A DNA stretch of 64,000 nt, from contig NZ_CP083666.1 of assembly GCF_020097835.1 (NCBI RefSeq), positions 186,001 through 250,000 of the forward strand. Reading direction: 5' to 3'. Numbering within the stretch: the first letter of the stretch is position 1; each line of letters opens with the position of its first letter. The notes under the pieces are model-generated. The model searched no databases. It saw only the letters and a program-made list of their open reading frames with translations, and was not told the DNA's origin. A program made the translations under genes and the position numbers. The DNA is from Haloprofundus halobius. Lineage in GTDB: Archaea > Halobacteriota > Halobacteria > Halobacteriales > Haloferacaceae. Shown in pieces: positions 1 through 64,000 of this stretch.

Positions 1-296
1 TGTTGACCGAGGGCGGAACGCCCTCCGAGAGCGACTACGACGCCGTCTGGAAGGTCGTTCCCCCGTTCGGCCCGTTCCCCGGTGCGCTCTCGGACACCTA
101 CCCGCTGAACGCGCAAGTGCCGAATCGACTCGACGACGCGGCCCGACGTGCGGCCGCCGAGGGTGTCGCGGCGCTCGTCGCCGACAATCCCGACGTCTCC
201 GTTACGCTCGCGTACGACGGCTGGGGCGAGGTGGCGCTCGACCGGCTCCCCGAGTCGGTGACGCTCGAACCGCTGTCGACGGTCGCGACGGAGTGA
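1..296 (+). CDS. tgtA: tRNA-guanine(15) transglycosylase, C-terminal end (partial)
   Basis: The reading frame is open at the left edge of the window, so only the last ~98 residues are visible. The tail contains a PPFGPFP...SDTYPLNAQVP segment that resembles the C-terminal part of haloarchaeal archaeosine transglycosylases, which swap guanine-15 of the tRNA D-arm for preQ0. The identification leans on this short segment and on the neighbour: arcS, the next pathway enzyme, starts 52 bases downstream on the same strand. The first TTG in frame is probably internal rather than a true start. No PUA domain is visible in the tail. Some other TGT-related protein remains possible. Confidence 0.72.
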   Translation, partial: LTEGGTPSESDYDAVWKVVPPFGPFPGALSDTYPLNAQVPNRLDDAARRAAAEGVAALVADNPDVSVTLAYDGWGEVALDRLPESVTLEPLSTVATE

Positions 297-348
297 CGGC
301 GTCGGCGGACAAAGCAAGATAGTTCACGCTCCGTCGCAGAGAGCGACT

Positions 349-2106
349 ATGACCGATTACTTCGAGGTGCACGCCCGCGACGGGGCCGCTCGCCTCGGCG
401 AACTCCGCCTCTCGGAGTCGCGCACCACGCCCGCGCTCGTCGACGATATCGTCGACGACGCCGGCAGTCTCTGGGCCGCCGACCGCGACGTTCCCGAGGG
501 CGACGAAAGTCTCCTCACTGTCCTCCCGCACCGCGGCTTTCCCGCTGGCACACGCGAAGAAGTCAAGGAGTCGTTCGCCGTCGACTACCCCGACGCCGAC
601 TACCCCAGCGTGGCCGTCGTCGCGTCCGACGCCGTCCGCGACGTGGGCGCGGACGCGTACATTCTTTCGGACGCACACGGGTTCGTCGGCCACGCCGCCG
701 CGTTCAAAGACGCCATCATCGAGGCACGTGAGTCGCTGCCGGCCGACACCGCGCTGTTTCTCTCGGGGGTCGCGACGCCGACGAACGTCGCGACGCTCGT
801 CTACGCGGGCGTCGACCTCGTCGACGCCAAACGCGCGCGAGTCAAGGGTTTCGAGGGGAAGTACCTCACGAGCGACGCCGAGTACTTCCTCGAAGACCTC
901 GACGAACTCCCGTGCGCCTGTTCGGCCTGCCTCGGCGGGCGTGAGGACTTCTCCCGCGAGGACTGCGCCGCACACAACGTCAACGCGCTGACGGCGGAGC
1001 TCGCGACGGTCCGTCGCCGCGTCCGCGACGGCCGCCTCCGCGACTACGTCGAGGGACAGGCCCGACACGACGTGTGGCTCACCGCCGCCTTCCGCGAGTT
1101 CGACCAGCAGTACGGCTATCTGGAGCAACGGACGCCCGTGATTCGCGACTCGGAACTCACGGCGGCGACCGAGGACTCGCTTCGCCGCGTCGAGATTCAG
1201 CGCTTCGCCGAGCGGGTGACGACCAGATACCGGAATCGGTTCGACACGCCGCTCGTCCTCGTCCCGTGTTCGGCACGGAAACCGTACAGCGAATCGCAGA
1301 GCCACAGTCAGTACCACGACGCCGTCCAGTTCCGCGCCCACCAGGTGTCGATGACGTCGCCCATCGGCGTCGTCCCGCAGGAACTCGAACTCACCTACCC
1401 CGCCCAGCACTACGACTCGGTCGTGACGGGTCGGTGGTCCGAAGACGAAAAGCGGTTCGTCACCGAAGTGCTGCGCCGGTATCTCGAACGCAACGAGTAC
1501 CCGCGCGTCGTCGCGCACGTCCCGCCGGAGGGCTACCGCGACATCGTCGAACGCGTCGAAAGGGAGGTGGAGATGCCGTTCGAGTACACCGTCGAGGACC
1601 ATCCGACGACGACGGAGTCGCTGGCGAATCTGGCGTCGACGCTCTCGAACGAACCCAAGTACCGAAAGCGCGAGCGCGAGCACAACACGGTGAAAGCCAT
1701 CGCCGACTACCAGTTCGGCGACGGCGCGGGCGACGCGCTGTTTTCGGACGCTGACATCCGGACGACGAGTCGCTACCCCAAACTCCAGGTCCGCGACGCC
1801 GACGGCGAGCAGTTGGCGACGATGGTGCCGCAGTACGGCGTGCTCTCGTTCACCCTCGCTGGTGCGCGACTGTGGGACGCCTCCGACGCGCCGACGAAGC
1901 GCGTCGGGATAGACGGGTTCGTTCCGCACGGCAGCGTCCTCGCACCCGGCGTCGTCGACGCCGACGAGGAGATTCGACCCGGCGACGAGGTGGTCGTCGA
2001 CGGCCCGAAGGCGTTCGCCGTCGCCAGAGCGGAGATGTCGGGGCCGGAGATGGCAAAATCGACACGCGGCGTCGCCGCCGAGGTGCGACACGTCGACGAA
2101 AAATAA
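349..2106 (+). CDS. arcS: Archaeosine synthase ArcS (TgtA2)
   Basis: 585 residues. ArcS acts on preQ0-15 in tRNA. In the current model it attaches lysine to the nitrile, and the radical SAM partner RaSEA then splits the adduct to give archaeosine. The family-specific motif PCSARKPYSESQSH lies at about residues 306-319 and matches the ArcS pattern PC-x3-KPY-x2-S-x2-H, absent from true transglycosylases. The N-terminal half is the degenerate TGT-like part (CACSACLGG zinc-type cysteines near 185-195). The last ~75 residues look like a PUA domain (SRYPKLQVRDADGEQLATMV onward). It directly follows the tgtA end on the same strand. A RaSEA homologue lies at 33122-34192. Confidence 0.93.
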   Translation: MTDYFEVHARDGAARLGELRLSESRTTPALVDDIVDDAGSLWAADRDVPEGDESLLTVLPHRGFPAGTREEVKESFAVDYPDADYPSVAVVASDAVRDVGADAYILSDAHGFVGHAAAFKDAIIEARESLPADTALFLSGVATPTNVATLVYAGVDLVDAKRARVKGFEGKYLTSDAEYFLEDLDELPCACSACLGGREDFSREDCAAHNVNALTAELATVRRRVRDGRLRDYVEGQARHDVWLTAAFREFDQQYGYLEQRTPVIRDSELTAATEDSLRRVEIQRFAERVTTRYRNRFDTPLVLVPCSARKPYSESQSHSQYHDAVQFRAHQVSMTSPIGVVPQELELTYPAQHYDSVVTGRWSEDEKRFVTEVLRRYLERNEYPRVVAHVPPEGYRDIVERVEREVEMPFEYTVEDHPTTTESLANLASTLSNEPKYRKREREHNTVKAIADYQFGDGAGDALFSDADIRTTSRYPKLQVRDADGEQLATMVPQYGVLSFTLAGARLWDASDAPTKRVGIDGFVPHGSVLAPGVVDADEEIRPGDEVVVDGPKAFAVARAEMSGPEMAKSTRGVAAEVRHVDEK

Positions 2107-2443
2107 CGACAGTTCACGACCGTTCACGCCGAAACGCCGAAATCAATTATTGGGATATAGACCCTCTACTCCCGGTATAGGACGGTTATCGGAGAAATAG
2201 AAGATTTCTCAAAAACGGTCACGATTCCCGACCGGTTTTCCGCCCCCTGTGAATCGCTCACAGCGTGGGAGTACACCGGGTCGAATCGACGCTTCCGGTC
2301 GGTTTCATCGGTCCATAACGCCCACCAACTGTGTATTTATCAGGTGGACAGTTGTAGCTATTTATTCGACACCGTGTTGTATCGTTCTCCAGTCGGAACG
2401 CGGACGCCGGAACCGGGCCTCCGGCCGGACCGACACACGAGCC
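2107..2443. other. Intergenic region after arcS, AT-rich
   Basis: About 340 bases without a convincing gene. It is clearly more AT-rich than its surroundings (2140-2215 and 2330-2390). It holds a perfect 7-bp inverted repeat, GAGAAAT and ATTTCTC, at 2192-2198 and 2204-2210, and TATA-like stretches at 2150-2160 and near 2358-2367 (CTATTTATTC). The latter could serve the small genes that begin at 2444. An open frame crosses part of the region but its composition does not look coding. Confidence 0.5.
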
Positions 2444-2590
2444 ATGTCACAGATCCAATACCACGGCAGCGATCTACACCGACAGGGTACCGTACCGAAC
2501 CGCCCCGCGCGGGCGGCGGAAGCGCCGACGAACGCGCCGGCAGCGACGAGTACTCACGGGGTGATCGAAGATGGTTGCTACCGCCGCTGA
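2444..2590 (+). CDS. Small hypothetical protein (48 aa)
   Basis: A 48-codon ATG frame beginning MSQIQYHGSDLHRQG, rich in Ala, Pro and Arg in its middle, with no recognisable domain. Its end overlaps the start of the next gene by 20 bases (2571-2590), the arrangement expected for translational coupling. A TATA-like box about 80 bases upstream is the nearest promoter candidate. Short length and lack of any known family make it uncertain. It may be no more than a spurious frame. Confidence 0.35.
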   Translation: MSQIQYHGSDLHRQGTVPNRPARAAEAPTNAPAATSTHGVIEDGCYRR

Positions 2591-3128
2591 TATCGTTGCG
2601 CCCAACGGCTGGATGTGCGAGGCGCTCTCGGACGACGAAGTCACGTTCGTCCCCGAGCGATGGCGTCTCTCGCTACACGCCGTTCGGTTGCCGAATCAGG
2701 AGTGGGAGCTGTACTGTCGTGAGAACGCGGGCGAGGCGACGAGCGCGACGACCATCGGATTCACGCAGACTCGGTCGTCGGCGGTAGCCGCGTTCGTCGA
2801 GGCGATGGAGTGGATAAACACCGTCGCCGACCCGAAACACCGCGAGTCGGAAGTGACTGAGATACCGGTGCGCATCGGCGCGCTCGTCGACCACCTCACC
2901 GCCCGCTCGGACGTCCTCGAAGGCGAGACGTGGGGGCACACGCGCGGACAGCCGTTGGATGTCGCCGACCGCGGTAGCCTCGGCGGCTCTCGTCGCCACC
3001 TCGCCCCGCCGGGAAGCGGCGGATCGCGGAGCACGGCCGAGGACATCTGGGAGTCGCTCGCGGACCATCGGTTTCGCCAAACGCAGCGAAGTAGCAGCCG
3101 GAACGCACCGAACTCCTCGATGGGGTGA
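2571..3128 (+). CDS. Hypothetical haloarchaeal protein
   Basis: 185 residues, family not recognised. The N-terminal ~125 residues look like a folded soluble domain (WELYCRENAGEA near 44-55, then a helix AVAAFVEAMEWINTVAD). The last ~55 residues are low in hydrophobics, rich in Gly, Arg and Ser, and unlike the acidic norm of this genome. That suggests either a disordered tail or a frame change near position 2940 relative to an ancestral gene. The start is ATG at 2571, overlapping the preceding small frame. Confidence 0.6.
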   Translation: MVATAADIVAPNGWMCEALSDDEVTFVPERWRLSLHAVRLPNQEWELYCRENAGEATSATTIGFTQTRSSAVAAFVEAMEWINTVADPKHRESEVTEIPVRIGALVDHLTARSDVLEGETWGHTRGQPLDVADRGSLGGSRRHLAPPGSGGSRSTAEDIWESLADHRFRQTQRSSSRNAPNSSMG

Positions 3129-3242
3129 GGACGAGGACCGACGCCCGCGGGCGCCGCCGTGACCGACGGTGAGGCGTCGGCGCCCGCTTTCGGTCCGAAC
3201 GAGCGGACGAACTTTTTAGACGCGGCCGCGTGACTCCGAGCC

Positions 3243-3629
3243 ATGGAGCACATTTCGCTCGGCGTCCCGCGTCGCATCCTCGATTCGCTCCCGGACGACA
3301 GCGACGCCGCCGCACAGGACATGCAGCGCGCCGTCGACGGCATCGAGTCGCGCATCAACCGCGCCATCGACGAGGCCGAAGACGAAGCCGAGGCCGCCGA
3401 GTACGTCACCGACGCGCTCGAACGACTGGAGTCGCAACTCGAACGCTACGACGAGTTCGTCCCCGAACTGCGCGCGTGGGGCCAGTCGCCCATCTACGCC
3501 ATCGCGTGGCGGAACCTCCACGCCGACTTGATGCTCCAGTTATACGAAATCGACTGGCTGACCGAACAGATCGACCGCGAGCGGAACCACCGCCTCGTCG
3601 AGGACGGCATCCGTTTCGGGAAGCGGTAG
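3243..3629 (+). CDS. Hypothetical helical protein upstream of yqeC
   Basis: 128 residues, soluble, very acidic in the middle (DEAEDEAEAAEYVTDALE), and probably an all-helical bundle given long amphipathic stretches and no Gly/Pro-rich loops. The C-terminal part (IAWRNLHADLMLQLYEIDW) is more hydrophobic and could be an interaction surface. It ends 6 bases before the YqeC-like gene, so the two are likely co-transcribed. No family recognised, and the role is not inferable beyond possible linkage to cofactor handling. Confidence 0.75.
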   Translation: MEHISLGVPRRILDSLPDDSDAAAQDMQRAVDGIESRINRAIDEAEDEAEAAEYVTDALERLESQLERYDEFVPELRAWGQSPIYAIAWRNLHADLMLQLYEIDWLTEQIDRERNHRLVEDGIRFGKR

Positions 3630-3635
3630 CGGCCC

Positions 3636-4379
3636 ATGCATCTCGCAGACGCACTCGCCGCGCGGGAGGGGATGACCTGCGTCGTCGGCGCGGGCGGGAA
3701 GAAGACGACGATGTACGCGCTCGCCGCGCGTCTCGACCGGGCCGTCGTCACCGCGTCGGTCCGCATCCCGATTCCGTCGCTCGAAGAGAACGTCGAAGAA
3801 GTCGTCGTCACCGACGACCCGCTCGGCGCGCTCGAAGCAGCGACGCCCGACGACTTTCCTCTTGGCTTGGTCCCCGGCCAAGCCGACGACGTGCGGTACC
3901 ACGGCTACGAGAACGAACTTCTGGACCGCCTCGCCGACTCGCACGACGGTCCGGTTCTCGTCAAAGCCGACGGCGCGCGGATGCGCGACTTCAAAGCCCC
4001 GAGCGACAGGGAACCACAGATTCCCGAGACGACGGATACCGTGCTCCCCATCGCCAGCGCGCACATCGTCGGCGAACCCTTAGACGAGAACCTCGTCCAC
4101 CGACCCGAACGAGTCGCCGAAATCGCCGGAATCGACGTGGGCGACACGATGACGGCCGAAACGGTTGCGGCTGTTCTCGCCAGCGACGACGGGGGACTGA
4201 AACGAGTCCCCGGGGAAGCGACGGCGGTTCCGGTCGTGAACAAAGTCGACGACGTTGTACTGGCCGGCGTTGGAAGAGAGATCGCGTTGAAGGTGCTGGA
4301 GCGCGCCGGTGGCCGAGTCGAGCGAGTGGTTCTCACACGAATGAACCACGACGACCCGGTGGTCGACGTAGTGGGTTGA
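3636..4379 (+). CDS. YqeC-like putative selenium/molybdenum cofactor accessory protein
   Basis: 247 residues. A Walker A-like loop GAGGKKTT lies at residues 18-25, as in the YqeC family, which is found near selenium-dependent molybdenum hydroxylases and MobA-type proteins. Family members are thought to act in labile selenium or molybdenum cofactor maturation, but the biochemistry is not well settled. LVKADGARMRDFKAP near the middle and VVNKVDD further on are typical family segments. It converges with mobA (minus strand), with only 9 bases between the stops. I see no selenium genes in the window, so a purely Mo/W role is equally plausible. Confidence 0.75.
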   Translation: MHLADALAAREGMTCVVGAGGKKTTMYALAARLDRAVVTASVRIPIPSLEENVEEVVVTDDPLGALEAATPDDFPLGLVPGQADDVRYHGYENELLDRLADSHDGPVLVKADGARMRDFKAPSDREPQIPETTDTVLPIASAHIVGEPLDENLVHRPERVAEIAGIDVGDTMTAETVAAVLASDDGGLKRVPGEATAVPVVNKVDDVVLAGVGREIALKVLERAGGRVERVVLTRMNHDDPVVDVVG

Positions 4380-4388
4380 CCCGTCGCG

Positions 4389-5009
4389 CTACCGTACTTG
4401 CTCGAACTCCGCGGCCGCGTCCTCGAACTCCTCGCGCGTGTTCAGGTTCTTGAACGTTCGCAGACTCCCGCGTTCGGCAATCTCCGACTCGTCGACGACG
4501 ACGTAGTCCAACTCGAACAGCGGGTCGATAATCTTGCGTGCGCCTTCTTCGAGCGCCGCATCGCAGGCGTCGGCCATCGCCGTCGCCCGGTAGACAGCGT
4601 GGGTCGTCTGGAACCACTTGTCCTCCAACTGCGCCACGGCCGCGTCGTGGCCCTCGGCGCGTTCGAACAGGTACGAGACGACATCTGGGTCGACAAAGGG
4701 CATGTCGCAGGCGACGACGACGGCGTACTCGCCGGAGACGGCGCGGAGGCCGGTCCGGATCCCCGACATCGGCCCCTCGTCGGGGGTCTCGTCCTCGGCG
4801 ACGGAGACCGTATGTGGATATCCCTCGAACGCGTCGCGTATCGCCGCGCGCTGGTCGGCGCGGCAGTTCACCACGAGAGAGTCGACGACGCCGGCGAGTC
4901 GGTCGCCGACGCGGCGAATCATCGGGGTTCCGGCGAGGTCGGCTGTCGCTTTGTCGGCGTCGCCGAAGCGGGTCGAGCGACCGCCGGCGACGATGACTGC
5001 CGTACGCAT
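4389..5009 (-). CDS. mobA: Molybdenum cofactor guanylyltransferase-like protein
   Basis: 206 residues. It is an NTP-transferase of the MobA type, which adds GMP to molybdopterin. The N-terminus VIVAGGRSTRFGDADKA carries the nucleotide-binding GGxSxRFGxxDK signature. VVACDMPFVDPDV in the middle contains the metal-binding Asp of the CDMP motif. I chose ATG at 5009 because the signature must sit close to the N-terminus; the frame stays open further upstream. It faces the YqeC-like gene tail to tail and is divergent from the AOR homologue. The alternative is a related nucleotidyltransferase with another substrate, since haloarchaea encode several. Confidence 0.85.
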   Translation of the reverse strand: MRTAVIVAGGRSTRFGDADKATADLAGTPMIRRVGDRLAGVVDSLVVNCRADQRAAIRDAFEGYPHTVSVAEDETPDEGPMSGIRTGLRAVSGEYAVVVACDMPFVDPDVVSYLFERAEGHDAAVAQLEDKWFQTTHAVYRATAMADACDAALEEGARKIIDPLFELDYVVVDESEIAERGSLRTFKNLNTREEFEDAAAEFEQVR

Positions 5010-5138
5010 GCGTGGCGGTTCGGTCGGACGCGACAAGCCTCTTGCGTCGGAGCGAACCACCGACGGTCGGTCGTCCGCCGCCACCCAAACTGCCGCCCCG
5101 CCAACGCTTATTGCCGTGAAGAATCATTTATAAATCAG

Positions 5139-6986
5139 ATGACGACCCCCACGCGCGACGCCGTGCTGCGGGTGGACCTCTCGGCGGGAAGCGTCGAGCG
5201 AACGCGCGTTCCCGAGGAGTGGCGACGCGATTACCTCGGCGGGAAGGGGGTGGGCGCGCGCTACCTCTACGCGGACCTCGCCCCCGGCGTCGACCCGCTC
5301 GGCCCCGACAATCTTCTTTCCTTTATGCTCGGCCCGCTGTCCGGTTACCTCCCGGGCGAGACGCGCTACGCGGCGGTGACGAAGTCGCCGCTCACCGGCG
5401 GCTTCCTCGACTCCTACGGCGGCGGGTCGTTCCCCGAGCGCCTCGCCGGGTCGCTCGACGACTGTCTCGGCGTCCTCGTCTCCGGTCGCGCCGAGAGCCC
5501 GGTCGCGCTCGTGGTCGAGGACGGAACGGTGACCATCGAACCCGCCGACGACCTCTGGGGCCGCGACACCGTCGAGACGGACGCCGCGTTCCCCGACGCG
5601 GCCGTCGCGTGTATCGGCCCGGCCGGCGAGTCCGAAGTCGCCTACGCCACTATCGCCTCCGACGCCGGCGACCACCACGCCGGACGCGGCGGTGCAGGAG
5701 CGGTGATGGGTTCGAAGCGACTGAAAGCCGTCATCGCCCGCGGCGACGCCCCCGAAGTGCCGTCCGAACTCCGCGACCTGCGCGAGCAGTACGAGCGCCG
5801 GTACGCGGACCACGACACGGGACGCTGGCAGGCCGCTGGCGAGACGCTGGAGAGCGTCGACTTCGCCAACGAAGTCGGGGTCCTCGCCACCGAGGGGTGG
5901 CAGCGAGGGCGGTTCGCGGGGGCGGAGAACATCGGAATCGAGGCGGCGCGCGAGGCGGCCGTCGGCCGCGAACGCGAAGGCGACGCCGCGCCCGGTGGCT
6001 TCCGTATCCGAACCGGAGATGGCGAGCACGAGAGCGTCCCGCGCGGGGCGACGCCGATGACGCTCGGGGCCGGACTCGGCGTCGAGGAGTTCGACGCCGT
6101 CGCGGCGCTCGGCGAGACGTGCGACCGACTCGGCATCGACGTCATCAGCGCCGGGAACGCTATCGCGTGGGCTATCCGCGCTGCCGACGCTGGCCTCGTC
6201 GAAACCGATGTCCGCTTCGGCGACGAGGAGGCGGCGCGGCGACTGCTCACCGCAATTGCGATGCGCGACGTCGAACTGGCCGACGCGCTCGCCGACGGCG
6301 TCGACGCCGCCGCCCGGCGCTACGGCGGCGACGACCTCGTACCGACGGTGAAGTCGATGGAACTGCCGACGTACGACCCCCGCGGCGCGGTGGGGATGGC
6401 GCTGGCGTACGCGACGAGCGACCGTGGTGCGTGCCATCGTCGCGCCAGACCGGTCGAGCGCGAGGTGTTCGAGGCGTGGGACGACGCCGACGTGGTCGAA
6501 GCCGTCGCGGGCGCGCAGACCGTCCGCTCCGTTCTCTGGAGTCTCGTCGCCGACGACTTCGTCGGCGAGACGATGTGGGGCGACCTCGGCGCGGAGTGGC
6601 TCGCGGCGGTCGGACTCCCCCACGACGCCGACGAACTGAGCCGAACCGGCGAGCGCATCTGGACGCTCGTCCGCCTGTTCAACGTCCGCGAGGGGTTCGA
6701 CCGGGCGGACGACGCGCTCCCCGAGGCGCTGCGCCGTCCCCTCGCGGACGGCCCGGCGGCCGGTAGCGCCGTCGATCCCGAGGCGTTCGGGCGACTGCTC
6801 GACGCCTACTACGCCGCTCGCGGGTGGGGGTCCAACGGTCGACCGACTCGAGCGACGGTCGAGCGATTCGGCCTCGGAAGCGTCGTCGACGACGCGACGC
6901 CGCTGGCCGACGAGGCGACGAGCGCCGAACGGACGAACCGCCGAACGACCGCCGCAGACGCCGACCACCACACAGATGACAGATAG
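5139..6986 (+). CDS. Aldehyde ferredoxin oxidoreductase homologue lacking Fe-S ligands
   Basis: 615 residues, AOR family. The tungstopterin-binding signature GRGGAGAVMGSKRLKAV is at residues 182-198 and the family segment YDPRGAVGMALAYATSDRGACH is at 412-433. Canonical AORs bind a [4Fe-4S] cluster through C-x2-C-x3-C plus a distant Cys. Here the expected region (about 280-300) has no Cys, and the distal site reads AGAQTVRSVLW. The only Cys are at 109, 158, 328 and 432. The intact pattern is present in the paralogue at 27950-29881. The start is ATG 5139; GTG 5163 is an alternative given a TTTATAAA box at 5127-5134. The last 11 bases overlap the next gene. Function after loss of the cluster is unknown. 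Confidence 0.88.
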   Translation: MTTPTRDAVLRVDLSAGSVERTRVPEEWRRDYLGGKGVGARYLYADLAPGVDPLGPDNLLSFMLGPLSGYLPGETRYAAVTKSPLTGGFLDSYGGGSFPERLAGSLDDCLGVLVSGRAESPVALVVEDGTVTIEPADDLWGRDTVETDAAFPDAAVACIGPAGESEVAYATIASDAGDHHAGRGGAGAVMGSKRLKAVIARGDAPEVPSELRDLREQYERRYADHDTGRWQAAGETLESVDFANEVGVLATEGWQRGRFAGAENIGIEAAREAAVGREREGDAAPGGFRIRTGDGEHESVPRGATPMTLGAGLGVEEFDAVAALGETCDRLGIDVISAGNAIAWAIRAADAGLVETDVRFGDEEAARRLLTAIAMRDVELADALADGVDAAARRYGGDDLVPTVKSMELPTYDPRGAVGMALAYATSDRGACHRRARPVEREVFEAWDDADVVEAVAGAQTVRSVLWSLVADDFVGETMWGDLGAEWLAAVGLPHDADELSRTGERIWTLVRLFNVREGFDRADDALPEALRRPLADGPAAGSAVDPEAFGRLLDAYYAARGWGSNGRPTRATVERFGLGSVVDDATPLADEATSAERTNRRTTAADADHHTDDR

Positions 6987-7845
6987 CATCGACCTCGACG
7001 AACTGGACGTATCGACCGACAGCGACGCGGAGAGTGCCAATCGTGGCGACTGGTTCTGGAAGGGGGAAGGCGACCCAGACGACGAGCGGGGGGCCGGAGA
7101 CTCCGACGACGGATCTCTCGGTTCGCCCGACGTCGCCGAGCGTTCCGGTGCCGACGCCGCTGCCGCCGAGAACGCCGCCGACACTACCGTCGCTGATACT
7201 GCCGAGGCAGCCACCTCGACGGAGACGGACCCCGACATCGACACGAGTGCGGAGACCGATTCCGACGCGAGCCACCGCCCGATCCCGCGCGTGCCGCGAA
7301 CCGACGACGGCAGTCCCGTCGGCATCCCAATCGAGGGCGGCGGCGCAGGCGGCGCGGCGACCGGGAGTATCGACGCCGACGACGCGGCCGCTGCAGACGA
7401 CGACGCGGAACCGGAGCCCACGGGACCACACGGGAGCGGCCCCTCCGAGATGACGATGGCGCTGACGTACGAGGCGGTGAAGCGACTGGAGAACCCCGCC
7501 GCCGCGTTCGCCGACGCCGAGGGGTGGACCGACTGGCTCGGCATCGTCGGCGACGTGGACGCGCACGTCATCACCAAGTTCCAGCGCGAGTCGGTCGTCG
7601 ACGTGGACTTCTTCAACGGTACCGGCACCGGTCCGGCCGAGCGTCTCGCCGGCATCGACGGCCACTCGATGTTCTTCGCCGAGCGGATGGTCGTCGTCGG
7701 CGTCGCGGGCGTCGACGAGTACATCGCCGAGGCGAGCGGGTGGGAGTTCGTCCCGCTGGAGACCGCCGCGGAGAAAGCCGGCTGGCCGCTCGTCGACGAG
7801 AGTGAGGGAACCGAGAACCACGTCGGCGACGCGGCGGAACGCTGA
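6976..7845 (+). CDS. Hypothetical protein with acidic N-terminal tail (DUF7124-like)
   Basis: 289 residues. Residues 1-155 are disordered and rich in Asp, Ala, Ser and Thr. The C-terminal ~130 residues form a compact domain starting MTMALTYEAVKRLENP and including DVDFFNGTGTGPAERLAG. I recall a haloarchaeal family of this type (DUF7124), but this was not checked. The ATG overlaps the end of the AOR homologue by 11 bases, so translation is probably coupled and the two proteins may function together. No catalytic motif is evident. Confidence 0.75.
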   Translation: MTDSIDLDELDVSTDSDAESANRGDWFWKGEGDPDDERGAGDSDDGSLGSPDVAERSGADAAAAENAADTTVADTAEAATSTETDPDIDTSAETDSDASHRPIPRVPRTDDGSPVGIPIEGGGAGGAATGSIDADDAAAADDDAEPEPTGPHGSGPSEMTMALTYEAVKRLENPAAAFADAEGWTDWLGIVGDVDAHVITKFQRESVVDVDFFNGTGTGPAERLAGIDGHSMFFAERMVVVGVAGVDEYIAEASGWEFVPLETAAEKAGWPLVDESEGTENHVGDAAER

Positions 7846-7897
7846 GACCGCCTCCCCGCACGTAATTTTTTGTGACTCCGACACGCACTAGCACAGT

Positions 7898-8164
7898 ATG
7901 AGTCTCAGAAACGGGTTCCGGCAGTCGTCGGTGCTCACGTTCGGCATTCTCGCCGCGATGGCGTGGCTGGCGCTCACCGCGGTACAGGTGTTCTCGTCGG
8001 TCGAGTCGCCGCTGACGTGGGCCGACCCGCCCGTCGGGACGGGCGCGATGGGCGGTCTCGTCGGTATCGGCGTGATGGTCGTCTTCGTCGGCGTCCTGCT
8101 GGTGCTGTTCAGCGAACTCGGCCACTCCGACCCCGCGCCGGAGGCGTGGCCGCCGGAGCGATGA
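7898..8164 (+). CDS. Small two-TM membrane protein
   Basis: 88 residues with two hydrophobic segments, roughly residues 13-33 (VLTFGILAAMAWLALTAVQVF) and 50-70 (GLVGIGVMVVFVGVLLVLF), and a short charged C-terminus. An AT-rich box (TAATTTTTT, about 7863-7871) lies ~30 bases before the ATG, the spacing of a leaderless haloarchaeal promoter. The stop overlaps the start of the zinc-ribbon gene (ATGA), and that gene overlaps the next, so three genes form one operon. Function unknown. Confidence 0.75.
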   Translation: MSLRNGFRQSSVLTFGILAAMAWLALTAVQVFSSVESPLTWADPPVGTGAMGGLVGIGVMVVFVGVLLVLFSELGHSDPAPEAWPPER

Positions 8165-8307
8165 CGCAGTTCGAGTGCACCGAGTGCGGCCAACTCGGGC
8201 GGTTCGGACGCTTCGACGAGTCGACGCTGACGATGCGCTGTCCCGTCTGCGAGGAACAGACGGTCTGGACCGTGGCCTTCGCCGACGAGGGAGGGGTGTC
8301 GTTTTGA
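8161..8307 (+). CDS. Small zinc-ribbon protein (CPxC type)
   Basis: 48 residues. Two Cys pairs, CTEC near the start and CPVC about 20 residues later, form a C4 zinc ribbon of the kind abundant among haloarchaeal micro-proteins. The start ATG overlaps the preceding stop (ATGA), and its own stop overlaps the following TTG start. That places it in the middle of a tightly coupled three-gene operon. Such proteins are often regulators or protein-interaction modules; the specific partner cannot be read from sequence. Confidence 0.8.
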   Translation: MTQFECTECGQLGRFGRFDESTLTMRCPVCEEQTVWTVAFADEGGVSF

Positions 8308-8642
8308 CGGTCGTCGTCCCGCTCTCAGAGCGGTTCCACGAGGCGGCCGAGGAGTGGGCCGACACCCGCCTCATGGACCCGGAGGACGCAGTCGAGGTGA
8401 AAGCCGAACAGGCGCTTCTGGAGGTCGAACACCTCGTCTCGGGCGCGCACGACGTCGAGTTCGCGGTCGAAGACGGCGAACTCCGCTACGACCCGAGCGA
8501 GGAGTTGGCGGCGCTGCTGGCGTCGCACGCGGAGACGACGGGCGTCGACGAGGCGACGGTGTTAGGACTCCACGTCGACCTCTTCGCCCGCGTCTTCCTC
8601 GACGACGACGCGAAGCGGCCGTCGAACGCGCCGCCGAAGTGA
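8304..8642 (+). CDS. Hypothetical small acidic protein
   Basis: 112 residues, predicted to be soluble and mostly helical, with a high Glu/Asp content and no cysteine motif. I chose TTG at 8304 because it overlaps the stop of the zinc-ribbon gene by four bases (TTGA), in keeping with the coupling of the two upstream genes. The frame itself is open earlier. Segments such as DPEDAVEVKAEQALLEVEHLV look like a conserved core. No family recognised. Confidence 0.7.
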   Translation: MTVVVPLSERFHEAAEEWADTRLMDPEDAVEVKAEQALLEVEHLVSGAHDVEFAVEDGELRYDPSEELAALLASHAETTGVDEATVLGLHVDLFARVFLDDDAKRPSNAPPK

Positions 8643-8716
8643 CTCGAGTCGCGGACGTTTCGCTCCCGCTGCCGACGTACGAACTATTAAGCGACCGGAG
8701 TGCGAACCGTTGTCAC

Positions 8717-8902
8717 ATGAAGAAGGACAGCGGGTGGCGACCGACCGCGGCGATGGACGAGTACAAAGGCTTCGCCACGTGGGAGTACGAGACCGGTCCG
8801 CAGGAGATAAATCAGGGCGAAGTCGACGGGGCGCCCGGCTTTCCGCTCGCGTTGAAGGCGAAACTCGGACTGGTCGACGACGACGTGGAACCGCCGGAGT
8901 GA
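8717..8902 (+). CDS. Small hypothetical haloarchaeal protein
   Basis: 61 residues, MKKDSGWRPTAAMDEYKGFATWEYE at the start with several aromatic residues, then an acidic tail. The short length, sensible ATG and AT-rich stretch about 25-35 bases upstream (ACTATTAAG near 8680-8690) support a real leaderless gene. It stands alone after the three-gene operon and converges with the DyP-like lipoprotein. Function not known. Confidence 0.65.
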   Translation: MKKDSGWRPTAAMDEYKGFATWEYETGPQEINQGEVDGAPGFPLALKAKLGLVDDDVEPPE

Positions 8903-8938
8903 GGCGGGCGGCGGCCACGACCACGTTTCTGCGGTGAT

Positions 8939-10192
8939 TCACAGTAAAGGGAAGGAGCGGTCGTTCCGCGCCGGGACGTAGAAGTTCGCCCGCGACGCGA
9001 CGCGGACGAAGTTGAGGATGCCGTTGTGCTCGCGGTCGGTGATCGCCTCGCTGTCGTCGCGGACGTACCACCCGTTCATCGCCTTCCGCGTCCGCCGAAA
9101 GTCGTCGAGTTTTCGCTGGAAGGCGACGAAGTGGACGCCCGGTTTGCCACCGTCGACGGTGTTGAAGTCGCGGCGGAGCACGAGCGGTTCGTCGGTGTCG
9201 TCGCGGCGGACCTGCGCGACTTTCTCGTGGTGGCCGACGACGTCGTGGTCGCGGGCGTGTTCGCGGACCCGATTCGAGAAGGGTACGTCGTCGGTGAGGT
9301 TCGCCACGTCCTCTGCGCTGAACTCCGGCGAGAACATCCGCTGGATACGCTCGTGCTCGTCGAGCGTGCCGTACCAGTCGCGGAGGTTCACGGTCAGTCG
9401 GCTGAGATGCATCGTCGTCCCGTCGGCGAACCGGCCGTCGGGGATGGCGACGCTCGACTCGGCGGGTTGCGTGCGCTTGCGCCCCGAGAAAAAGCCCATG
9501 AACATCTGCTCGTCGCCCGAGAGTGCGTCGCCGGGAACGCCCTCCGCGTCGGCGTGTTCGGCGGGCAGTCCCTCGCCGAGGAAGCCGGTTCGCCGCCCGC
9601 GGATTCGGAACACGTCGTCGAGGCGGTGGTCGACCGACTCGCCTTCGAGTCGCGTTCGGGAGCCGAACAGGGCGTTCTCGGCGGCTGCGAGGTGCGACGG
9701 GAGGTCACTCTCCAGCACGAGCGCGGCGTCGAACGACTGGAGTTCCGGTTTGTCGGTCCGCGACAACACCTGCGGTGGATCGATGGGGACGCGCGAGAGT
9801 TCCCCGATTCGCTCGAAGTAGTTCGTCCCCCACGCCAGCGTGTGAAACAGCCCCTCGTGGTGCCAGTCGTACGCCGCTTCGAGCGTCCGCATCGCCCGTT
9901 CGACGGTACGCGCGTCTTCGACCGAGGGTTCACGCTGCAGGTCCATGAGGAGGATGCGGCGGTAGCGCGCCTGCAGGTCGTTTCCGGACCCGTCGGTCGG
10001 CAGGGACTCGGCCTGCGCGAACTGGCGGTCCGGGAGGCGGTCGCCCCGCGGGTTGGCGGCGAGTCCGTCGACGCCCGGGCCGGTCGCCGGATCGAGGAGG
10101 CGGCTACAGCCCGAGAGGCCGGCGGCTCCCGTCACGGCCGCGAGACGGGTCAGCGCGGTGCGTCGTGAGACCACGGTTTCAGTAGAACTCAC
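8939..10192 (-). CDS. Tat-exported DyP-like lipoprotein with altered heme-pocket motif
   Basis: 417 residues from GTG 10192; a TTG at 10207 is the upstream alternative. The N-terminus has a twin-arginine motif (SRRTALTRL) followed by a lipobox LSGC, so it is probably exported folded and lipid-anchored. The body has the dye-decolorizing peroxidase fold pattern. GHHEKV...LVLRRDFNT carries the likely proximal His and heme-pocket Arg, and GVHFVAFQRKLDDF is the C-terminal family segment. The catalytic GFxDG motif instead reads MGFFSGRKRTQ, so the distal Asp appears replaced by Ser. It may be a heme-binding protein without normal peroxidase activity. I believe databases hold a haloarchaeal family for it, but this was not checked. 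Confidence 0.75.
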   Translation of the reverse strand: MSSTETVVSRRTALTRLAAVTGAAGLSGCSRLLDPATGPGVDGLAANPRGDRLPDRQFAQAESLPTDGSGNDLQARYRRILLMDLQREPSVEDARTVERAMRTLEAAYDWHHEGLFHTLAWGTNYFERIGELSRVPIDPPQVLSRTDKPELQSFDAALVLESDLPSHLAAAENALFGSRTRLEGESVDHRLDDVFRIRGRRTGFLGEGLPAEHADAEGVPGDALSGDEQMFMGFFSGRKRTQPAESSVAIPDGRFADGTTMHLSRLTVNLRDWYGTLDEHERIQRMFSPEFSAEDVANLTDDVPFSNRVREHARDHDVVGHHEKVAQVRRDDTDEPLVLRRDFNTVDGGKPGVHFVAFQRKLDDFRRTRKAMNGWYVRDDSEAITDREHNGILNFVRVASRANFYVPARNDRSFPLL

Positions 10193-10302
10193 CGGCGGAA
10201 TCTGCAAAAACTTGTCTGTCGATTCGGCGTACTGTCACGTCTTCGGGAGAACCTCGCACCGACCGTACATTTATTCGCCCGCTCGTACAACCCTCGGTAA
10301 CG

Positions 10303-10455
10303 ATGCTTCCGACACCCCTCCACGCACAGGGCGTGACGGGTCTCGACGGGCCGATTCCGCTGGAGGTCGCCCTCCTATCGCTCGGACTCGGAGCGGTCGT
10401 TCTCGGATTCGTCGCGTACGACGCCTACCGCGCGTACGGGGAGTACGTCTCGTGA
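10303..10455 (+). CDS. Small single-TM membrane protein
   Basis: 50 residues with one hydrophobic helix, PLEVALLSLGLGAVVLGFVA (about residues 19-38), and a Tyr-rich end YDAYRAYGEY. The start ATG has a TATA-like ATTTATTCGC about 30 bases upstream (10268-10278). The stop overlaps the GTG start of the next gene, so it opens a run of three overlapping genes for small membrane proteins. Too short to assign a function. Confidence 0.65.
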   Translation: MLPTPLHAQGVTGLDGPIPLEVALLSLGLGAVVLGFVAYDAYRAYGEYVS

Positions 10456-10733
10456 GCAGCGCCTCGCGGTCAGTCGCAGCCGCCGCCCCGAGCGCCGAGA
10501 CGGTGCTCTACTACCTCCGGGCGACGGTGTACGTGCTCGCGTCGCTTCTGTGCTGCTCGCTCTTGGTCGTCGGCACGGTGGCCATCATCGCGGAACTGAA
10601 AGGGACGTGGCACTGGGCGATACATCTCGAATCGACCATCAGCTACATGGGCGTCTTCGTCGCGGCGCTCCTGCTCCCGTTGATTCCGCTGACGGCGACG
10701 CTGTTCGTCTCCCGATGGTGGTTCGATGGGTAG
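10452..10733 (+). CDS. Small membrane protein
   Basis: 93 residues with two TM helices: about 22-48 (VLYYLRATVYVLASLLCCSLLVV) and 63-85 (MGVFVAALLLPLIPLTATLFV). Start GTG at 10452 overlaps the previous stop (GTGA). Its end overlaps the next gene by 8 bases. The segment VVGTVAIIAELKGTWHWAIHLE resembles AVVAVVAESHATWEWYFRME in the downstream protein, so the two are diverged copies. Function unknown. Confidence 0.7.
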   Translation: MSSASRSVAAAAPSAETVLYYLRATVYVLASLLCCSLLVVGTVAIIAELKGTWHWAIHLESTISYMGVFVAALLLPLIPLTATLFVSRWWFDG

Positions 10734-10971
10734 CGACGGGAGTCGCCACGTCACCGCGCTTCGGCGGTTCGCCGTCGTCTCCGTGGTGGGGCTCTGCCTG
10801 TCTGTGTTGGGTGTCGCCGTCGTCGCCGTCGTCGCGGAGTCGCACGCGACGTGGGAGTGGTACTTCCGCATGGAACAGGCGATGAGCGTACTGATGCCGG
10901 TGACGATGGCGTTTCTCGGTCTCTCTCTCGTTTCGGGGTTCGGCGTCGTCTACGCCGCCGACCGGCGCTGA
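10726..10971 (+). CDS. Small membrane protein, paralogue of the preceding gene
   Basis: 81 residues with two TM helices (about 13-35 and 51-73). The loop motif ATWEWYFRMEQAMS corresponds to GTWHWAIHLESTIS in the upstream protein, indicating tandem duplication. It overlaps the previous gene by 8 bases. It ends the small-membrane-protein operon and converges with the TorD-like chaperone gene across a 225-base spacer containing short inverted repeats (GCTTTC/GAAAGC at 11031-11049). Confidence 0.7.
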   Translation: MGSDGSRHVTALRRFAVVSVVGLCLSVLGVAVVAVVAESHATWEWYFRMEQAMSVLMPVTMAFLGLSLVSGFGVVYAADRR

Positions 10972-11196
10972 GCGACGCCGCCGAAGGGGTGTCTCTTCGC
11001 ACCTCTCGCCCCAATCTGTTATGGAATCAGGCTTTCTATACGGGAAAGCGAACGCTGATTCGGTTGTCAGCATCGTTCCGCTCTGCGGTCTGATGGGGGG
11101 CGGAGTCACAGCAAGCCGTCCTTGTGCTCGGCTCGCAAGCTGACAATCGGTACTTTCCGACCCCGAGTGGCGCGTCCGCGCGGTCGACGACGCTCG

Positions 11197-11826
11197 TTAG
11201 CGCGCCATCTGGGCGACGAGTTCGTCCTCGAACTCGACGAGACCTGCGAAAACGAGCGCCGCCGCCCGGAACAGCGGCTCCTCCGTCTCGTCGAGCACGT
11301 CGTCGACGAACGCCTCGTGCCACGTCGTCAAGTGTTCGTCGAGGAAGACGCGCTCGTAGCCGAACGCCTCCTCCGCGCCGTGGAACTGTCGCTCGACGAG
11401 GGAGCGGAGGAACGCGAGTTCGACGGCGATGAAGTCGTTCTCCTCGCCGTACTCCTCCGGCGGGTTCCACCCGGCGGCGGCGTAGCTTGCCTCGACGTTC
11501 GCCAGCCCCTCGCCGATGAAGTCGGTGTCGTCGCGGTAGTACGTCTCGTGGGCCAGCACGGGCGGCCGCGGGCCGACGAAGACGCGGGTGTACTCCTGCG
11601 CCAACTCGTCGTGGACCGCCGCCGGGTCCCGTCCCTGGTTCTTCGCGACGAACTCCCGGAGCAGGTCGAATCCCTCGTCCAGCGAGGTGTTCACCGCCGC
11701 GTCAGGCAACTGGAGGCCGTCGCCGAGCAGGTTCGCGACGAACGCCTCGTCGGGCACGTCCCAGAACACCTCGACGACGAAGTCGAGCAGTTCGAGGCGG
11801 GCGTCGTAGACGGCGGCGTCGTCCAT
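11197..11826 (-). CDS. TorD/DmsD-family molybdoenzyme chaperone
   Basis: 209 residues, all-helical. The pattern LAQEYTRVFVGPRPPVLAHETYYRD is characteristic of TorD-type chaperones that bind the Tat signal of a molybdoenzyme until its cofactor is inserted. The likely client is FdhA (14163-17408), which has a twin-arginine leader and lies in the same locus. The ATG overlaps the stop of the upstream Fe-S gene by one base (TAATG), so the two are translated together. The product is cytoplasmic. A shared role for the AOR enzymes is unlikely, because they have no Tat leader. Confidence 0.85.
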   Translation of the reverse strand: MDDAAVYDARLELLDFVVEVFWDVPDEAFVANLLGDGLQLPDAAVNTSLDEGFDLLREFVAKNQGRDPAAVHDELAQEYTRVFVGPRPPVLAHETYYRDDTDFIGEGLANVEASYAAAGWNPPEEYGEENDFIAVELAFLRSLVERQFHGAEEAFGYERVFLDEHLTTWHEAFVDDVLDETEEPLFRAAALVFAGLVEFEDELVAQMAR

Positions 11827-13952
11827 TATCGGCCACCTCCATGCTCGAACAGCAGTCCGGCGCGACAGTCCCCGCAGTAATCGAAGACGCTGGCGTCGGC
11901 GGTCGGCGCGACCCCTTCGACCACGTCGCCGACCTCGCCTTTCACCTTCTCGATGGAGCCCCGACTGGCGAACGCTTTCCCGCAGCGGACGCACTCGGCC
12001 ATCTCGCCCTCGTACACCGTCTCCCAGCGCTCGCCGTCGTTGCGCTCCGGGAGGCGCGAGAGGTCGAGTCCGGTGCGCATGGTGATGGCCGTCTCCGGAC
12101 AGCCCTCCTCGCAGAGCCCGCAGTTGACGCAGTCCTCGTGGCTGAACTGCAGGTCGCCGTCGCCGGTCCGGCGGATGGCGTCGGTCGGACAGAGCGTCGA
12201 ACAGGTCGGCGTGAGGTTGCACGCCTCGCTCACCTCCATCCGCCCGAACGTCTCCAGCCCCCGAACCACGTCGCGTTCGGGCGTCGCGTGGTCGACGACG
12301 ACGCGGATACTCTCCAGCGCCCAGTCGTGGGTGTTGAACGCCGGGTTCGGTTTGTCGTCGCGGACGACGCCCGTCGCGCGGTGCTCGCCCGCCGGAACGG
12401 GCGTCTCCGAGAGGCCGTCGACGAACGCCTCGACTTCGGCGACGAACGACTCGTGGTCGGCGGGGTCGGGCGCGAAGAACGCGGTTCGCTCGCCGAGGCC
12501 GAGGTCCGTCGTCGCGCGGTTCAGTCGCTCGACCAGCTCGGCCTTCGGGTCCGGCCCGGCGTGCAGACAGCCCTCGCCACAGCCGACCACGGCGACGCCG
12601 TCGGCCCCGGTGGCGAGCGCGTGCAGCACGTGGGCCTCGCCGACGGTGTCCGTGCAGTTCACCGAGACGGGAAGGATGGGCGGGTACGCGAGGTCGGTGC
12701 CGCTGGCGGCGCGGCGGCCGTAGGCGCGGAGCGCGTCGGACGCGCGCTCCGAGCAGACGAACGCGATGACGGGCGTCTCGATGCCCCTCTCGCCTCTGTT
12801 GAACAGCCAACCGCCCCCCTGCTCTTCCACGTCGAGCAGCGCCTCCACCTCGCGTGCGAGGCGCTCGTTCGACGGTTCGCGGAGCATCGTCGCGCCCGTC
12901 GGGCAGGCGCTCGTACACGCGCCGCAGTCCTGACAGGCCACCTCGTCGAACTCGACGGAGTCTATTGTCGGTCGCCGGACGGCGTCGTGCGGGCAGGCGT
13001 CGGTGCAGGCGGTACAGCCCTGCTGGCTCGACTCGCCGGCCGCGCAGACGTCGAGGTCGAGATCCAGATGTTTCGGTTTCGTGACGCCGCCGAGGAGACT
13101 CTCGACGGCGGCGACGGTGCCGGCGTCGACGGGGCCGGTGTAGAAGCCGAGTCGGCCGCCGCGGGCGACCGAGGTGGTGTCGGGGTACACCACCTGGTCG
13201 GTTTCGAGGGTGCGCTCGACACCGGAGCGGTCGATGGCGTCGGTCGGACAGCACTCCTCCCAGTCGCCGCCGGGGGCGTCCGGGTCGATATCGACCGGGT
13301 AGCGCGTCAGCATCCCGCCGGGACCCTCCTTGACGCACTTCATACAGGAGACGCAGTCCTCTGTCACCTCCGCGCGGAGCGTGAGTTCGAAGTCGCCGAA
13401 CTCGCCCTCGACGCCAACGACGCGCCCGCGTTCGACGGTCACGTCCGAGAGGTCGACGTCGAGATCGTGGAAGTCGCGGCCGTCGGCGACGAGCGTCACT
13501 TCGGCGGTGGCGGCGAGCGCGGCGGCCGTCTCGGCGTCGCCGACGACGACGACGGCGTCGCCGGCCTCGCCCGTGACGCTCCGGGTCGCCGCCTCGTGTT
13601 CGAGTCCGGCGCGACGCGCGTTTAGCAGGCGGGCCGTCTTGTCGGTGGCCGCCTCGCGGTCGTGGACCCAGCCCGCGCCCGCGCGATGGTCGACGAACGA
13701 GGTGGCCTCCGGGTGGAGTCCCTTCTCTTCTGCGAGCGCGCGGAAGCGTCGTTGACAGCCCGAATCTGGGGCGGTGACGAGCAACTGGTCGAGGTCGTAC
13801 TCGTCAACGAGCTGCGCCATCGCCGGGAGGCCGTCCTCACAGAGCAGCGTCGAGCTGGCGACGACGTCCACGTCGCGGACGCCGTCGCGCGCACGTTCGA
13901 GGTCGATATCGCAGGTGTCGCCGCAGGAGCAGACGAAAGCGCCGACGTTCAT
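11826..13952 (-). CDS. HdrA/MvhD-like polyferredoxin fusion protein of the formate dehydrogenase locus
   Basis: 708 residues from ATG 13952 (ATG 13973 is also in frame). The parts, in order, are: an HdrA-like start VGAFVCSCGDTCDID (C8, C10, C14); a short VVVVGDAETAAALA segment (132-146) that may be a vestige of a dinucleotide-binding fold; a ferredoxin-like set with C200, C203, C206 and C235; a 2x[4Fe-4S] domain (C313, C316, C320, C340, C343, C346, C350); an MvhD-like domain (393-515, Cys 400, 433, 458, 462); another ferredoxin pair (C578-C588 and C608-C618); and a C-terminal CxxC...CxxC (654/657 and 693/696). In methanogens HdrA and MvhD pass electrons between hydrogenase or formate dehydrogenase and heterodisulfide reductase. 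Here the protein is divergent from fdhA and co-translated with the chaperone. Its redox partner is unknown. Confidence 0.82.
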   Translation of the reverse strand: MNVGAFVCSCGDTCDIDLERARDGVRDVDVVASSTLLCEDGLPAMAQLVDEYDLDQLLVTAPDSGCQRRFRALAEEKGLHPEATSFVDHRAGAGWVHDREAATDKTARLLNARRAGLEHEAATRSVTGEAGDAVVVVGDAETAAALAATAEVTLVADGRDFHDLDVDLSDVTVERGRVVGVEGEFGDFELTLRAEVTEDCVSCMKCVKEGPGGMLTRYPVDIDPDAPGGDWEECCPTDAIDRSGVERTLETDQVVYPDTTSVARGGRLGFYTGPVDAGTVAAVESLLGGVTKPKHLDLDLDVCAAGESSQQGCTACTDACPHDAVRRPTIDSVEFDEVACQDCGACTSACPTGATMLREPSNERLAREVEALLDVEEQGGGWLFNRGERGIETPVIAFVCSERASDALRAYGRRAASGTDLAYPPILPVSVNCTDTVGEAHVLHALATGADGVAVVGCGEGCLHAGPDPKAELVERLNRATTDLGLGERTAFFAPDPADHESFVAEVEAFVDGLSETPVPAGEHRATGVVRDDKPNPAFNTHDWALESIRVVVDHATPERDVVRGLETFGRMEVSEACNLTPTCSTLCPTDAIRRTGDGDLQFSHEDCVNCGLCEEGCPETAITMRTGLDLSRLPERNDGERWETVYEGEMAECVRCGKAFASRGSIEKVKGEVGDVVEGVAPTADASVFDYCGDCRAGLLFEHGGGR

Positions 13953-13973
13953 ACCCTCGACAACTCGTAGCAT

Positions 13974-14162
13974 CCACGAAAGCCTTTGTGTGCTAACAGG
14001 CCACTACGATACGGTAATCTCGCATACGAAACCGGTTAACCGGACGTTGCTCCCGTAATTTAATGGTCTTTGCTAGCAGATGTCTCACCAACGCATGCAC
14101 CCACGACGAGAATGGGGCAAGTCGAATCGGGGCGGGAGAACGACCCAACGAGAGAGACACGA
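13974..14162. promoter_or_regulatory. Divergent promoter region of the formate dehydrogenase locus, with palindrome
   Basis: This spacer separates the minus-strand Fe-S/chaperone operon from fdhA. It contains a perfect 12-bp palindrome CCGGTTAACCGG at 14032-14043, preceded by GAAA. It also has an AT-rich box GTAATTTAATG at about 14054-14064, a plausible TATA element for fdhA with a ~70-base leader. TGCTAAC and TGCTAGC elements (near 13991 and 14072) flank the palindrome. A site between two divergent operons is well placed for shared control, for example by oxygen or formate, but no known regulator motif was matched. Confidence 0.45.
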
Positions 14163-17100
14163 ATGAGCACAGAACCGGTTTCACTAGACTTAGACAGGCG
14201 GTCCTTCCTGAAGGCGAGCGCGCTCGCGGGCGCCGTCGCCCTCGGCGGCGGCGGCGCGGGCCAGGCGCTCGCCCAGAGCGAGGAGGGCGAAACGGACGGG
14301 GCCGACGTAGAGGGCGAACTGACGAAGACCATCTGCAACTTCTGCGCGGTCGGCTGTGGGTTCCGCGCCGAGCGGAAAGGCAGCGCGTTCGCCGGGCAGG
14401 AACCCTGGCACGAGAACCCCATCAACAACGGGTCGCTCTGCTCGAAGGGGGCGGCCATCTACGGGAGCGAACACTCCGAGAAGCGGTTGAAACACCCGCT
14501 GAAGAAGGTCGACGGCGAGTGGCAGAAGATCTCCTGGTCAGAGGCGTACGACGACATCTCCTCGGAACTGGAGCGCATCCGCGAGGAGTTCGGCCCGGAC
14601 AGCGTGATGTGGCTCGGCAGCGCCCACCACTCCAACGAGGAGGCGTACGCGTTCCGGAAACTCGCGTCGCTGTACGGGACGAACAACTGCGACCACCAGG
14701 CGCGCATCTGCCACTCGACGACGGTGGCGGGCCTCGCGAACACGTGGGGCTACGGCGCGATGACGAACACCATCAACGACTACCGCAACTTCGACCTCAA
14801 CATCATCATCGGGCAGAACCCCGCGGAGGCGCACCCGATTGCGATGCAACACATCCTCGAAGGCCAGCGTCGCGGCGGCACCATCGCCTCCGTCGACGCG
14901 CGGTTCACGAAGACGTCGGCGCACGCCGACAGTTTCTACCGCATCCGCCCGGGGACGGACGTCGCGTTGATGATGGGGCTGATATACTACCTGCGCGAGC
15001 AGGGCGAACTCGACCAGGAGATGCTCGACGGGCGGGTGAACGGCTGGCCCGACATCGACCGGAACCTCGACCAGTACGACCTCGAAACCGTCGCGGACAT
15101 CACGTGGATAAGTCAGGAGCAGATTCAGGAACTGGGCGACCTCATCATCGAGAACAAGCCGAACGTCCAGATCGAGTGGGCGATGGGCGGTACCCAGCAC
15201 AACAACGGGACGCAGAACATCCGGTCGTACGCGCTGGCGAGTCTCGCCTCCGGCACCGCCGCCCGAAGCGGCGGCGGCCTGCAGGTAATGCGCGGACACG
15301 CGAACGTCCAGGGGGCGACCGACCTCGCGGTGGCGAGTCACATCCTGCCGGGCTACTACTCGGTGTCGTCGGCCGGGTCGTGGCAGTACTGGGCCGACGT
15401 CTGGACGCAGAGTCCGTACACGAGCGGGAGCATCAGCTTCCGGGAACTGTACGACCGCTACGACCTGATGGAGCGCGACATGTATGCGCGGCAGGACGAG
15501 TACGTCAACTACGGGGATTCGAGCGACCCCGACGACTCCGAAGCGGCGGGCGAGAACGAGGGAGAGATAGACGACTCGTTCCCGAGCGAGCGGTCGATGA
15601 TGTTCCAGAACGGGCTGACGGTCGCCCGGTGGTTCGACGCCGCGCTCCCGCAGGAGCAGCGACTCAACGAGACGCCCATCTATCAGCCGAATCCGGTGAA
15701 GGCGGCCTTCTTCTGGGGCCACTCGGCGAACTCCATCAGCGAGATGGAGAAGATGCGCGACGGGATGGACCTGCTCGACTTGCTGGTCGTCGTCGACGTG
15801 TTCCCCTCGCTGGCCTCGGTGATGGCCGACCGCTCCGACGGCGTCATCATCCTGCCCGCGGCCAGCCAGTACGAACACTACCGGTCGCTGACGAACTCCC
15901 ACCGGTCGGTGCAGTGGAGCGACCCGGTTCGAAACCCCTCGCACAACACGAAGCCCGACCTGCAGATAATGCAGGAGCTGGCCGCCGAACTCGGCTTCGG
16001 CGACCACTTCGACTGGGGGACCGGCCCCGAACTGTACAGCGGCAAGAGCACCTACCAAGACGTGCTCCGCGAGATCAACCTCGGCGTCCGGACTATCGGG
16101 TACCAGCAGGACCCCGAGCGACTGGAGAGCCAGCGCGAGTACGACTGGGCGTTCAGCACCGAAGACCTGAAGGCGACGCAGGGGCCGCACAAAGGCGAGT
16201 TCTGGCAACTACCGTGGCCCTGCTGGGGGGAGGGTCACCCCGGCACGCCCATCATCTGGACCGACGACCTCGACCCCAACGAGGGCGGCCACGACTTCCG
16301 CGCCCGGTGGGGGACGACCGCTCCAACACCCGAGGAGTGGAACGAGATGACGACGCCCGCCGAGGAGTACCCGCTTCGGTCGACGTTCGACCAGCAGGGC
16401 GAGGAGGGGCTGAACCTGCTCCGGGACTCGTTCGATCCCGACTGGTGGAACGGGTCGGGGCCGATCCGCGGCGTCCCGCAGTACCCCGGCTTCACGACGA
16501 CGCTGCCCGAAGACTTCGAGAACGCCGACGCGCCGAACCTCCCGACGCGGTACGCGCTCGACCCGACGAAGTCGGTGCTCGACGCCGCGCGGGACATGAA
16601 CGAGCGGTTCGACTGGGCGGACTTCGACCTCGACGACTACCGCCCCTACGACTTCAAGCAGCCGGACCCGCCGACGGGTCGGGCGAAGGCCCGCGCCGTG
16701 GCGTGGAACTTCCTCGACCCGATTCCGGTCCACCGCGAACCCATCGAGAGTCCGCGACCTGACCTCGTCGAACAGTGGCCGGCAAACGGCCAGCAGCGCA
16801 ACTTCTACCGCCTCGACCAGAACAACGCGACGGTTCAGGAGGATGCGACGCGGAAAGCCGCCGAGAACGGCTTCGACGTCATCATGACTACGGGAAGACA
16901 GGTCGAACACCAGGGCGGCGGTTCCGAGAGTCGCTCGAACATCTTCCTGGCGGACCTACAACCGCACATGTACGCCGAGATAACGCCGAACATGGCTGAC
17001 GAACTCGGCGTCGACGGCGGCGACCTGGTCGTCGTCTCGACGACCGACCGCGGCTCCGTCCTCGTGAAGGCGCGGGTGACGAACCGCCCGAACGACCGCG

Positions 17101-17408
17101 AGACGTTCCTCCCGTTCCACTGGGGCGGTATCTGGCGCGGCAAGAGCCTGGAGGAACGCTACCCCGACGGGACGGTGCCGTTCGCGCTGGGTGACAGCGT
17201 GAACCTCATCACGTCGAAGGGGTACGACGTCGAAACGCAGATGCAGGAGACGAAGGCGGCGATGGTGAAAGTACGGCCGGCGACGCAGGAGCTCGTCGAC
17301 GAACTCAACATGGACGTCGACCTGTCGTCGCTGGAGTTCCCGCAGGACCGCGACAACGTCGGGACGCAGAAGGACTTCGACGTCCGTGACTCGAAAACAG
17401 TCCAATAA
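14163..17408 (+). CDS. fdhA: Formate dehydrogenase catalytic subunit, Tat-exported
   Basis: 1081 residues, Mo/W-bisPGD oxidoreductase family. The twin-arginine leader DRRSFLKASALAGAVAL (residues 11-27) fixes ATG 14163 as the start. Residues C58, C61, C65 and C93 bind the [4Fe-4S] cluster. QARICHSTTVAGLANTWGYG carries Cys183-His184, the pair that in formate dehydrogenases binds the metal (Cys or Sec) and assists hydride removal; the VAGL...GAMTN context is specific for this enzyme class. The C-terminal domain covers about 890-1040. The length is close to E. coli FdnG. An exported enzyme with FdhB and cytochrome b genes downstream implies respiratory formate oxidation. An in-frame acidic stretch near 455-480 is probably a halophilic insertion. 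Confidence 0.92.
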   Translation: MSTEPVSLDLDRRSFLKASALAGAVALGGGGAGQALAQSEEGETDGADVEGELTKTICNFCAVGCGFRAERKGSAFAGQEPWHENPINNGSLCSKGAAIYGSEHSEKRLKHPLKKVDGEWQKISWSEAYDDISSELERIREEFGPDSVMWLGSAHHSNEEAYAFRKLASLYGTNNCDHQARICHSTTVAGLANTWGYGAMTNTINDYRNFDLNIIIGQNPAEAHPIAMQHILEGQRRGGTIASVDARFTKTSAHADSFYRIRPGTDVALMMGLIYYLREQGELDQEMLDGRVNGWPDIDRNLDQYDLETVADITWISQEQIQELGDLIIENKPNVQIEWAMGGTQHNNGTQNIRSYALASLASGTAARSGGGLQVMRGHANVQGATDLAVASHILPGYYSVSSAGSWQYWADVWTQSPYTSGSISFRELYDRYDLMERDMYARQDEYVNYGDSSDPDDSEAAGENEGEIDDSFPSERSMMFQNGLTVARWFDAALPQEQRLNETPIYQPNPVKAAFFWGHSANSISEMEKMRDGMDLLDLLVVVDVFPSLASVMADRSDGVIILPAASQYEHYRSLTNSHRSVQWSDPVRNPSHNTKPDLQIMQELAAELGFGDHFDWGTGPELYSGKSTYQDVLREINLGVRTIGYQQDPERLESQREYDWAFSTEDLKATQGPHKGEFWQLPWPCWGEGHPGTPIIWTDDLDPNEGGHDFRARWGTTAPTPEEWNEMTTPAEEYPLRSTFDQQGEEGLNLLRDSFDPDWWNGSGPIRGVPQYPGFTTTLPEDFENADAPNLPTRYALDPTKSVLDAARDMNERFDWADFDLDDYRPYDFKQPDPPTGRAKARAVAWNFLDPIPVHREPIESPRPDLVEQWPANGQQRNFYRLDQNNATVQEDATRKAAENGFDVIMTTGRQVEHQGGGSESRSNIFLADLQPHMYAEITPNMADELGVDGGDLVVVSTTDRGSVLVKARVTNRPNDRETFLPFHWGGIWRGKSLEERYPDGTVPFALGDSVNLITSKGYDVETQMQETKAAMVKVRPATQELVDELNMDVDLSSLEFPQDRDNVGTQKDFDVRDSKTVQ

Positions 17409-17417
17409 GGTGAGATA

Positions 17418-18092
17418 ATGTCGACAAACAACACGAACGAAGCGAAGATGTCACAGGGCGTCATGAGCGTCGGTGAGGACGCGCGAATCTTCCCCGACGT
17501 GGAGGCGTGTATCGACTGCGGCGGCTGCGTCGTCGCCTGCAAACGCACGTGGGACGTCCCGCGGGACGAACAGCGCATCAGCATCTCGACGATGCTCGAA
17601 GGAGAGGAGGCGGCGGCGGGGCTCAACGCCCACAGCGCGCGGGCGCTCAGACAGGGTCAGAACCCCGGCGAGACGAGCGTGCCGATGCAGTGTTACCACT
17701 GCGAGAACGCGCCCTGCGTCTCGGTCTGTCCGACCGACTCGCTGTTCAAGAAGGACAACGGCTTCGTCGAGGTCAGAGACGACCTCTGCGTCGGCTGCCA
17801 GTACTGCCTGTCGGCGTGTCCGTTCGGCGCGCCGCAGTTCCCCGACGCCGACGAGGGCGCGGCGAAACTGTTCGGCACCGGCGGCACGATGGATAAATGT
17901 ACGATGTGCGAGGAGCGCCAGGACGTCGGCAAAGGGCCCGCCTGCGCCGAGGAGTGTGCGACGGACGCCCTTCTCGTCGGCACCGCCGGTCAGATCGCCG
18001 AGGAACTCGACAAGCGCGGCAGCGCGTCGTTCTTCAACCAAGAGGCGATGGAGATAATCTTCGGTGCCGAGGACGCGGAGGCGTTCCAATGA
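17418..18092 (+). CDS. fdhB: Formate dehydrogenase iron-sulfur subunit
   Basis: 224 residues with sixteen Cys arranged for four [4Fe-4S] clusters: 31/34/37/41, 92/95/100/104, 124/127/130/134 and 161/164/176/180. This is the FdnH/NrfC/DmsB-type electron-transfer subunit that links the molybdenum site of FdhA to the membrane cytochrome. It has no signal peptide, so it probably leaves the cell as a complex with the Tat-borne FdhA. It starts 9 bases after fdhA and overlaps the next gene by ATGA. Internal ATGs at residues 11 and 16 are alternative starts. Confidence 0.92.
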   Translation: MSTNNTNEAKMSQGVMSVGEDARIFPDVEACIDCGGCVVACKRTWDVPRDEQRISISTMLEGEEAAAGLNAHSARALRQGQNPGETSVPMQCYHCENAPCVSVCPTDSLFKKDNGFVEVRDDLCVGCQYCLSACPFGAPQFPDADEGAAKLFGTGGTMDKCTMCEERQDVGKGPACAEECATDALLVGTAGQIAEELDKRGSASFFNQEAMEIIFGAEDAEAFQ

Positions 18093-18532
18093 GCCGCTCG
18101 CTGCCCGAGACGCGCGACTACAGCGGGTTGGCCATCGCCGTCAACGCGATTATCGCCCTGGTCGTCACCGCCGTCGTCGTCTGGTGGGTGTCCGGCTTCG
18201 CGTACAACGCCGAGGCGTTGTTCCGCGTCGGGCCGACCGTCGAGGGCGGCGGCATCGGGGCCGACTGGAGCGTCGGCAACACGATCCCGGCGCTGGACTT
18301 CCTCATCGCGTTCATCCACGCGGCGGACGTGCTGATGGGTATCTTCATCCTCGTCATGGTGTTCGTCCACTGGGGCGCGTTCCGCCGCCTCGCCTCGCGG
18401 ATGCGTCAACCCGGCGAGACGTCGCGGTACGACTCCGACGCGGACGCCGTCGCCGACGGCGGTCGAGCGGTCGAAAGCGGTGCCTCGGATTCCGGCGACG
18501 ACGCTTCCGACTCCGGAGGTGAGCATCGATGA
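18089..18532 (+). CDS. Small membrane protein of the formate dehydrogenase operon
   Basis: 147 residues. It has two TM helices (about 13-36 and 72-98), an acidic disordered C-terminus (Asp/Ser/Gly from about 115), and a His in each of IHAAD and FVHWG in the second helix region. Start and stop each overlap a neighbour by four bases (ATGA), so it is an obligate operon member between FdhB and cytochrome b. It may be an extra anchor or an assembly factor. I do not recognise a family outside haloarchaea. Confidence 0.75.
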   Translation: MSRSLPETRDYSGLAIAVNAIIALVVTAVVVWWVSGFAYNAEALFRVGPTVEGGGIGADWSVGNTIPALDFLIAFIHAADVLMGIFILVMVFVHWGAFRRLASRMRQPGETSRYDSDADAVADGGRAVESGASDSGDDASDSGGEHR

Positions 18533-19542
18533 CGAACTTGGACCACGGGAAGTTCACCCGGATGACGACGACGTTCCACACGCTGCTCGCGCTGGACGTG
18601 TTCATCCTGTTCTTCTCGGGCTACGGGCTGATGTTCAACGACGAACTCTGGTGGCTCGTCACGCTGATGGGCGGCAGCACCGGCGTGACGGCGGTTCACC
18701 GCATCGCGGGCCTCGGCCTCGTCGCGCTCATCGTCTTCTGGATGCTGATGATGCTGACGACGAGCACCGGCCGCGGCAACTTCCGTGAGATTCTGCTCGG
18801 TCCCGACGACGTCGCCGCCGCGATTCAGGACTTCAAGTTCGTCCTCGGGATGGCCGACGAGCGCCATCCGAACGCCCGGCAGTTCGCGGGCTACAAATCC
18901 GACGAGGTGCCGCTGCTTTCGTACATCGGCAAGGGCGTCGTCTACATCTTCTCCATCGAACTGACGCTGCTCACCATCTCGGGGCTGCTCATCTGGAGCA
19001 AGACCGGCGTGATGCAGTACTTCGCGACGAAGACGGCGGCGATGGCGTTCGTCGTCTTCCACGGCCTGCTCGGCGTCATCATGCTGATGGGCGTGATGTT
19101 CCACATCTTCGAGCACGGCTTCCATCCGGCCTTTTACCCCGTCGAGGTGAAGGCGTTCATCCCACGGAAACTGATTCCCGAGGAGCACGCCGACACCGAG
19201 CACGACTCGACGGGTATCAGCCAGCTCACCCTCGCGCCGTCGTGGGGGTGGGCGACGAACGTCATGGGCGTGCTCACCGTCATCGGCATCGTGAGCGTCC
19301 TCGTGGGCAGTATCTTCGACGAGGGCTACCCCGTCCCGCGCGAACTCGCCGTCGGCGGCGGACCGACCGACCTGCTTCTGACCGTCGGCATCAACGTCGG
19401 CATCCTCGTGCTGTTCATCGGAATGGCGCTGCAGATGTACGGCAACCTGATGCGCGTCCGCTGGCAGAAGCAGTTGGAGGCGGAGGCGCGCGCGACGACC
19501 GCCACGGACGGTGGGCAGGTGGACCACCCGAACGACGACTAG
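18529..19542 (+). CDS. Formate dehydrogenase cytochrome b subunit (FdnI/FdoI type)
   Basis: 337 residues. Four or more TM helices carry His residues placed as for a di-heme b-type cytochrome: FHTLLALDVFILFFSG (helix 1), AVHRIAGLGLVALIVFW (helix 2), and FVVFHGLLGVIMLMGVMFHIFEHG (helix 4). The loop FKFVLGMADERHPNARQFAGYKSDE is typical of the prokaryotic cytochrome b561 / Ni-hydrogenase-type subunits. Two further helices at the C-terminus (about 238-257 and 283-302) exceed the usual four. It should take electrons from FdhB and reduce quinone in the membrane. Confidence 0.88.
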   Translation: MTNLDHGKFTRMTTTFHTLLALDVFILFFSGYGLMFNDELWWLVTLMGGSTGVTAVHRIAGLGLVALIVFWMLMMLTTSTGRGNFREILLGPDDVAAAIQDFKFVLGMADERHPNARQFAGYKSDEVPLLSYIGKGVVYIFSIELTLLTISGLLIWSKTGVMQYFATKTAAMAFVVFHGLLGVIMLMGVMFHIFEHGFHPAFYPVEVKAFIPRKLIPEEHADTEHDSTGISQLTLAPSWGWATNVMGVLTVIGIVSVLVGSIFDEGYPVPRELAVGGGPTDLLLTVGINVGILVLFIGMALQMYGNLMRVRWQKQLEAEARATTATDGGQVDHPNDD

Positions 19543-19546
19543 CGAC

Positions 19547-19587
19547 CTTTTGCGCTGCGGGCCGCCTTCGGCGGCCCTCGGCAAAAG
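19547..19587. terminator. Compound inverted repeat after the formate dehydrogenase operon
   Basis: Outer arms CTTTTGC (19547-19553) and GCAAAAG (19581-19587) enclose an inner perfect hairpin GGGCCGCC-TTC-GGCGGCCC (19559-19577). It begins within five bases of the cytochrome b stop codon, which suggests a transcript-end or mRNA-stability element. Its base composition is palindromic overall, so it would fold on either strand. Confidence 0.5.
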
Positions 19588-19591
19588 CTCT

Positions 19592-19723
19592 CTTCGCGGC
19601 TTCGCCGCGAAGGCTTAGCAGACGCGAAGCGTCTGCTCTCGGACCAAAAGCACTCCTCCCTCGCTTCAGCGGCGAAGCCGCCTTCCGTTCGGTCGTCGGC
19701 CGAGAATCGCGAAGCGATTCTCG
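19592..19723. repeat. Cluster of GAA/TTC triloop mini-hairpins
   Basis: Four further hairpins share a three-base GAA (or TTC) loop: CTTCGCGGC-TTC-GCCGCGAAG (19592-19612), AGCAGACGC-GAA-GCGTCTGCT (19617-19637), GCGGC-GAA-GCCGC (19669-19681) and CGAGAATCGC-GAA-GCGATTCTCG (19701-19723). Arm sequences differ but each core is GCGAAGC or its complement. The 256-base spacer (19543-19799) contains no plausible gene. See findings. Confidence 0.7.
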
Positions 19724-19799
19724 TACAATAAGGAGCGAAACGCGGCTGCTCAATAGCTAACCTACGTACTTTGTTTACCTGCTATCGTTCACGACCGAC

Positions 19800-19997
19800 T
19801 CACTCCTCGTGGCTCGCCTTCGGCGTCAACCGTCGAAAGACGCGGAGGAACGGTTTGAGGAGAACCACCGCCGAGAACAGGAAGGCGAGAAGCGCCCCGC
19901 CGTCGGAGACGCCGAACGTCATCGCGCCGAGCGCGACGGCCCCCGCAGCGACGAGATATATCCAGAACGCGACGACGACGGGGACGTACCCGTGCAT
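19800..19997 (-). CDS. Small two-TM membrane protein
   Basis: 65 residues from ATG 19997; a GTG at 20018 would add seven residues. Two hydrophobic helices (about 4-23 VPVVVAFWIYLVAAGAVALG and 31-49 GALLAFLFSAVVLL) are followed by a basic tail FLRVFRRLTPKASHEE, so the C-terminus should be cytoplasmic. Isolated gene, function unknown. Confidence 0.6.
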   Translation of the reverse strand: MHGYVPVVVAFWIYLVAAGAVALGAMTFGVSDGGALLAFLFSAVVLLKPFLRVFRRLTPKASHEE

Positions 19998-20099
19998 CGG
20001 GGAGGGAGTTTGATACACGGTCGAGCGTTCTCTCAGTCTATAATGAGCTTTTTGCCCGCGCTGTCCGCGTAATTCACTCGGTACGTGGTGTGTCCACGC

Positions 20100-20501
20100 T
20101 CACGCCGAGAGCAGTTCCGCGCCCTCGGTGGAGAGTTCGACCGTCACGTCCTGTCTGGTGTGCTGGCTAATCTGGTCGATGTTCCGCGTCAGCACTTCGA
20201 GGACGTCCTTCGGTTCGGGGTAGACGAGCATGTTCCCGTCGTCGTCCTCCATCACGAGTTGGGTGTCCGAGAGCGAAATCTGGTCGTTCTCGATGCGGGC
20301 GACGATGGCGCGCAGTTCCTCTGCGCCGCCGGGGTCACCCTCCTCGACCATCGTCACGTACAGCGAGTCGAGACCGATGAGGTCCTTGTACTCGCGGACG
20401 CGGCGGGCGCAGCGCACCATGTCCTTCGTGACGGCCGTCTTCTGGGGGTTGCCGTGCTCGCCCTCGAAACAGTGCTTACACACCCGGAGTTCCATCCGCA
20501 T
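20100..20501 (-). CDS. Hypothetical protein with N-terminal CxxC
   Basis: 133 residues, soluble. A single CKHC pair near the N-terminus with nearby His could bind one metal or act as a redox pair. It is followed by a helical, acidic body with ENDQISLSDTQLVMEDDDGNMLVYPEP in the centre. ATG codons at 20501 and 20495 are both possible. It is divergent from the single-TM gene at 20609 across an AT-rich spacer. I do not recognise the family. Confidence 0.7.
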   Translation of the reverse strand: MRMELRVCKHCFEGEHGNPQKTAVTKDMVRCARRVREYKDLIGLDSLYVTMVEEGDPGGAEELRAIVARIENDQISLSDTQLVMEDDDGNMLVYPEPKDVLEVLTRNIDQISQHTRQDVTVELSTEGAELLSA

Positions 20502-20608
20502 ACTTCACCTCTACCACCGACTCCGATATATGTTGCCACGGCGGCGATTCGCAGTCCGGACCCCGCCGTCCCTACCGCTTTTGTAGTTCGCGTGCGAATT
20601 ATTAGCAT

Positions 20609-20812
20609 ATGGCTGGGATGCTGAATACGGTGTACGTCGTGGCGGTGCTGCTCGTCGCAATCGGCGGTGTCGGCGGCGTGATGTGGCTGACGAGAGACTC
20701 CGCCCCGGATCCGCGCACGTCGTCGACTCGGGTTCGGAACGCCGCGAACGCGCTTATCGTCGCCGCAATCGGGATATTCCTGGTTGCGATGGCGGCGAGT
20801 CTCCTGCTGTGA
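20609..20812 (+). CDS. Small membrane protein upstream of SAMP1
   Basis: 67 residues with two TM helices (about 5-27 and 47-66) joined by a short loop RDSAPDPRTSSTRVRNAAN. An AT-rich GCGAATTATTAGCAT box lies immediately upstream (20593-20608). It ends 77 bases before samp1 on the same strand and may or may not be in the same transcript. Function unknown. Confidence 0.65.
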   Translation: MAGMLNTVYVVAVLLVAIGGVGGVMWLTRDSAPDPRTSSTRVRNAANALIVAAIGIFLVAMAASLLL

Positions 20813-20889
20813 CGCCGCCGGACGCGACGCTCAGGGACGCGAATCACCCCTCTGCACACCTTTTTACCGACTCCACCCCTTCTGCGACC

Positions 20890-21168
20890 ATGCAACTCGA
20901 ACTGCGGTTCTTCGCGACGTTTCGCGAGGCCGTCGGACAGAAGACCATCGAGCGGGAGTTCGACGAGGGTCTCGCCGTCGGCGACGTGCTCTCGACGCTC
21001 GAAGCGGAGTTCGACGGACTCGAGGGCCAGTTGCTCGAAGACGGCGGCCTCAGACCGCAGATAAACGTGCTGAAGAACGGCCGCGAGGTGCTACACATGG
21101 AGGGCATCGAGACGACGATGGAAGACGGGGACACGCTGAGCGTCTTCCCGCCGGTCGCGGGTGGCTGA
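20890..21168 (+). CDS. samp1: SAMP1/MoaD ubiquitin-like sulfur carrier and modifier
   Basis: 92 residues. A beta-grasp protein ending in VFPPVAGG: the C-terminal Gly-Gly is adenylated by an E1-like enzyme and then used either as a thiocarboxylate in molybdopterin synthesis (MoaD role) or as a protein tag (SAMP1 role, established in Haloferax volcanii). The start MQLELRFFATFREAVGQK is typical of the MoaD family. It heads a tight set of three genes, with the next ATG one base after its stop. It could supply sulfur for the Mo/W enzymes elsewhere in the window. Confidence 0.92.
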   Translation: MQLELRFFATFREAVGQKTIEREFDEGLAVGDVLSTLEAEFDGLEGQLLEDGGLRPQINVLKNGREVLHMEGIETTMEDGDTLSVFPPVAGG

Positions 21169-21169
21169 G

Positions 21170-21448
21170 ATGAGCGACGCTACCGGAGACACGAAGACGG
21201 TCGAGAAGTCGTTCCGCGGTATCACCGAACGCCTCGCCGCCCACTACCTGACGAATCTCGGCGGCGAGCGCGTCGGAGACGACCGCGTCGTCGGCGACGA
21301 CTGGGAGGCGACCCTCTCGTCGGAGACAGTCGACGTCGGGCCGACCCTCGACATCACCGAAGTGACACTCGTCTTCGAGGGCGACGCCGAGACGCTCGAC
21401 CCGCTGATAACGCAGTTCTCACAGAAAGCGATGCGCGCCGGTGGGTGA
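21170..21448 (+). CDS. Hypothetical protein co-transcribed with SAMP1
   Basis: 92 residues from ATG 21170, one base after the SAMP1 stop; the frame is open slightly earlier. It is alpha/beta with alternating hydrophobics near the end (LDITEVTLVFEGDAETLDPLITQFSQKAMRAGG). The tail also ends Gly-Gly, which may be coincidence but recalls SAMP proteins. No named family is recognised. The coupling suggests a role linked to molybdopterin sulfuration or sampylation, which is inference. Confidence 0.75.
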   Translation: MSDATGDTKTVEKSFRGITERLAAHYLTNLGGERVGDDRVVGDDWEATLSSETVDVGPTLDITEVTLVFEGDAETLDPLITQFSQKAMRAGG

Positions 21449-21449
21449 G

Positions 21450-21881
21450 ATGTCCGACTCTCCCGGTAGTGGCGAGCGTGACTCCGAGGAACCCACCGGC
21501 GACGCCGAGTCGGCGGTCGTCGACATCGAAGACGTTCCCATCGAGGGCCAAATCATGCTCGTCGCGGGCACGAAAGCGAGTATCCCGCCGGAACGCCTTC
21601 CGGACCTTCTCACACGAGCGCAGCCGGACCTCGGCGGTCGGATAGACGACTACCGTCGGCGCTACGAACTCGTCGCCGAAACCGGCGAGTACGCCGCTTT
21701 CTTCGTGCCGACCGGTCACTGGGCCGAGGTCGGCGAGCGACTCGGATTCGACGAGCGGGAGGCCGACGCGCTCCGGCGAACCCACGAGGAGCAGTTGCGT
21801 CGGTTCGGCCGGCGCAGCGACCGACGAGAGGAGTTCGACTCGGCGCTCGAAATCAGAGAAGCCGCAGTTATCGGCCTGTAG
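21450..21881 (+). CDS. Hypothetical protein, third gene of the SAMP1 operon
   Basis: 143 residues. A disordered acidic N-terminus (about 1-30) precedes a small folded domain (IMLVAGTKASIPPERLPDLL, later FFVPTGHWAEVGERLGFDEREADALRRTHEEQ). Start ATG 21450 is one base after the previous stop, the same spacing as between SAMP1 and the second gene. Converges with the S9 peptidase gene. Family not recognised. Confidence 0.7.
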   Translation: MSDSPGSGERDSEEPTGDAESAVVDIEDVPIEGQIMLVAGTKASIPPERLPDLLTRAQPDLGGRIDDYRRRYELVAETGEYAAFFVPTGHWAEVGERLGFDEREADALRRTHEEQLRRFGRRSDRREEFDSALEIREAAVIGL

Positions 21882-21899
21882 CCGCCGAGACTCGACCGC

Positions 21900-23729
21900 T
21901 CAGAGTCGTCGGTCGAGGTAGTCGCCGACGGACGAGTACGCCCGCACCTTCTGGTCGATGTCGGTGGAGCCGTGCCCTTCCTCGCCCAACTCCGTGTACT
22001 CGAACTCCCCGTCCTCGCCCTCGGCCCACCCACGCTCTCTCAGCGCGTCGCGGAAGACGCGCGCCTGCGAAATCGGGCAGCGAACGTCGTTGACGCCGTG
22101 GACGATGTACAGCGGCGGTTCCGCCTTCTCGACGTGCTCGATGGCGCTGCGGTCGCGCCAGAGTTCGTAGTCCTCCTCGGGGTCGCCCATCTGCGTCTCC
22201 AGGAACGTCCGGTAGTGCGGCATCGCCTCCTCGTGCATCAGATGCAGGTCGGTGATACCGACCCACGCGACGCCCGTCTTCCAGAGGTCGGGGCGCTGGA
22301 CGAGTTGCATGAACGTCGAGTAACCGCCGTAGGAACCGCCGAAGACGGCCAGTCGGTCGCCGTCGACCCACTCTTTGTCGGCCAGCCATCGCGCACCTGC
22401 GGCGACGTCTTCCTGTTCTAGCCCGCCCCAGTCGCCGTGGATCGCGTTCTTGAACTCTCGACCGCGGCCGATAGAGCCGCGGTAGTTCGGGAGAAGAACG
22501 GTGTACCCCTTCGCGGCGAGGAACTGCGCGTAGAGGTTGAACGCCTTCGACGACCACGAGTGCGGCCCGCCGTGGACCATCACGACGGCGGGCGAGGGTT
22601 CGGTTCCGGCGCCGGTCCCGCGGGCGTCGTACAGCAGCGCGCCGACGTCGAGGCCGTCGGTCGACTCGTAGGTGACGTACTGGGCATCGACGAACGCCTC
22701 GGGGTCGATGTCCCCGTAGTCGGGTTCGACGAGCGTTTCGGACGCGTGCCCGTCGAGGTCGTACGCCAGAAGCGTCGGCCGCGTCGTGGGCGTCGTGTGC
22801 GTGACCAGAAGCGTTCCGTCGTCGGCGACGGACGAGCCCACGTTGGAGACGCCCTCCGACAGGTCGAACTCCTCGCTCTCGCCGGTTTCGAGGTCGTAGA
22901 CGACCGGGAGCGTTCCGGCCTCGCGCATCCGCGTGACGACGACCCGGTCGCCGTCGGGGCCGAAGGTGACGGCGGACTCCTCGTACGCGCCGTCGCCGAG
23001 CCACGTGGCTTCATTCGAGTTGAGGTCGTAGACGCCGACGCGGCCGAGGTCCTCGCTGTTGTCGGTGACGAGCACCGCGTCGCCGTCGGGGTGCCAGTCG
23101 AACGGGCCGACCTCCGTGCCGACGGTGCCGACGTCGAGTTTCCGCTTCTCGCTGCCGTCGGCGTTCATCACGTAGGCGTCGTAGTTCTCCAGGTTCTCCG
23201 TCTCGTTGGCAGCGTAGGCGACTCGGTCGCCCTCGGGCGAGAACGAGGCGAGCGCGACCGGGAAGGCGTACTCGGTCAGTTGCTCGGTCTCGCCGGACTC
23301 GGTGTCGTAGCGGTAGACGTTCATCTGCTCGTTTTGGTCGCTTCTGTACAGCAGGAACCGACCGTCCTCCGTCACGTCTTCGAGGATCGCCTGGCCGTCG
23401 ACTTCGACGACCGGTTCGACCGACTGCATCTCCCCGTCGGCTCCGAGTTCGACGGCGTGGATGTCGTTCTGCTCGTCGCCGTCTGCGTCGAGGTGGAAGA
23501 AGACGCGCTCACCGGTAGCGTCCCACGCCACCGGCCAGCGGGCGTTTCGCGGCACTTCGCCGTCGGTGACGCGGTGTCGGTCGCCGCTCTCGACGTCGAC
23601 GAGGTGGAGTTCGTTTCGTCCAGTCTCGTCGTAGTACAGCGCCACCCGGTCGCCCTCGGGCGACAGTTTCGGGTGGTGAAAGGAGGGCAGGCGCGCGAGG
23701 TCCATCGGTGTGAGCGTGTCGTCTGTCAT
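21900..23729 (-). CDS. S9-family serine peptidase (acylaminoacyl/prolyl oligopeptidase type)
   Basis: 609 residues. The N-terminal ~350 residues form a beta-propeller of WD40/TolB-like blades (repeated PEGDRVA, WHPDGDAV, FGPDGDRV). The C-terminal alpha/beta-hydrolase has the nucleophile in GGSYGGY (Ser466), Asp548 in GVNDVRCP and His586 in EEGHGST, with the oxyanion segment MVHGGPHSW. The propeller restricts entry, so substrates are probably short peptides in the cytoplasm; no signal peptide is visible. The gene stands alone, divergent from azlC. The exact specificity (dipeptidyl, acylaminoacyl or oligopeptidase) cannot be read from sequence. Confidence 0.9.
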   Translation of the reverse strand: MTDDTLTPMDLARLPSFHHPKLSPEGDRVALYYDETGRNELHLVDVESGDRHRVTDGEVPRNARWPVAWDATGERVFFHLDADGDEQNDIHAVELGADGEMQSVEPVVEVDGQAILEDVTEDGRFLLYRSDQNEQMNVYRYDTESGETEQLTEYAFPVALASFSPEGDRVAYAANETENLENYDAYVMNADGSEKRKLDVGTVGTEVGPFDWHPDGDAVLVTDNSEDLGRVGVYDLNSNEATWLGDGAYEESAVTFGPDGDRVVVTRMREAGTLPVVYDLETGESEEFDLSEGVSNVGSSVADDGTLLVTHTTPTTRPTLLAYDLDGHASETLVEPDYGDIDPEAFVDAQYVTYESTDGLDVGALLYDARGTGAGTEPSPAVVMVHGGPHSWSSKAFNLYAQFLAAKGYTVLLPNYRGSIGRGREFKNAIHGDWGGLEQEDVAAGARWLADKEWVDGDRLAVFGGSYGGYSTFMQLVQRPDLWKTGVAWVGITDLHLMHEEAMPHYRTFLETQMGDPEEDYELWRDRSAIEHVEKAEPPLYIVHGVNDVRCPISQARVFRDALRERGWAEGEDGEFEYTELGEEGHGSTDIDQKVRAYSSVGDYLDRRL

Positions 23730-23856
23730 CGACGTTCACATCACGGTGAGTCCTCCGATAAGGGTTTCCCGAAGCGTGATTCACTAACTTTTCTGAGAGG
23801 TCTCTCGCGATTGCCGGATAGACAGGGGTTTCCCGTCGGCTGTTCCGAGAGTCTGC

Positions 23857-24657
23857 ATGAACGTTCCCACGGAACTCAGGGCCGGTATCCGGGACGTGCT
23901 CCCGCTGTTTCTCGGCATCGTCCCGTTCGCCGTCGTCTTCGGCGTCGCCGCCGTCGACGCGGGGCTGACCGCGGTGCAGGCTGTCGGTCTCTCGGTGTTC
24001 GTCTTCGCCGGGGCGGCGCAGCTGGCGACGCTCGAATTGCTCGCCGCCAACGCCGCCGTCCCCGTCGTCGTCCTCACCGCCGTCGTCATCAACCTGCGGA
24101 TGCTGATGTACTCGGCCTCCATCGCGCCGTACTTTCGGTCGCTCGCGGGTCGGTCGAAGGCGGTGATGGCGTACTTTCTCACCGACCAGGCGTACGCGCT
24201 CTCGGTCGCGCACTACGGCCCACTCGGCGAGGTGACGACCGGAGCGCCGGGCTCAGACGACGCCAGCGACGGCGGCCACGCGGACGACGCCGACGACGAC
24301 GCGGGCGACGCCGACGACCACCCGGACAGCGGGCCGACGACGTCGTCGCTCGCCGACCGCCGCTGGTACTATCTCGGCGTCGCGGTGAGCCTCTGGGTCG
24401 TCTGGCAGTTGGGAACCGTCGCCGGTCTCGTCCTCGGCACCGGCGTCCCCGAGAGTTGGGGCCTCGACTTCACCGTCCCGCTCGTCTTTCTGGCGCTTCT
24501 CGTCCCGGCGATGAAGGACGTGCCGACGACGACAGCGGGCGTCGTCGGCGGCGTCGTCGCCGTCGCCGCCGCCGGGCTGCCGCTGAATCTCGGGTTGCTG
24601 GTCGGGGCGACAGTCGGCATCCTCGCCGGACTCCTCGCGGAGCGTGGTCGGCGATGA
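23857..24657 (+). CDS. azlC: AzlC-family branched-chain amino acid exporter, large subunit
   Basis: 266 residues, polytopic. The N-terminal family pattern RDVLPLFLGIVPFAVVFGV and the segment FVFAGAAQLATLELLAANAAV identify AzlC, which together with AzlD exports branched-chain amino acids or analogues. An unusual insertion of about 35 residues rich in Asp, Gly and His (DDASDGGHADDADDDAGD, near 128-165) lies between the central TM helices. The 3' end overlaps azlD by ATGA. Promoter unclear. Confidence 0.88.
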   Translation: MNVPTELRAGIRDVLPLFLGIVPFAVVFGVAAVDAGLTAVQAVGLSVFVFAGAAQLATLELLAANAAVPVVVLTAVVINLRMLMYSASIAPYFRSLAGRSKAVMAYFLTDQAYALSVAHYGPLGEVTTGAPGSDDASDGGHADDADDDAGDADDHPDSGPTTSSLADRRWYYLGVAVSLWVVWQLGTVAGLVLGTGVPESWGLDFTVPLVFLALLVPAMKDVPTTTAGVVGGVVAVAAAGLPLNLGLLVGATVGILAGLLAERGRR

Positions 24658-25028
24658 CCACGTCGTATCCGGCGACGACGGTGTGGGTCGTCGTCCTCGC
24701 CATCGGCGTGCTGACGTTCGCGATTCGGTTCTCGTTTCTCGCGCTGTTCGAGGCCATCGAGCGGCGCTCTTCGGGCGGTCGCGACGACTCCGACGGAACC
24801 ATCTCGCCGCGGGTTCGCGCGGTACTCCGATACGTTCCGCCCGCGGTGCTGGCGGCGCTCGTCTTCCCGGCTATCGTGACGCTCGAACCGACCGTCGTCG
24901 GGACGCTGTCGAACGAACGACTGCTCGCCGGGACGGTGGCGGCGGCCGCCGCGTGGCGAACCGAGAGCGTCCTCGCGACTATCGGCGTCGGAATGGGCGC
25001 GCTGTGGGCGCTGCAGGTTCTCCTCTAA
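24654..25028 (+). CDS. azlD: AzlD-family transporter small subunit
   Basis: 124 residues with about four TM helices. The pattern TFAIRFSFLALF near the N-terminus and VRAVLRYVPPAVLAALVFPAI are typical of AzlD, the obligate partner of AzlC. ATG 24654 overlaps the azlC stop by four bases, so the two subunits should be made in equal ratio. A short charged loop RRSSGGRDDSDG is probably the halophilic surface loop. Immediately downstream is an 18-bp tandem repeat. Confidence 0.88.
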   Translation: MTTSYPATTVWVVVLAIGVLTFAIRFSFLALFEAIERRSSGGRDDSDGTISPRVRAVLRYVPPAVLAALVFPAIVTLEPTVVGTLSNERLLAGTVAAAAAWRTESVLATIGVGMGALWALQVLL

Positions 25029-25032
25029 CGAG

Positions 25033-25080
25033 TGCTGACTGTCCGACGGATGCTGACTGTCCGACGGATGCTGACTGTCC
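25033..25080. repeat. 18-bp tandem repeat (2.7 copies)
   Basis: Unit TGCTGACTGTCCGACGGA at 25033-25050 and 25051-25068, plus a partial copy TGCTGACTGTCC at 25069-25080. It occupies most of the short spacer between azlD and the antiporter gene. Copies are identical, so the duplication is recent or maintained. Possible regulatory spacing element, or simple slippage. Confidence 0.85.
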
Positions 25081-25113
25081 GGTCGACGCGGACTCGAAAC
25101 TAAGCACCCTTCC

Positions 25114-26412
25114 GTGGTTCGAAACCCCGTGATAGCGCCGCTGGATGGAGAGGTACTCCTCACGCTGTTCGTCCAACTGTTCGCCATTCTGTCGGTCGCG
25201 CTGCTGTTGGGACGACTCGCCCGGTTCGTCGGTGTGTCACCCCTCGTCGGGCAACTGTTCACCGGCATCGTCCTCGGGCCGTCGCTTCTCGGCGTCGTCG
25301 CTCCGGGGGCGTTCGCGGTCCTGTTCCCGTCGACGTCGGCGCAGCGCTCGCTCCTCGAAGCGATTTCGTCGCTCGGTGTCGTGTTTCTGCTCCTGACGGC
25401 GGGTTTGGAGATGGACGTGGGTCGACTTCGTCGCCGGGCCGGCAGCGCCGCGATCGTCTCGACGGCGGGCGTCGCCGCGCCGTTCGCCCTCGGGTTCGGC
25501 GTCGTGTGGCTCCTTCCGGCGTTTCTCGTCGGCGACGGAGGCGGCCGCGTCGGCCTCGCGCTGTTTCTCGCCGCGGCGCTGAGTATCTCGGCCATCCCGC
25601 TCACCGCTGACGTTCTCGTCGAGACGGGTCTCGCGCCCCGGCCCGTCGGGCAGGTGATGCTCGCGTCGACGACGCTGACCGGCGTCGCCGGTTGGCTCGT
25701 CCTCTCACTCGTCGTCGGTTCCCTCCAGCGCGGCGCGCTCGACGGGGATACCGTCGCCGTCTCGCTGCTTGCGCTCTCTCTTTTCGCCGCGTTCGCCGTT
25801 ACTGCGGGCCGCAGCGGCGTCTCGACGGTGCTTCGTCGCATCGCACCCACCGACGCTGGGCCGCGCGCACAGGTCACACTCGTTACTGCGCTCGCACTCG
25901 GGGCCGGGTCCCTGACCGCCGCGCTCGGGTTCGGGGCGACGCTCGGCGCGCTGTTGGCGGGCGTTGCCATCGACCGCGACGCGCTCGACGTCGAGGCCCG
26001 ACACATCCTCGAAGACGTCTCGCTGGGCGTGTTCGCTCCGTTGTTCTTCGGCACCGCGGGTCTCAGCGCCGATCTCTGGCTGCTGGCGAACCCGGCGATG
26101 GCGCTCCCGGCGCTCGCGCTGCTTCTCGTCGCCACCGTCGGCAAACTCGTCGGCGTCTCGGGGGGCGCGCTCGTCGCCGGGTTCACCAGGCGAGACGCGC
26201 TCGCGATGGGCGTCGGTCTGAACGCCCGCGGCGCGCTCGAACTCGTCGTCGCGACTGTCGGCCTCTCCGCTGGACTGCTGACGCCCGCGCTCTACGCGAT
26301 ACTCGTTCTCGTCGCCGTCGCTACCTCGGTGTCGGCCGCGGCGCTCCTGCCGGTCGTCGCGACCGCACCGGAGCGACGACACTCGGTCGACCGGCGAGCG
26401 AGACGGCCCTGA
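25114..26412 (+). CDS. Cation:proton antiporter (CPA2/KefB type)
   Basis: 432 residues, about 12 TM helices. The pattern VSPLVGQLFTGIVLGPSLLG at the start and VVFLLLTAGLEMDVGRLRRR around 85-105 are characteristic of the Na+/H+ exchanger (CPA2) domain. LGVFAPLFFGTAGLSADL and GLNARGALELVVATVGL are later conserved segments. There is no TrkA-N regulatory domain at the C-terminus. GTG 25114 is used, and GTG 25129 is an alternative. The physiological ion (Na+ or K+) is not determinable. It converges with the methyltransferase gene, with no overlap. Confidence 0.87.
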   Translation: MVRNPVIAPLDGEVLLTLFVQLFAILSVALLLGRLARFVGVSPLVGQLFTGIVLGPSLLGVVAPGAFAVLFPSTSAQRSLLEAISSLGVVFLLLTAGLEMDVGRLRRRAGSAAIVSTAGVAAPFALGFGVVWLLPAFLVGDGGGRVGLALFLAAALSISAIPLTADVLVETGLAPRPVGQVMLASTTLTGVAGWLVLSLVVGSLQRGALDGDTVAVSLLALSLFAAFAVTAGRSGVSTVLRRIAPTDAGPRAQVTLVTALALGAGSLTAALGFGATLGALLAGVAIDRDALDVEARHILEDVSLGVFAPLFFGTAGLSADLWLLANPAMALPALALLLVATVGKLVGVSGGALVAGFTRRDALAMGVGLNARGALELVVATVGLSAGLLTPALYAILVLVAVATSVSAAALLPVVATAPERRHSVDRRARRP

Positions 26413-26413
26413 G

Positions 26414-27055
26414 CTACGCGTTCGGCTCCGCGACCAGTTCGGTGACGACGCCGAGATACCGGCACCGGACGCCGTCGACCCGCAGTCCCGCCTCCGCGAC
26501 GATATCGGCGGGCTGCTGGTTCCACCGACAGCCCATCTGCTCGAAGTGCCACGGGGCGAGGCGGTCCTGTAGCCTCGCGACCGGTTCGACGCGACTCCGA
26601 CCGTGTTCGAGCAGCAGGATTCGTCCCGCCGGGTCGCAGACGCGGGCCATCTCTCGGAGCGCCGCGGTCGGGTCCGGAAACGTGCACGTCGACAGCGAGG
26701 AGACGACCGTGTCGAAACTGTCGTCCTCGAAGGGGAGGCTCTGGGCGTCGGCCTCCTGAAGCCTCACGTCGAGGCCGAATTCGTCGGCCCGCGTTCGCGC
26801 CCGGGCGAGCATCTCCGGACTCAGGTCGACACCGGTGACGGAGACGCCCGCGGGCAGATACGGGAAGTTCGACCCGGTGCCGCAGGCGACGTCGAGTACG
26901 CGACCGCTCGCCCGCGAGAAGAGGCGACGGCGGCTCCGTCCGAGAATCAGGCGGTCTATCGGCTCCACGCGGTCGAACTGCGATGCGGCGTCGTCGTAGA
27001 GCTCCCGAAGTTCGTCCGTCGACTTCCCCGGCCGGTTCGAGTTCTCTGCGCTCAC
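26414..27055 (-). CDS. Class I SAM-dependent methyltransferase (UbiE-like)
   Basis: 213 residues from GTG 27055 (TTG 27082 is further upstream). Motif I is VLDVACGTGSNFPYL, motif II VTGVDLSPEMLARAR, and EADAQSLPFEDDSFD marks the acidic loop, as in methyltransferases of the UbiE/Coq5 group. The C-terminus contains HFEQMGCRWNQQPADIVAEAGL, similar to small-molecule methyltransferases acting on lipids or quinones. Substrate is unknown. Single gene, divergent from the SRPBCC gene at 27172. Confidence 0.85.
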   Translation of the reverse strand: MSAENSNRPGKSTDELRELYDDAASQFDRVEPIDRLILGRSRRRLFSRASGRVLDVACGTGSNFPYLPAGVSVTGVDLSPEMLARARTRADEFGLDVRLQEADAQSLPFEDDSFDTVVSSLSTCTFPDPTAALREMARVCDPAGRILLLEHGRSRVEPVARLQDRLAPWHFEQMGCRWNQQPADIVAEAGLRVDGVRCRYLGVVTELVAEPNA

Positions 27056-27171
27056 AGTACGTGGTGGGCTACCGAGTGACAAAAGTCGTACTCCTGTTCA
27101 TCGTCGCACTCTCCCATCGCGCGTCGGTCGACGCGACGCTTATGCGCTCGAAGAACCTACCTTCGTAACTT

Positions 27172-27624
27172 ATGAAGCACGTTCACACGTCTATCGACAT
27201 CGAAGCACCGCCGAGCATCGTCTGGGAGGTGCTCACCGACTTCGACGCCTACCACGAGTGGAACCCCTACATCACCGAGGCCAGCGGCGAGGTCGGCGAG
27301 GGGGAGACCGTCGAAATCCGCGTCGAACCGACGGGGCGGCGGAGTTCGAGGCTCAAATGCGAGGTGACGAACGTCGTCGCCGAACGCAGACTCCAGTGGG
27401 TCGGCAGCCTCCGCGTTCCGGGGCTGTTCACCGGTCGGCACACCTTCGAACTCGAACCGCTCGGCGACGACCGAACTCGTCTCGTCAACCGCGAGGAGGT
27501 GTCGGGCCTGCTCGCGCGCTTCGTCGTCACCGACGAGACGCCGCTCGACTACGACTGGATGAATCAGGAACTCGCCCGACGCGCCGAACTGTGGTTCAAC
27601 CCGCAGCGGACCGCCGAGGCGTGA
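27172..27624 (+). CDS. SRPBCC-domain protein
   Basis: 150 residues, START/Bet v 1-like fold. SIDIEAPPSIVWEVLTDFDAYHEWNPYI at the start is the usual signature of this ligand-binding superfamily, and GLFTGRHTFELEPLGDDRTRLVNREE follows the expected strand pattern. A CGCTTATGCG box ~30 bases upstream fits a leaderless promoter. The fold binds hydrophobic ligands, but the ligand here is unknown. It converges with the membrane gene at 27629. Confidence 0.85.
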   Translation: MKHVHTSIDIEAPPSIVWEVLTDFDAYHEWNPYITEASGEVGEGETVEIRVEPTGRRSSRLKCEVTNVVAERRLQWVGSLRVPGLFTGRHTFELEPLGDDRTRLVNREEVSGLLARFVVTDETPLDYDWMNQELARRAELWFNPQRTAEA

Positions 27625-27628
27625 CGGT

Positions 27629-27895
27629 TTACGGGCGGTCGTCGGGCGCAGACGCCGACTCGCGCTCGCGAACGGTGGCGAACCGCTGTGCGGCGTCGGC
27701 GATGCGCTCGAACGCGAGGACGAAGCGGTAGAGCAGGTAGAGCGGAATCAGCGCGAGGAGGAACCAGACGACGACGAGCAGTTCCTGAAAGCCGAACAGC
27801 GTTGCGAACAGGACGAACGCGACGACGGCGGTGAGATACGGACCGATTCTCTCGAGGAGGGCGTACGCGGAGGGTGGGGACTGGCGGGAGCTCAC
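27629..27895 (-). CDS. Small membrane protein
   Basis: 88 residues from GTG 27895 (TTG 27919 is further upstream). One long hydrophobic hairpin, about 18-58 (IGPYLTAVVAFVLFATLFGF and LLVVVWFLLALIPLYLLYRF), followed by a helical charged tail FERIADAAQRFATVRERES. No family recognised. It ends four bases after the SRPBCC gene stop on the other strand. Confidence 0.6.
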   Translation of the reverse strand: MSSRQSPPSAYALLERIGPYLTAVVAFVLFATLFGFQELLVVVWFLLALIPLYLLYRFVLAFERIADAAQRFATVRERESASAPDDRP

Positions 27896-27949
27896 GACCG
27901 GACTGTCAGACGAACGCAAGAAAAATGAATCGGATTCTGGAACGTCGGC

Positions 27950-29881
27950 TCAGTCGTCGGCGGGGGCGGCGGAGTCGCTGCCGCTGCTGACGCCCGTACC
28001 GGGGCCGATGTCGATTTCGAGTTCCTCGAGTTTCTCGTCGGGAACGACGCCGTCGACCCAGCCGCGGTGGCTGTAGTACTCGTCTTTCATCTCGTCGAGT
28101 TCGCAGAACTCGCCCTCCGAGGCACCCTGTCCGGCGACGCCGCCCTCGCCGTCGAGGAAGCGCGCGGGCAGCGAGTCGTCGGAGCCGTCGAAGCCCGCGA
28201 GGTTGTTGTAGTAGCGTTCGAGGTTGTAGACGCGCTCGCCCGCCTCGACGAGTTCGTCCTCGGTCACGTCGAGGCCCGTCATGCCGTTGTACTGCATGAC
28301 GTACTCCTCGATACCCTCCGCGAAGGCGTTGAACTTGCAGATGTCGAAGCTGTCGGAGATGGCGTGGAGGTCCTGGAACGTGGCGGTGAGTTCACCTTTG
28401 CCCTCCCACGCGTACGGGTCGACTTTCTCCGGGATGCCGAGAATCTCGGCGGCCGGGGTGTAGGCGCGCAGGTGGCACGCCCCGCGGTTCGAGGTGGCGT
28501 AGGCGATGCCCATCCCCTTCATGCAGCGCGGGTCGTACGCCGGAATCGTCTGTCCCTTGATCGCCAGCGAGTTGTCCTCCGCGTCTTTCTCGTCGGCGAT
28601 GCGCTTTGCACCCTCGGCGAGCAGGTCCGGGAGGCCCTCCTCGCGGTGCGAAATTTCCTCGATGAGGTCGACCATCGTCTCGGAGTCGCCCCAGTCGAGC
28701 GTCCCGACGTCGTCGAGTTTGCCCTGTTCGGACATCTCCATCGCCATGGCCATCATGTTGCCCACCTCGATGGTGTCGACGCCCATGTCGTTGCAGCGGT
28801 CGATCATCAGCGCGATGTCGTCGCGCTCGGTGTGCCCGGAGTTCGGGCCGAGCGCGTACGCCGACTCGTACTCGTACGACTCCATGCGGACGTTCATCTC
28901 CTCGCCCTTGTGCATCGTCGTCACCTCGACTTCCTTCTTGCAGGCGACGGGGCAGGAGTGACACGTCGGTTCGTCGACGAGGATGTTCTCGCGGACGTTC
29001 TCGCCGGAGACCTCCTCGGCGTCGATGGTCGTCCCCTCGCTCTCGGAGAAGCTCCGCGTCGAGGTGTACTTGCCGTTCTTGGTCGGCAGACCGTCCATCT
29101 CCTCGGTGATGTTCATCAGGACGTTCGTGCCGTACATCGAGAGGCCGCCCTCGTTCGGCGCGGTGACGTCGGACTCCTGAATCGCCTGCATCCCCTGCTG
29201 GTAGCCCTTCTGGAACGTCTCCGCGTCCGCGGGCTTCGGCATTCGGGTGCCGGATTTGACGACGACCGCTTTGAGGTTCTTCGAGCCCATCACGCAGCCG
29301 GTGCCGCCGCGGCCCGAGGCTCGGTCGTCCTCGTTGACGATACAGGCGTAGCGCACGCCGTTCTCGCCGCCGGGGCCGATGGCCATCACGGAGACGTTCT
29401 TGCCGACGCTGCCGTCGACTTCCTCGTCGATGGCTTCGATGGTGTCGTGGACGCCCTTCCCCCAGAGGTGAGAGGCGTCGCGGAGTTCGACTTCGCCGTC
29501 TTCGACGTACGCGTACACCGGTTCGTCGGCTTTGCCGTCGAAGACGAGGCCGTCGAAACCGGACCACTTCAGACGTGCGCCGGACCAGCCGCCGTGGTGG
29601 GAGTCGGTGACGGTGCCGGTGAGCGGCGACTTCGTGACGACGGCAATGCGGCCGCTCATCACCGTCTGGGTGCCCGTCAGCGGGCCGTTCATAAACGCGA
29701 GCCGGTTCTCCGGCCCGTCCGGGTCGACGTCCGGACCGGCGTCGAAGACGTACTTCACGCCGAGGCCGCGCGCGCCGATGTACTTTCGCGCGTCCTCGTC
29801 GTCGATACCCTGGTAGGTCACCTCACCCGAGGTGAGGTCGACCTGCCCTACGTGGTCTTGGAATCCGCCGAGTTCGGTCAT
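27950..29881 (-). CDS. aor: Aldehyde ferredoxin oxidoreductase (canonical tungstoenzyme)
   Basis: 643 residues, full length for AOR. Cluster ligands are intact: C307, C310 and C314 in PTCHSCPVACKK, and C515 in SFDICKFNAF. The pterin-binding segment SGRGGTGCVMGSKNLKAV is at 189-206, and YDPRCMKGMGIAYATSNRGACH follows at about 449-470. It should oxidise aldehydes to acids using ferredoxin. On the minus strand a TATA-like ATATATAAT (29897-29904) lies close upstream of the ATG. No ferredoxin gene is adjacent; the nearest in the window is at 60920-61255. Haloarchaea carry several AORs whose substrates are not known. Confidence 0.92.
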   Translation of the reverse strand: MTELGGFQDHVGQVDLTSGEVTYQGIDDEDARKYIGARGLGVKYVFDAGPDVDPDGPENRLAFMNGPLTGTQTVMSGRIAVVTKSPLTGTVTDSHHGGWSGARLKWSGFDGLVFDGKADEPVYAYVEDGEVELRDASHLWGKGVHDTIEAIDEEVDGSVGKNVSVMAIGPGGENGVRYACIVNEDDRASGRGGTGCVMGSKNLKAVVVKSGTRMPKPADAETFQKGYQQGMQAIQESDVTAPNEGGLSMYGTNVLMNITEEMDGLPTKNGKYTSTRSFSESEGTTIDAEEVSGENVRENILVDEPTCHSCPVACKKEVEVTTMHKGEEMNVRMESYEYESAYALGPNSGHTERDDIALMIDRCNDMGVDTIEVGNMMAMAMEMSEQGKLDDVGTLDWGDSETMVDLIEEISHREEGLPDLLAEGAKRIADEKDAEDNSLAIKGQTIPAYDPRCMKGMGIAYATSNRGACHLRAYTPAAEILGIPEKVDPYAWEGKGELTATFQDLHAISDSFDICKFNAFAEGIEEYVMQYNGMTGLDVTEDELVEAGERVYNLERYYNNLAGFDGSDDSLPARFLDGEGGVAGQGASEGEFCELDEMKDEYYSHRGWVDGVVPDEKLEELEIDIGPGTGVSSGSDSAAPADD

Positions 29882-30064
29882 TGTAAGGTACTATGATTAT
29901 ATATGGCCCCCATTTCGTTAGCTGTTGCCGCGCCGACGTAACTGATTCCAGTTACATTCGGCGCAGTCTGTGTATTTTGGACCCCGATAGCGATGATCGA
30001 CGAACCCGCCCGTACGGTCGACGGAGCGCGACGCTTATCGGGGCGGCGCAACCACTCGAAGTCG

Positions 30065-30484
30065 ATGTCTCCGCCTCCGTCGCGCCGCCTCACTCGGTCG
30101 GTCGTGCTCTCGCCCCGTCTCCGCTGGGCCGTCGTCTTCCTCGTCGCCGCCGCCGTCTTCGTCGCGTCCGTCGTCGCGCCGCCGGGCGATGGCGGTCCGA
30201 CGCTCGGACCGTTCGGTCTCGTCGGCGCGGACAAGTGGTTGCACGCGGTCGCCTACGCCGCTGTCGCGGGGGCGCTCGCGCACGCGCTCGATCCGAAACT
30301 CGAGCGGGCAGCTCTCGGCGGGTTCTTCGGGGCGTTCGCGTACGGGTTCGTCGTCGAACTCGCACAGTGGGTCGCCCCCACCCGGCAGTTCGACCTCTTC
30401 GACGCCGCGGCGAACGGCGTCGGCGCGGCGCTCGGAGTCGGGTTGTGGCTCGTCGCGCTCGCGGCGGTTCGGCGACTCGGCTGA
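30065..30484 (+). CDS. VanZ-family membrane protein
   Basis: 139 residues with about four TM helices. The VanZ pattern is visible: ADKWLHAVAYAAVAGALAHA, FVVELAQWVAPTRQFDLFDAAANGVGAALG. ATG 30065 is preferred because a CGCTTATCGG box sits 28 bases before it; ATG 29993 would add 24 residues. VanZ proteins occur in many prokaryotes, and the biochemical role outside teicoplanin resistance is undefined. Possibly envelope-related. Confidence 0.82.
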   Translation: MSPPPSRRLTRSVVLSPRLRWAVVFLVAAAVFVASVVAPPGDGGPTLGPFGLVGADKWLHAVAYAAVAGALAHALDPKLERAALGGFFGAFAYGFVVELAQWVAPTRQFDLFDAAANGVGAALGVGLWLVALAAVRRLG

Positions 30485-30494
30485 GCGCTCGTGG

Positions 30495-31715
30495 TCACCC
30501 GCCGACCGACGCCGAGGGTACAGGTTGAGACACCCGGATTCGACCCCCGGCGTCGACGACGACGTACCACGGACCGACCGACGGGCAGGTGAGCCAGCCG
30601 TACCGCTCGTGCGACCCGGTGTCGGCTTCGACGGTCAGCGCGAACGGACCGAGGCGGTCGAGGAGGTCGGCGTCTGTCAGGTGCGCCTCCGGACCGAGGT
30701 AGTACCGCCGCTCCGTCGCTCGCGCCGGGTCGTCCAGCGGTTCGACGCGCACCGTCACCCGATGTGGCCGGTCGTCGTCGTTGACGAGGTGGCAGCGACC
30801 GCTGTCGCCGCCACAGCCGAAGGCGACGCCCGCCTCGGCGACGGTGGCGAACAGCTCCGGGACGTCCGTCGGCCACGTCGTCCGCGCGGTCGACCCCTCG
30901 CTTCCGACGGTCACCGAGAACGCCCGGTCGCGACCGCCGACGGGGATGACGAGGCGGGAGTCGGGAGGGACGCGGTAGCGCGAGGTGACCGACGCGCCGG
31001 CCGCCGCGAACGAGACGCTGACCGGTCGCCACCCGGCGCCGAGGTTGTCGATCCGGAGGCTCGGACCGGGGCCGAACGCCCCTCGCAGACCGGGGCGCTC
31101 GCTCTCGGGGTAGTCGACCGGATAGCCGTCCGAGGGCGACGGCGACGTGCGAGTGACGGCGCGAGAGAGCGGCGGACAGGTCGGAGCGCAGGTGACGACG
31201 GGCGTGAATCGGACTCCCCCCGCGTCGAGCGCAACGTCGAGGTCGCTGCGCGCGCCTTCTACGACCCAGTCGTAACCCTCCCGCTGCCCGTCCGCCGTCG
31301 CGACGAGGACGCGGTACGTGCCGGCGCTGCCGACGAGCGCCGGGTACGCGACGGTCCCGGCGCGCGTGAGCGTCGCGCTCGCAGTGAACACTTCGGTCCG
31401 CTCGTCGCCTCCGCGACCATGCTCGCCTTCGCCACCGTGCTTGTCCTCGCCACCGTGCTTGTCCTCGCCACCGTGATCGCCCTGATCACCCCGAACCGCG
31501 TCGACGGCGAGCGTCACGTACTGCTCGTCGATTCCGGCGTTTCGGAGGCGCACCCCGCGCGGTACGGGAAGCACCGCACCTCCCTCTCGGTACGGTCGGG
31601 CGGCTTGCTCCGGTGTCGACGTCGGCTCCGCGCCTGCCTCGCCCTCCGGTTCGCCGCATCCGGCCATCCCGGCGAGACCGACTGCGAGGACCCCCATCAG
31701 TCGTCGCCGTCGCAT
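30495..31715 (-). CDS. Lipoprotein A (His-rich insert, paralogue of the next gene)
   Basis: 406 residues. The N-terminus MRRRRLMGVLAVGLAGMAGCGEPEG has a basic start, hydrophobic core and lipobox GMAGC (Cys 20), so it is probably lipid-anchored outside the cell. The body is predicted all-beta with sparse Cys, including a CAPTCPPLS motif. Near residue 80-100 is an insert with GGEDKH repeats encoded by tandem 18-bp DNA units. The same architecture and motifs (RYRVP, DFEWTV-like, CRPGCPLS, YAT/YEL ends) occur in the next gene, so they are duplicates. Function unknown. Confidence 0.8.
   Translation of the reverse strand: MRRRRLMGVLAVGLAGMAGCGEPEGEAGAEPTSTPEQAARPYREGGAVLPVPRGVRLRNAGIDEQYVTLAVDAVRGDQGDHGGEDKHGGEDKHGGEGEHGRGGDERTEVFTASATLTRAGTVAYPALVGSAGTYRVLVATADGQREGYDWVVEGARSDLDVALDAGGVRFTPVVTCAPTCPPLSRAVTRTSPSPSDGYPVDYPESERPGLRGAFGPGPSLRIDNLGAGWRPVSVSFAAAGASVTSRYRVPPDSRLVIPVGGRDRAFSVTVGSEGSTARTTWPTDVPELFATVAEAGVAFGCGGDSGRCHLVNDDDRPHRVTVRVEPLDDPARATERRYYLGPEAHLTDADLLDRLGPFALTVEADTGSHERYGWLTCPSVGPWYVVVDAGGRIRVSQPVPSASVGG
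31425..31478 (-). repeat. 18-bp tandem repeat inside lipoprotein A
   Basis: Three adjoining 18-base units (plus strand): GCCTTCGCCACCGTGCTT, GTCCTCGCCACCGTGCTT and GTCCTCGCCACCGTGATC, at 31425-31442, 31443-31460 and 31461-31478. Read on the coding strand they give the HGGEDK-type His/Glu/Asp repeats of lipoprotein A. Length is a multiple of three, so copy-number change keeps the frame. Confidence 0.85.
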
Positions 31716-31805
31716 ACCAGTCCGTCCGCCGTCGAGGCGTAAGAACTCGCTGGCGGGACCCCGTCTCCGAGTTCTCCCGTCGCACTCACGGCGAAGACGC
31801 CTCTC

Positions 31806-32999
31806 TCAGCGCGGGATATCTTGGTCGAGGAAGAACCCCCTGTCGCTGACGAGGACCGTGATGGGACTGTGCGGCGGACACGCCCACCACGTCGTCGACG
31901 TCGACGCTCCCGAGTCGCTCTCGACGGCGAGTTCGTACCGCCCCGCCTCGGAGATGGGCCGAAGATCCCGCTGTTCGTGGGGTTCGAGGGTCCGCCGCTC
32001 GTCGAACAGCGGCACGCGTTCGCCGTCGTCGATCCGGTTCTCGTCGTCGCCGTTCCGACTCTCGCCGTCACTCGAGACGCGTATCCGGACGGTTCGACGC
32101 TCGTCGCTTCCGTTTTCGAGCCATAGCACCGGGTTCGCGATTCCGCAGGTGACCCGGTGGTCCGGTCCGAGGACGACGTGCTTTTCGAACTCCTCGGGGA
32201 CGTGCCACGCCGTCTCGGTCCGTCGGCCGCTCCCGGCGTCCGCTCGGTCCGCCCCTGCTTCGTCGACGACGACGGTGTAGTTCCCAGTTCGATACGTTGT
32301 CGGAACCGTGAGGCGACTCACGGCAGGAACCCGGTAGCGGTAGTCCAGTAGCCCCGTCTCCGAGAGCGACACTCGGAGGCGGACGCGGCGTTCCTCGACG
32401 GTCGGGTTGTCCAGCACCACCACCGCGGGCTGGTACCACAGCGAGTAGCCGCTGCCGTTCAGCGGGAGTTCCTCGCTCGTCGTTCCGCCGAGTGACAGCG
32501 GACAGCCAGGACGACAGCGCGCGAACCGCATGAACGTCGTCTCCGCCTCGTCGAGATCGACCGAGAGCCCCTCCAGTTCGTCGCGGACGGTCCACTCGAA
32601 GCCGGAGCGGTCGCCAGCGTCCGTCTCGACGACGACGCGGTAACGGTCTTCGGTCAGCGGTATCTCCGGGAAGCGGCGCTCCTGTCCCGGCGGGTACGTC
32701 CGGCTCTGCGCGAACACCGTCTCGCCGTCGTCGGCGCGTTCGACGACGAGCGTGGCGTAGGACGACTCGCGACGGAGGTTCCTGACGGCGATTCGCTGCT
32801 CCGAGCGCCGTTCACCGGCCGACTCGCCCGTCGTCGGTTCTGTGGCGTTCGTACCGGCCGTCGTGTTCGCCGCCTCCATCCCTTCTCCCGCCGACGAGCG
32901 TGGCGTCGTCTCGTCGTCGCGTCCGGGGAGTCGGTCACCGCATCCCGCCGTCGCCCCGAATCCGGCGACGACCGCTGCGATAACCGTGCGTCGGCGCAT
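31806..32999 (-). CDS. Lipoprotein B (paralogue of lipoprotein A)
   Basis: 397 residues from ATG 32999; the frame is open further upstream but the signal peptide begins here. MRRRTVIAAVVAGFGATAGCGDRLP contains a lipobox TAGC (Cys 20). The mature part has a Thr/Ser/Glu-rich linker (about 25-75) and a beta-rich body with CRPGCPLS and FEWTVRDELEGLSVDLDEAETTFM segments that mirror lipoprotein A. RaSEA is divergent immediately upstream. Probably a haloarchaeal extracellular beta-sandwich protein of unknown role. Confidence 0.78.
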   Translation of the reverse strand: MRRRTVIAAVVAGFGATAGCGDRLPGRDDETTPRSSAGEGMEAANTTAGTNATEPTTGESAGERRSEQRIAVRNLRRESSYATLVVERADDGETVFAQSRTYPPGQERRFPEIPLTEDRYRVVVETDAGDRSGFEWTVRDELEGLSVDLDEAETTFMRFARCRPGCPLSLGGTTSEELPLNGSGYSLWYQPAVVVLDNPTVEERRVRLRVSLSETGLLDYRYRVPAVSRLTVPTTYRTGNYTVVVDEAGADRADAGSGRRTETAWHVPEEFEKHVVLGPDHRVTCGIANPVLWLENGSDERRTVRIRVSSDGESRNGDDENRIDDGERVPLFDERRTLEPHEQRDLRPISEAGRYELAVESDSGASTSTTWWACPPHSPITVLVSDRGFFLDQDIPR

Positions 33000-33121
33000 A
33001 CCCCTCTTCGGGAGGCGAGCGGCAAATAGTCGCGGTCGCTCGCGATACGTGCTTCGGACCTCACATCGTCGGCCGAGGGGGAGACGAAGCGGCTTTACGC
33101 GCCCGTCGCCCAGTCGCACCA

Positions 33122-34192
33122 ATGAGTGAGCCGAGTCCCGACGTGTACGAGCGGGGACGCGGAATGGACGCGCACAACAAGGTGATGCGCGAGATTCGCG
33201 GCCTGAAGGAGAAACACTACGACCCGCACGAGCCGACGCGCGTGTGGATCGACGAGGACAACACGCCGAGCGGCGTCTACCAATCGCTCACCATCATCCT
33301 CAACACCGGCGGCTGTCGGTGGGCGCGCGCCGGTGGCTGTACGATGTGCGGCTACGTCGCCGAGTCCGTCGAGGGCGGCACCGTCGAACACGGGGCGCTG
33401 ATGGACCAGATACAGGCCTGTCTCGACCACGAGGGGGAAAACGCCGACGGGAAGTCGCCGCTCATCAAGATCTACACCTCCGGGTCGTTCCTCGACGAGC
33501 GCGAGGTGCCCGCCGAGACCCGAGACGCCATCGCGGAGACGTTCTCGGACCGAGAGCGCATCGTCGTCGAGTCGCTCCCGGACTTCGTCGATCGCGAGAA
33601 ACTCGACGACTTCGTCTCGCGAGGGCTCGACACCGACGTCGCCGTCGGCCTCGAAACGGCGACCGACCGCGTCCGCCGCGACTGCGTGAACAAGTACTTC
33701 GCCTTCGACGACTTCGTCGCCGCCAGCGAGGAGGCCGACGCCGCGGGCGCGGGCATCAAAGCCTACCTCCTGATGAAGCCGCCGTTCCTCTCGGAGTCGG
33801 AGGCCATCGAGGACATGAAATCCTCCGTCCGCCGCTGCGCGGAGTACGCCCACACCGTCTCGATGAACCCCTGCAACGTCCAGCGCTACACGATGGTCGA
33901 CGAACTCCACTTCCGGGGCGGCTACCGCCCGCCGTGGCTCTGGTCGGTCGCCGAGGTGCTGCGCGACACGGCGGATGCGGACGCTATCGTCGTCTCCGAC
34001 CCCGTCGGTCACGGCTCCGACCGCGGCCCACACAACTGCGGCGAGTGCGACGATTTGGTTCAGAAAGCCATCAAGGACTTCGACCTCCGACAGGACCCCT
34101 CGGTGTTCGAGCAGGTCGACTGCGACTGCAAGGGGACCTGGCGCGCCGTCGTCGAAGAGGAGACGAGCTACGCGATGCCGCTGGCGAAGTGA
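33122..34192 (+). CDS. Archaeosine radical SAM enzyme RaSEA
   Basis: 356 residues. A radical SAM protein with an unusual cluster motif C65-x7-C73-x2-C76 (GGCRWARAGGCTMCGY), as in RaSEA, which works with ArcS on the lysine adduct of preQ0-tRNA to form archaeosine. VVESLPDFVDREKLDDF, GLETATDRVRRDCVNKYF and SMNPCNVQRYTMVDEL are typical segments. The C-terminal CGECDDL...DCDCKGTW adds Cys residues that could bind a second metal. A CTTTACGC box about 26 bases before ATG suggests a leaderless transcript. Its partner arcS is at 349-2106, not adjacent. Confidence 0.9.
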   Translation: MSEPSPDVYERGRGMDAHNKVMREIRGLKEKHYDPHEPTRVWIDEDNTPSGVYQSLTIILNTGGCRWARAGGCTMCGYVAESVEGGTVEHGALMDQIQACLDHEGENADGKSPLIKIYTSGSFLDEREVPAETRDAIAETFSDRERIVVESLPDFVDREKLDDFVSRGLDTDVAVGLETATDRVRRDCVNKYFAFDDFVAASEEADAAGAGIKAYLLMKPPFLSESEAIEDMKSSVRRCAEYAHTVSMNPCNVQRYTMVDELHFRGGYRPPWLWSVAEVLRDTADADAIVVSDPVGHGSDRGPHNCGECDDLVQKAIKDFDLRQDPSVFEQVDCDCKGTWRAVVEEETSYAMPLAK

Positions 34193-34404
34193 GAAGACGG
34201 CTGGCGGAGCCAGAAGCGAAGACGACGTCGGTGTGAATCCACTTCCTCGACGCCGCTGGTAACGGTATACACACGGCTGTAAGCGGCCGTTTACGCCCGC
34301 GTAGGCCGCTCATAGTGATACCCGATGCCGTACAGCTTCCAGGTAAGGGTCGACGGCCACGCGGCGCGAAACGCCGCCCCTCGGTCGTCTCGACCATCTC
34401 GACT

Positions 34405-34527
34405 ATGAAACAGACGCAAGGAAGCTACAAGGCGGTGTACTGCTCCGACGGCTGGCTGGAGATTCGCGAGGAGCAGAACGTCGAAGGGTGGATATCGACC
34501 GACTCGCCGGTGCCCGTCACGACGTAG
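34405..34527 (+). CDS. Small conserved haloarchaeal protein (DUF7331-like)
   Basis: 40 residues, MKQTQGSYKAVYCSDGWLEIREEQ at the start, ending with DSPVPVTT. The WLEIREEQNVEGWISTDS segment matches a short haloarchaeal family I recall as DUF7331 (unverified). The preceding 210 bases (34193-34404) carry no other gene. Short proteins of this kind have no established function. Confidence 0.6.
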   Translation: MKQTQGSYKAVYCSDGWLEIREEQNVEGWISTDSPVPVTT

Positions 34528-34641
34528 GCGTTCGAGCCGTTCGGCTCCGTCTCTCGACGGAGACACAGCGCCGCCGTAATCGTCTTCCCGCCTCCTCTTC
34601 TATCCGTGTTTCTCTCGCTAAGACAGCCGACCCGTGACCGT

Positions 34642-35316
34642 TCAGACGAACCCGCGGAGGATGCCCTGCCCGTCGGTGCCGCCGACGTCGGCGAGCGTCG
34701 CTCGCTCAGGGTGCGGCATCAACACCGCCACCGACTCCCGTTCGCCCAGAATCCCGGCGACGTTGCCCGTCGAGCCGTTCGGGTTCGCCTCGTCGGTGAC
34801 GTTGCCGTCGGCGTCGCAGTAACGAAACAGCACCCTGTCCGCCGCTTCGAGCGCCTCGTACTTCTCGGCCGAAATCTCGAAGCGCCCCTCGCCGTGGGCG
34901 ATGGGTACTTCGATGACCTCGCCTTCGTCGTAAGCGGCGGTCCACGGCGTCTGGGCGTTCTCGACCCGTAGGTGGACGGACTCACACTGAAAGCGTGCGC
35001 TCCGGTTCGTCGTGAACGCGCCCTCGGTCAGTCCCGACTCGCAGCCGACCTGTGCACCGTTGCAGACGCCCAAGACGGGAACGCCGCGCTCGGCGGCGTC
35101 GCGGACCTCGTTCATGATCGGGGACTGCGCGGCCATCGCACCTGCCCGGAGGTAGTCACCGTAGGAGAACCCGCCGGGGAGCATCACACCCGTCGCGTCC
35201 GCGGGAAGTCCGTCTTCGTGCCAGACGCGTTCGGCGTCGATGCCGAGGTGGGTGAGCGCCGCCACCGCGTCGCGGTCGCAGTTCGACCCGCCGAACTGCA
35301 CGACTGCGACCGTCAC
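34642..35316 (-). CDS. purQ: Phosphoribosylformylglycinamidine synthase subunit PurQ
   Basis: 224 residues from GTG 35316. It is the glutaminase subunit of FGAM synthase. The nucleophile Cys is in VLGVCNGAQVGCESGL, the oxyanion region in LPGGFSYGDYLRAGAMA, and the catalytic His/Glu in VLMPHPERAT. It delivers ammonia to PurL together with PurS. PurS lies 55 bases upstream on the same strand. The GTG start fits the N-terminal consensus VAVVQFGGSNCDRD. PurL is not in the window. Confidence 0.95.
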   Translation of the reverse strand: MTVAVVQFGGSNCDRDAVAALTHLGIDAERVWHEDGLPADATGVMLPGGFSYGDYLRAGAMAAQSPIMNEVRDAAERGVPVLGVCNGAQVGCESGLTEGAFTTNRSARFQCESVHLRVENAQTPWTAAYDEGEVIEVPIAHGEGRFEISAEKYEALEAADRVLFRYCDADGNVTDEANPNGSTGNVAGILGERESVAVLMPHPERATLADVGGTDGQGILRGFV

Positions 35317-35371
35317 CGGAACCGCCTCCCGTGGCGGTGTACGACGGTCGGAGTCGTGGAGACTGCGACGC

Positions 35372-35626
35372 TCATTCGGCTTCCTCGACCACCACGTCGT
35401 AGTCGTGAATCGTGGGGTTAGCGAGCAATCGTTCGGCCATCTCGTCGGCGCGCTCCTCCGCATCTGCGGCGGAGTCGGCGTCGATATCCACCTCGAAGCG
35501 GTCCGCCGAGCGCAGGCCCGAGAGCTCGAAGCCGAGCCGTTCGAGCGCGCGCTTCGTCGTCTCCGCCTCGGGGTCCAACACGCCACGCTTGAGTCGGACA
35601 GTCACCGTCGCGGTGTACGCGGTCAT
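35372..35626 (-). CDS. purS: Phosphoribosylformylglycinamidine synthase subunit PurS
   Basis: 84 residues from ATG 35626. The small bridging subunit of FGAM synthase, which helps channel ammonia between PurQ and PurL. The start TAYTATVTVRLKRGVLDPEAET and LGFELSGLRSADRFEVDID are characteristic. It precedes purQ in one operon. The upstream frame extends to 35683, but those extra residues do not match the family. The upstream region is shared with the divergent purU-like gene. Confidence 0.95.
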   Translation of the reverse strand: MTAYTATVTVRLKRGVLDPEAETTKRALERLGFELSGLRSADRFEVDIDADSAADAEERADEMAERLLANPTIHDYDVVVEEAE

Positions 35627-35937
35627 CGTCTGACTCTGCGCGGTCGTGGGTAAAGTGGCTTTTGGATGCGCGACAATGTTCACATTCGTGCATAGGTGGC
35701 ATCGACCGTCCCGGTCGTCGACATCGAATCGTGAGCGTGTCCGTCGACCGAAGGCTATCGCTCACGATAGTTGGTCTTGGTCGACGGCGGTCTGACCGAA
35801 AACGGTCGCGAGCGGGGTTGGCGTCGAGTGGTTAACCACCGCTTGTGCGCGCATATCGTTGCCACGAACGGAAGACGTATCCGAAGTTATGGCCCACATT
35901 ACCACGTGCTCACTCCCGGTCCTTTGGTGATGAGAAT
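35627..35937. promoter_or_regulatory. Divergent region between purS and the purU-like gene
   Basis: About 310 bases with no convincing gene. It contains an inverted repeat CTATCG-CTCA-CGATAG (35755-35770) and a perfect 12-bp palindrome GTGGTTAACCAC (35828-35839) whose GGTTAACC core also occurs in the fdh spacer. TGAGAATATG with an AT-rich flank leads into the purU-like ATG 35938. The palindrome is a candidate operator for purine gene control, which is inference. Confidence 0.4.
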
Positions 35938-36915
35938 ATGACTCGAGAGTTGACCGAAATCACCGTTATCGGCGAGGACAAAACGGGCCTCGTCGCGCGT
36001 ATCACGTCGCTTCTATTCGACCGCAGTATCAACATCGAGGATATCGACCAGGCCGTCCGCGAAGGAATCTTCCGGATGACCCTCCACGCGGACACCAGCG
36101 AGATGGTGTGTACTCCGGACACCCTCCGTTCGACGCTCGCGGACCTTGCGACCGAACTCGGCGTCGAGATTCAAGTCCGGTTTCCTTCGGACCGCGAGAC
36201 GAAGCGCCTCGCGGTGCTCGTGACGAAGGAGAGCCACTGTCTGGAGGCGCTGTTCGAGGCGTGGGCCAACGACGAACTCGACGCCGAGATCGGCGTCGTC
36301 ATCGGCAACCACGACGACCTCCAACCGCTGGCGGATCACTATAATGTCCCCTTCCACGACATCGGCGACAAGAAGGGCGGGGCTGACGAGGAGGAGCTGC
36401 TCGAACTGCTCGACGAGTACGACGTGGACCTCATCGTCCTCGCGCGCTACATGCGCATCCTCTCGCCGAACGTCGTCTTCCGCTACGAGGACCGCATCAT
36501 CAACATCCACCCGAGTCTGCTGCCGTCGTTCCCCGGCGCGGCCGCCTACCGGCAGGCGAAGGAGGGCGGCGTCCGAATCGCCGGCGTCACCGCCCACTAC
36601 GTGACGACCGACCTCGACCAGGGGCCGGTCATCACCCAACGCGCGTTCGACGTGCCGGACGACGCGTCGGTCACCGACATCAAAGAGCGCGGGCAGCCGC
36701 TCGAAGCCGACGCGCTGCTCGAAGCGGTCAAACTCCACCTCGACGGCGCGCTGACCGTCCATCGCGGCCGGACGAATCTCCGCCACAGCGAGGATATCGA
36801 CTACCAACTCGGTCTCACGAAGGAGGCGCAGGCGGCGAATCCGGACCGTCCGGTCGACGGGAAGATTCCGTCGGCGATTCGCAAGCGGGCCGAAGCGGAC
36901 GCCAGCGACGACTGA
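35938..36915 (+). CDS. purU: Formyltetrahydrofolate deformylase (PurU-like), ACT + formyltransferase
   Basis: 325 residues. An N-terminal ACT domain (ITVIGEDKTGLVARITSLLFDRSINIEDID, about 6-80) precedes a formyltransferase domain whose active-site segments are INIHPSLLPSFPGAAAYRQA and VTAHYVTTDLDQGPVI. PurU hydrolyses 10-formyl-H4folate to formate and H4folate. The ~45 C-terminal residues (YQLGLTKEAQAANPDRPVDG onward) exceed bacterial PurU. Because it sits between purine genes, a GAR transformylase-like role (PurN) is a possible alternative. ATG 35938 is supported by the ACT domain beginning immediately. Confidence 0.85.
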   Translation: MTRELTEITVIGEDKTGLVARITSLLFDRSINIEDIDQAVREGIFRMTLHADTSEMVCTPDTLRSTLADLATELGVEIQVRFPSDRETKRLAVLVTKESHCLEALFEAWANDELDAEIGVVIGNHDDLQPLADHYNVPFHDIGDKKGGADEEELLELLDEYDVDLIVLARYMRILSPNVVFRYEDRIINIHPSLLPSFPGAAAYRQAKEGGVRIAGVTAHYVTTDLDQGPVITQRAFDVPDDASVTDIKERGQPLEADALLEAVKLHLDGALTVHRGRTNLRHSEDIDYQLGLTKEAQAANPDRPVDGKIPSAIRKRAEADASDD

Positions 36916-36967
36916 CCGCCGGACACCGCCATTTTCTCACGACCGAGTGGTCTGCCCGACAGCTCGG

Positions 36968-37984
36968 TTACAGATCTCTGACCGCATCGACCGCTTCGTC
37001 GAGTTTCGGCGCATCGAACCAGTCGTAGTTCGTATACGCGTTCGTTCCGGCGGCGTACATCTCAGAGACGATGTCGACGACCGAGTCGGGCAGCGCCGGT
37101 GGCTCGGCGTCGCACAACGCCCGCCAGTCGGGGTCGTCGCGGCGGTCCGCCTCCGTTTTCGCGGCGCTCACGGCGTCGACCCAGTCGGGGTGTTCGCGCT
37201 TGTAGTACTGGCGGACGACCTCTTTCGACATCTCCTGGCCGTCGTAGCTGAACCGGTTCTCGTCGAATGTCCCGACGACGTCGGCGACTTCGATGGTTCC
37301 GCCGTGGTAGAGACACTCGATTTTGCCGTCCTCGTGGACTAGTCCCGCGCGCTCGGCGCGGTCGGTGAGGATGTGGTTGACCGCGAGTGCCAGTTCTTCG
37401 AGTCGGTCGATTTCGGCCGGCCCGGAGATGTCGTCAGCCTCGCTTCGCGAGAGGTAGCGGTCGCGCTCTTCGAACTTCGTGGAGAACTCGACGACGGGTT
37501 CGGGGAGCTCTACCGCTTCGTCGGGCCACGAGTCGTAGTTGAGGCCGTAGTCCGCCGGGTCACCGCGCGAGCGGAGACTCGAACCCACGGGAACGGTGTT
37601 CCGGAAGACGATTTCGAGCGGAATCAGGTAGTTGTTCCCGACGGCGTCGTAGAATCGCTCGTAGTCGTATCCCTCGTCGTAGCGGAGGTTCGGCACCTGT
37701 ACGAGGTCGATAGCCATCTCGCGCGGCGGTTCAGTCGTCTCGCCGAGTTCGCGTTCATCACCGTCTTCGACCACGCCCCGGTAGTGCGTCGGCACGTGGT
37801 TCACGTCGAGCAACTCAAAGTTGTACGCGCCCATCGTGCAGAGACTCGCCCCCTTTCCCGGGATCTCGTCGGGCATCTTCCCCCAGTCGAAGACGGAGTA
37901 ATCGTCGGTGAAGACGAAGCTTCCCCGTCCGAGCGAGTCGGCCGTCGGTTCCTCGGCCACGCGGAACTCCTTGACGCTCGTCAT
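36968..37984 (-). CDS. purC: Phosphoribosylaminoimidazole-succinocarboxamide synthase
   Basis: 338 residues. SAICAR synthetase: it joins aspartate to CAIR using ATP in purine synthesis. The segments GRGSFVFTDDYSVFDWGKMPDEIPGKG (N-terminal phosphate-binding region) and IPLEIVFRNTVPVGSSLRSRGDPADYGL are the family core. DGKIECLYHGGTIEVADVVGTFDENRFSYD includes the SAICAR-signature aspartate region. The protein is longer than bacterial PurC and close to the haloarchaeal type. Gene order purQ-purS-purU-purC links it to the purine cluster. Confidence 0.92.
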   Translation of the reverse strand: MTSVKEFRVAEEPTADSLGRGSFVFTDDYSVFDWGKMPDEIPGKGASLCTMGAYNFELLDVNHVPTHYRGVVEDGDERELGETTEPPREMAIDLVQVPNLRYDEGYDYERFYDAVGNNYLIPLEIVFRNTVPVGSSLRSRGDPADYGLNYDSWPDEAVELPEPVVEFSTKFEERDRYLSRSEADDISGPAEIDRLEELALAVNHILTDRAERAGLVHEDGKIECLYHGGTIEVADVVGTFDENRFSYDGQEMSKEVVRQYYKREHPDWVDAVSAAKTEADRRDDPDWRALCDAEPPALPDSVVDIVSEMYAAGTNAYTNYDWFDAPKLDEAVDAVRDL

Positions 37985-38307
37985 GGCTGAACACGCGTCG
38001 GCGCACGGTAAGTAGCTTTCACTTCTGTGCTGATTAGTGAAAGAGATGAGTTCGAAATACGCACGTTCGTGCGTTATCTCGACGAGTCTCTAGAGACGCG
38101 CCGCGACAACACGCGTCGCTATCGCTGTCTCTGTTGCGAACAGGCGACCCATCTCCGTCCGCGAGCGGTGCGTCGCACACCCGCCTCGACCGACTCGCGG
38201 CAGTTCGTCAGTTCACCCGAGAGGCTGGTCCCGTCATCGCAGATAAAATCCGTGTGGACCGCTACCGGCACCCGAGAGTATTAGCCTCGGGACCGCACGC
38301 TTACCGT
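37985..38307. other. Intergenic region upstream of the ThDP enzyme
   Basis: A 323-base spacer with no credible gene. Contained elements: arms TTTCACT (38017-38023) and AGTGAAA (38036-38042), a near-palindrome ACGCACG-TT-CGTGCGT (38060-38075), and a perfect palindrome GTCTCTAGAGAC (38087-38098). Around 38277-38286 there is an AGTATTAGCC box, about 25-30 bases before the ATG 38308, fitting a leaderless promoter for the downstream gene. Confidence 0.5.
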
Positions 38308-40005
38308 ATGAGCGACGGCTACACCGGCGCGGACCTCTTCGTCGACGCACTCGAACAGTACGGCGTCACGCACCTCTTCGGCAATCCGGGGACGACGGAG
38401 TTACCGGTGATGCGAGCGCTGGAGGACAGTACCCTCGACTACGTGCTCGGTCTGCACGAGGACGTTGCCGTCGGCGCAGCGGCAGGCTACGCCAGCACCC
38501 GGCGGTACCACAGCCACCACGACCCCGACGTCCTGCCGGTCGGCGTCGTCAACCTCCACGTCACGCCGGGTCTCGCTCACGGCCTCGGCAACCTCTACGG
38601 CGCGAGCGTCGCGGGCGCACCACTCGTCGTCACCGCGGGTAATCACAGCACCGACTTCCGCCACGAGGAACCCATCCTCGCGGGCGACCTCCGCGAACTC
38701 GCCGACCAGTTCTGCAAGTGGTCCGACGAGGTGCTCGACGTGGCCGCGCTCCCGACGATGCTCCGCCGCGCGTTCCGCGTCGCGCTCACGCCGCCGACCG
38801 GCCCGGTGTTCCTCGCGCTCCCGCTTGACGTGATGATGACCGAGACCGACGCCGACCCCGAGCGACTCGGGGCGATTCCGACCGCGGGTCGCGGCGACCC
38901 GACGCAACTGGACCACGCGGCCGACCTGCTCGCCGAGGCGGACGCCCCTGTGCTCGTCGTCGGCGACGAGGTCGCTCGCGCCGGAGTCAACGCGGTCGAC
39001 GCCGCCGTCGAACTCGCTGAGGCAGCGGGCGCGCGCGTCCACGGCGAGATACTCTCCTGCGAGGTGAACTTCCCCGGCGACCACCCGCAGTGGGTGTCGC
39101 ACGTCCCGCCGGACGAGGCGCTCGCGTCGACGCTGATGGACACCGACACCCTCGTCTTCGCCGGCGTCTCGACGCACACGACGCTGACACGTCACGAGGA
39201 ACCGCTCGTTCCCGACGACGCGACGTGCCTCCACCTCGGCCCGGACGCGTGGGAGCTCGGCAAGAACCAGTCCGCGGACGCGGCGGTGCTCGGCGACCTC
39301 GATTCCGTCTGTTCGACGCTCGCGAGGCGCGTCCGAGAGCGCGTCGGCGACGACGAACGTGAGGCGCGACTCGGTCGCGTCGAGGCGACGAAACAGGCGG
39401 TCGAAGCGCGTATGCGCTCGCTCGGGACAGCGGAATCCGGCGACGCCGCCGACTCACGCGCCTCGAAAGCCGAGTTGGTCGACGCGATTCGCGCGGCCGC
39501 CCCGGACGCGTACGTCGTCGACGAGGGCGTCACCTCGAAGTACGTGATGCTCACCCGGTGGCCGTTTTCGCCCGAACAGTACGTCTCGAACAAGGGCGGT
39601 GGCCTCGGCTACGGGCTCCCGGCGACAATCGGCGCCGCCGTCGCCGAGAGCCAGCGCGCCGAGCCCCGGACCGTCCTCGGCTTCGTCGGCGACGGGTCGT
39701 ATCTCTACTACCCGCAGACGCTGTACACGGCGGCGCGCTACGACCTCGACCTCACGGTTGTCGTCTCCGACAACCGCAACTACCGCATCCTGAAGGACAA
39801 CGCGCTCGGCCTGTTCGGCGGCGACGAGGACGACTACGAGTTCGTCGGGATGGATTTCGACCCCGCGGTCGACATCCCGAAAAACGCCGAGAGCCACGGC
39901 GCCCGCGGGCGACTGGTCGACTCGCCGGCCGACATCGAAGCCGCGGTTCGCGAGGCGGTCTCTCGCGAGGGTCCGGACGTACTGGACGCGCTCGTCCACG
40001 ACTGA
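38308..40005 (+). CDS. Thiamine-diphosphate enzyme, benzoylformate decarboxylase-like
   Basis: 565 residues, the three-domain ThDP family fold. The catalytic Glu51 lies in GLHEDVAVGAAAGYA. FGNPGTTELP and VVNLHVTPGLAHGLGNL correspond to the benzoylformate decarboxylase active-site segments, with its His in NLH. The ThDP/Mg motif is GDGSYLYYPQTLYTAA...VVVSDNRNY. No FAD-type acetolactate synthase features are obvious. The substrate is unclear: an oxo-acid decarboxylase or carboligase. ATG 38308 fits the family N-terminus, and an AT-rich box lies ~25 bases upstream. Confidence 0.85.
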   Translation: MSDGYTGADLFVDALEQYGVTHLFGNPGTTELPVMRALEDSTLDYVLGLHEDVAVGAAAGYASTRRYHSHHDPDVLPVGVVNLHVTPGLAHGLGNLYGASVAGAPLVVTAGNHSTDFRHEEPILAGDLRELADQFCKWSDEVLDVAALPTMLRRAFRVALTPPTGPVFLALPLDVMMTETDADPERLGAIPTAGRGDPTQLDHAADLLAEADAPVLVVGDEVARAGVNAVDAAVELAEAAGARVHGEILSCEVNFPGDHPQWVSHVPPDEALASTLMDTDTLVFAGVSTHTTLTRHEEPLVPDDATCLHLGPDAWELGKNQSADAAVLGDLDSVCSTLARRVRERVGDDEREARLGRVEATKQAVEARMRSLGTAESGDAADSRASKAELVDAIRAAAPDAYVVDEGVTSKYVMLTRWPFSPEQYVSNKGGGLGYGLPATIGAAVAESQRAEPRTVLGFVGDGSYLYYPQTLYTAARYDLDLTVVVSDNRNYRILKDNALGLFGGDEDDYEFVGMDFDPAVDIPKNAESHGARGRLVDSPADIEAAVREAVSREGPDVLDALVHD

Positions 40006-40096
40006 GCGCGGGCCGCGGCGAGCGCGAGAGTCGAACAGGCTCGTTCGCATTGCCGACGACCGCTGACTTTTAGCCCTCGCGGTGATGGGATTCCCT

Positions 40097-41494
40097 ATGA
40101 GCGACGCGCCAGCGCCGGACGCCGGGCGCGGTCCGACCGAGCCGACGGCGTTCGACTTCGAACACGTGCCCGAGACCGACCAGTCGTTCGAGAACGCGCT
40201 GGCGAAAGCCCGAGACGGCGAGCGACTCACCGTCGCCGACGGCGTCGAACTGCTGACCACCGGCACCGAGAGCGACGGAATCGACCCCGCTCGGAAAGAA
40301 CTCGTCCTGGAGGCGGCCGACCGCCGCCGCGCCGACGTCGTCGGCGAGGACGTTACGTTCGTCGCCAACCTGAACAACAACGTGACGACGGCGTGCAACA
40401 CCGGCTGTCTGTTCTGCAACTTCAAGAACAGCTCTCACGCCTTCGAGGTGGGTTCGGACGTCGACCACGGCGGATTCACGAAGACGCCCGCCGAATCGAG
40501 AGCCGTCGTCGAGGACGCCCTCGATACGGGTATCTACGAGGTGACCTCCGTCTCCGGCCTCCACCCGGCGTTCGCGCTCGACGACGAACACCACGAGATT
40601 CTCCGCGGCTACGACGACGCCGCGCGGACGGTGAACTACAAACCGCCCAAACAGTACGACACGGACCCTGGGACGTACCTCGAACAGATGGCGGCGATGA
40701 GCGTGGGCGGCGTCCACCTCCACTCAATGACGCCCGAGGAGGCGTACCACGCCCGCCGCGGCACCGACTGGTCGTACGAGTCGGTGTACAGAAAGCTCCG
40801 CGACGCGGGGCTTGACTCCGCGCCCGGTACTGCCGCGGAGATTCTCGTCGACGAGGTCCGAGACGTCATCTGCCCCGGGAAAATCGACTCGCAGGGGTGG
40901 GTCGACGCGATGGAGGGAGCGATTTCGGTCGGACTCGACGTGACGGCGACCATCATGTACGGCCACGTCGAAAACGAGATGCACCGCGTGATGCACCTGC
41001 AGAAGGTTCGCGACCTGCAGGACCGAACCGGCGGTATCACCGAGTTCGTCCCCCTCTCGTTCGTCCACCAGCAGACGCCGCTGTACGAGCGTGGCGTCGT
41101 CGACGGCGGGGCCTCCGACGACGAGGACGAACTGCTCATCGCCGTCTCCCGACTGTTCCTCGACAACGTCGACAACGTCCAGTCCTCGTGGGTGAAGTAC
41201 GGCGACGCGAAGGGACTCAAACTGCTGAACTGCGGCGCGAACGACTTCATGGGGACGATTCTCTCCGAGGAGATCACGAAACGCGCCGGCGGCGAGTACG
41301 GCGAGTTCCGCTCCTTCGACGACTACGTCGAGATGCTGTCGGCGATCGGTCGCCCGCCGGTCGAGCGTTCGACCGACTACCGGGAGCGTCGCCGCATCGA
41401 CCCCGACGACGGACCCCACGGCCCGATGCTCGGCCCGCGCGCCGACGGAACGCCGATGCTCGACCGACAGCAGTCGCGGGAGTCGAAGCGGTGA
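40097..41494 (+). CDS. cofH: F420 synthase subunit CofH (5-amino-6-(D-ribitylamino)uracil:L-tyrosine transferase)
   Basis: 465 residues. Radical SAM with C100-x3-C104-x2-C107 (CNTGCLFCNF). CofH joins tyrosine to the ribitylamino-uracil to begin deazaflavin (F0) synthesis; CofG then closes the ring. EMHRVMHLQKVRDLQDRTGGITEFVPLSFVHQQTPLY is a characteristic stretch. ATG 40097 is chosen over the ATG 15 bases earlier because the spacing to the motif fits the family. CofG is at 43136-44338 on the other strand. F420 is used by haloarchaea for redox reactions and the related photolyase. Confidence 0.93.
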   Translation: MSDAPAPDAGRGPTEPTAFDFEHVPETDQSFENALAKARDGERLTVADGVELLTTGTESDGIDPARKELVLEAADRRRADVVGEDVTFVANLNNNVTTACNTGCLFCNFKNSSHAFEVGSDVDHGGFTKTPAESRAVVEDALDTGIYEVTSVSGLHPAFALDDEHHEILRGYDDAARTVNYKPPKQYDTDPGTYLEQMAAMSVGGVHLHSMTPEEAYHARRGTDWSYESVYRKLRDAGLDSAPGTAAEILVDEVRDVICPGKIDSQGWVDAMEGAISVGLDVTATIMYGHVENEMHRVMHLQKVRDLQDRTGGITEFVPLSFVHQQTPLYERGVVDGGASDDEDELLIAVSRLFLDNVDNVQSSWVKYGDAKGLKLLNCGANDFMGTILSEEITKRAGGEYGEFRSFDDYVEMLSAIGRPPVERSTDYRERRRIDPDDGPHGPMLGPRADGTPMLDRQQSRESKR

Positions 41495-41510
41495 GGACCG
41501 TGCTCGAACG

Positions 41511-42068
41511 ATGATGAGTCCGACTCACATCGCGACGGGGGTCGCCATCGCCGCTCCCTTCGCGGTTCTCACGCCGGAACTCGCGACGCTCGTCGCCCTC
41601 GCGGCGATGACAGGCGGCGTCTTCCCGGACCTCGACCTGTTCGTCGGTGTCCACCGAAAGACGCTCCACTTCCCGGTCTACTACTGGGGCGCGGTGCTCG
41701 CGGCGGGGGTTCTCGCCGTCGCCGCCCCGTCGACGGTGACGATTGCGGGCTTTTTCTTCTTCCTCTCGGCGGCGGTCCACTCCGTCGCCGACTGGTTCTG
41801 CGGCGGTAACGAACTCCGGCCGTGGGAGAAGACGTCCGAACACGCGGTGTTCGTCCACCCGCTCGGTCGGTGGCTCCCGCCGAAGCGCCTCGTCCGCTGG
41901 GACGGTTCGCCCGAGGACTTGCTGTTGACGGTGCTCCTCTCGCTCCCGGGTCTCCTTCTCTTCGAGGGCCCGGTTCGGCTGCTCACGGTTGCGACGCTCG
42001 TCGTCGCCGTCGTCTACGCCACCGTCAGAAAGCGAGTGCCGGACCTCGCGCCGTGGTTGGCCGAGTGA
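41511..42068 (+). CDS. YdjM/DUF457-family membrane-bound metal-dependent hydrolase
   Basis: 185 residues with four TM helices. SPTHIATGVAIAAPFA at the start and GGVFPDLDLFVGVHRKTLHFPVYYWG contain the His/Asp pattern (THIATG, PDLD, H..T.H) of this family. AAVHSVADWFCGGNEL and HPLGRWLPPKRLVRWDGSPEDL continue it. The family is often annotated as inner-membrane hydrolase, but the substrate is unknown. Two ATG codons (41511 and 41514) are in frame. It follows cofH by 16 bases. Confidence 0.8.
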   Translation: MMSPTHIATGVAIAAPFAVLTPELATLVALAAMTGGVFPDLDLFVGVHRKTLHFPVYYWGAVLAAGVLAVAAPSTVTIAGFFFFLSAAVHSVADWFCGGNELRPWEKTSEHAVFVHPLGRWLPPKRLVRWDGSPEDLLLTVLLSLPGLLLFEGPVRLLTVATLVVAVVYATVRKRVPDLAPWLAE

Positions 42069-42101
42069 GTCACCACTCGTGGCGACCTCGGCGGCTTGCG
42101 C

Positions 42102-43016
42102 TCAGTCGTCGGCGGGAGTCCGCGTCTCCTGCGTCACCAGTTCGCCGTCGACGTCGACGCTCCCGGTGAGTTGCCGGTACGGGTACGGCATGTCGATACC
42201 CTCGGCGTCGAGCCGTTCCTTGACGTTTTGCACGACTTTGGACTGGATGCGGACGAAGTCCGAGCGGTTCGGGTTGTCGACCCAGAAGCGCGTGTTGAGA
42301 CCGACGTAGGAGTCGGCCAGTTCGTTCACGCGGATGTCGGGGGCGGGGTCGTCGAGCACCTCGGGGACGCGCTCGACCTCGTCGAGAATCGCTTCCTTCG
42401 CGTGGTCGATGTCGTCCCCGTAGCCGATGCCGAAGACGAACTGCTGCCGGAGGCGGTCGTAGGCGACGGGGTTCTTCAGCGGGTTGTTGGCGAGTTCGCC
42501 GTTCGGGACGGTGATTCGCTCGTTGTCGAACGTTCGGACCCGAGTCACTCGGAGGTCGATGTCTTCGACGCGGCCCGTGATGTCGCCGACCTCGATCCAG
42601 TCGCCGACCTGGAACGGTTTGTCCTTGAGAATGAAGACCCCGGCGACGAAGTTACCGAGCAGGTCCTGGGCGGCGAAGCCGACGGCGAGCGCGAGCGCCC
42701 CGCCGAACACGCCGAGTGCGGCGATGACGGTTCCGAATCCGGCCAGCATCAGCCCGACCGCGAGTGCGAGCACCCAGACGACGGCGCCCATGATGCTGTC
42801 TGAGAGGCTCCGAACCGTCTCGTCGTGGCCTTGCTGTCTAAGCACGCGGTCGACGAGCGGTGCGAGCACGAGGCGACCGAGAATCAGCGTGACGACGACG
42901 CCGAGGACGAACAGTACCACCGGGGCGAGATACTGTTGGATGAGTTCACCGAGTGTGAGACCTTCTATCGGGATGGTCCCCTGTAAGACGACTGAGGCGA
43001 CAGAGCGAAACGACAT
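42102..43016 (-). CDS. MscS-family mechanosensitive channel
   Basis: 304 residues. Three N-terminal TM helices (about 27-48, 71-93 and 99-126) precede the MscS beta domain (QVGDWIEVGDITGRVEDIDLRVTRVRTFDNERITVPNGEL). That FxxGDWIEVG...PNGE pattern marks the family. The glycine/alanine-rich pore helix ALGVFGGALALAVGFAAQDLLGNFVAG is intact. It would release solutes on hypo-osmotic shock, important in a halophile. An SD-like GGAGG and a purine-rich leader precede the ATG on the minus strand. Confidence 0.93.
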   Translation of the reverse strand: MSFRSVASVVLQGTIPIEGLTLGELIQQYLAPVVLFVLGVVVTLILGRLVLAPLVDRVLRQQGHDETVRSLSDSIMGAVVWVLALAVGLMLAGFGTVIAALGVFGGALALAVGFAAQDLLGNFVAGVFILKDKPFQVGDWIEVGDITGRVEDIDLRVTRVRTFDNERITVPNGELANNPLKNPVAYDRLRQQFVFGIGYGDDIDHAKEAILDEVERVPEVLDDPAPDIRVNELADSYVGLNTRFWVDNPNRSDFVRIQSKVVQNVKERLDAEGIDMPYPYRQLTGSVDVDGELVTQETRTPADD

Positions 43017-43135
43017 AGTACGTCCTCCATTCGTGATGTTTCATCATCATACCCCGGGGATGAATCTCGGATTGGGAACTGTTCATCTCACTATCGGTCG
43101 GCTCGACGACAACGTTCGAGTCGAGAGTAGAAGTC

Positions 43136-44338
43136 TCACTCCGTGAGTAACGCACGATAGCGCCGTCCAGCGTCGTCGTCGGCCCGGATCGCGGCGCGGA
43201 TTCGTGGCGAGAGCCACTCCGTCTCCGCGAGTGTCGACGCCTCGACGGTCCGGTCATCCCCTCCGTCGCGGTCATCTCTGCCCACATCCGGCGGCAGAAA
43301 CCGCTCGTACACCGGCAACCGCTCCCGCAACGGAACGCCGCCGTCGTCGGCGATGTCGCGAAGCTCTCGGAGCGCGGGCCACTCGTACTCGGGGTTGATG
43401 TAGTCGTCCGTCACCGGCGACACCCCACCTAAATCGTCGACGCCGCAGTCGAGCAGGTCGCGAGCGGGCGAGAGATTCGGCGGGACCTGCACCGACACCT
43501 CCTCGGGGAGCGCGACGCGTGCCATCGCGACGACGCGGCGCATCGTCTCGACGCTCGGCGTCTCGTAGTCCGAGCGCTCGTTCGGGACGACGTTCTGAAT
43601 GATGACCTCCTGGACGTGGCCGTGGCGCTCGTGGAGTTTGCGGATGGCGAGCAGGCTTTCGGCGCGGTCGCGCCACGCCTCGCCGATGCCGACGAGAAGT
43701 CCGGTGGTGAACGGGACGCCTGCACGACCGGCGGCGCGGATGGTGTTCAGTCGCTGGCCCGGCGTCTTTCGACGCGTTCCCGAGTGTGCCTGTACGTCCG
43801 CCGTCGTCTCCAGCATTACGCCCATTGAGGCGTTGACCTCGCGCAAGCGCTCGAACTCCGGTTCGGTGAGATCGCCGGGGTTCGAGTGCGGCAGCAGGCC
43901 TTCGTCGAGCGCGATTTCGCAGGCGCGGTAGAGGTAGTCGAGAATCGAGTCGTGGCCCCACTCGTCGAGTTGGTCGTGAATCGCCTCGTAGCGCGCGTCG
44001 GGTTTGTCACCGAACGTGAACAGCGCCTCCGTGCAACCGGCGTCGGCACCGATTTGGAGCGTCTCTCGAATATCTGCGGGCGACATGAGCGTCGCCTGCC
44101 CCGGGACGTCGTAGTACGTGCAGTACGTGCAGGTGTAGCGACAGGCGGTCGTCAGCGGCAGAAACACGTTCCGCGCGTAGGTGAGTGCTGGCGCGGCGTC
44201 GACGTCCTCGGGCGTCGCCGAGAGCAGTCGCTCCACCTCGGCGTCGTCGACGGCGATGTCTACGTCGTACTCGTCGGCCGCGGGAAACACGTTGTGGCGT
44301 GGTACGTCGGTGGACAAAAACGTATCACTCTCCGGCAA
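43136..44338 (-). CDS. cofG: F420 synthase subunit CofG (F0 synthase)
   Basis: 400 residues. Radical SAM with C66-x3-C70-x2-C73 (CRYTCTYC). It catalyses the second step of F0 formation. FTFGDKPDARYEAIHDQLDEWGHDSI and LLPHSNPGDLTEPEFERLREVNASMGVMLE are CofG-type. HGHVQEVIIQNVVPNERSDY and NLSPARDLLDCGVDDLGGVSPVTDDYINPE follow. The start appears to be TTG at 44338 with a weak upstream context; other in-frame starts would shorten the N-terminus. CofH and CofC are nearby but not co-transcribed with it in an obvious way. Confidence 0.92.
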   Translation of the reverse strand: MPESDTFLSTDVPRHNVFPAADEYDVDIAVDDAEVERLLSATPEDVDAAPALTYARNVFLPLTTACRYTCTYCTYYDVPGQATLMSPADIRETLQIGADAGCTEALFTFGDKPDARYEAIHDQLDEWGHDSILDYLYRACEIALDEGLLPHSNPGDLTEPEFERLREVNASMGVMLETTADVQAHSGTRRKTPGQRLNTIRAAGRAGVPFTTGLLVGIGEAWRDRAESLLAIRKLHERHGHVQEVIIQNVVPNERSDYETPSVETMRRVVAMARVALPEEVSVQVPPNLSPARDLLDCGVDDLGGVSPVTDDYINPEYEWPALRELRDIADDGGVPLRERLPVYERFLPPDVGRDDRDGGDDRTVEASTLAETEWLSPRIRAAIRADDDAGRRYRALLTE

Positions 44339-44486
44339 CTCACGAGCGACTCCCTAGCTGTGGGTTAGCGAACAGGCGGCGTCTCCGCTCTCACCTCGAC
44401 ATCGCGAGGGGTTCGCCGCGCACCCGCCTCGACTCCCTCGCGACCGGTTCTCAGGTCACGCGGGGAGGTGGTCGCGCTCTCGTATT

Positions 44487-45101
44487 TCAACGTTCGCGCC
44501 GCACGCCGACGCGGCCCTCGCGCGTCTCGACCTCGAATCCGGCGTCGAGAAGCCACTCTCGGGTCCGACCGTCGGTGTGGAGCAACAACTCGACGACGTC
44601 ATCGGGTTCGTCGATATCGGTCGAGAGCCGCATCGAGTCGAACTCGCGGACGCTCGCGCCGACGTCACGGGCGACCCGGAGATGGTCGAGATACGACGCC
44701 CCGTGGTAGTCGACGCGGAAACGGGGGTGGCGGACGACGAGCGCGTTCGTTCCCCCGCCGCGTCCGGGTGCGACGACGAGGTCACCGCTCGCGCCGAAGA
44801 ATCGGGAGAGCACTCGCGGCGTCGCGAGTGCGAGGTCGCTCATCACGACCGCTGTGGCGTCGGTGGTCTCGGCGAGTCGGTCGTTGACCGCCGCAGAGAG
44901 CGGTTGTTCGTCGACGACGACGGGTGCCTCGACGTCGACGGAATCGGTCGCGAGAACTGTCGGTTCCGCGCCGGTTTCGGCGACCGTTTCGACGACGTCC
45001 GCGAGCATCGCCCGCGAGAACGATTCTCGCTCGGCCGAATCGAGCATGTCCGAGAGACGCGTCTTCGGACGCGCCGCTTCGTAGGGAACGAGAACGCGCA
45101 T
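44487..45101 (-). CDS. cofC: 2-phospho-L-lactate guanylyltransferase CofC
   Basis: 204 residues. It activates 2-phospholactate (or a related 3-carbon acid) with GTP for attachment to F0. MRVLVPYEAARPKTRLSDMLDSAERESFSRAMLADV is the family start with the nucleotide-binding loop; TAVVMSDLALATPRVLSRFF and APGRGGGTNALVVRHPRFRVDYHG are conserved. It lies between cofG and a membrane protein gene, all on the minus strand. CofD and CofE are not in this window. Confidence 0.93.
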   Translation of the reverse strand: MRVLVPYEAARPKTRLSDMLDSAERESFSRAMLADVVETVAETGAEPTVLATDSVDVEAPVVVDEQPLSAAVNDRLAETTDATAVVMSDLALATPRVLSRFFGASGDLVVAPGRGGGTNALVVRHPRFRVDYHGASYLDHLRVARDVGASVREFDSMRLSTDIDEPDDVVELLLHTDGRTREWLLDAGFEVETREGRVGVRRER

Positions 45102-45116
45102 GGGAGAAGAGAGGGG

Positions 45117-45923
45117 CTACCCCAGTTTATCGTAGGTGGTCTGGTTCGAGCGGTACCAGAACACGCCACCCGCGACGGTGAGCAGCGCGACGAGGCCGCC
45201 GACGGCGTACATCGCCATCTGCATCGTCTGACTCGACTGCTGGGCGGACCCGGCCTGCTCTTCGGCTTCGTTCGCTAGTTCGATCGCGAGATCGAAGTCG
45301 GGGTTGTTCCCGTCGTACGCGCGAATTGCCTGCGTCAGCGACTGTTCGGCCTGCTGGGTGTCCGAACCGCTCGCGCTCTCGACAGCCGCCTCGGCGTCTT
45401 CGATGGCTTCGCGCGCCTCGGCGCTCTCGGTCGTGTAGTGGTGGGTCTCCCACGTGCTGATCGCTTCGCTCGCACCGCCGTTGCGCTCCTGTGTGAGGCC
45501 CATGAGGAGGAACGACTGCTCGTCCTCGTAGTCGTACTCCGTCACTTCCGGCACCGTGCCGGTGACCTTCACGTCGACTTCGCTGACGCCGTCGTCGGAG
45601 GAGACGGTCGCGCCGGTGAAGTTCTGGCCGTCGAACTCGTCGCTGCCGACCTTCGACCCGGTCTGGTCGTAGTACGTCACCGTCCAGGTCACGTCGGTGA
45701 GATTCGTCTCACCGGCGACCGACCACGTGTTCCACTGCGGGTTCTGGTACAACGAGTTGAGCGTCACCGTCGCGCTGACCTGTTCGCCGACCTCGCCCTC
45801 CGCCGGAACGTCCTCCTCGGCGACCGAGACGGCGGCCGCCGGGGCGGCGAACGCCGACAGGAGGAGGGCGCAGGCGACGAGCGCGGCGAACTTAGAAGAG
45901 CGACTCCAGTTCGTCTTCGTCAT
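45117..45923 (-). CDS. Extracytoplasmic protein anchored by C-terminal TM, overlapping cetZ1
   Basis: 268 residues. An N-terminal signal peptide (AALVACALLLSAFAAPAAAVSVAEED), a beta-rich extracellular region (about 35-140), a helical acidic region (AREAIEDAEAAVESASGSDTQQAEQS, about 160-225), and a C-terminal TM helix (MQMAMYAVGGLVALLTVAGGVFWY) place it in the membrane with a large outside domain. Its ATG lies 32 bases inside the cetZ1 coding region, so translation is coupled to CetZ1. I do not recognise a family. The tail of CetZ1 is not conserved by the overlap itself. Confidence 0.78.
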   Translation of the reverse strand: MTKTNWSRSSKFAALVACALLLSAFAAPAAAVSVAEEDVPAEGEVGEQVSATVTLNSLYQNPQWNTWSVAGETNLTDVTWTVTYYDQTGSKVGSDEFDGQNFTGATVSSDDGVSEVDVKVTGTVPEVTEYDYEDEQSFLLMGLTQERNGGASEAISTWETHHYTTESAEAREAIEDAEAAVESASGSDTQQAEQSLTQAIRAYDGNNPDFDLAIELANEAEEQAGSAQQSSQTMQMAMYAVGGLVALLTVAGGVFWYRSNQTTYDKLG

Positions 45924-47073
45924 CGTTTACCAGATTTTGGAGGTTGGTGTCGCTCTCGCGGTTTATCTCGTCGATGTTGTCCTGTGCCTCGATGGCGACT
46001 TGCTGGAGCTCCTTGATGCGCGGGACGTTCGTCACGCCCGAAAGCAGGATGACGCTCGCGACGAAGCCGCTGCCGGTGACGGGGTAGTCGCCGCCGCGAA
46101 CTTCCATACTCCCGGTCTGCTCCTCGAGCCACTTGCGGCCGCGCTCTATTCCTTTCCGATTGAGATGTCGCGGCGGACCGGCCATAACCAACAGCGCGCG
46201 CTCGGTTCCCTCGATTTCGCAGGGGAGCGTCAGTCGTCCGAGCGCCGCCTTGCGGACGAGGCTCGTGATGCGGTTCGTCGTGTGGGCGGTGTCGAGCGTG
46301 TCGTCGCCGCCGCCGTTGCCGGTCAGCCGCGAGAGCAGTCCGGCGGACTGCTTCTCTTCGACGGACTCGGAGGCGTAGCCGACCGTCGAGACGCCGCCGC
46401 CCGAGAGCGTGTTGATGATCTCCGAGGAGTCGACGACGCTCTCTGCGACTTCCTGACCCGCGCTGACCTCGCCCGCGCCGAAGAGGATGCCGAAGCGGCG
46501 GACGATCTCGTCGTTTATCTCGTCGTAGCCGCCCTGCACGGACTCGCCGGTTTTGCGCCACGCGTCGTTGTCGAAGACGAGCAGGTTGTCGACCTCGCGC
46601 ACGAACGTCTGGAACGAGCGAGCGGCGTTGAGGGTGTAGATGCCGCCCTCGTCGCTGCCCGGGAGGATGCCGAGACCGTACACCGGCTCGGTGTAGATGC
46701 GCTTGAGATGCTTCGAGAGCACCGGCGCGCCGCCGCTGCCGGTGCCACCGCCGAGACCCGAGACGACGAGGAAGGCGTCGACCTCGTGGACCGGGATGCC
46801 GTCGATGGCTCCCTGTACCTCGTCGATGTCCTCCTCGGCGACTTCCGCGCCGAGTTCGTTGTCCGCGCCGACGCCGTGACCCTTGACCCGGGACTGCCCG
46901 ATGAGCACGCGCTGCTCCTTCGGAATGTTGGTCAGCCCCATCAGGTCGGCTTTCGCGGAGTTGACCGCGACCGCTGCCCGGACGATGTCGCTGCCGTGTC
47001 GCTGGTCGTACTCGACGAACTTGTCGACGATCTTGCCCCCGGCTTGCCCGAAGCCGATCATTGCCAGTTTCAT
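45892..47073 (-). CDS. cetZ1: CetZ1, tubulin/FtsZ-superfamily cell-shape protein
   Basis: 393 residues. The GTP-binding T4 loop GGGTGSGG is at 108-115, preceded by FLVVSGL. MKLAMIGFGQAGGKIVDKFVEYD is the CetZ-type T1 loop, distinct from FtsZ. PRHLNRKGIERGRKWLEEQTGSMEVRGGDYPV and the acidic tail (NDDEDELESLF) match the CetZ1 subgroup. In Haloferax volcanii CetZ1 is needed for rod formation and motility. Upstream palindromes and a TATA-like GCTTATATCG (about 47118-47127) are noted separately. cofC follows one gene further on, which I recall as also being the case in Haloferax. Confidence 0.92.
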   Translation of the reverse strand: MKLAMIGFGQAGGKIVDKFVEYDQRHGSDIVRAAVAVNSAKADLMGLTNIPKEQRVLIGQSRVKGHGVGADNELGAEVAEEDIDEVQGAIDGIPVHEVDAFLVVSGLGGGTGSGGAPVLSKHLKRIYTEPVYGLGILPGSDEGGIYTLNAARSFQTFVREVDNLLVFDNDAWRKTGESVQGGYDEINDEIVRRFGILFGAGEVSAGQEVAESVVDSSEIINTLSGGGVSTVGYASESVEEKQSAGLLSRLTGNGGGDDTLDTAHTTNRITSLVRKAALGRLTLPCEIEGTERALLVMAGPPRHLNRKGIERGRKWLEEQTGSMEVRGGDYPVTGSGFVASVILLSGVTNVPRIKELQQVAIEAQDNIDEINRESDTNLQNLVNDDEDELESLF

Positions 47074-47167
47074 GGTTTCGCTCCCCTCGTCATTGTGTGA
47101 AAGCCAATACGAATGTCGATATAAGCCTTATGATGGTAGAAAGTCAGTAAACTGCGATTTTCATGTA

Positions 47168-47295
47168 TGTCACTAAGTGACAGCACACCGTCGGTAATGG
47201 GTGCTTACTGACGGGGAGGACGCACGAGTTTCCGACTCTTGGCGCCGAAATCGGCGAAATAGCCTTTCGGACTGCACACTCCCGATTTCGGGAGT
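47168..47295. promoter_or_regulatory. Three palindromes upstream of cetZ1
   Basis: TGTCAC-TAA-GTGACA at 47168-47182, CGCCGA-AA-TCGGCG at 47243-47256 and ACTCCCGA-TT-TCGGGAGT at 47278-47295. The last two share the ten-base core CCGAAATCGG (reverse complement CCGATTTCGG) in opposite orientation, about 37 bases apart. They sit between the cetZ1 promoter and the convergent SDR gene, whose stop is at 47351. They could be operators or, for the last one, a terminator-type hairpin for either strand. Confidence 0.45.
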
Positions 47296-47350
47296 TCTCG
47301 CCCACCCAGAACGCGTAAAATATCGAAAGTAAGTCGTAGTTACCGGCGGT

Positions 47351-48244
47351 TCACCGCGACGACTCGCCGAGATACGCGTCGAGCGTCTTCAGGTCGCTCT
47401 CGCGCTTCCCGAACGCGTCGACGTCGTTGTCGTCCGTCGAGAGGTCGAACTGGAGTCCGCGGTACTGGTCCGCACCCATCGGAAAGCCGGGAATCTTGCC
47501 ACCGATGGTGAGACCGATGCCGGCGAGTGACATCGGAACGGGGACGACGTTCACCGACCGCCCGGCGGCGCCGTGGACTTTCTTCGCAATCTCCGCGAGC
47601 GTCAGCGTCTCCGGACCGCCGATCTGGTAGACGTGACTGTCGTGTTCGTCGCTCTCGACGGCATCGGCGAGCATGGGGGCGATATCGCCGATCCATATCG
47701 GCTGGAACTCGGTACGCCCCCCGCCCGGAAGCGGCGTCACGTACGGGGTCGCGACCGTTTTCGTGAACGAGAGGAACTCGCCGCCGTCACCGAAGATGAC
47801 GGTGGGTCGGAACATCACCCAGTCGAGGTTCGACTCTCTGACGACGCCTTCGGCTTGGCCCTTCGACTGGAGATACGCCGTCGGTGCGTCCGGATCCGCG
47901 TGGATGCCGCTCATCTGGACGAGTTTCGGAACGTCGTGTTCCTCGGCGGCTCTCACGACGTTCTCGGTACCGCCGAGGTGGACCTCGAAGTGCTTCTCGT
48001 TGCCGCCCTTCGGTTTGAACAGCGGCGACAGCGCGACGAGGTTGACGACGACGTCTTTCCCCTCGAACGCCCCCTCGATGGAGTCGTAGGCGGTCACGTC
48101 GCCGCGGGCGGTCTCGACGCCCGACGGCAGGTCGTCGTCCTCGGGACTTCTCGACAGCACAGTCACCTCGTGGCCGCGGTCGAGCAGTTCCGCGGCGAGG
48201 TGCGTTCCGACGAATCCAGTTCCGCCGACGACGAGCACGTTCAT
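47351..48244 (-). CDS. NDUFA9-like atypical short-chain dehydrogenase/reductase
   Basis: 297 residues. MNVLVVGGTGFVGTHLAAELLDRGHEVTVLSR carries the GxxGxxG nucleotide-binding motif of the extended/atypical SDR class. The family segments FEVHLGGTENVVRAAEEHDVPKLVQMSG and MFRPTVIFGDGGEFLSF are as in NDUFA9-like proteins, which bind NADPH and often lack a catalytic YxxxK. A YxxxK is not obvious here (TAYLQSKG has Y-x3-K: YLQSK), so catalysis is possible. Role unknown in haloarchaea. Divergent from the thymidylate kinase gene across 161 bases. Confidence 0.82.
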   Translation of the reverse strand: MNVLVVGGTGFVGTHLAAELLDRGHEVTVLSRSPEDDDLPSGVETARGDVTAYDSIEGAFEGKDVVVNLVALSPLFKPKGGNEKHFEVHLGGTENVVRAAEEHDVPKLVQMSGIHADPDAPTAYLQSKGQAEGVVRESNLDWVMFRPTVIFGDGGEFLSFTKTVATPYVTPLPGGGRTEFQPIWIGDIAPMLADAVESDEHDSHVYQIGGPETLTLAEIAKKVHGAAGRSVNVVPVPMSLAGIGLTIGGKIPGFPMGADQYRGLQFDLSTDDNDVDAFGKRESDLKTLDAYLGESSR

Positions 48245-48405
48245 GCGTATACTGTCGGACGGACTGAACGTAAAGCTACCGCGCTACCGGGTCGCAGTCG
48301 GCCGTTCTACCGGTCGACGCAGCCGTTTTCACGACCCGGTCGTCGTCGACGCCGACGCGCGGAGAGCTATGAACGTTTAAGCGCGGCCACCGACTCCACC
48401 CGGAC

Positions 48406-49002
48406 ATGCTCATCACGCTGGAGGGACTCGACGGCAGCGGTAAGACGACGGTGTGGGAGGCGTTACACGACTCACACCCCGATGCCGTCTTCACCCGCGA
48501 ACCGACGAACTCGTGGTACGGCGACGCGGTCAACCGCGCTATCCACGACGACGACGCCGACCCGCTGGCCTCGCTGTTTCTCTTCACGGCCGACCACGCC
48601 GACCACCTCTCGCGGGTGATTCGCCCCGCGTTGGCCGACGACGAACTCGTCATCTCCGACCGCTACTCGGACTCGCGGTACGCCTACCAGGCCGTCGAAC
48701 TCCAGCGAACGGGAATCGATCGGCCGCTGGAGTACATCCGCGGCGTCCACGCCGCCTTCACCCGCCCGCCGGACGCGACCATCTACTTCGATGTCGACCC
48801 GGAGACTGCGGCGGCGCGAAGCGGCGCGACCAACAAGTTCGAACAGGCCGAGTATCTCGCCTCGGTCCGCGCGAACTACGAGCGACTCATCGACGCCGAA
48901 CAGCACCGGTTCGTCCGCATCGACGCGACCAAATCTCCCGAAGCGGTCATCGACCGAGTCGAAGACGCCGTCGACCGGTTGGTCGCCGCCCACGAGGGCT
49001 GA
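48406..49002 (+). CDS. tmk: Thymidylate kinase
   Basis: 198 residues. Walker A loop GLDGSGKT (7-14), the dTMP-binding RxP region FTREPTNSW, and the DRY segment [18 protein letters not shown] identify dTMP kinase. The lid region is [28 protein letters not shown]. It phosphorylates dTMP to dTDP for DNA synthesis. Start ATG 48406 begins with the beta-strand just before the P-loop. A GTTTAAGCGC box 30 bases upstream suits a leaderless promoter. Confidence 0.95.
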
Positions 49003-49085
49003 ACGAGGCGCACTTCGGACGAGTGTGCGGGTCATCGGGCCGGTGTGGCGGCAGGTTGATGTATCACGCGTCGAACGTTTCGACG

Positions 49086-49898
49086 ATGCCCTCCAAAATC
49101 GCCTCGCTCGCGGTCGTCACCCTCGTCCTCCTCTCGGGTTGCGGCGGACTGTTCGACGAGTCGACGCCGACGCCGACCGAGGAGCGGTCGAACGACGCTC
49201 GGTGGCTCGCACCCGGACTGACGGGCGACGGGGTCGAAGACGCCTCCGACCTCCTCGGTGTTCACCGGGAGACGCTCGTTTCGCAGTCGCGAACGACGAC
49301 ACGGACGCAGACGTTCGCCGCCGAGAACGGCTCCGAGATCGCCAACGAGACGGTCGTCGTTCGAGCGACGCCGAACGACGGTCCGCGACTCGTCGAGGCA
49401 GACGCGAACGGCCCCGCGAGACAGCGGATGACGCACTGGAACGAACGGAGCGTCTTCTGGTATGGCGCGAACGAGTCGGAGTTCGCGACGCTCGGCGAGT
49501 TCTCCGGCCACGACGAACCTCACTACACGTACCGAACGGAGACGCCCGACCGATTCTCCATCTCCGACGAGACGTACTCGGACCGTCTCTCCAGCCTATT
49601 CACGCTGATGAACGTCACCGTCGCCCCGGAGACGGTCGACAACTCGGTGCACCGACTCGAAGGGTCGACGCCACACCTTCGCCTCGGCGAGGAGCGACTG
49701 TCCAACGTCACGTTCACCGCCCGCGTCGACTACTCCGGTGTCGTCCGGTCGTACGAACTCCAGTACGAGACCGAACGCGACGGGATGACGGTGCGGATAG
49801 CCGAACGAGTTCGAATCACCGATATCGGAACGACGGACGTCGAACGACCGGCGTGGGTCGAGACTGCCGAGCGGGAACGAAACGAGACGACGCAGTAG
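49086..49898 (+). CDS. Haloarchaeal lipoprotein
   Basis: 270 residues from ATG 49086; ATG 49059 also opens the frame. The N-terminus MPSKIASLAVVTLVLLSGCGGLF has a lipobox LSGC (Cys 19). The mature protein has a Thr/Glu linker (DESTPTPTEERSND) and a beta-rich domain with WYGANESEFATLGEF and FTLMNVTVAPETVDNSVHRLEGS. I recall similar haloarchaeal lipoproteins (possibly DUF7537), not checked. A surface sensor or binding role is a guess. Confidence 0.72.
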   Translation: MPSKIASLAVVTLVLLSGCGGLFDESTPTPTEERSNDARWLAPGLTGDGVEDASDLLGVHRETLVSQSRTTTRTQTFAAENGSEIANETVVVRATPNDGPRLVEADANGPARQRMTHWNERSVFWYGANESEFATLGEFSGHDEPHYTYRTETPDRFSISDETYSDRLSSLFTLMNVTVAPETVDNSVHRLEGSTPHLRLGEERLSNVTFTARVDYSGVVRSYELQYETERDGMTVRIAERVRITDIGTTDVERPAWVETAERERNETTQ

Positions 49899-49960
49899 TC
49901 CGAGACGAGACGGGGGCTGTAGCCAGTCGCTCGGGACCACTCCTCGACCGACCGTGGGGG

Positions 49961-50269
49961 TCAGCGGGTGCCGGGGAGGCTGGAGTCGTCCGGCGATGGC
50001 ATGTAGAGCACGTCGATGGTGAAGCCGAGCGCCAGCGGCATCCCGACGAGTAGTCCGAGGACACCCATCTGCCCGAGTTTTAACGGGATGAGCTGTCCGG
50101 TGACGAGCGTCAGCGCGAGGAGCACCAAGGGGATGAGGACGACGGCGTACAGCACCATCCCCCACTGTGTGTTCAGACGCAGGCGGAGATATCGGGTCAT
50201 CACCGCCGCGACGACGGTGTGGACGAGGAACGCGAGTCCGAGCACGACCAGACCGAGAACCGAGACCAT
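49961..50269 (-). CDS. Small membrane protein
   Basis: 102 residues from ATG 50269 with three TM helices (about 3-25 SVLGLVVLGLAFLVHTVVAAVM, 36-56 GMVLYAVVLIPLVLLALTLV, and 64-85 LGQMGVLGLLVGMPLALGFTI). The family is not recognised. It is divergent from the E1-alpha gene; the intervening region contains the 16/17-bp repeats. Confidence 0.7.
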   Translation of the reverse strand: MVSVLGLVVLGLAFLVHTVVAAVMTRYLRLRLNTQWGMVLYAVVLIPLVLLALTLVTGQLIPLKLGQMGVLGLLVGMPLALGFTIDVLYMPSPDDSSLPGTR

Positions 50270-50320
50270 AGCCGAGTTACGGGACACGCGCTCTTTGGGC
50301 TGTCGGAACGGCGTGCGCAG

Positions 50321-50386
50321 GCCGTCGGCGTGCGCGGGCCGTCGGTGTCGCGGGCCGTCGGTGTCGCGGGCCGTCGGCGTGCGCGG
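50321..50386. repeat. 16/17-bp direct repeats in an A-B-B-A order
   Basis: GCCGTCGGCGTGCGCGG (50321-50337), GCCGTCGGTGTCGCGG (50338-50353), the same 16-mer again (50354-50369), and the 17-mer again (50370-50386). A degenerate copy (GGAACGGCGTGCGCAG) precedes at about 50305-50320. They lie in the spacer between two divergent genes, 74-140 bases before the E1-alpha start. No coding frame is apparent across them. Confidence 0.85.
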
Positions 50387-50459
50387 GTCGTGGTCCGTCC
50401 GATGCGTCGTCGCCGCGAACCGACCCACTTTATCACGAACTGTCACCCACACGTGTCTC

Positions 50460-51506
50460 ATGCACCGACTCATCGACGACCGGCCCCTGTCGGAGTCGCG
50501 GTTCTCGACCGACGACGCCCGAGCGGCCTACGTCGACCTCGTCCGGACGCGGCGGTTCGACGAGCGCGCGCTGGCGCTACAGCGACGCGGCTGGATGAGC
50601 GGTTACCCCCCGTTTCTCGGTCAGGAGGCGTCGCAGGTCGGCGCGGCCCACGCGATGATCGACGACGACTGGCTCTTTCCGACCTACCGCTCGAACGCTC
50701 TCCAGATCGCCCGCGGCGTCCCGATGAGCGACCTCCTGCGCTACCGCCGCGGCTACCCCGAGTACGCCTCCGACCACGACGTCCCCGTCTTCCCGCAGGC
50801 GGTCCCCATCGCCAGCCAGATTCCGCACGCCGTCGGTGCGGGGATGGCGCGCAACTATCGAGAGAACGACGAAGCGATGCTCGTCTGCTTCGGCGACGGC
50901 GCGACGAGCGAGGGCGACTTCCACGAGGCGCTGAACTTCGCGGGCGTCTTCGACGCGCCCGTCGTGTTCTTCTGCGAGAACAACGGTTGGGCCATCTCGC
51001 TGCCGCGCGAGCGACAGACCGCGAGCGAGTCTATCGCCGTCAAAGCCGAAGCGTACGGCATCGAGAGCGTCCAGGTCGACGGCAACGACCCGCTTGCCGT
51101 CCGTGACGCGGTCGAACAAGGTCTCGAAGCCGCCCGAGACGGCTCGCCCGTGTTGATAGAGAGCCTCACCTACCGCCGCGGCGCGCACACGACGGCCGAC
51201 GACCCCTCCATCTATCGCGACGACAACCCGGAGCTCCCGGAGTGGCGGACCCGCGACCCGCTCGACCGGTTCGAGGAGTATCTCCGCGCCGAAGACGTCG
51301 TCGACGACGAGTTCGTCGAAACGGCGTACGAAGACGCGGACGAGGAACTGGCCGAGGCGGTCGAACTCGCCGAGTCCGGCCCCCGCGCCGATCCCGACGA
51401 ACTGTTCGACTTCGCCTACGAGCAGTTGCCGCCGGAACTCGAAGCCCAGCGCGAGCGGATGCACCGCTCGATCGCGACCCGGGACCCGCAGGAACTGGAC
51501 CGGTAG
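50460..51506 (+). CDS. Pyruvate/2-oxoacid dehydrogenase E1 alpha-type subunit
   Basis: 348 residues. The ThDP motif is GDGATSEGDFHEALNFAGVF...ENNGWAIS, as in E1 alpha. RRFDERALALQRRGWMSGYPPFLGQEASQVG and FPTYRSNALQIARG are also typical. RRGAHTTADDPSIYR marks the phosphorylation-loop region. E1 alpha works with E1 beta, E2 and E3. None of these genes is next to it; the next genes are M48 protease and regulators. ATG 50460 is chosen by the N-terminal fit. Substrate could be pyruvate or branched-chain oxoacids. Confidence 0.85.
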   Translation: MHRLIDDRPLSESRFSTDDARAAYVDLVRTRRFDERALALQRRGWMSGYPPFLGQEASQVGAAHAMIDDDWLFPTYRSNALQIARGVPMSDLLRYRRGYPEYASDHDVPVFPQAVPIASQIPHAVGAGMARNYRENDEAMLVCFGDGATSEGDFHEALNFAGVFDAPVVFFCENNGWAISLPRERQTASESIAVKAEAYGIESVQVDGNDPLAVRDAVEQGLEAARDGSPVLIESLTYRRGAHTTADDPSIYRDDNPELPEWRTRDPLDRFEEYLRAEDVVDDEFVETAYEDADEELAEAVELAESGPRADPDELFDFAYEQLPPELEAQRERMHRSIATRDPQELDR

Positions 51507-51526
51507 CTCGGCCCACCGCGATTCGT

Positions 51527-52474
51527 TCACCTGATCGGAATCGACCACGCCGTCGCGTCCCGCTCCTCCGCCTGTTCTACCAACCGCTCGATTCGCGCCT
51601 CCAGCGGCGGGTGCGTCGACAGGAGTCGACCGAGCGGGGTTTCGTCTCCCGTCGGGGTCGGCCCCGGGAGACCGAAAAACCGATGCAGCGGCGACTCCGT
51701 CGCCTGCTCCAGTCGCCGGAGCGCGCGGGCGAGCGACAGCGGTCGACCCGTCACCTCGACAGCCCGGTCGTCGGCGGCGAACTCCCGGCGGCGCGAGTAC
51801 GCGCGGACGAACAGCGTCAGTCCGACGGCGACGACCGTCACGAGGCCACCGACACCGTACTCGTCGTTCGACAGCGGCGTCGCCGTCGGCGTCCCGCGAA
51901 TCCACGCCGTCGCCCGCCCGACCCCTTCGAGAAACACCGCCACCGGTAGCAGCGCTAGCGCCACCACCCCGACGACGGTGCGGAGCGCGCTGACGGCGAA
52001 CGTCTGCACAAATCCGTCGTACCCCTCTAGATGCGCGAGTTCGTGCGCCAACAGCGCCTCGAACTCGTCGCCGGAGAGCATCCGAAACAGCGACCGGTCG
52101 ACGACGACGACGCCGTCTCTCGGGCCGCCGAGCGCGAACGCGTTCGGCGCGGCGAGTCGCGCGACGTACACCGTCGGCGTCGAGATCTCCATTCGGTCGC
52201 AGAGCGCGTCGAGTCGTCGGTAGAGCCCCGGCGCACGGTCCGGAACGAGCGGCGTCGCGTCGACGCTCGCCAGCAGTCTCGGGGTTCCGTACCGGTAGTT
52301 GGCCCACGCTGTCAGGAGGACGACGCCCGCGACGAGCGCGGCGCTCACCGACGGGTCGGGGCGAACCGACCAGAGGAGGACCAGAGCCCGATAGGTCAGG
52401 AGTGCGACCAGGGCGTAAAACGCCAACAGCGACAGTCCGACGGCGACCGTGAAGGCGCGAAAGAGGAGTCGCAT
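51527..52474 (-). CDS. M48-family membrane metalloprotease (HtpX-like)
   Basis: 315 residues. HELAH at 144-148 is the zinc-binding HExxH; the third ligand is in EFAADDRAVE. TM helices are at about 7-30, 44-58, and two more around 160-180 and 205-225. The pattern APNAFALGGPRDGVVVVDRSLF precedes the active site, and STHPPLEARIERL ends the family. It should degrade misfolded membrane proteins from the cytoplasmic side. ATG 52474 starts with the first TM helix. Confidence 0.92.
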   Translation of the reverse strand: MRLLFRAFTVAVGLSLLAFYALVALLTYRALVLLWSVRPDPSVSAALVAGVVLLTAWANYRYGTPRLLASVDATPLVPDRAPGLYRRLDALCDRMEISTPTVYVARLAAPNAFALGGPRDGVVVVDRSLFRMLSGDEFEALLAHELAHLEGYDGFVQTFAVSALRTVVGVVALALLPVAVFLEGVGRATAWIRGTPTATPLSNDEYGVGGLVTVVAVGLTLFVRAYSRRREFAADDRAVEVTGRPLSLARALRRLEQATESPLHRFFGLPGPTPTGDETPLGRLLSTHPPLEARIERLVEQAEERDATAWSIPIR

Positions 52475-52523
52475 GGGAGAACTACGGCAGAAACGCTCAA
52501 ACAGTTGTCGTCAACCTGTGCGG

Positions 52524-52757
52524 TCAGTCGTCGAGCGAGATGTACGTCTTCGTGTCGGTGACGCCCTGCAGTCCCTGAACCCCCGACGAGGCGGTTTTAA
52601 GCACGTCGTACACCTCCTCGGCGTCCACCTCGACGATGAGGTCGTACGCGCCCGCAACGATGTGCGCCTCCGTCACCCGTTCGAGTTCCCGGATCGGCGC
52701 GACCAACTGCTCGGACTCCCCGGCCCCCGTCTTCACCATGATGAACGCGTGAACCAT
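52524..52757 (-). CDS. Stand-alone Lrp/AsnC ligand-binding (RAM) domain protein
   Basis: 77 residues consisting only of the regulation of amino-acid metabolism domain (alpha-beta sandwich): HAFIMVKTGAGESEQLVAPIRELERVTEAHIVAGAYDLIVEVDAEE... GVTDTKTYISLDD. No DNA-binding helix-turn-helix is present. Such stand-alone domains bind small ligands as oligomers. It is divergent from a TrkA-type gene and similar to the gene at 53543 on the other side. Confidence 0.9.
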   Translation of the reverse strand: MVHAFIMVKTGAGESEQLVAPIRELERVTEAHIVAGAYDLIVEVDAEEVYDVLKTASSGVQGLQGVTDTKTYISLDD

Positions 52758-52854
52758 CGTGGTGTGTTACTCGGTAACGTGGCAAAAAGTTTCCCCCGGG
52801 TCGGATCGGCGAACGGGGGTAAGGTTATTCTCCCCGGCCGACGTACGCCGTTCC

Positions 52855-53541
52855 ATGCGGTTCGTTATCATTGGTGCCGGTCGTGTCGGGCTCCGAACGG
52901 CGCGCGTTCTCCGGGAGGAAGGCCACGACGTAACGCTCATCGAACGGGACAAGGACCAAGCCGAGCGCGCCCGTGCGAGCGGCTTCGAGGTCGTCGAAGG
53001 TGACGGCTCCCGCGAGCCGATACTGGAGTCGGCGGGCGTCGACGAGGCCGACGCGCTCGGCGCGCTCACGAGCGACCTGAACGTCAACTTCGCGGCCTGC
53101 ATGATCGCCAAACACTACGGCTGTCGGACGGTGATGCGCATCGACGAGGACTACCGCGAGGAGATCTACCAGAAGTACGCCGGCGAGGTCGACGAGATCG
53201 TCTACCCCGAGCGACTCGGCGCTATCGGCGCGAAGAACGCGCTGCTCGGCGGGTCGATTCGCGCCATCGCCGACATCGCCCAGAGCCTCCAGGTGCTTCT
53301 CATCACCGTCACCGACGAGTCGCCGATGAACGGCTACACGATAAGCGAGGTCGCACTCCCGTCGGAGTCGCGCATCCTCGCGTTCGGCAAAGACGGCGAC
53401 GCGATGGGGATTCCGCTCCCCGACGACTCGCTGGAGACGGGCGACCGGGTGGCCGTGCTCGCGGACTTCTCGGTGCTCGACGAGGTTCGTCAACTGCTCG
53501 TCGGCGATAGCTCGATGGCCGCCGCCGTGGGGGGTGACTGA
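52855..53541 (+). CDS. TrkA-family potassium uptake regulator (RCK N + C)
   Basis: 228 residues from ATG 52855. Rossmann-type RCK domain: MRFVIIGAGRVGLRTARVLREEGHDVTLIERD (G7-x-G9-x2-G12 and an acidic ribose-binding residue at the end of strand 2), then a C-terminal TrkA-C domain (VLLITVTDESPMNGYTISEVALPSESRILAFG, about 140-222). It binds NAD(H) or nucleotides and gates a Trk-type channel. The channel subunit is not in the window. It is followed one base later by a RAM-domain gene. Confidence 0.92.
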   Translation: MRFVIIGAGRVGLRTARVLREEGHDVTLIERDKDQAERARASGFEVVEGDGSREPILESAGVDEADALGALTSDLNVNFAACMIAKHYGCRTVMRIDEDYREEIYQKYAGEVDEIVYPERLGAIGAKNALLGGSIRAIADIAQSLQVLLITVTDESPMNGYTISEVALPSESRILAFGKDGDAMGIPLPDDSLETGDRVAVLADFSVLDEVRQLLVGDSSMAAAVGGD

Positions 53542-53542
53542 G

Positions 53543-53773
53543 ATGGTCACCGCCTACGTGATGGTGAAAGCCAACACCGGCGAGGCAGAGCGACTCCGCG
53601 ACGAGATCGCGGCGCTCGACGGCGTCGTCGACGCCCACATCGTCGCCGGGGACGTCGACATCATCGCCAAAGTCACCGTCGACAGCCCAGCGGAGGTCAA
53701 GAACATCTCCGCGACGCAGATTCAGGGAATCGACGGCGTCGAGGACACCCAGACGTACATCTCGATGGACTGA
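53543..53773 (+). CDS. Stand-alone Lrp/AsnC ligand-binding (RAM) domain protein, TrkA partner
   Basis: 76 residues, RAM fold without helix-turn-helix: VTAYVMVKANTGEAERLRDEIAALDGVVDAHIVAGDVDIIAKVTVDSP...DTQTYISMD. Its start ATG is one base after the TrkA stop codon, which indicates a functional pair. It shares the tail pattern T-x-TYIS with the RAM protein at 52524. A role as a ligand sensor that adjusts TrkA is plausible but not shown. Confidence 0.9.
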   Translation: MVTAYVMVKANTGEAERLRDEIAALDGVVDAHIVAGDVDIIAKVTVDSPAEVKNISATQIQGIDGVEDTQTYISMD

Positions 53774-53827
53774 GAGGCTCGTCCGGCCAGCGGACGGCAC
53801 CGCACGTTTTTCGCTCGGCGTTTCGCG

Positions 53828-54328
53828 CTACTCGACGGGGTCGCTCCCCCCGGCTTGGTACGCCTGCGAGAGCATCGACGCCACCGGTTCGGTGTAGTCG
53901 TAGCCGGGGATGATTCCCTGCGCGTACGTCCCCTCGACGAAGTCGACGAGCGCGCCCGCGTCGTCGACGCCGCGCCGTTCGTTGATGTCCTCGAACGACA
54001 GTTCGACGGTCGCGTGGCGACCCTCCTCGGACACCGTCGGGTCGAGGTCGCGCTCGACGGCGGTGACGCCGCCGACGTCGACGACGCGGAGTTCGAAGGT
54101 CTCGTACCAGCCCTCCTCCACCACGTCGGCCACCTCGTCGTTGGTCACTTCGTCGAGCATCGGCACGCGGACGGTCACCTCGTAGGCGACGTTGCCATCT
54201 TCGCCCGGCGACACCTCGACAGTACCCTCGAAGGGAGTCTTCACCGATTCGTACGTCGTCTCGTCTACCTTCTCGAACGACGCGTGGTCGCGGAAGGCGC
54301 GGTGCACGCGTTCGGGAACGTCTGTCAT
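53828..54328 (-). CDS. Conserved haloarchaeal protein (DUF5813-like)
   Basis: 166 residues, soluble and acidic. Segments PERVHRAFRDHASFEKVDETTYESVKTPFEGTVEVS and EDINERRGVDDAGALVDFVEGTYAQGIIPGYDYTEPV form a mixed alpha-beta domain. I recall this as DUF5813, not verified. There is no catalytic motif or membrane segment. It converges with the RAM gene, with 54 bases between stops. Confidence 0.72.
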   Translation of the reverse strand: MTDVPERVHRAFRDHASFEKVDETTYESVKTPFEGTVEVSPGEDGNVAYEVTVRVPMLDEVTNDEVADVVEEGWYETFELRVVDVGGVTAVERDLDPTVSEEGRHATVELSFEDINERRGVDDAGALVDFVEGTYAQGIIPGYDYTEPVASMLSQAYQAGGSDPVE

Positions 54329-54438
54329 CGGTCGAAGAAGGCGCTCGCGGGAGAAAAACGACTCGCGTCGGCGGCGTGTTGGTAGTGTCGCGGTGTCGAC
54401 AAGCTATTTACAGGTCGTCCGAGACTCTCCGCCGACAG

Positions 54439-54822
54439 ATGTTCGAGTGGCTCTTTCCTGGATGGTCGAACCCGCTGGCGATGACGGTGTTCGTCGGCCT
54501 CCGCGTCCTCCTCAACGTCGCGCTGACCGTTCTCACGGCCAGAAGCGTCGGTCGGCGCGCTCCATCGACGCTCCTCGTCGGTGTCGGGACACTCGTCTCG
54601 GCGGTGATGATGGTTCTCTTGCTCCGGCCGGGCGTCCTCGGGTACTCCGCGTCCTTCGTCGAGTTCGCCCTGCAACTCCTACTCGTCGCACTCGCGGGGT
54701 ACGCCGCCTTCGCCGCCGGCTCGAAGCAGCGACGGGTGACTACCGTGACTATCATCGTCGGTGCGATCGCGCTCCTGCTGTTCACAGTACCCATCTATGG
54801 CGAGGCGTTCGTCGCGCCGTGA
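54439..54822 (+). CDS. Membrane protein, four TM helices
   Basis: 127 residues from ATG 54439. TM segments are about 15-33, 43-62, 66-88 and 103-122 (VTIIVGAIALLLFTVPIYGE). Few charged residues apart from short loops. No family recognised. It precedes the ATP-grasp gene by about 100 bases, with no clear operon link. Confidence 0.68.
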   Translation: MFEWLFPGWSNPLAMTVFVGLRVLLNVALTVLTARSVGRRAPSTLLVGVGTLVSAVMMVLLLRPGVLGYSASFVEFALQLLLVALAGYAAFAAGSKQRRVTTVTIIVGAIALLLFTVPIYGEAFVAP

Positions 54823-54919
54823 GTCGACTGCCCGCCGTGCGAACTGCGGGCGATCCGAGATATCGGTCCCGCTGTCCGCTATTGAGGGGCTTTTATCGCT
54901 CGCATCGAAACGACAAGCC

Positions 54920-56167
54920 ATGGCAGACCGGTTTCTCGAAACCGACGAATTGCTGGAGGCCGTCGCCGACGCGGAGTTCGACCGACCACCGGCCGTCGTC
55001 GCCAACGCGCACATCACGGGACTGAGCGTCGCGCGGGCGCTCGACGCTCGCGACGTGCCAGTCATCGCACTCGACCGCTCCGGCGACGGCGTCGCGCCGC
55101 CCTCCGACGCCGTCGACTTCGCCGGGCGCGTCACCTACCCGCTCGACGACCGAGATGGGTTCGGGAAGGACCTCGAAGCGCTCGCCGACGCCGCCGGAAC
55201 CGACCTCGTCGCGTTCGGTTGCATGGACGAGTGGGTCCACGCGTTCGCGGGCGTCGAAGCCGAGGGCGTCCGCCGCCCGTTTTCGGATAAACGGGGCATC
55301 GACGCCGTGTTGGACAAGGCGTCGCTGTACCGTCTCGCCGAGCAGTTGGAGGTGCCGTATCCGGAGACGTACTGGCTCGACGAAGACGACCCCGACGCCG
55401 CCGCGGAGGCGCTCGGCTTCCCGTTCGTGCTCAAACCCGCGCTGAAGCGCGAGGGCGAGGAGGCGCTCGGGACGAACGTCGTAGCGGTCGGCGACCGAGA
55501 GCAACTGTACGAGACGCTCGAAGCCGCCGAGGCCGCCGACGTCGAACTCTTGGCCCAGGAGAGAGTGAACATCGAACAGGGCCGCGACACGTCGCTCGCG
55601 TCCTACGTCTCGCCCGACGGCGAGACGCTCTCGGTCGTCGGCAACGCCCGCGTCCGCTACCCGCAGGCGTTCGGGACTTCGTGCGTGGTCGAGACGACCG
55701 ACCGTCCCGAGATTCGCGAGCGCGCGCTGTCGGTGCTGGAGCGGACGGGCTACCACGGCATCAGCGAGTCCGAGTTCGTCTACGACGCCGACCGCGAGGA
55801 GTACGTCCTCCTCGACATCAACACGCGCCCCTGGAAGTGGATCTCCATGCCCGTCGCTGCCGGGGCGAACCTGCCGCTGGCGGCGTACGCCTCCGTCGTC
55901 GACGACGTGCAGTACGACGTTTCGAGCGCCGCCAAGTCGGTCGGCGGCGCGCGCTGGGTCTACCTCCGCGACTACCTGACGTTGCTGTCGACGGACGAGG
56001 CGTTCCGCGACGTGCTCTCGGGCGACGACTGGGCGGCGCTCGCCTCGGGGTCGTTCGAATCGTCTGGGTCGCTGACGACGGGCGTCTATCGCCCCTCGGA
56101 CCCGGAACCGACCGCGAAACTCCTCGAAACCGAGTTCAGCCGCCGCGACTACTACTGTTCCTGCTGA
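54920..56167 (+). CDS. ATP-grasp enzyme (carboxylate-amine ligase-like)
   Basis: 415 residues. The ATP-grasp fold is visible: an N-terminal Rossmann-like part (PAVVANAHITGLSVARALDARDVPVIALDR), then DKASLYRLAEQLEVPYPETYWL, the ATP-binding lysine region FPFVLKPALKRE, and the metal-binding segment YVLLDINTRPWKW. It is in the D-aspartate ligase-like group that couples carboxylates to amines. The substrate cannot be read. ATG 54920 follows a TTTTATCGC box about 25-30 bases upstream. The C-terminus ends in YYCSC. Confidence 0.82.
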   Translation: MADRFLETDELLEAVADAEFDRPPAVVANAHITGLSVARALDARDVPVIALDRSGDGVAPPSDAVDFAGRVTYPLDDRDGFGKDLEALADAAGTDLVAFGCMDEWVHAFAGVEAEGVRRPFSDKRGIDAVLDKASLYRLAEQLEVPYPETYWLDEDDPDAAAEALGFPFVLKPALKREGEEALGTNVVAVGDREQLYETLEAAEAADVELLAQERVNIEQGRDTSLASYVSPDGETLSVVGNARVRYPQAFGTSCVVETTDRPEIRERALSVLERTGYHGISESEFVYDADREEYVLLDINTRPWKWISMPVAAGANLPLAAYASVVDDVQYDVSSAAKSVGGARWVYLRDYLTLLSTDEAFRDVLSGDDWAALASGSFESSGSLTTGVYRPSDPEPTAKLLETEFSRRDYYCSC

Positions 56168-56300
56168 GACGACGGCTGACTCCCTACGAGCGCCACCGCG
56201 TGGGAGTCGACGTCGCAGAATCGGCGTGTGTGCCCCGGTCACGTGATTTTCGGCGGCAACACGCAAGCCATTTCAACTCAGTACGCTGTCTGTTCGGTAT

Positions 56301-56588
56301 ATGGCTGAGACCGAGGCCCAGAACAACGTCGACCGACTCGTCGAACTCCTCGACGACCGCCTGAAGAACTCCGAGTGGGAGATTCTCGTCGCACTCGCCG
56401 AAGCCGACGGTCCCCTCACGAAGGCGGAACTCGCCGAGTCGACCGGCTACACCGAGCGAACCGTCTCCAAACGCGTCGACACGCTCGAAGAACAGGTCCA
56501 CGGCGGCACGCTCGTCCAGCGTGACGACGACGGCAACCCGTATCTCCACCCGCAGTTCGCGGCCGCGGTCCGGCAGTACGAGTCGTAA
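56301..56588 (+). CDS. Winged helix-turn-helix transcriptional regulator
   Basis: 95 residues. DRLVELLDDRLKNSEWEILVALAEADGPLTKAELAESTGYTERTVSKRVDTLEEQ has the MarR/ArsR-like winged-helix pattern with the recognition helix at ERTVSKRVDTLEE. The wing is GTLVQRDDDGNPYLHPQF. No metal or effector pocket is visible. It sits between two enzyme genes and may control the flavin monooxygenase 86 bases downstream. ATG 56301 is preceded by a GGTATATGG box that overlaps the start. Confidence 0.82.
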   Translation: MAETEAQNNVDRLVELLDDRLKNSEWEILVALAEADGPLTKAELAESTGYTERTVSKRVDTLEEQVHGGTLVQRDDDGNPYLHPQFAAAVRQYES

Positions 56589-56673
56589 TCGGTTCTCACC
56601 CTCCGTCACCGCTACCCCACCCGAGCCGCCGGTATCGGCCACCTATTACTACTTCCTTCCCCTGCTTTCGCCA

Positions 56674-58029
56674 ATGACCGAGCGGATGCACCTCAACCTC
56701 TTCACGATGAACTCGGTGGAGCACGTCTCGCCGGGGCGGTGGACCTACCCGGGCGACCAGTCCCACCGCTACACCGACCGCGACTACTGGACCGAGGTCG
56801 CGAGAACCGCCGAGCGCGGCGGCTTCGACGCCGTCTTCTTCGCCGACGTGCGCGGTATCTACGACGTCTACGGCGGCGACCGCGACTCGGCGATTCGAAA
56901 CGCCATTCAAACCCCTGCGAACGACCCCCAGGCTCTCGTCCCCGCGATGGCCGAAGTCACCGACCACCTCGGGTTCGCCGTCACGCGCTCGACGACCTAC
57001 ACCCACCCGTACCAACTCGCCCGCGAACTCTCGACGCTCGACCACCTCACCGACGGCCGCGTCGCGTTCAACATCGTCACTTCCTACCTCGAGAGCGCCG
57101 CCGAGAACCTCGGGTTGGAGGAGCGGATGGACAGGGAAACGAGATACGACCGCGCCGACGAGTTTATGCAAGTGTGCTACGCGCTCTGGGAGGAGAGCTG
57201 GGAGGAGGACGCAGTAGTACAGGACCGAGAGCGGGGGATGTACGCCGATCCCGAGAAGGTCCACGCTATCGACTTCGAGGGCGAGTTCTTCTCCGTTCCG
57301 GGGCCACATAGCTGCGAACCGTCGCCGCAGCGGACGCCCGTCCTCTATCAGGCCGGGTCGTCGGACCGCGGCCGCGACTTCGCCGCCGACAACGCCGAGG
57401 CGGTGTTCGTCAGCCAGCCCACCGAGGCTGGAACTCGAAGCTACATCGAGGACATGCGCGAGCGCGCCGCCGACCGCGGCCGCGACCCCGACTCCCTCCT
57501 ATTTTTCCCCGGCATCGTCCCCATCGTCGGCGAAACGGAGCGTTTGGCCCGCGAGAAACACGAGAGCTTCCGCGAGCACGTCAGCACCGAAGGAACGCTC
57601 ACGATGCTCTCGGGCTTTTTGGATATGGACCTCTCGAAGTTGGACCCCGAGGGGAAGGTCGAACACATCGAGACCGATGCGATTCAGGGCGCGATGAACG
57701 CCTTTACCAAAAATGACCCCGACCGCGAGTGGACCGTCCGCGAGGTCGCCGAGTTCTCCGGACTCGGCTCTACTTCCCCCGTTGTCGTCGGCACGCCCGA
57801 ACAGATCGCCGACGAACTCCAGTACTGGTTCGAGGATGTCGGCGTCCACGGCTTCAATATTAAAGAGATTTCGCGGCCGGGCACGCTGAACGACTTCGTG
57901 GACCTCGTCGTGCCCGTGCTCCGCGAACGCGGGTTGCTTCGGGTGGCGTACGAGGGCGAGACGCTACGCGAGAACGTGTTGGGCGCAGGGCAGAACCGAC
58001 TTCGCGACGACCACCCGGCGAAGCAGTAG
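56674..58029 (+). CDS. LLM-class flavin-dependent monooxygenase (NtaA/SnaA/DszA-like)
   Basis: 451 residues. Bacterial luciferase-like TIM barrel: MTERMHLNLFTMNSVEHVSPGRWTYPGDQSHRYTD is the N-terminal family segment. ELSTLDHLTDGRVAFNIVTSYLESAAENLGL, QRTPVLYQAGSSDRGRDFAADNAEAVFVS and VVGTPEQIADELQYWFEDVGVHGFNI follow. The group oxidises organic sulfur or amine compounds with FMNH2 or F420H2. In a haloarchaeon that makes F420, either donor is possible. Single gene, with a wHTH upstream. Confidence 0.88.
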   Translation: MTERMHLNLFTMNSVEHVSPGRWTYPGDQSHRYTDRDYWTEVARTAERGGFDAVFFADVRGIYDVYGGDRDSAIRNAIQTPANDPQALVPAMAEVTDHLGFAVTRSTTYTHPYQLARELSTLDHLTDGRVAFNIVTSYLESAAENLGLEERMDRETRYDRADEFMQVCYALWEESWEEDAVVQDRERGMYADPEKVHAIDFEGEFFSVPGPHSCEPSPQRTPVLYQAGSSDRGRDFAADNAEAVFVSQPTEAGTRSYIEDMRERAADRGRDPDSLLFFPGIVPIVGETERLAREKHESFREHVSTEGTLTMLSGFLDMDLSKLDPEGKVEHIETDAIQGAMNAFTKNDPDREWTVREVAEFSGLGSTSPVVVGTPEQIADELQYWFEDVGVHGFNIKEISRPGTLNDFVDLVVPVLRERGLLRVAYEGETLRENVLGAGQNRLRDDHPAKQ

Positions 58030-58137
58030 CGGTGGATGGCGACTGTGAGCGACGAACCGCGGGGCCGACCCGAAGAAACCCGCCCTTCCGCGCCGGTTGC
58101 GATGGCATTTTGTCGTCCGCGTGACCCGTAGGGTGTA

Positions 58138-59997
58138 GTGACCGACGCGAACACGTCATTTCAAGCCCTCGCAGACAGGGTCGAACGCCCGATACAACGT
58201 GTGTTCGCCGAGTACGGAGTGCCGGAACTCCGGTGGCTGACGCTCGGCGTGCTGACGAGTTTCCTCTCCCGCGCGGCGAACCTCGTCCCGCCCCTCCTGC
58301 TCGGCGTCACGCTGAACGCCGTCGAGAGCGGTCCCACCGCGTACAGCCCCCCGCTCGTCCCAGACGCGTGGCTCCCAGAAACGGTCCCCGACCAACTGTC
58401 GCTCTCTATCGCGCTCATCGCCGCCTCGTTTCTCGTCGCGGCGGTGGCGTCGTGGGGCCGAACGGTGACGCTAAACCTGTTCGCACACCGCATCGAGCAC
58501 TTTCTCCGGGTCGACACGTACGAGCGAATGCAGGCGCTCGACATGGCCTTCTTCGACGACAAGCAGACGGGCGAGATAATGTCCGTACTGAACAACGACG
58601 TGAACAACCTCGAAGTGTTCTTCGACAACGCCCTGGAGAGCACCATCCGCCTCGTCGTGATGGTACTCGGCATCGCGGGCGTCCTGTTCTACCTCAACCG
58701 GCAACTCGCCGTCGTCACGCTCGTCTTCGTTCCCGTCCTCGCGGGCTTCACCTACTGGTTCATGACGCGCGTCGAACCGGTCTACGCGGCTGTGCGGTCG
58801 AGCGTCGGCGGCCTCAACACCAGATTGGAGAACAACCTCTCGGGCATCGACCTCATCAAGACCACGGCGACCGAGGGATACGAGGGCGGACGCGTCCGCG
58901 ACGCCTCCAAGGAGTACTTCGACCAGACGATGACCGTCATCAAACTCTCGGGCATCTACCAGCCGGGGATGCAGTTCATCGGCGGCATGACGTTTCTGGC
59001 GACGTTCGCCGTCGGCGGCTACTGGCTGGTCGTCGGTCCGCCGCCGTACGCCAGCGGCACGCTTCAAATCGGGACGTTCGTCACGTTCGTCACGCTCGCC
59101 CAACAGCTGGTCGCACCGGTCAGCGAGTCGGGCCGCATCGTCGAGTGGTACGAGAACGCGCTCGCGTCCACGCGGCGCATCTACGCGCTCCGCGACATGC
59201 CCACGAGCATCGACGACCCCGTCGACCCCGTTTCGCTCGGCTGCGTGGAGGGACGCGTCGAGTACGACTCGGTCTCTTTCTCGTACGACGTGAGCGAACA
59301 GGTGCTCGACGACGTGAACTTCGCCGTCGAACCGGGCGAGACGCTGGCGCTCGTCGGTCCCACGGGCGCGGGCAAGTCGACGATTCTGAAATTGCTCCCG
59401 CGACTCTATGACGTGAACGACGGGTTGGTCCGCGTCGACGGCGTCGACGTGCGCGACACGTCGCTCTCGGAGCTACGCGGCGCAATCGGCTACGTCGGTC
59501 AGGAGACGTTCCTCTTCGACGGGACCGTCGCCGAGAATCTCCGATACGGGGCGTTCGACGCGACGGACGAGGAGATGGTCGCCGCCGCGAAAGTCGCCGA
59601 GGCCCACGAGTTCATCGAGGACCTGCCGGAGGGGTACGACACGCGAATCGGCGAGCGTGGCGTCAAACTCTCGGGCGGCCAGCGTCAGCGCCTCTCCATC
59701 GCGCGGACGGCGCTCGCGGACGCGCCGATTCTCATCCTCGACGAGGCGACGTCGGCGGTCGACACCGAGACCGAACGCCGCATCCAGCGCGGGTTGGAGC
59801 GACTCACCGAGGACCGGACGACGCTCGTCATCGCCCACCGCCTCTCGACGGTGACGAACGCGGACCAGATTCTCGTCCTCGACGACGGACGAATCGTCGA
59901 ACGGGGGTCGCACCGGGAACTGCACGGCACCGACAGCGAGTACGCCTCGCTGTGGGCGGCGCAGGCGGCCGCGGGCGACTCGCACCGCGACCGATGA
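58138..59997 (+). CDS. ABC exporter, fused permease and ATPase
   Basis: 619 residues from GTG 58138. The TM domain has six helices (about 38-58, 80-105, 160-180, 184-205, 272-300 and 300-325 regions). The ATPase has Walker A GPTGAGKST, signature LSGGQRQRLSIARTAL, Walker B ILILDEATSA, and a following H-loop VIAHRLSTV. It is a homodimeric type of exporter. AAGDSHRDR is the tail. Substrate unknown (lipid, peptide or drug). No clear partner. Confidence 0.92.
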   Translation: MTDANTSFQALADRVERPIQRVFAEYGVPELRWLTLGVLTSFLSRAANLVPPLLLGVTLNAVESGPTAYSPPLVPDAWLPETVPDQLSLSIALIAASFLVAAVASWGRTVTLNLFAHRIEHFLRVDTYERMQALDMAFFDDKQTGEIMSVLNNDVNNLEVFFDNALESTIRLVVMVLGIAGVLFYLNRQLAVVTLVFVPVLAGFTYWFMTRVEPVYAAVRSSVGGLNTRLENNLSGIDLIKTTATEGYEGGRVRDASKEYFDQTMTVIKLSGIYQPGMQFIGGMTFLATFAVGGYWLVVGPPPYASGTLQIGTFVTFVTLAQQLVAPVSESGRIVEWYENALASTRRIYALRDMPTSIDDPVDPVSLGCVEGRVEYDSVSFSYDVSEQVLDDVNFAVEPGETLALVGPTGAGKSTILKLLPRLYDVNDGLVRVDGVDVRDTSLSELRGAIGYVGQETFLFDGTVAENLRYGAFDATDEEMVAAAKVAEAHEFIEDLPEGYDTRIGERGVKLSGGQRQRLSIARTALADAPILILDEATSAVDTETERRIQRGLERLTEDRTTLVIAHRLSTVTNADQILVLDDGRIVERGSHRELHGTDSEYASLWAAQAAAGDSHRDR

Positions 59998-60081
59998 GTC
60001 TCGCCGACTCCCCGAGCGGAACCCGACCGTACTCTGACTAACCGACCAGTCACACCCCCTCGGACTGCCGTCTGCGCCATG

Positions 60082-60089
60082 CTTAAGTA
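60082..60089 (+). promoter_or_regulatory. TATA-like box upstream of the candidate RNA
   Basis: CTTAAGTA matches the usual form of a haloarchaeal TATA element (TTTAWA-like). The expected start of transcription, about 25-27 bases downstream of its centre, falls at 60110-60113, which is exactly the base of the first hairpin of the candidate RNA. That coincidence is the reason for calling it. Confidence 0.4.
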
Positions 60090-60110
60090 GTCGCGGTGTC
60101 TGTGTTCAGG

Positions 60111-60205
60111 TGACGCTTCGCTTTGGAGGGCCGAAGCGTCAGCGGGGACCAATTCAGGGCGGCAAACGCCGTACCCTTGCTTTTCTCACGGGTGCGGCGT
60201 TTTCC
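60111..60205 (+). ncRNA. Candidate structured small RNA with terminator-like hairpin
   Basis: Helix 1: GACGCTTCG (60112-60120) pairs perfectly with CGAAGCGTC (60132-60140) around a loop CTTTGGAGGGC. Helix 2: AGGG-CGGC...GCCG-TA-CCCT (about 60157-60177). Alternative helix 3: AAACGCCGTACCC (60164-60176) pairs with GGGTGCGGCGTTT (60190-60202) with one G-U, followed by TTTTCCCC-type pyrimidines (60200-60207). Helices 2 and 3 are mutually exclusive because they use the same strand. No known RNA family was matched. It could be a free sRNA or the leader of an unidentified gene. Confidence 0.38.
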
Positions 60206-60428
60206 CCTTTCGCGACGACCCAATCACCGACGAGCGATAGCCGTCGAATCTATGCGCTCGCAGAACCCGAGCGACCGCTCTGGACGCGCAGTCGAACCCG
60301 AGGAGTCGTCAGACGAGTGTGTTGTCGAGTCGGTTGTACCGTCGAGACGTCCGTCCGCCTCGGAACGGGGGGTGGGTCGGGCGGCCGGAACGCCGAACGA
60401 CGCCGTACCACCCCGCCGGACCGTCGCG

Positions 60429-60623
60429 CTACCGGTTCGTCGGTGGATTCCGTGCCAGACCCTCGAACATCGCCGCCGACGCGACGACCGTCCCGGTACC
60501 GCCGGCCAACGAGAGTGGGACGACCGTCAGCGCGCCGAGCGCCCCGCCGCCGAGTAGTGCGACACCCATCACGAGCAGTATCAGGTCGAACCGCGTCGGC
60601 GCTGTCGTGGCGAGGTCGCTCAT
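60429..60623 (-). CDS. Small membrane protein
   Basis: 64 residues with two TM helices (about 12-31 FDLILLVMGVALLGGGALGAL and 33-52 TVVPLSLAGGTGTVVASAAMF). The short hairpin between them is glycine-rich. It is a small hypothetical with a normal ATG and an AT-rich region upstream on the minus strand (60624-60660). Function unknown. Confidence 0.65.
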   Translation of the reverse strand: MSDLATTAPTRFDLILLVMGVALLGGGALGALTVVPLSLAGGTGTVVASAAMFEGLARNPPTNR

Positions 60624-60736
60624 GGCTCTAATTAGATGTCATTACCCACCCTTGTGTAAGTTGGGTTCGGTCGCCCGACTGTACGGTCGAGCGTCTCGGA
60701 CGCTTCGCTCGCGGCGTGAAACTAGCGAGAATCCGA

Positions 60737-60821
60737 TGCGAGGGACGAGATTTGAACTCGCGAATCCCTACGGAAGCGGGTCTTAAGCCCGCCGCTTTTG
60801 GCCTGGCTCAGCCACCCTCGC
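60737..60821 (-). tRNA. tRNA-Leu (anticodon TAA)
   Basis: Read on the minus strand, the acceptor stem GCGAGGG pairs with CCCTCGC, with A as discriminator. The anticodon stem is GCGGG...CCCGC with a CTTAAGA loop giving anticodon TAA (plus-strand 60783-60785). A long variable arm follows, then the T arm with GTTCAAATC. Length about 85 bases with a class II variable arm is typical of tRNA-Leu. No intron is apparent. CCA is not encoded. It decodes UUA and probably UUG codons. Confidence 0.93.
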
Positions 60822-60919
60822 GCACTCTCTCGTACCGGCGTCCTCCGCAAGTCGGTTTCGGTACGCGCTCGTCTGGGAGGCGGCGTGGCGTCGACTCGTC
60901 GTGACCGCCGGTTGCGACC

Positions 60920-61255
60920 TTACCAGTCGACGCTCAGCGTCCCGTCGCCGTGGGGGTTCGGCGCGATCTCCTCGTCGGTTCGGCGGTCGATGACGTGGAT
61001 GACGCCCTCGCCCTTCTTCGCCGGACAGACCTCCGCGGCGCGGACGTTCTCGTCGAGTTCGTCCTCGCCGATGTAGTAGGAGTTCGCCTTCGCCAGTCCG
61101 GAGGCGAGGTCCATCCCCCAGTTGTCGGCGACTTCGGCGCAGCGCCCCGCTCCGAAGCACTTGTTCGCCTCGAAGAGTATCTTGTAGGGCTTCTCGTCTA
61201 CGGGGGGACCCTCACCGCCGAACTCGCTTGGCTTCTTCACGCCGTCGTCGCTCAT
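60920..61255 (-). CDS. Ferredoxin with three cluster cysteines, probably [3Fe-4S]
   Basis: 111 residues. The motif NKCFGAGRCAEVA gives C33 and C39 (C-x5-C); the third ligand is C77 in AEVCPAKKG. The middle Cys of a [4Fe-4S] motif is replaced by Gly/Ala, the pattern of [3Fe-4S] ferredoxins. It could carry electrons to AOR, cytochrome P450 or other partners. A 25-residue polar N-terminal extension precedes the domain. It lies between the tRNA and a GNAT gene. Confidence 0.82.
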   Translation of the reverse strand: MSDDGVKKPSEFGGEGPPVDEKPYKILFEANKCFGAGRCAEVADNWGMDLASGLAKANSYYIGEDELDENVRAAEVCPAKKGEGVIHVIDRRTDEEIAPNPHGDGTLSVDW

Positions 61256-61321
61256 GGCCCGAAGCTAGCGGCAGGGCGAACTTTCGTCTGTCGGTCTGAC
61301 GCTCCGGCCCGAAGTGCCCAC

Positions 61322-61786
61322 TCACGTCAGCGACTTCCGCATCTCGACGTGCGGGATTCCCGCCTCCTCGAACTCGCCGCTGGTCGTCTCGTAACCGAGG
61401 TCGCAGTAAAAGCGCTCGACCTGCGTCTGCGCGTGGAGCCGTAGCTCCCGGACGTTCTCCTCACGAGCGACGCGTTCGAGCGCCTCGACGAGTCGCTTTC
61501 CCCACCCTTCGCCGCGTTCGGACTCGAGGACGGCGACGCGCTCGACTTTCCGAGCGCCGTCGTCGCCGTCGACGCGGCGCAGACGCGCCGCCCCGACCGG
61601 TTCCCCGTCGTCGTAGGCGACGAACAGCAGCGTCCCATCTGCCCCGTCGTACTCGTCCCACTCCAGTTCCTCGGGCACACCCTGTTCGTCGACGAACACC
61701 GCTTCGCGGACGGCGAAGGCGTCCTCGCGGGCGGCCTCGTTCTCGGCCAGTTCGACGCCGGTCGCTCCCGTTTTCGACCCGCTCAT
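61322..61786 (-). CDS. GNAT-family N-acetyltransferase (ElaA-like)
   Basis: 154 residues. DEQGVPEELEWDEYDGADGTLLFVAYDDGEPVGAARLR and VERVAVLESERGEGWGKRLVEALERVAREENVREL contain the acetyl-CoA loop (R/Q-x2-G-x-G/A variant ERGEGWG). ELRLHAQTQVERFYCDLGYETTSGEFEEAGIPHVEMRK is the substrate-side end. The ATG overlaps the stop of the upstream AhbAB gene (ATGA), so the two are translated together. Substrate unknown. Confidence 0.87.
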   Translation of the reverse strand: MSGSKTGATGVELAENEAAREDAFAVREAVFVDEQGVPEELEWDEYDGADGTLLFVAYDDGEPVGAARLRRVDGDDGARKVERVAVLESERGEGWGKRLVEALERVAREENVRELRLHAQTQVERFYCDLGYETTSGEFEEAGIPHVEMRKSLT

Positions 61787-62826
61787 CGCTCCTCACCCAC
61801 CAGTTCGTCGTACTGTGCGCCGGTCTGCTTCAGCGTCTCCGTCGAGTAGAGTCGCTCGTGGTCGAACGGCAGATGCTCGGCGGCCAGTTCGTCTATCTTC
61901 TCGTCGACGACGTCGGCCTCGCGGCCGTGAATCATCGTAAAGAGGTTGTACGGCCACCCCTGTTCGGAGCGACGCGGCCGGTGGTAACAGAGCGTCACGT
62001 ACGGGAGCGCGCCGACGCGCTCGCCGCGGGCGTCGAGTTCGTCGTCGGGGACGTCCCAGACGACCATGCAGTTGTTCCGAAAGCCAGTGACGACGTGGTT
62101 GACGACGCAGCCGATGCGCTTGATACAGCCGTCGTCGAGCAGGCGTTCGACTGCGGCGAGCACGTCGTCGACGTCGGCCCCGAGGGCGTCCGCGATGTCT
62201 CCGTAGGGCGTCGCCGACAGCGGGAATCCGCTCTGGATTTCGAGCAGCAGCGCCGCCTCCAGTTCCGAGAGGCCGTCGGTCGACTCCTCGCTGATGCGCG
62301 TCGCAGTCACTTCCGTCTCTGTGAGGCTCTCTCGCGCGAACCTGTCGTCGTTGACGACGGGGAACTCCAGGTCGATGTAGTAGTCGGTAAGCATCGGGAG
62401 GTTCAGCACCGAACAGCCGGTTCGCTCCTCGATGTCGGCGAGAATCCGGTCGCGCGTCTCCCGCGACCCGGCGGTGACGACGAACCACATGTTCCACTCG
62501 TGGTCGCGGCGGTAGTTGTGGTTCACCTGTCGGTAGCCGTTTATCACCTCGGCTATCTCGTCGAACCGGTCTTCCGGCGCTCTCACTGCCGCGAGCGTCG
62601 AACTCCCGATGACCGGCGGGTTGAGCACCGCGCCGAACCGCCGAAAGATGCCCTGTTCGCGGAGTCGTTCGACTCGCGATAGCGCCTCGTCCTCCGAGAG
62701 ACCGAGTTCGTCGCCGACGACGCGAAACGGCCGCTTGACGACGGGAAACCCGCTCTGGTACTCGTCGACGAGCGCGGCGTCTACGGCGTCGAGGTCGGTG
62801 CGCCAACCGGCGTCTACGGGACCCAT
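61783..62826 (-). CDS. ahbAB: Siroheme decarboxylase AhbA/AhbB fusion
   Basis: 347 residues with two Lrp/AsnC-like halves. The N-terminal half has FPVVKRPFRVVGDELGLSEDEALSRVERL (HTH-like), then FGAVLNPPVIGSSTLAAVRAPE and INGYRQVNHNYRRDHEWNMWFVVTA. The C-terminal half repeats the plan (FPLSATPYGDIADALGADVDDV, RIGCVVNHVVTGFRNNCMVVWDVPD, LCYHRPRRSEQGWPYNLFTMIHG). These are the catalytic-type segments of siroheme decarboxylase in the alternative heme route, and of NirDL-type proteins. AhbC and AhbD are not in the window. The gene is co-translated with a GNAT. Confidence 0.88.
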   Translation of the reverse strand: MGPVDAGWRTDLDAVDAALVDEYQSGFPVVKRPFRVVGDELGLSEDEALSRVERLREQGIFRRFGAVLNPPVIGSSTLAAVRAPEDRFDEIAEVINGYRQVNHNYRRDHEWNMWFVVTAGSRETRDRILADIEERTGCSVLNLPMLTDYYIDLEFPVVNDDRFARESLTETEVTATRISEESTDGLSELEAALLLEIQSGFPLSATPYGDIADALGADVDDVLAAVERLLDDGCIKRIGCVVNHVVTGFRNNCMVVWDVPDDELDARGERVGALPYVTLCYHRPRRSEQGWPYNLFTMIHGREADVVDEKIDELAAEHLPFDHERLYSTETLKQTGAQYDELVGEER

Positions 62827-62916
62827 CGCCCGGAGTTAGGAGGGAACGAACCTACCAGTTTCGGACTCCTGCCGCGGCGCGTCCCCGACGGCCGTTCTCG
62901 ATTCCGTCGCCCGCGC

Positions 62917-63591
62917 TCAGTCGCCGCCGAAGCGTCGCGGTTCGCCCGTCTTCCGGGGGGTTTCGGTGGTCGCGCCTGCTTCTGCCGTCTCCGCCGTCTC
63001 CGCCGTCTCCGTCGTCTTCGCCGTCTCCGAAACCTCCGCCACCTCGACCAGCGACGTCGACTCGCCGTCCGGCAGTTCCCGCGCCATCACGACCATCGGA
63101 TTCCCCTCGTTCAACTCGAAGGCGTCGTGGACCGTCTGCCACCCTTCGCGCTCGTACAGCGCTCGTGCGGGGTCGTTGTCGACGCCGGTCGTGAGGACGC
63201 TCGTCTCGTGTGAGAGACCGTCGAGGACGCTGTCGTGGAGGCTCGTTCCGAGGCCGCGGCGGCGGGCGTCCTCGGCGACGGCGAGTTCGACGAACTCGAA
63301 GCAGTTTCGGAGCCACCGTTCGGTCCGTTCCGGTCCGAGTGCGGTCGCGAGTTGGTCGTGGTAGAACTGCCCCGGCGCGGACGTGTAGCCGTAGACGAAG
63401 CCGAGCACCTCGTCGTCCTCGACGGCCGCGAACCCGCGGTATCCCGGATACTCCGCGTGGCGCTCGAACTGCGTCGCCGCCTCCGCCCGACTCCCCCACC
63501 CTCGCTCGGCCTCCCCGTACAGGTCCCAGTACAGTGAGACGGCGGCGTCGAGCGCTGGACTTCGGCGGGAGAGGGGGATGAGGTCTGTCAT
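62917..63591 (-). CDS. GNAT-family N-acetyltransferase with repetitive C-terminal tail
   Basis: 224 residues. GNAT core: VAVEDDEVLGFVYGYTSAPGQFYHDQLATALG and ELAVAEDARRRGLGTSLHDSVLDGL (RRRGLGT acetyl-CoA loop). ARALYEREGWQTVHDAFELNEGNPMVVMAREL completes the fold. The C-terminal ~50 residues are a Thr/Glu/Ala-rich tail (ETAETAETAE), encoded by a 9-bp DNA repeat. The tail is not part of the usual fold. Substrate unknown. Confidence 0.85.
   Translation of the reverse strand: MTDLIPLSRRSPALDAAVSLYWDLYGEAERGWGSRAEAATQFERHAEYPGYRGFAAVEDDEVLGFVYGYTSAPGQFYHDQLATALGPERTERWLRNCFEFVELAVAEDARRRGLGTSLHDSVLDGLSHETSVLTTGVDNDPARALYEREGWQTVHDAFELNEGNPMVVMARELPDGESTSLVEVAEVSETAKTTETAETAETAEAGATTETPRKTGEPRRFGGD
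62984..63028 (-). repeat. 9-bp repeat encoding the GNAT tail
   Basis: Five units on the plus strand: GCCGTCTCC (62984-62992), the same (62993-63001), the same (63002-63010), GTCGTCTTC (63011-63019) and GCCGTCTCC (63020-63028). On the coding strand each unit adds a three-residue step (ETA or similar). The length stays in frame, so slippage would change tail length without disrupting the enzyme. Confidence 0.85.
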
Positions 63592-63748
63592 CCCGGGACA
63601 GTTCGAAGCCGTGCCACATCAGTCCCTTTCACGCACCGACTGGTATTACACGAAGCCGAGTCAGTTCAACGACCTATCACTCGGTGTGCGAAACGGGTCA
63701 GAGAACGAGAACGGGACGTTTTTGCTCCGGCCGTTCCAAGCCGCGCAC

Positions 63749-64000
63749 ATGACGAACGCGACGCAAGAGTTCGGCGAGTGGCCGCTGAAACGGCTGATGA
63801 CGGAGGTCTGTGGCTCCGGCCACAAGTCGGCGGACGATCTCACCCGCGACCAAGCGCGCGAGGCGATGCAGCGAATCTTCGCGGGCGAACCTGACCCGAC
63901 GACGCTCGGGGCGTTCTGGCTCGCGAACCGCTGGAAACGCAACAACCCCGAGGAACTCGCCGCCTACACCGACGAGATGTGCGCCCGCGTCGAGTACGCC
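63749..64000 (+). CDS. trpD: Anthranilate phosphoribosyltransferase-like protein, N-terminal part
   Basis: Only 84 residues are inside the window. MTNATQEFGEWPLKRLMTEVCGSGHKSADDLTRDQAREAMQRIFAGEPDPTTLGAFWLANRWKR has the helical N-terminal domain of the nucleoside phosphorylase / TrpD superfamily (LTxxEAxxAMxxIxxGE pattern). Haloarchaea have more than one TrpD-like protein, so the tryptophan role is not certain. ATG 63749 is clear; the 3' end lies beyond the window. Confidence 0.75.
   Translation, partial: MTNATQEFGEWPLKRLMTEVCGSGHKSADDLTRDQAREAMQRIFAGEPDPTTLGAFWLANRWKRNNPEELAAYTDEMCARVEYA

Follow-up and report, generated by a model that had tools for sequence, protein, structure and literature searches.

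A Haloarchaeal Aldehyde Ferredoxin Oxidoreductase Family Protein without Iron-Sulfur Ligands and Its Possible Role in Formate Dehydrogenase Cofactor Maturation

Gene Content of the Locus

The stretch of DNA analyzed here (the window) comprises 64,000 nucleotides from Haloprofundus halobius. It contains a cluster of genes (3636-19542) in the order yqeC, mobA, AORL, DUF7124, TorD-like chaperone, FlpD/ferredoxin protein, TAT-exported formate dehydrogenase (FDH) alpha subunit, ferredoxin-type beta subunit, and cytochrome b-type gamma subunit (Table 1). AORL is the name used here for the 615-aa product of ORF 5139-6986 (+). MobA is the best NCBIfam match of the mobA-like ORF (116.6 bits, under the 151.85 cut-off), and Fdh-alpha is that of the FDH-type alpha subunit (434.9 bits, under the cut-off of 666). 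This alpha subunit carries the FDH active-site signature; we infer its formate activity, because its score lies under the TIGR01591 cut-off. The FDH partner was absent from the original prediction on this locus, a reading of the sequence without database searches.

Table 1. Genes and sequence features of the AORL locus in the window. Residue numbers are those of AORL unless marked Pfu (P. furiosus AOR numbering); position 14070 is an ORF start, the true start of the alpha subunit being probably further in.
Feature	Position	Strand	Evidence
yqeC (TIGR03172 equivalog)	3636..4379	+	162.8 bits against a cut-off of 73
mobA-like nucleotidyltransferase, divergent from AORL	4389..5084	-	NTP_transf_3, 7e-38
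AORL, AOR/WOR-fold protein without [4Fe-4S] ligands, 615 aa	5139..6986	+	Pfam, AlphaFold2, Foldseek
H179-H180 in place of Pfu R182-A183 (Mg2+/phosphate bridge region), common with the Cys-bearing sister clade	5673..5678	+	Alignment
C-x2-C-x3-C remnant, residues 281-288 (G..A...F at Pfu 288/291/295)	5979..6002	+	Alignment
R302-G303-A304 in place of Pfu E311-Y312-E313 (catalytic Glu313 and Tyr312 lost)	6042..6050	+	Alignment of 84
H433 (Pfu His448, kept) and R434 (replaces a hydrophobic residue)	6435..6440	+	Both 84/84
W467...D472, remodelled second pterin motif (Pfu D489 to W, ligand C494 to D)	6537..6554	+	Both 84/84
DUF7124 paralogue, 11-bp overlap with the AORL stop	6976..7845	+	PF23439, 2.8e-37
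TorD-like chaperone of the FDH cluster	11197..11820	-	Weak TorD/DmsD profile match
FlpD/ferredoxin-type Fe-S protein, 715 aa	11826..13973	-	Pfam FlpD and Fer4
FDH-type molybdopterin alpha subunit, TAT signal	14070..17408	+	NCBIfam, signature RICHSTTV
Ferredoxin-type beta subunit	17418..18089	+	Best match FDH3_beta, 4e-42, under curated cut-off
Cytochrome b-type gamma subunit	18529..19542	+	Hydrophobic ORF; weak FDH cytochrome b556 match
Ordinary AOR paralogue, four ligands kept (C307, C310, C314, C515)	27950..29881	-	Domains and residue check

Several other genes of the window deserve mention. A small protein without Pfam match (8238-8642, +) is conserved near AORL in 23 of the 84 loci compared below, and a DUF7405/Dyp-type peroxidase-like protein (8939-10207, -) recurs near AORL in 12 of them. 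Just past the FDH cluster, a MoaD/ubiquitin-like protein of 92 aa with a Gly-Gly end (20890-21168, +) may be a sulfur carrier for molybdopterin synthesis.

Fold and Loss of Iron-Sulfur Ligands

Both AOR domains were found at full length in AORL by Pfam, AFOR_N at 6e-64 (215.9 bits against a gathering threshold of 29.8) and AFOR_C at 2.6e-88 (297.2 bits against 27). AlphaFold2 modelled AORL with high confidence (pLDDT 93.5, pTM 0.93), and Foldseek matched the model to the solved AORs 9mqx, 1b25, and 1aor with TM scores of 0.88-0.90, which shows that the AOR fold survives.

Residue numbers such as Glu313, Asp489, and His448 follow P. furiosus (Pfu) AOR, whose cluster ligands C288, C291, C295, and C494 are aligned with G281, A284, F288, and D472 in AORL. 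All four ligands are replaced in each of the 84 aligned sequences of the AORL clade, with Asp at position 494 throughout, which confirms the original prediction that every Fe-S ligand has been lost and bears out its expectation of a clade of cysteine-free homologues; the four cysteines that it assigned to the ordinary paralogue in the window were also matched exactly on residue check. The only cysteines of AORL are C109, C158, C328, and C432, and only the last three are broadly conserved in the clade. Since C328 and C432 are counterparts of non-ligand cysteines also present in P. furiosus AOR, there is no substitute ligand set, and a supply of ligands by other cysteines at the right positions was ruled out. 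A frameshift in the window copy only was likewise discounted, because the loss is common to the whole clade. By sequence and predicted fold, AORL is a member of the AOR family, and its residues indicate that it is not a functional aldehyde:ferredoxin oxidoreductase; in practice, "aldehyde ferredoxin oxidoreductase" is a misleading annotation for AORL genes.

Active Site and Pterin Pocket

In the 1aor structure, a pair of D-x-x-G-L-(C/D) motifs serves as binding site for the two pterins. The first is kept in AORL (D329 and D334, equivalent to Pfu Asp338 and Asp343) and the second is changed, so that bis-pterin binding by AORL is not assured. The pterin-binding region had been described as intact in the original prediction, which holds for the first motif, the loop GRGGAGAVMG (182-191), and R76, but not for Pfu N93, R182, A183, and D489, all of which are replaced. 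According to one survey of the family (PMC12096430), catalytic second-shell roles are played by Thr243, Glu313, Tyr427, and His448, together with Tyr312 and Tyr452, Glu313 being the proposed catalytic base of aldehyde-oxidizing members, and the bridging Mg2+ sits on the backbone carbonyls of Asn93 and Ala183.

Thr243, Tyr427, His448, and Asp343 are kept in 84/84 sequences of the AORL clade. The loss of Glu313 and Tyr312, overlooked in the original prediction, is equally complete: position 311 is Arg and position 312 is Gly in all 84 sequences, and position 313 is always Ala, Gly, or Ser. In addition, a new invariant Arg (R434; 84/84) occupies Pfu position 449. With Thr243, Tyr427, and His448 kept but the cluster ligands and Glu313 gone, part of the pocket near the metal is preserved in a protein that no longer has the electron relay or the residue proposed as catalytic base.

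Distribution of the Clade and Its Sister Group

A profile built from 24 orthologues (threshold E below 1e-200) was run on 381 haloarchaeal genomes and detected AORL in at least 209, not counting a small number of split or inserted copies (e.g., those in G008 and G038). In the phylogenetic tree, AORL forms one monophyletic haloarchaeal clade (SH-aLRT 100), whose sister is a small haloarchaeal subfamily of nine members (L068 and L182-L189), all nine of which keep C-x2-C-x3-C and PEYE. As the HH and Tyr93 substitutions are already present in this sister clade, changes in the pocket preceded the loss of the cluster. Beside L068 are a polyamine-type transporter and an FAD amine/amino-acid oxidase-like gene, as would be expected for an aldehyde oxidase of the usual kind. 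Seven genomes were classed as sister-bearing, and four of them are without an FDH-type gene.

Gene Neighborhood across Haloarchaea

The neighborhood of AORL was compared in 84 loci, consisting of 80 from many genera that were fetched regardless of their neighbors, three others, and the window. In 52 loci AORL has an FDH-type alpha gene at a distance of no more than about 8 kb, against a chance expectation of roughly 1% of loci (crude binomial, assuming two FDH genes per genome), and 59 loci have at least one FDH component. Other neighbors are YqeC (33 loci), the FlpD/ferredoxin protein (28), DUF7124 (24), and MobA (19), and none of the eight scored neighbor families was present in 19 loci. The FDH signature C-H-x-x-T-V was found in all 51 aligned FDH neighbors, which belong to several separate lineages (a cytosolic 704-aa type, a NuoG type, and two TAT-exported groups).

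Where linked, DUF7124 is directly downstream of AORL. This family was rejected as a specific partner of AORL, since each of the 116 haloarchaeal genomes tested contains it. It is usually represented by a core copy (e.g., G000 C1:414934-415266), with a second copy in many genomes; the AORL-linked gene is this second paralogue, which can overlap the AORL gene as it does in the window. The original prediction had taken the neighbors as pointing to Mo/W cofactor handling, and this stands for YqeC (present in every AORL genome tested, see below) and MobA, but not for the universal DUF7124. As judged from gene context, a link between AORL and Mo/W cofactor handling is strongly supported.

Co-Occurrence with Formate Dehydrogenase and YqeC

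An FDH-type gene was defined as a TIGR01591 match at E<=1e-100; this profile matches NasA-like proteins too, and FDH identity rests on the signature together with profile ranking. Such a match is present in 209/209 genomes with AORL, and the 66 genomes that have no such match are all without AORL. To allow for the relatedness of the genomes, the association was also tested within genera: in the nine genera that include both AORL genomes and FDH-negative genomes, AORL is missing from all 20 FDH-negative genomes (p ~4e-8 as a product of exact probabilities, genomes of unlisted genus not included). Among 194 genomes tested for YqeC, it was detected in 106/106 genomes with AORL, and 136 of the 137 genomes with YqeC had an FDH-type match. 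The distribution is nested, with AORL within YqeC and YqeC within FDH. YqeC is also close to FDH in AORL-negative genomes (e.g., G036 and G124), and roughly 30 of the 194 carry both YqeC and an FDH-type gene with no intact AORL (a few of these being split copies). This makes YqeC the broader partner, with AORL as an extra component. The genomic distribution thus leaves the AORL-FDH link well supported. A universal requirement of FDH for AORL was rejected, as NuoG-type FDH with YqeC was found without AORL.

Comparison with FdhD and the Selenium-Cofactor Trait

FDH normally requires FdhD (FdsC in Rhodobacter) for its essential sulfido ligand (PMC12140954, PMC6239281). The FdhD profile matched none of 381 haloarchaeal genomes at E<=1e-20, and a search of 59 haloarchaeal genomes at E<=1 gave no score over the cut-off. 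Among 14 control genomes, 8 did score. The canonical FDH sulfurtransferase was therefore not found in the haloarchaea sampled, in which a very divergent FdhD may possibly exist. FDH-type genes are common across the Halobacteria sample in which the FdhD family went undetected. FdhD/FdsC would have a role analogous to that proposed for AORL, i.e., readying the pterin cofactor of FDH (PMC12140954, PMC6239281), but AORL has no CxxC and no Pfam match to the FdhD family (PF02634), and its clade has no new specific Cys that would suggest direct sulfur transfer.

YqeC, which has no settled function (PMC11448449), is an element common to AORL loci and the YqeB/YqeC/SelD selenium-cofactor trait, which in archaea is confined to Halobacteriales (PMC5322559). 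No SelD match was found in the window genome at E<=1e-25, and the trait was rejected for this genome. SelD is present in 19 of 194 genomes and, where positions were compared (e.g., G055, G016, and G180; G055 C2:236240-238042 and similar), adjoins a second YqeC copy. This suggests that haloarchaea have two types of YqeC that differ in function. Considering both the absence of SelD from the window genome and its position beside the second copy elsewhere, the FDH-linked YqeC does not belong to the known selenium trait.

Proposed Role of AORL

Given the loss of Glu313 and the relay, the partly kept pocket, the link to FDH and YqeC, and the failure to find FdhD, the simplest account is that AORL helps in the maturation or loading of FDH. 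We propose, with a probability of about 0.5, that AORL is a redox-dead, pterin-binding accessory protein of haloarchaeal FDH cofactor maturation that acts together with YqeC. Such an AOR/WOR paralogue would still bind the pterin-based Mo/W cofactor or an intermediate, receiving or holding the (bis-)metallopterin with YqeC and, in many genomes, with MobA and a TorD-type chaperone, and would help to modify the cofactor or to deliver it to apo-FDH. It might act before or during cofactor insertion, presumably at the sulfuration or the insertion step. A more specific and rather tentative version is an FdhD-free maturation of FDH, in which a metallopterin enzyme recruited from another superfamily now serves as a cofactor scaffold and, with YqeC, carries out the assembly, sulfuration, or delivery of the cofactor of FDH. 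AORL could conceivably be a sensor or use another electron acceptor, as suggested in the original prediction.

Several other explanations were weighed. It seems unlikely that AORL is a working metallopterin enzyme with no need of an Fe-S relay, either passing electrons straight to a partner (compare DMSO/TMAO reductases) or performing non-redox C1 chemistry beside FDH. The invariant Thr243, Tyr427, and His448 near the metal would suit such an enzyme, the new invariant R302 and R434 could bind an anionic substrate, and FDH is found alongside formyl-tetrahydrofolate ligase in several Halobellus-type loci; however, Tyr312 and Glu313, the latter being the base proposed in PMC12096430, are lost in every member, no dedicated redox partner is conserved beside AORL, and cofactor handling agrees better with its close co-occurrence with YqeC. 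It is quite improbable that AORL serves the FDH complex as a structural subunit or as a regulator, such as a cofactor-supply sensor gating FDH assembly or expression. Although the fold is intact and AORL is linked to several FDH architectures, these partners (cytosolic, NuoG-type, and TAT-exported) have differing subunits, AORL is often transcribed apart from them, in a divergent unit close to yqeC and mobA, and only AFOR families were matched in the Pfam search, with no DNA-binding or signalling domain found. There is little chance that AORL stores or buffers Mo/W-pterin for all metallopterin enzymes, its link to FDH reflecting FDH demand only: the partly kept cofactor pocket and the YqeC and MobA neighbors would agree with this, but the molybdopterin oxidoreductase neighbors scored in the 84 loci are of FDH type, and no FDH-type-negative genome has AORL (0/66). 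Finally, a decaying pseudogene, or a Cys loss due to sequencing or frameshift artefact, was rejected as having practically no probability, as it has nothing beyond the missing motif in its favor, and the identical clade-wide loss in many genera, the open frames, and the strong conservation of the substituted sites refute it.

The AORL clade has lost both the cluster and a catalytic residue, yet its sequence is conserved, and more than half of the haloarchaeal genomes tested contain a member. If the accessory role in FDH maturation is right, AORL appears to have changed its job from an enzyme to an accessory of a different metallopterin enzyme. This raises the question of how haloarchaeal FDH is sulfurated and loaded when profile searches find no FdhD, for which AORL and YqeC are concrete and testable candidates in genetically tractable archaea.

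Relation to Known AOR/WOR Proteins

AORL shares its domains and fold with the AOR/WOR family (P. furiosus AOR, 1aor, and FOR, 1b25; Haloferax volcanii WOR83, 9q1t; and 9mqx), as well as Thr243, Tyr427, His448, Arg76, and Asp338/Asp343. It differs in having no [4Fe-4S] ligand, Glu313, or Tyr312, in the replacement of Asp489 by Trp and Cys494 by Asp, and in its genomic partners, which are FDH and YqeC instead of ferredoxin or an aldehyde pathway. The YdhV and BamB clades keep their Fe-S cluster. Like AORL, these clades are without the second-shell residues usual in AORs (PMC12096430), but unlike AORL, which gains no Cys, they have acquired one as a ligand of the metal. That survey also reports altered cluster ligation in P. 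furiosus WOR4, for which aldehyde activity was not found; WOR4 loses one Cys (to Gly) and keeps a [3Fe-4S] cluster, whereas AORL loses all four. Cofactor and cluster residues of the WOR/AOR family are presented in the two surveys as highly conserved, with very little variation (PMC13328260). Haloarchaeal cysteine-free members are not mentioned in the available portions of either survey (PMC13328260, PMC12096430), which describe partial loss only for WOR4. In the open literature, no earlier description of a cysteine-free AOR clade, a haloarchaeal FdhD, or YqeC with FDH was found, which does not prove priority.

Outside the haloarchaea, an AOR in a Bacillota metagenome bin (L028, 6001-7818) has HQ, Tyr93, and CHRRA features in common with AORL. 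It keeps all cluster ligands and Glu313, and its place in the tree is immediately outside the AORL and sister clades.

Follow-up and report, generated by a model that had tools for sequence, protein, structure and literature searches.

An HdrA/MvhD-type polyferredoxin without the FAD motif, co-translated with a TorD-family chaperone beside a halobacterial formate dehydrogenase operon: a probable iron-sulfur maturation factor

The window analysed here, a stretch of 64,000 nucleotides from Haloprofundus halobius (contig NZ_CP083666.1, positions 186,001 to 250,000), holds a formate dehydrogenase (fdh) operon and, divergent from it, a gene pair encoding a 708-aa polyferredoxin and a chaperone. In window coordinates, the genes of interest are:

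4389..5009 (-): putative MobA-type molybdenum cofactor guanylyltransferase (cluster c14), named after an annotated orthologue
5139..6986 (+): aldehyde ferredoxin oxidoreductase (AOR) family protein, a frequent neighbour of the locus
11197..11826 (-): TorD/NarJ-family chaperone, 209 aa (PF02613)
11826..13952 (-): 708-aa flavin-less HdrA / MvhD / HycF-like polyferredoxin, family c0 (= P0001)
14163..17408 (+): FdhA-type formate dehydrogenase catalytic subunit, with Tat signal DRRSFLK and active-site Cys183-His184
17418..18092 (+): FdhB-type ferredoxin subunit with several [4Fe-4S] motifs; the nearest NCBIfam family is FDH3 beta, below cut-off
18089..18532 (+): small membrane protein of the fdh operon
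18529..19542 (+): cytochrome b561-type membrane subunit (PF01292)
20100..20501 (-): c7, a 133-aa CxxC...C protein, a regular companion of the locus in haloarchaea

The stop codon of the 708-aa gene and the start codon of the TorD gene share a single base (TAATG), and the start of FdhA lies ~210 bp away on the opposite strand. Pfam places the chaperone in the TorD/NarJ family (PF02613, 89.7 bits against a gathering score of 22.2, E 2.3e-25), and the arrangement is a recurrent one: TorD is the next same-strand gene in 48 of 64 haloarchaeal loci, at gaps of -11 to +37 bp and with an overlap in 33 of the 48. These counts cover 64 of 65 loci (L080, a tblastn match whose protein was not gene-called, is left out), the misses include contig ends (L136, L139, L140) and an extra called ORF (L085), and the gene calls come from a simple custom script, with uncertain start positions. 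A scan of the intergenic region for sigma-70 promoters and terminators found nothing, with models that are ill-suited to archaea.

The closest solved relative of FdhA is 9vap_A, itself an FdhA (E 2e-220), and the formate dehydrogenase equivalog TIGR01591 scores 434.8 bits, below its NCBIfam cut-off of 666. Across 83 aligned homologues the active-site cysteine is kept in all 83 and the histidine in 82. A Tat motif occurs in 69/72 FdhA homologues, a count that covers FdhA of 800 aa or more outside the bacterial loci. From its sequence, we predict a formate dehydrogenase that is exported by Tat and coupled to quinone, and that has an Fe-S subunit of its own as well as a cytochrome b or NrfD.

The 708-aa protein itself is a mosaic, whose parts are, in order from its N-terminus:

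13608..13952 (-): HdrA-like N-terminal domain, residues 1-115, with Cys 8, 10, 14 and 38 (A2 profile against HdrA chains)
13053..13580 (-): shrunken Rossmann/FAD-domain remnant, residues 125-300, with cluster site C200/C203/C206/C235 and without GxGxxG
12903..13046 (-): dicluster ferredoxin 1 (C303-C350), with 8/8 Cys in all 61 + 4 aligned rows
12408..12770 (-): MvhD/FlpD domain, residues 395-515, with Cys 400, 433, 458 and 462 (PF02662; 5odc_D, TM 0.73)
11841..12245 (-): HycF-like module, comprising dicluster ferredoxin 2 (C578-C618) and a CxxC...CxxC ribbon (C654/657, C693/696) (7z0t_F, Z 10.1; E 1.9e-13)

Residues 2-213 align to HdrA 5-259 (profile A2, E 3e-35), and among 61 main-family rows (L001, identical to the window, being dropped here and in the other counts over these rows) conservation stands at 97% for each of Cys 8, 10 and 38 and at 93% for Cys 14. 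PF02662 is found at 63.1 bits against a gathering score of 22.3, and all four MvhD cysteines are present in 61/61 rows; NF040770, the HdrA family of NCBIfam, aligns residues 307-515 to its positions 576-769, with a score of 102 bits that falls below the curated cut-off of 1100. At the C-terminus, HycF is matched both by profile search (residues 576-701) and, at Z 10, by structural comparison of the model (residues 570-704), a likeness absent from the earlier note; the ribbon cysteines are invariant across the aligned family members.

An AlphaFold2 model of the protein (pLDDT 85) matches the HdrA fold over residues 1-375 with Z 15-17, but the HdrA stretch 149-576 (~428 residues) is covered by only ~163 residues (129-291) of the model, in which the cluster site sits; the GxGxx[G/A] FAD motif is found in 0/32 aligned relatives. 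Sequence and model together confirm that the FAD domain is shrunken relative to HdrA. No HdrB or HdrC is encoded close by: CCG-domain (HdrB-like) matches number five in this genome, each at least ~0.8 Mb away or on another contig. A check of the sequence found no Tat signal or hydrophobic segment, and FdhD (PF02634) is not among the Pfam matches. A plain ferredoxin array without relation to HdrA is excluded by the profile and fold matches, and a FAD-dependent, bifurcating HdrA by the missing motif; the label ‘hydrogenase iron-sulfur subunit’, under which the haloarchaeal family is annotated, is misleading. The earlier note’s description of the locus is therefore borne out: a 708-residue ORF with an HdrA-type N-terminus, ferredoxin modules, an MvhD-like domain and C-terminal CxxC pairs, almost devoid of the FAD-binding part of HdrA, lacking HdrB/HdrC close by, co-translated with a chaperone and divergent from formate dehydrogenase; its worry that only unrelated ferredoxin modules might be found did not materialise.

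Family c0 is present in 108/391 Halobacteria genomes and in 41/86 genera, a degree of conservation that rules out chance; a search of phages gave no match. FdhA, called at a stricter cut-off, is found in 94 of the 391 genomes, in 92 together with family c0 and in 2 alone (Fisher p 9e-70, with no correction for phylogeny; where a match was split, its second piece was not counted, which does not affect the genome numbers), and lies within 10 kb of the c0 gene in 89 of the 92. A second arrangement, ‘type-B’, has no formate dehydrogenase, and consists of an Arr/Psr-like molybdenum enzyme, an Fe-S protein, NrfD, TorD, the c0 protein and an Mrp/ApbC Fe-S carrier; a formate-only role for the 708-aa protein is excluded by these loci. 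The earlier note’s other doubt, that the protein might be common without formate dehydrogenase, applies in part: 3/108 carriers have the type-B enzyme only and 1/108 has neither enzyme. In the type-C loci of Natrialbaceae, TorD closes the fdh operon and does not adjoin the c0 gene, and in G317 and G359, which are related to each other, the c0 gene has copper-ATPase/CcdA/SCO-type genes as neighbours and lies apart from fdh. The family’s tight association with exported molybdoenzymes and maturation genes extends over two domains of life, with homologues also in bacterial FDH3 loci. The MvhD cysteines have been lost in two separate clades, one proteobacterial and one Halodesulfurarchaeum-like, both of which keep the FDH-TorD link; even there, full conservation is seen in dicluster 1, in the CxxC ribbon and in most of dicluster 2.

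Synthesising these observations, we regard a role in iron-sulfur maturation as probable: the 708-aa protein would work in the cytoplasm, together with TorD, on Tat-exported molybdo/tungsto-enzymes in a manner analogous to NapF; of the earlier note’s two suggestions, ‘electron hub’ or ‘assembly factor’, it is the latter that we favour. By descent the protein is an HdrA-MvhD fusion stripped of the greater part of its flavin domain, with a HycF-like ferredoxin/CxxC module. Since FdhA has a Tat motif and the 708-aa protein has none, the two could meet only before FdhA is exported; we suggest that the protein, made together with the chaperone, acts on TorD-bound, pre-export FdhA (or, alternatively, on a related Tat-exported Mo/W-bisPGD enzyme), with its ferredoxin clusters delivering electrons, and possibly iron-sulfur clusters, for assembly of the [4Fe-4S] site of FdhA and of its reduced, sulfurated metal cofactor. 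The folded holoenzyme would then be exported and joined to its cytochrome b or NrfD membrane subunit. Both the interaction with FdhA/TorD and the nature of the transferred species are inferred.

Counting for maturation are the adjacency of TorD, the co-occurrence with FdhA, the type-B loci, the maturation-gene neighbours in bacteria, the loss of MvhD cysteines, and the precedents of NapF and HydN/YsaA. According to PMC10609526, formation of the Fe-S cluster of exported NapA in vitro requires NapF, and PMC6004506 reports that FDH-H activity is raised by HydN/YsaA. Counting against it is the fact that, in most haloarchaea, nearly all HdrA N-terminal and all MvhD cysteines are kept, which implies that a real electron-transfer chain has been retained, beyond the needs of a simple chaperone; so too are the position of the c0 gene in G317 and G359, the placement of TorD in type-C loci, and the AOR-family gene found near the c0 gene in 44/64 loci, which could mean an electron-transfer partnership. 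DUF7124/c10/c13 likewise accompany the AOR gene, which may be an independent neighbour.

An alternative is an electron-transfer subunit that draws electrons from formate dehydrogenase or from the neighbouring AOR and relays them through its HdrA-type, MvhD and ferredoxin clusters to an acceptor in the cytoplasm, in the manner of HdrA/MvhD in methanogens. The HdrA-MvhD ancestry is clear, the MvhD cysteines are invariant in the main family, the AOR gene is often close by, and BamE/BamF, the HdrA/MvhD-like partners of an AOR-family enzyme, may offer a precedent. However, FdhA is Tat-exported, with Fe-S and membrane subunits of its own, the FAD motif and a nearby HdrB/C are missing, the MvhD cysteines have been lost in two clades that still show the FDH-TorD link, and type-B loci tie the protein to an enzyme other than FDH; we regard this first suggestion of the earlier note as unsupported and unlikely.

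Slightly less likely still is that the 708-aa protein, alone or with TorD and c7, replaces FdhD in sulfurating or inserting the Mo/W cofactor. FdhD, on which formate dehydrogenases usually depend for their assembly, is found in 0/391 Halobacteria genomes, though the FdhA homologues keep their active-site residues, and a 2023 review of molybdoenzyme maturation (PMC10609526) states, in its excerpted text, that halobacteria often encode formate dehydrogenase without fdhD, the inserting and sulfurating proteins being unknown. Among 80 genomes hand-picked across genera, c7 has an orthologue in 32/40 c0 carriers and 0/40 non-carriers; the Halodesulfurarchaeum-like and type-B carriers lack c7, which speaks against this role. 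Sequence searches of Pfam, NCBIfam and the PDB gave c7 no relative, and fold comparison yielded nothing at E 0.001, with only one of its five models confident. No need for FdhD is known in Arr/Psr-type (type-B) enzymes, which also counts against replacement. Of the bacterial loci examined, three (L073, L143, L146) contain the FdhD gene, which adjoins the homologue in Entotheonella and one proteobacterium; with fdhD in the same locus, a protein of this type cannot simply substitute for it, and its standing as a general FdhD substitute is lowered. Finally, a redox sensor or quality-control gate, in which the clusters would sense anoxia or the state of the iron supply and so allow TorD to hand the precursor over for Tat export, would fit the co-translation with TorD and a CxxC ribbon that recalls the role of FdhE at exported FDHs (excerpted text of PMC10609526), but with no sensor-like domain present, an FdhE homologue in 0/40 haloarchaeal c0-carrier genomes and nothing specific in its favour, we find it very improbable.

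Returning to maturation, we speculate, with considerable reserve, that the 708-aa protein, derived from an electron-bifurcation subunit, might have become a redox-driven maturase which, with TorD and in most haloarchaea c7, forms an FdhD-independent route that gives halobacterial FDHs both their iron-sulfur cluster and their sulfurated Mo/W cofactor. In any event, a co-translated candidate pair can now be named for FdhD-less halobacterial FDH maturation, or for part of it, and the presence of the family in bacterial FDH3 loci means that one test would be informative for many organisms. It would also follow that the HdrA/MvhD electron-transfer scaffold can part from its flavin and be kept for another job. 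Within the one limited literature collection searched, we found no study of, or experiment on, any member of family c0. The excerpt of PMC4464133 mentions ‘fer4’ or hypothetical ferredoxins of TorD-fdh operons and gives them no function, and that of PMC3623810 deals with a Shewanella protein, a small Tat accessory factor that we take to lie outside the family.

Set against known systems, the 708-aa protein shares with HdrA and HdrA2-MvhD (PDB 5odc, 7bkb, 8rvu, 9sfi) an N-terminal Cys domain, a Rossmann core with an inserted cluster, and a C-terminal dicluster ferredoxin followed by an MvhD domain; unlike HdrA, it is short by ~265 FAD-domain residues, lacks GxGxxG and a nearby HdrB/HdrC, and has an additional HycF-like module and a TorD partner. 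HycF (formate hydrogenlyase subunit 6) resembles it in the dicluster ferredoxin and CxxC region, but is a subunit of a hydrogenase complex, of which none is seen near the 708-aa gene. The FdhE and FdhD of E. coli are accessory proteins required for FDH activity, as the 708-aa protein is proposed to be, with CxxC motifs in FdhE (excerpted text of PMC10609526), but no sequence relation to them was detected. NapF is a cytoplasmic multi-[4Fe-4S] protein that acts before export on a Tat-exported Mo-bisPGD enzyme (same excerpt), as proposed here for the 708-aa protein, but is ~150 aa long with ferredoxin repeats only; TIGR00402 (NapF) is not among the best 25 of 93 NCBIfam families for the 708-aa protein, and a divergent relative (L051) reaches 48 bits against its cut-off of 102. 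The ‘4Fe-4S binding protein’ of bacterial FDH3 loci (Bradyrhizobium, Sulfitobacter, Diaphorobacter, SAR324, Entotheonella), annotated no further than that name, is a full-length homologue at 25-31% identity in A2; its proteobacterial copies, unlike the main haloarchaeal family, are without the MvhD cysteines, and its loci, which differ from the haloarchaeal ones in having DUF3305/3306, share with them TorD, Tat-exported FdhA/Fdh3B, MobA and Mrp as neighbours.

The genes at issue lie within the window as follows:

13952-11826, (-): the gene (ORF) for the 708-aa protein
11826-11197, (-): TorD/NarJ-family gene (209 aa), directly after the 708-aa gene
14163 (start): FdhA, with a Tat signal and a Cys-His active site, divergent from the 708-aa gene
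20100-20501, (-): c7, a 133-aa CxxC...C protein

The coordinates of the gene pair in the earlier note are correct, the stop codon of the 708-aa gene overlapping the start of the chaperone gene in the sequence TAATG. Its segment-by-segment assignment of HdrA, MvhD and Fer4 modules also holds: in Pfam, an MvhD/FlpD domain at residues 395-515 scores 63 bits against a cut-off of 22, alongside several Fer4 models, and the top NCBIfam match is HdrA2 (residues 307-515 aligned to 576-769), albeit far under its cut-off (102 versus 1100 bits). A profile built from 32 relatives (A2) matches HdrA residues 5-259 (E 3e-35) and HycF residues 38-163 (E 1.9e-13). The AlphaFold2 model is of good quality (pLDDT 85.1, pTM 0.84); HdrA chains top its Foldseek list (E 1e-18 to 3e-16), with HycF and MvhD next, and VIA-align places residues 1-375 on HdrA (Z 15-17) and residues 570-703 on HycF (Z 10). 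In the flavin domain, model residues 129-291 alone align to HdrA chain residues 149-576, and therefore roughly 265 residues have been lost; the GxGxx[G/A] dinucleotide motif occurs in 0 of 32 A2 rows, a GDxxxA-type sequence standing in its place. The FAD-binding part is thus much reduced, as had been supposed.

Across the 61 aligned haloarchaeal rows of the main family, the cysteines of dicluster 1, of a single site (C200, C203, C206, C235) and of the MvhD domain are invariant, as are seven of dicluster 2 and both CxxC pairs. At the usual second cysteine of dicluster 2, the window protein and the rest of the main family carry Thr, where bacterial copies and the divergent, Halodesulfurarchaeum-like clade have Cys; given this Thr, one dicluster 2 cluster may be [3Fe-4S] or use another ligand. 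The motif itself reads CNLTPTC (residues 578-584; window 12201-12221, minus strand). SAR324 and Entotheonella copies keep the MvhD cysteines; proteobacterial copies and the Halodesulfurarchaeum-like clade, two separate clades in an approximate tree, lack them.

Among 391 Halobacteria genomes, the 708-aa protein (E 1e-20) occurs in 108, spanning 41 of 86 genera, and FdhA (E 1e-150) in 94: both in 92, the former only in 16, FdhA only in 2 and neither in 281. Where both occur, the genes lie within 10 kb in 89 of 92 genomes, on opposite strands in 86; on named genome contigs, TorD is next on the same strand, and FdhA divergently next, each in 48 of 64 loci. One FdhA-only genome (G181) has a divergent 600-aa copy adjoining TorD (locus L060), and in the other (G282) FdhA sits at a contig end. 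Of the 16 genomes with the 708-aa protein only, 12 have a more distant FdhA, three (G212, G285, G382) only another molybdoenzyme, termed type B, and one (G159, truncated gene) neither.

Eight type-B loci (L032, L045, L047, L048, L122, L127, L130, L132) encode a Tat-exported molybdoenzyme whose nearest relatives are PhsA and ArrA, an Fe-S subunit, NrfD, TorD, a 708-aa-family protein and an Mrp/ApbC Fe-S carrier (PF10609, 7e-89; also PF01883), some with MobA. On a Natronorubrum bangense plasmid (L075/L122) ArsR precedes this operon and ArsD and ArsA follow, which suggests arsenic respiration. No family copy was found in G128, a genome with a close relative of the type-B enzyme (66%), or alongside seven relatives at ~45% identity. 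In Natrialbaceae type C loci, c7 and then the 708-aa-family gene lie beside FdhA, FdhB, NrfD and TorD, which come in that order.

Among solved structures, the FdhA in 9vap is the best relative of the window FdhA (E 2e-220). Downstream of that gene come an Fe-S subunit, a small membrane protein and cytochrome b561. Upstream neighbours are MobA, YqeC (TIGR03172), an AOR-family gene, DUF7124 and a DUF7405/DyP-like protein. At 3636-9000, the fdh locus has a set of neighbours that recurs, made up of YqeC (by name a selenium cofactor protein), MobA, the AOR-family gene, DUF7124 and two small proteins; the DUF7405 protein (8939-10135, minus strand), with weak Dyp-peroxidase similarity, is frequent in haloarchaeal fdh loci. 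A second AOR-family gene (PF01314, PF02730) lies at 27950-29881 on the minus strand. c7 matches no known family or fold; of 40 carriers of the 708-aa gene 32 have an orthologue (at least 64% identity), and of 40 non-carriers none; in some Natrialbaceae c7 lies upstream of that gene. Two loci (L043 6269-13785 and L044; genomes G359 and G317) hold a copy away from the fdh locus, beside what we take to be copper-ATPase, SafE-like, CcdA-like, TlpA-like and SCO-like genes; the fdh locus of G317 (L070) has TorD without its own copy.

In tblastn, 82 plasmid records matched, two full-length haloarchaeal and most others proteobacterial '4Fe-4S binding proteins'. Three bacterial plasmid loci hold varying sets of FdhA, Fdh3B, a Tat mini-protein, TorD, DUF3305/3306 and Mrp or MobA. 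SAR324 and Entotheonella share the order 708-aa-family gene, 126-128 aa protein, TorD, FdhA, NrfD, with FdhD after the first gene in Entotheonella. Unnamed 'fer4' or hypothetical ferredoxins have been noted in TorD-fdh operons (PMC4464133); these are probably our bacterial relatives. For the flavin-less HdrA-MvhD-HycF architecture and its role, the literature searched yielded no description. The membrane formate dehydrogenase of Halodesulfurarchaeum formicicum (HTSR_1573-1576) has been described, its catalytic subunit detected in the proteome (PMC5437934); that paper's text contains none of the words TorD, chaperone, accessory, MvhD and polyferredoxin.

The FdhD model (PF02634) matches none of the 391 Halobacteria genomes and 8 of 14 controls, methanogens and Sulfolobus among them. 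Magalon's review already reports this absence for halobacteria, calling the responsible proteins unknown (PMC10609526). FdhE (PF04216) is found in 0 of 40 carriers, with control matches in E. coli only. A connection between the 708-aa protein and the missing FdhD function is appealing, though a weaker suggestion.

The earlier note had left open an electron hub or an assembly factor, and it is the latter that we favour. The 708-aa protein is cytoplasmic, judging by its sequence, and its FdhA partner exported; it is co-produced with a chaperone of exported molybdoenzymes, its family goes with TorD to another enzyme, and its relatives in bacteria are surrounded by FdhD, MobA and Mrp genes. Together these points argue for maturation. 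A hub seems unlikely, set against that separation of compartments, the move to a different enzyme and an MvhD electron exit that is not among the constant parts of the family. What stays constant is the set of ferredoxins together with the CxxC ribbon; we therefore consider that the 708-aa protein probably serves in assembly, where it may pass on electrons, clusters or sulfur, the likeness to NapF lying in this proposed role.
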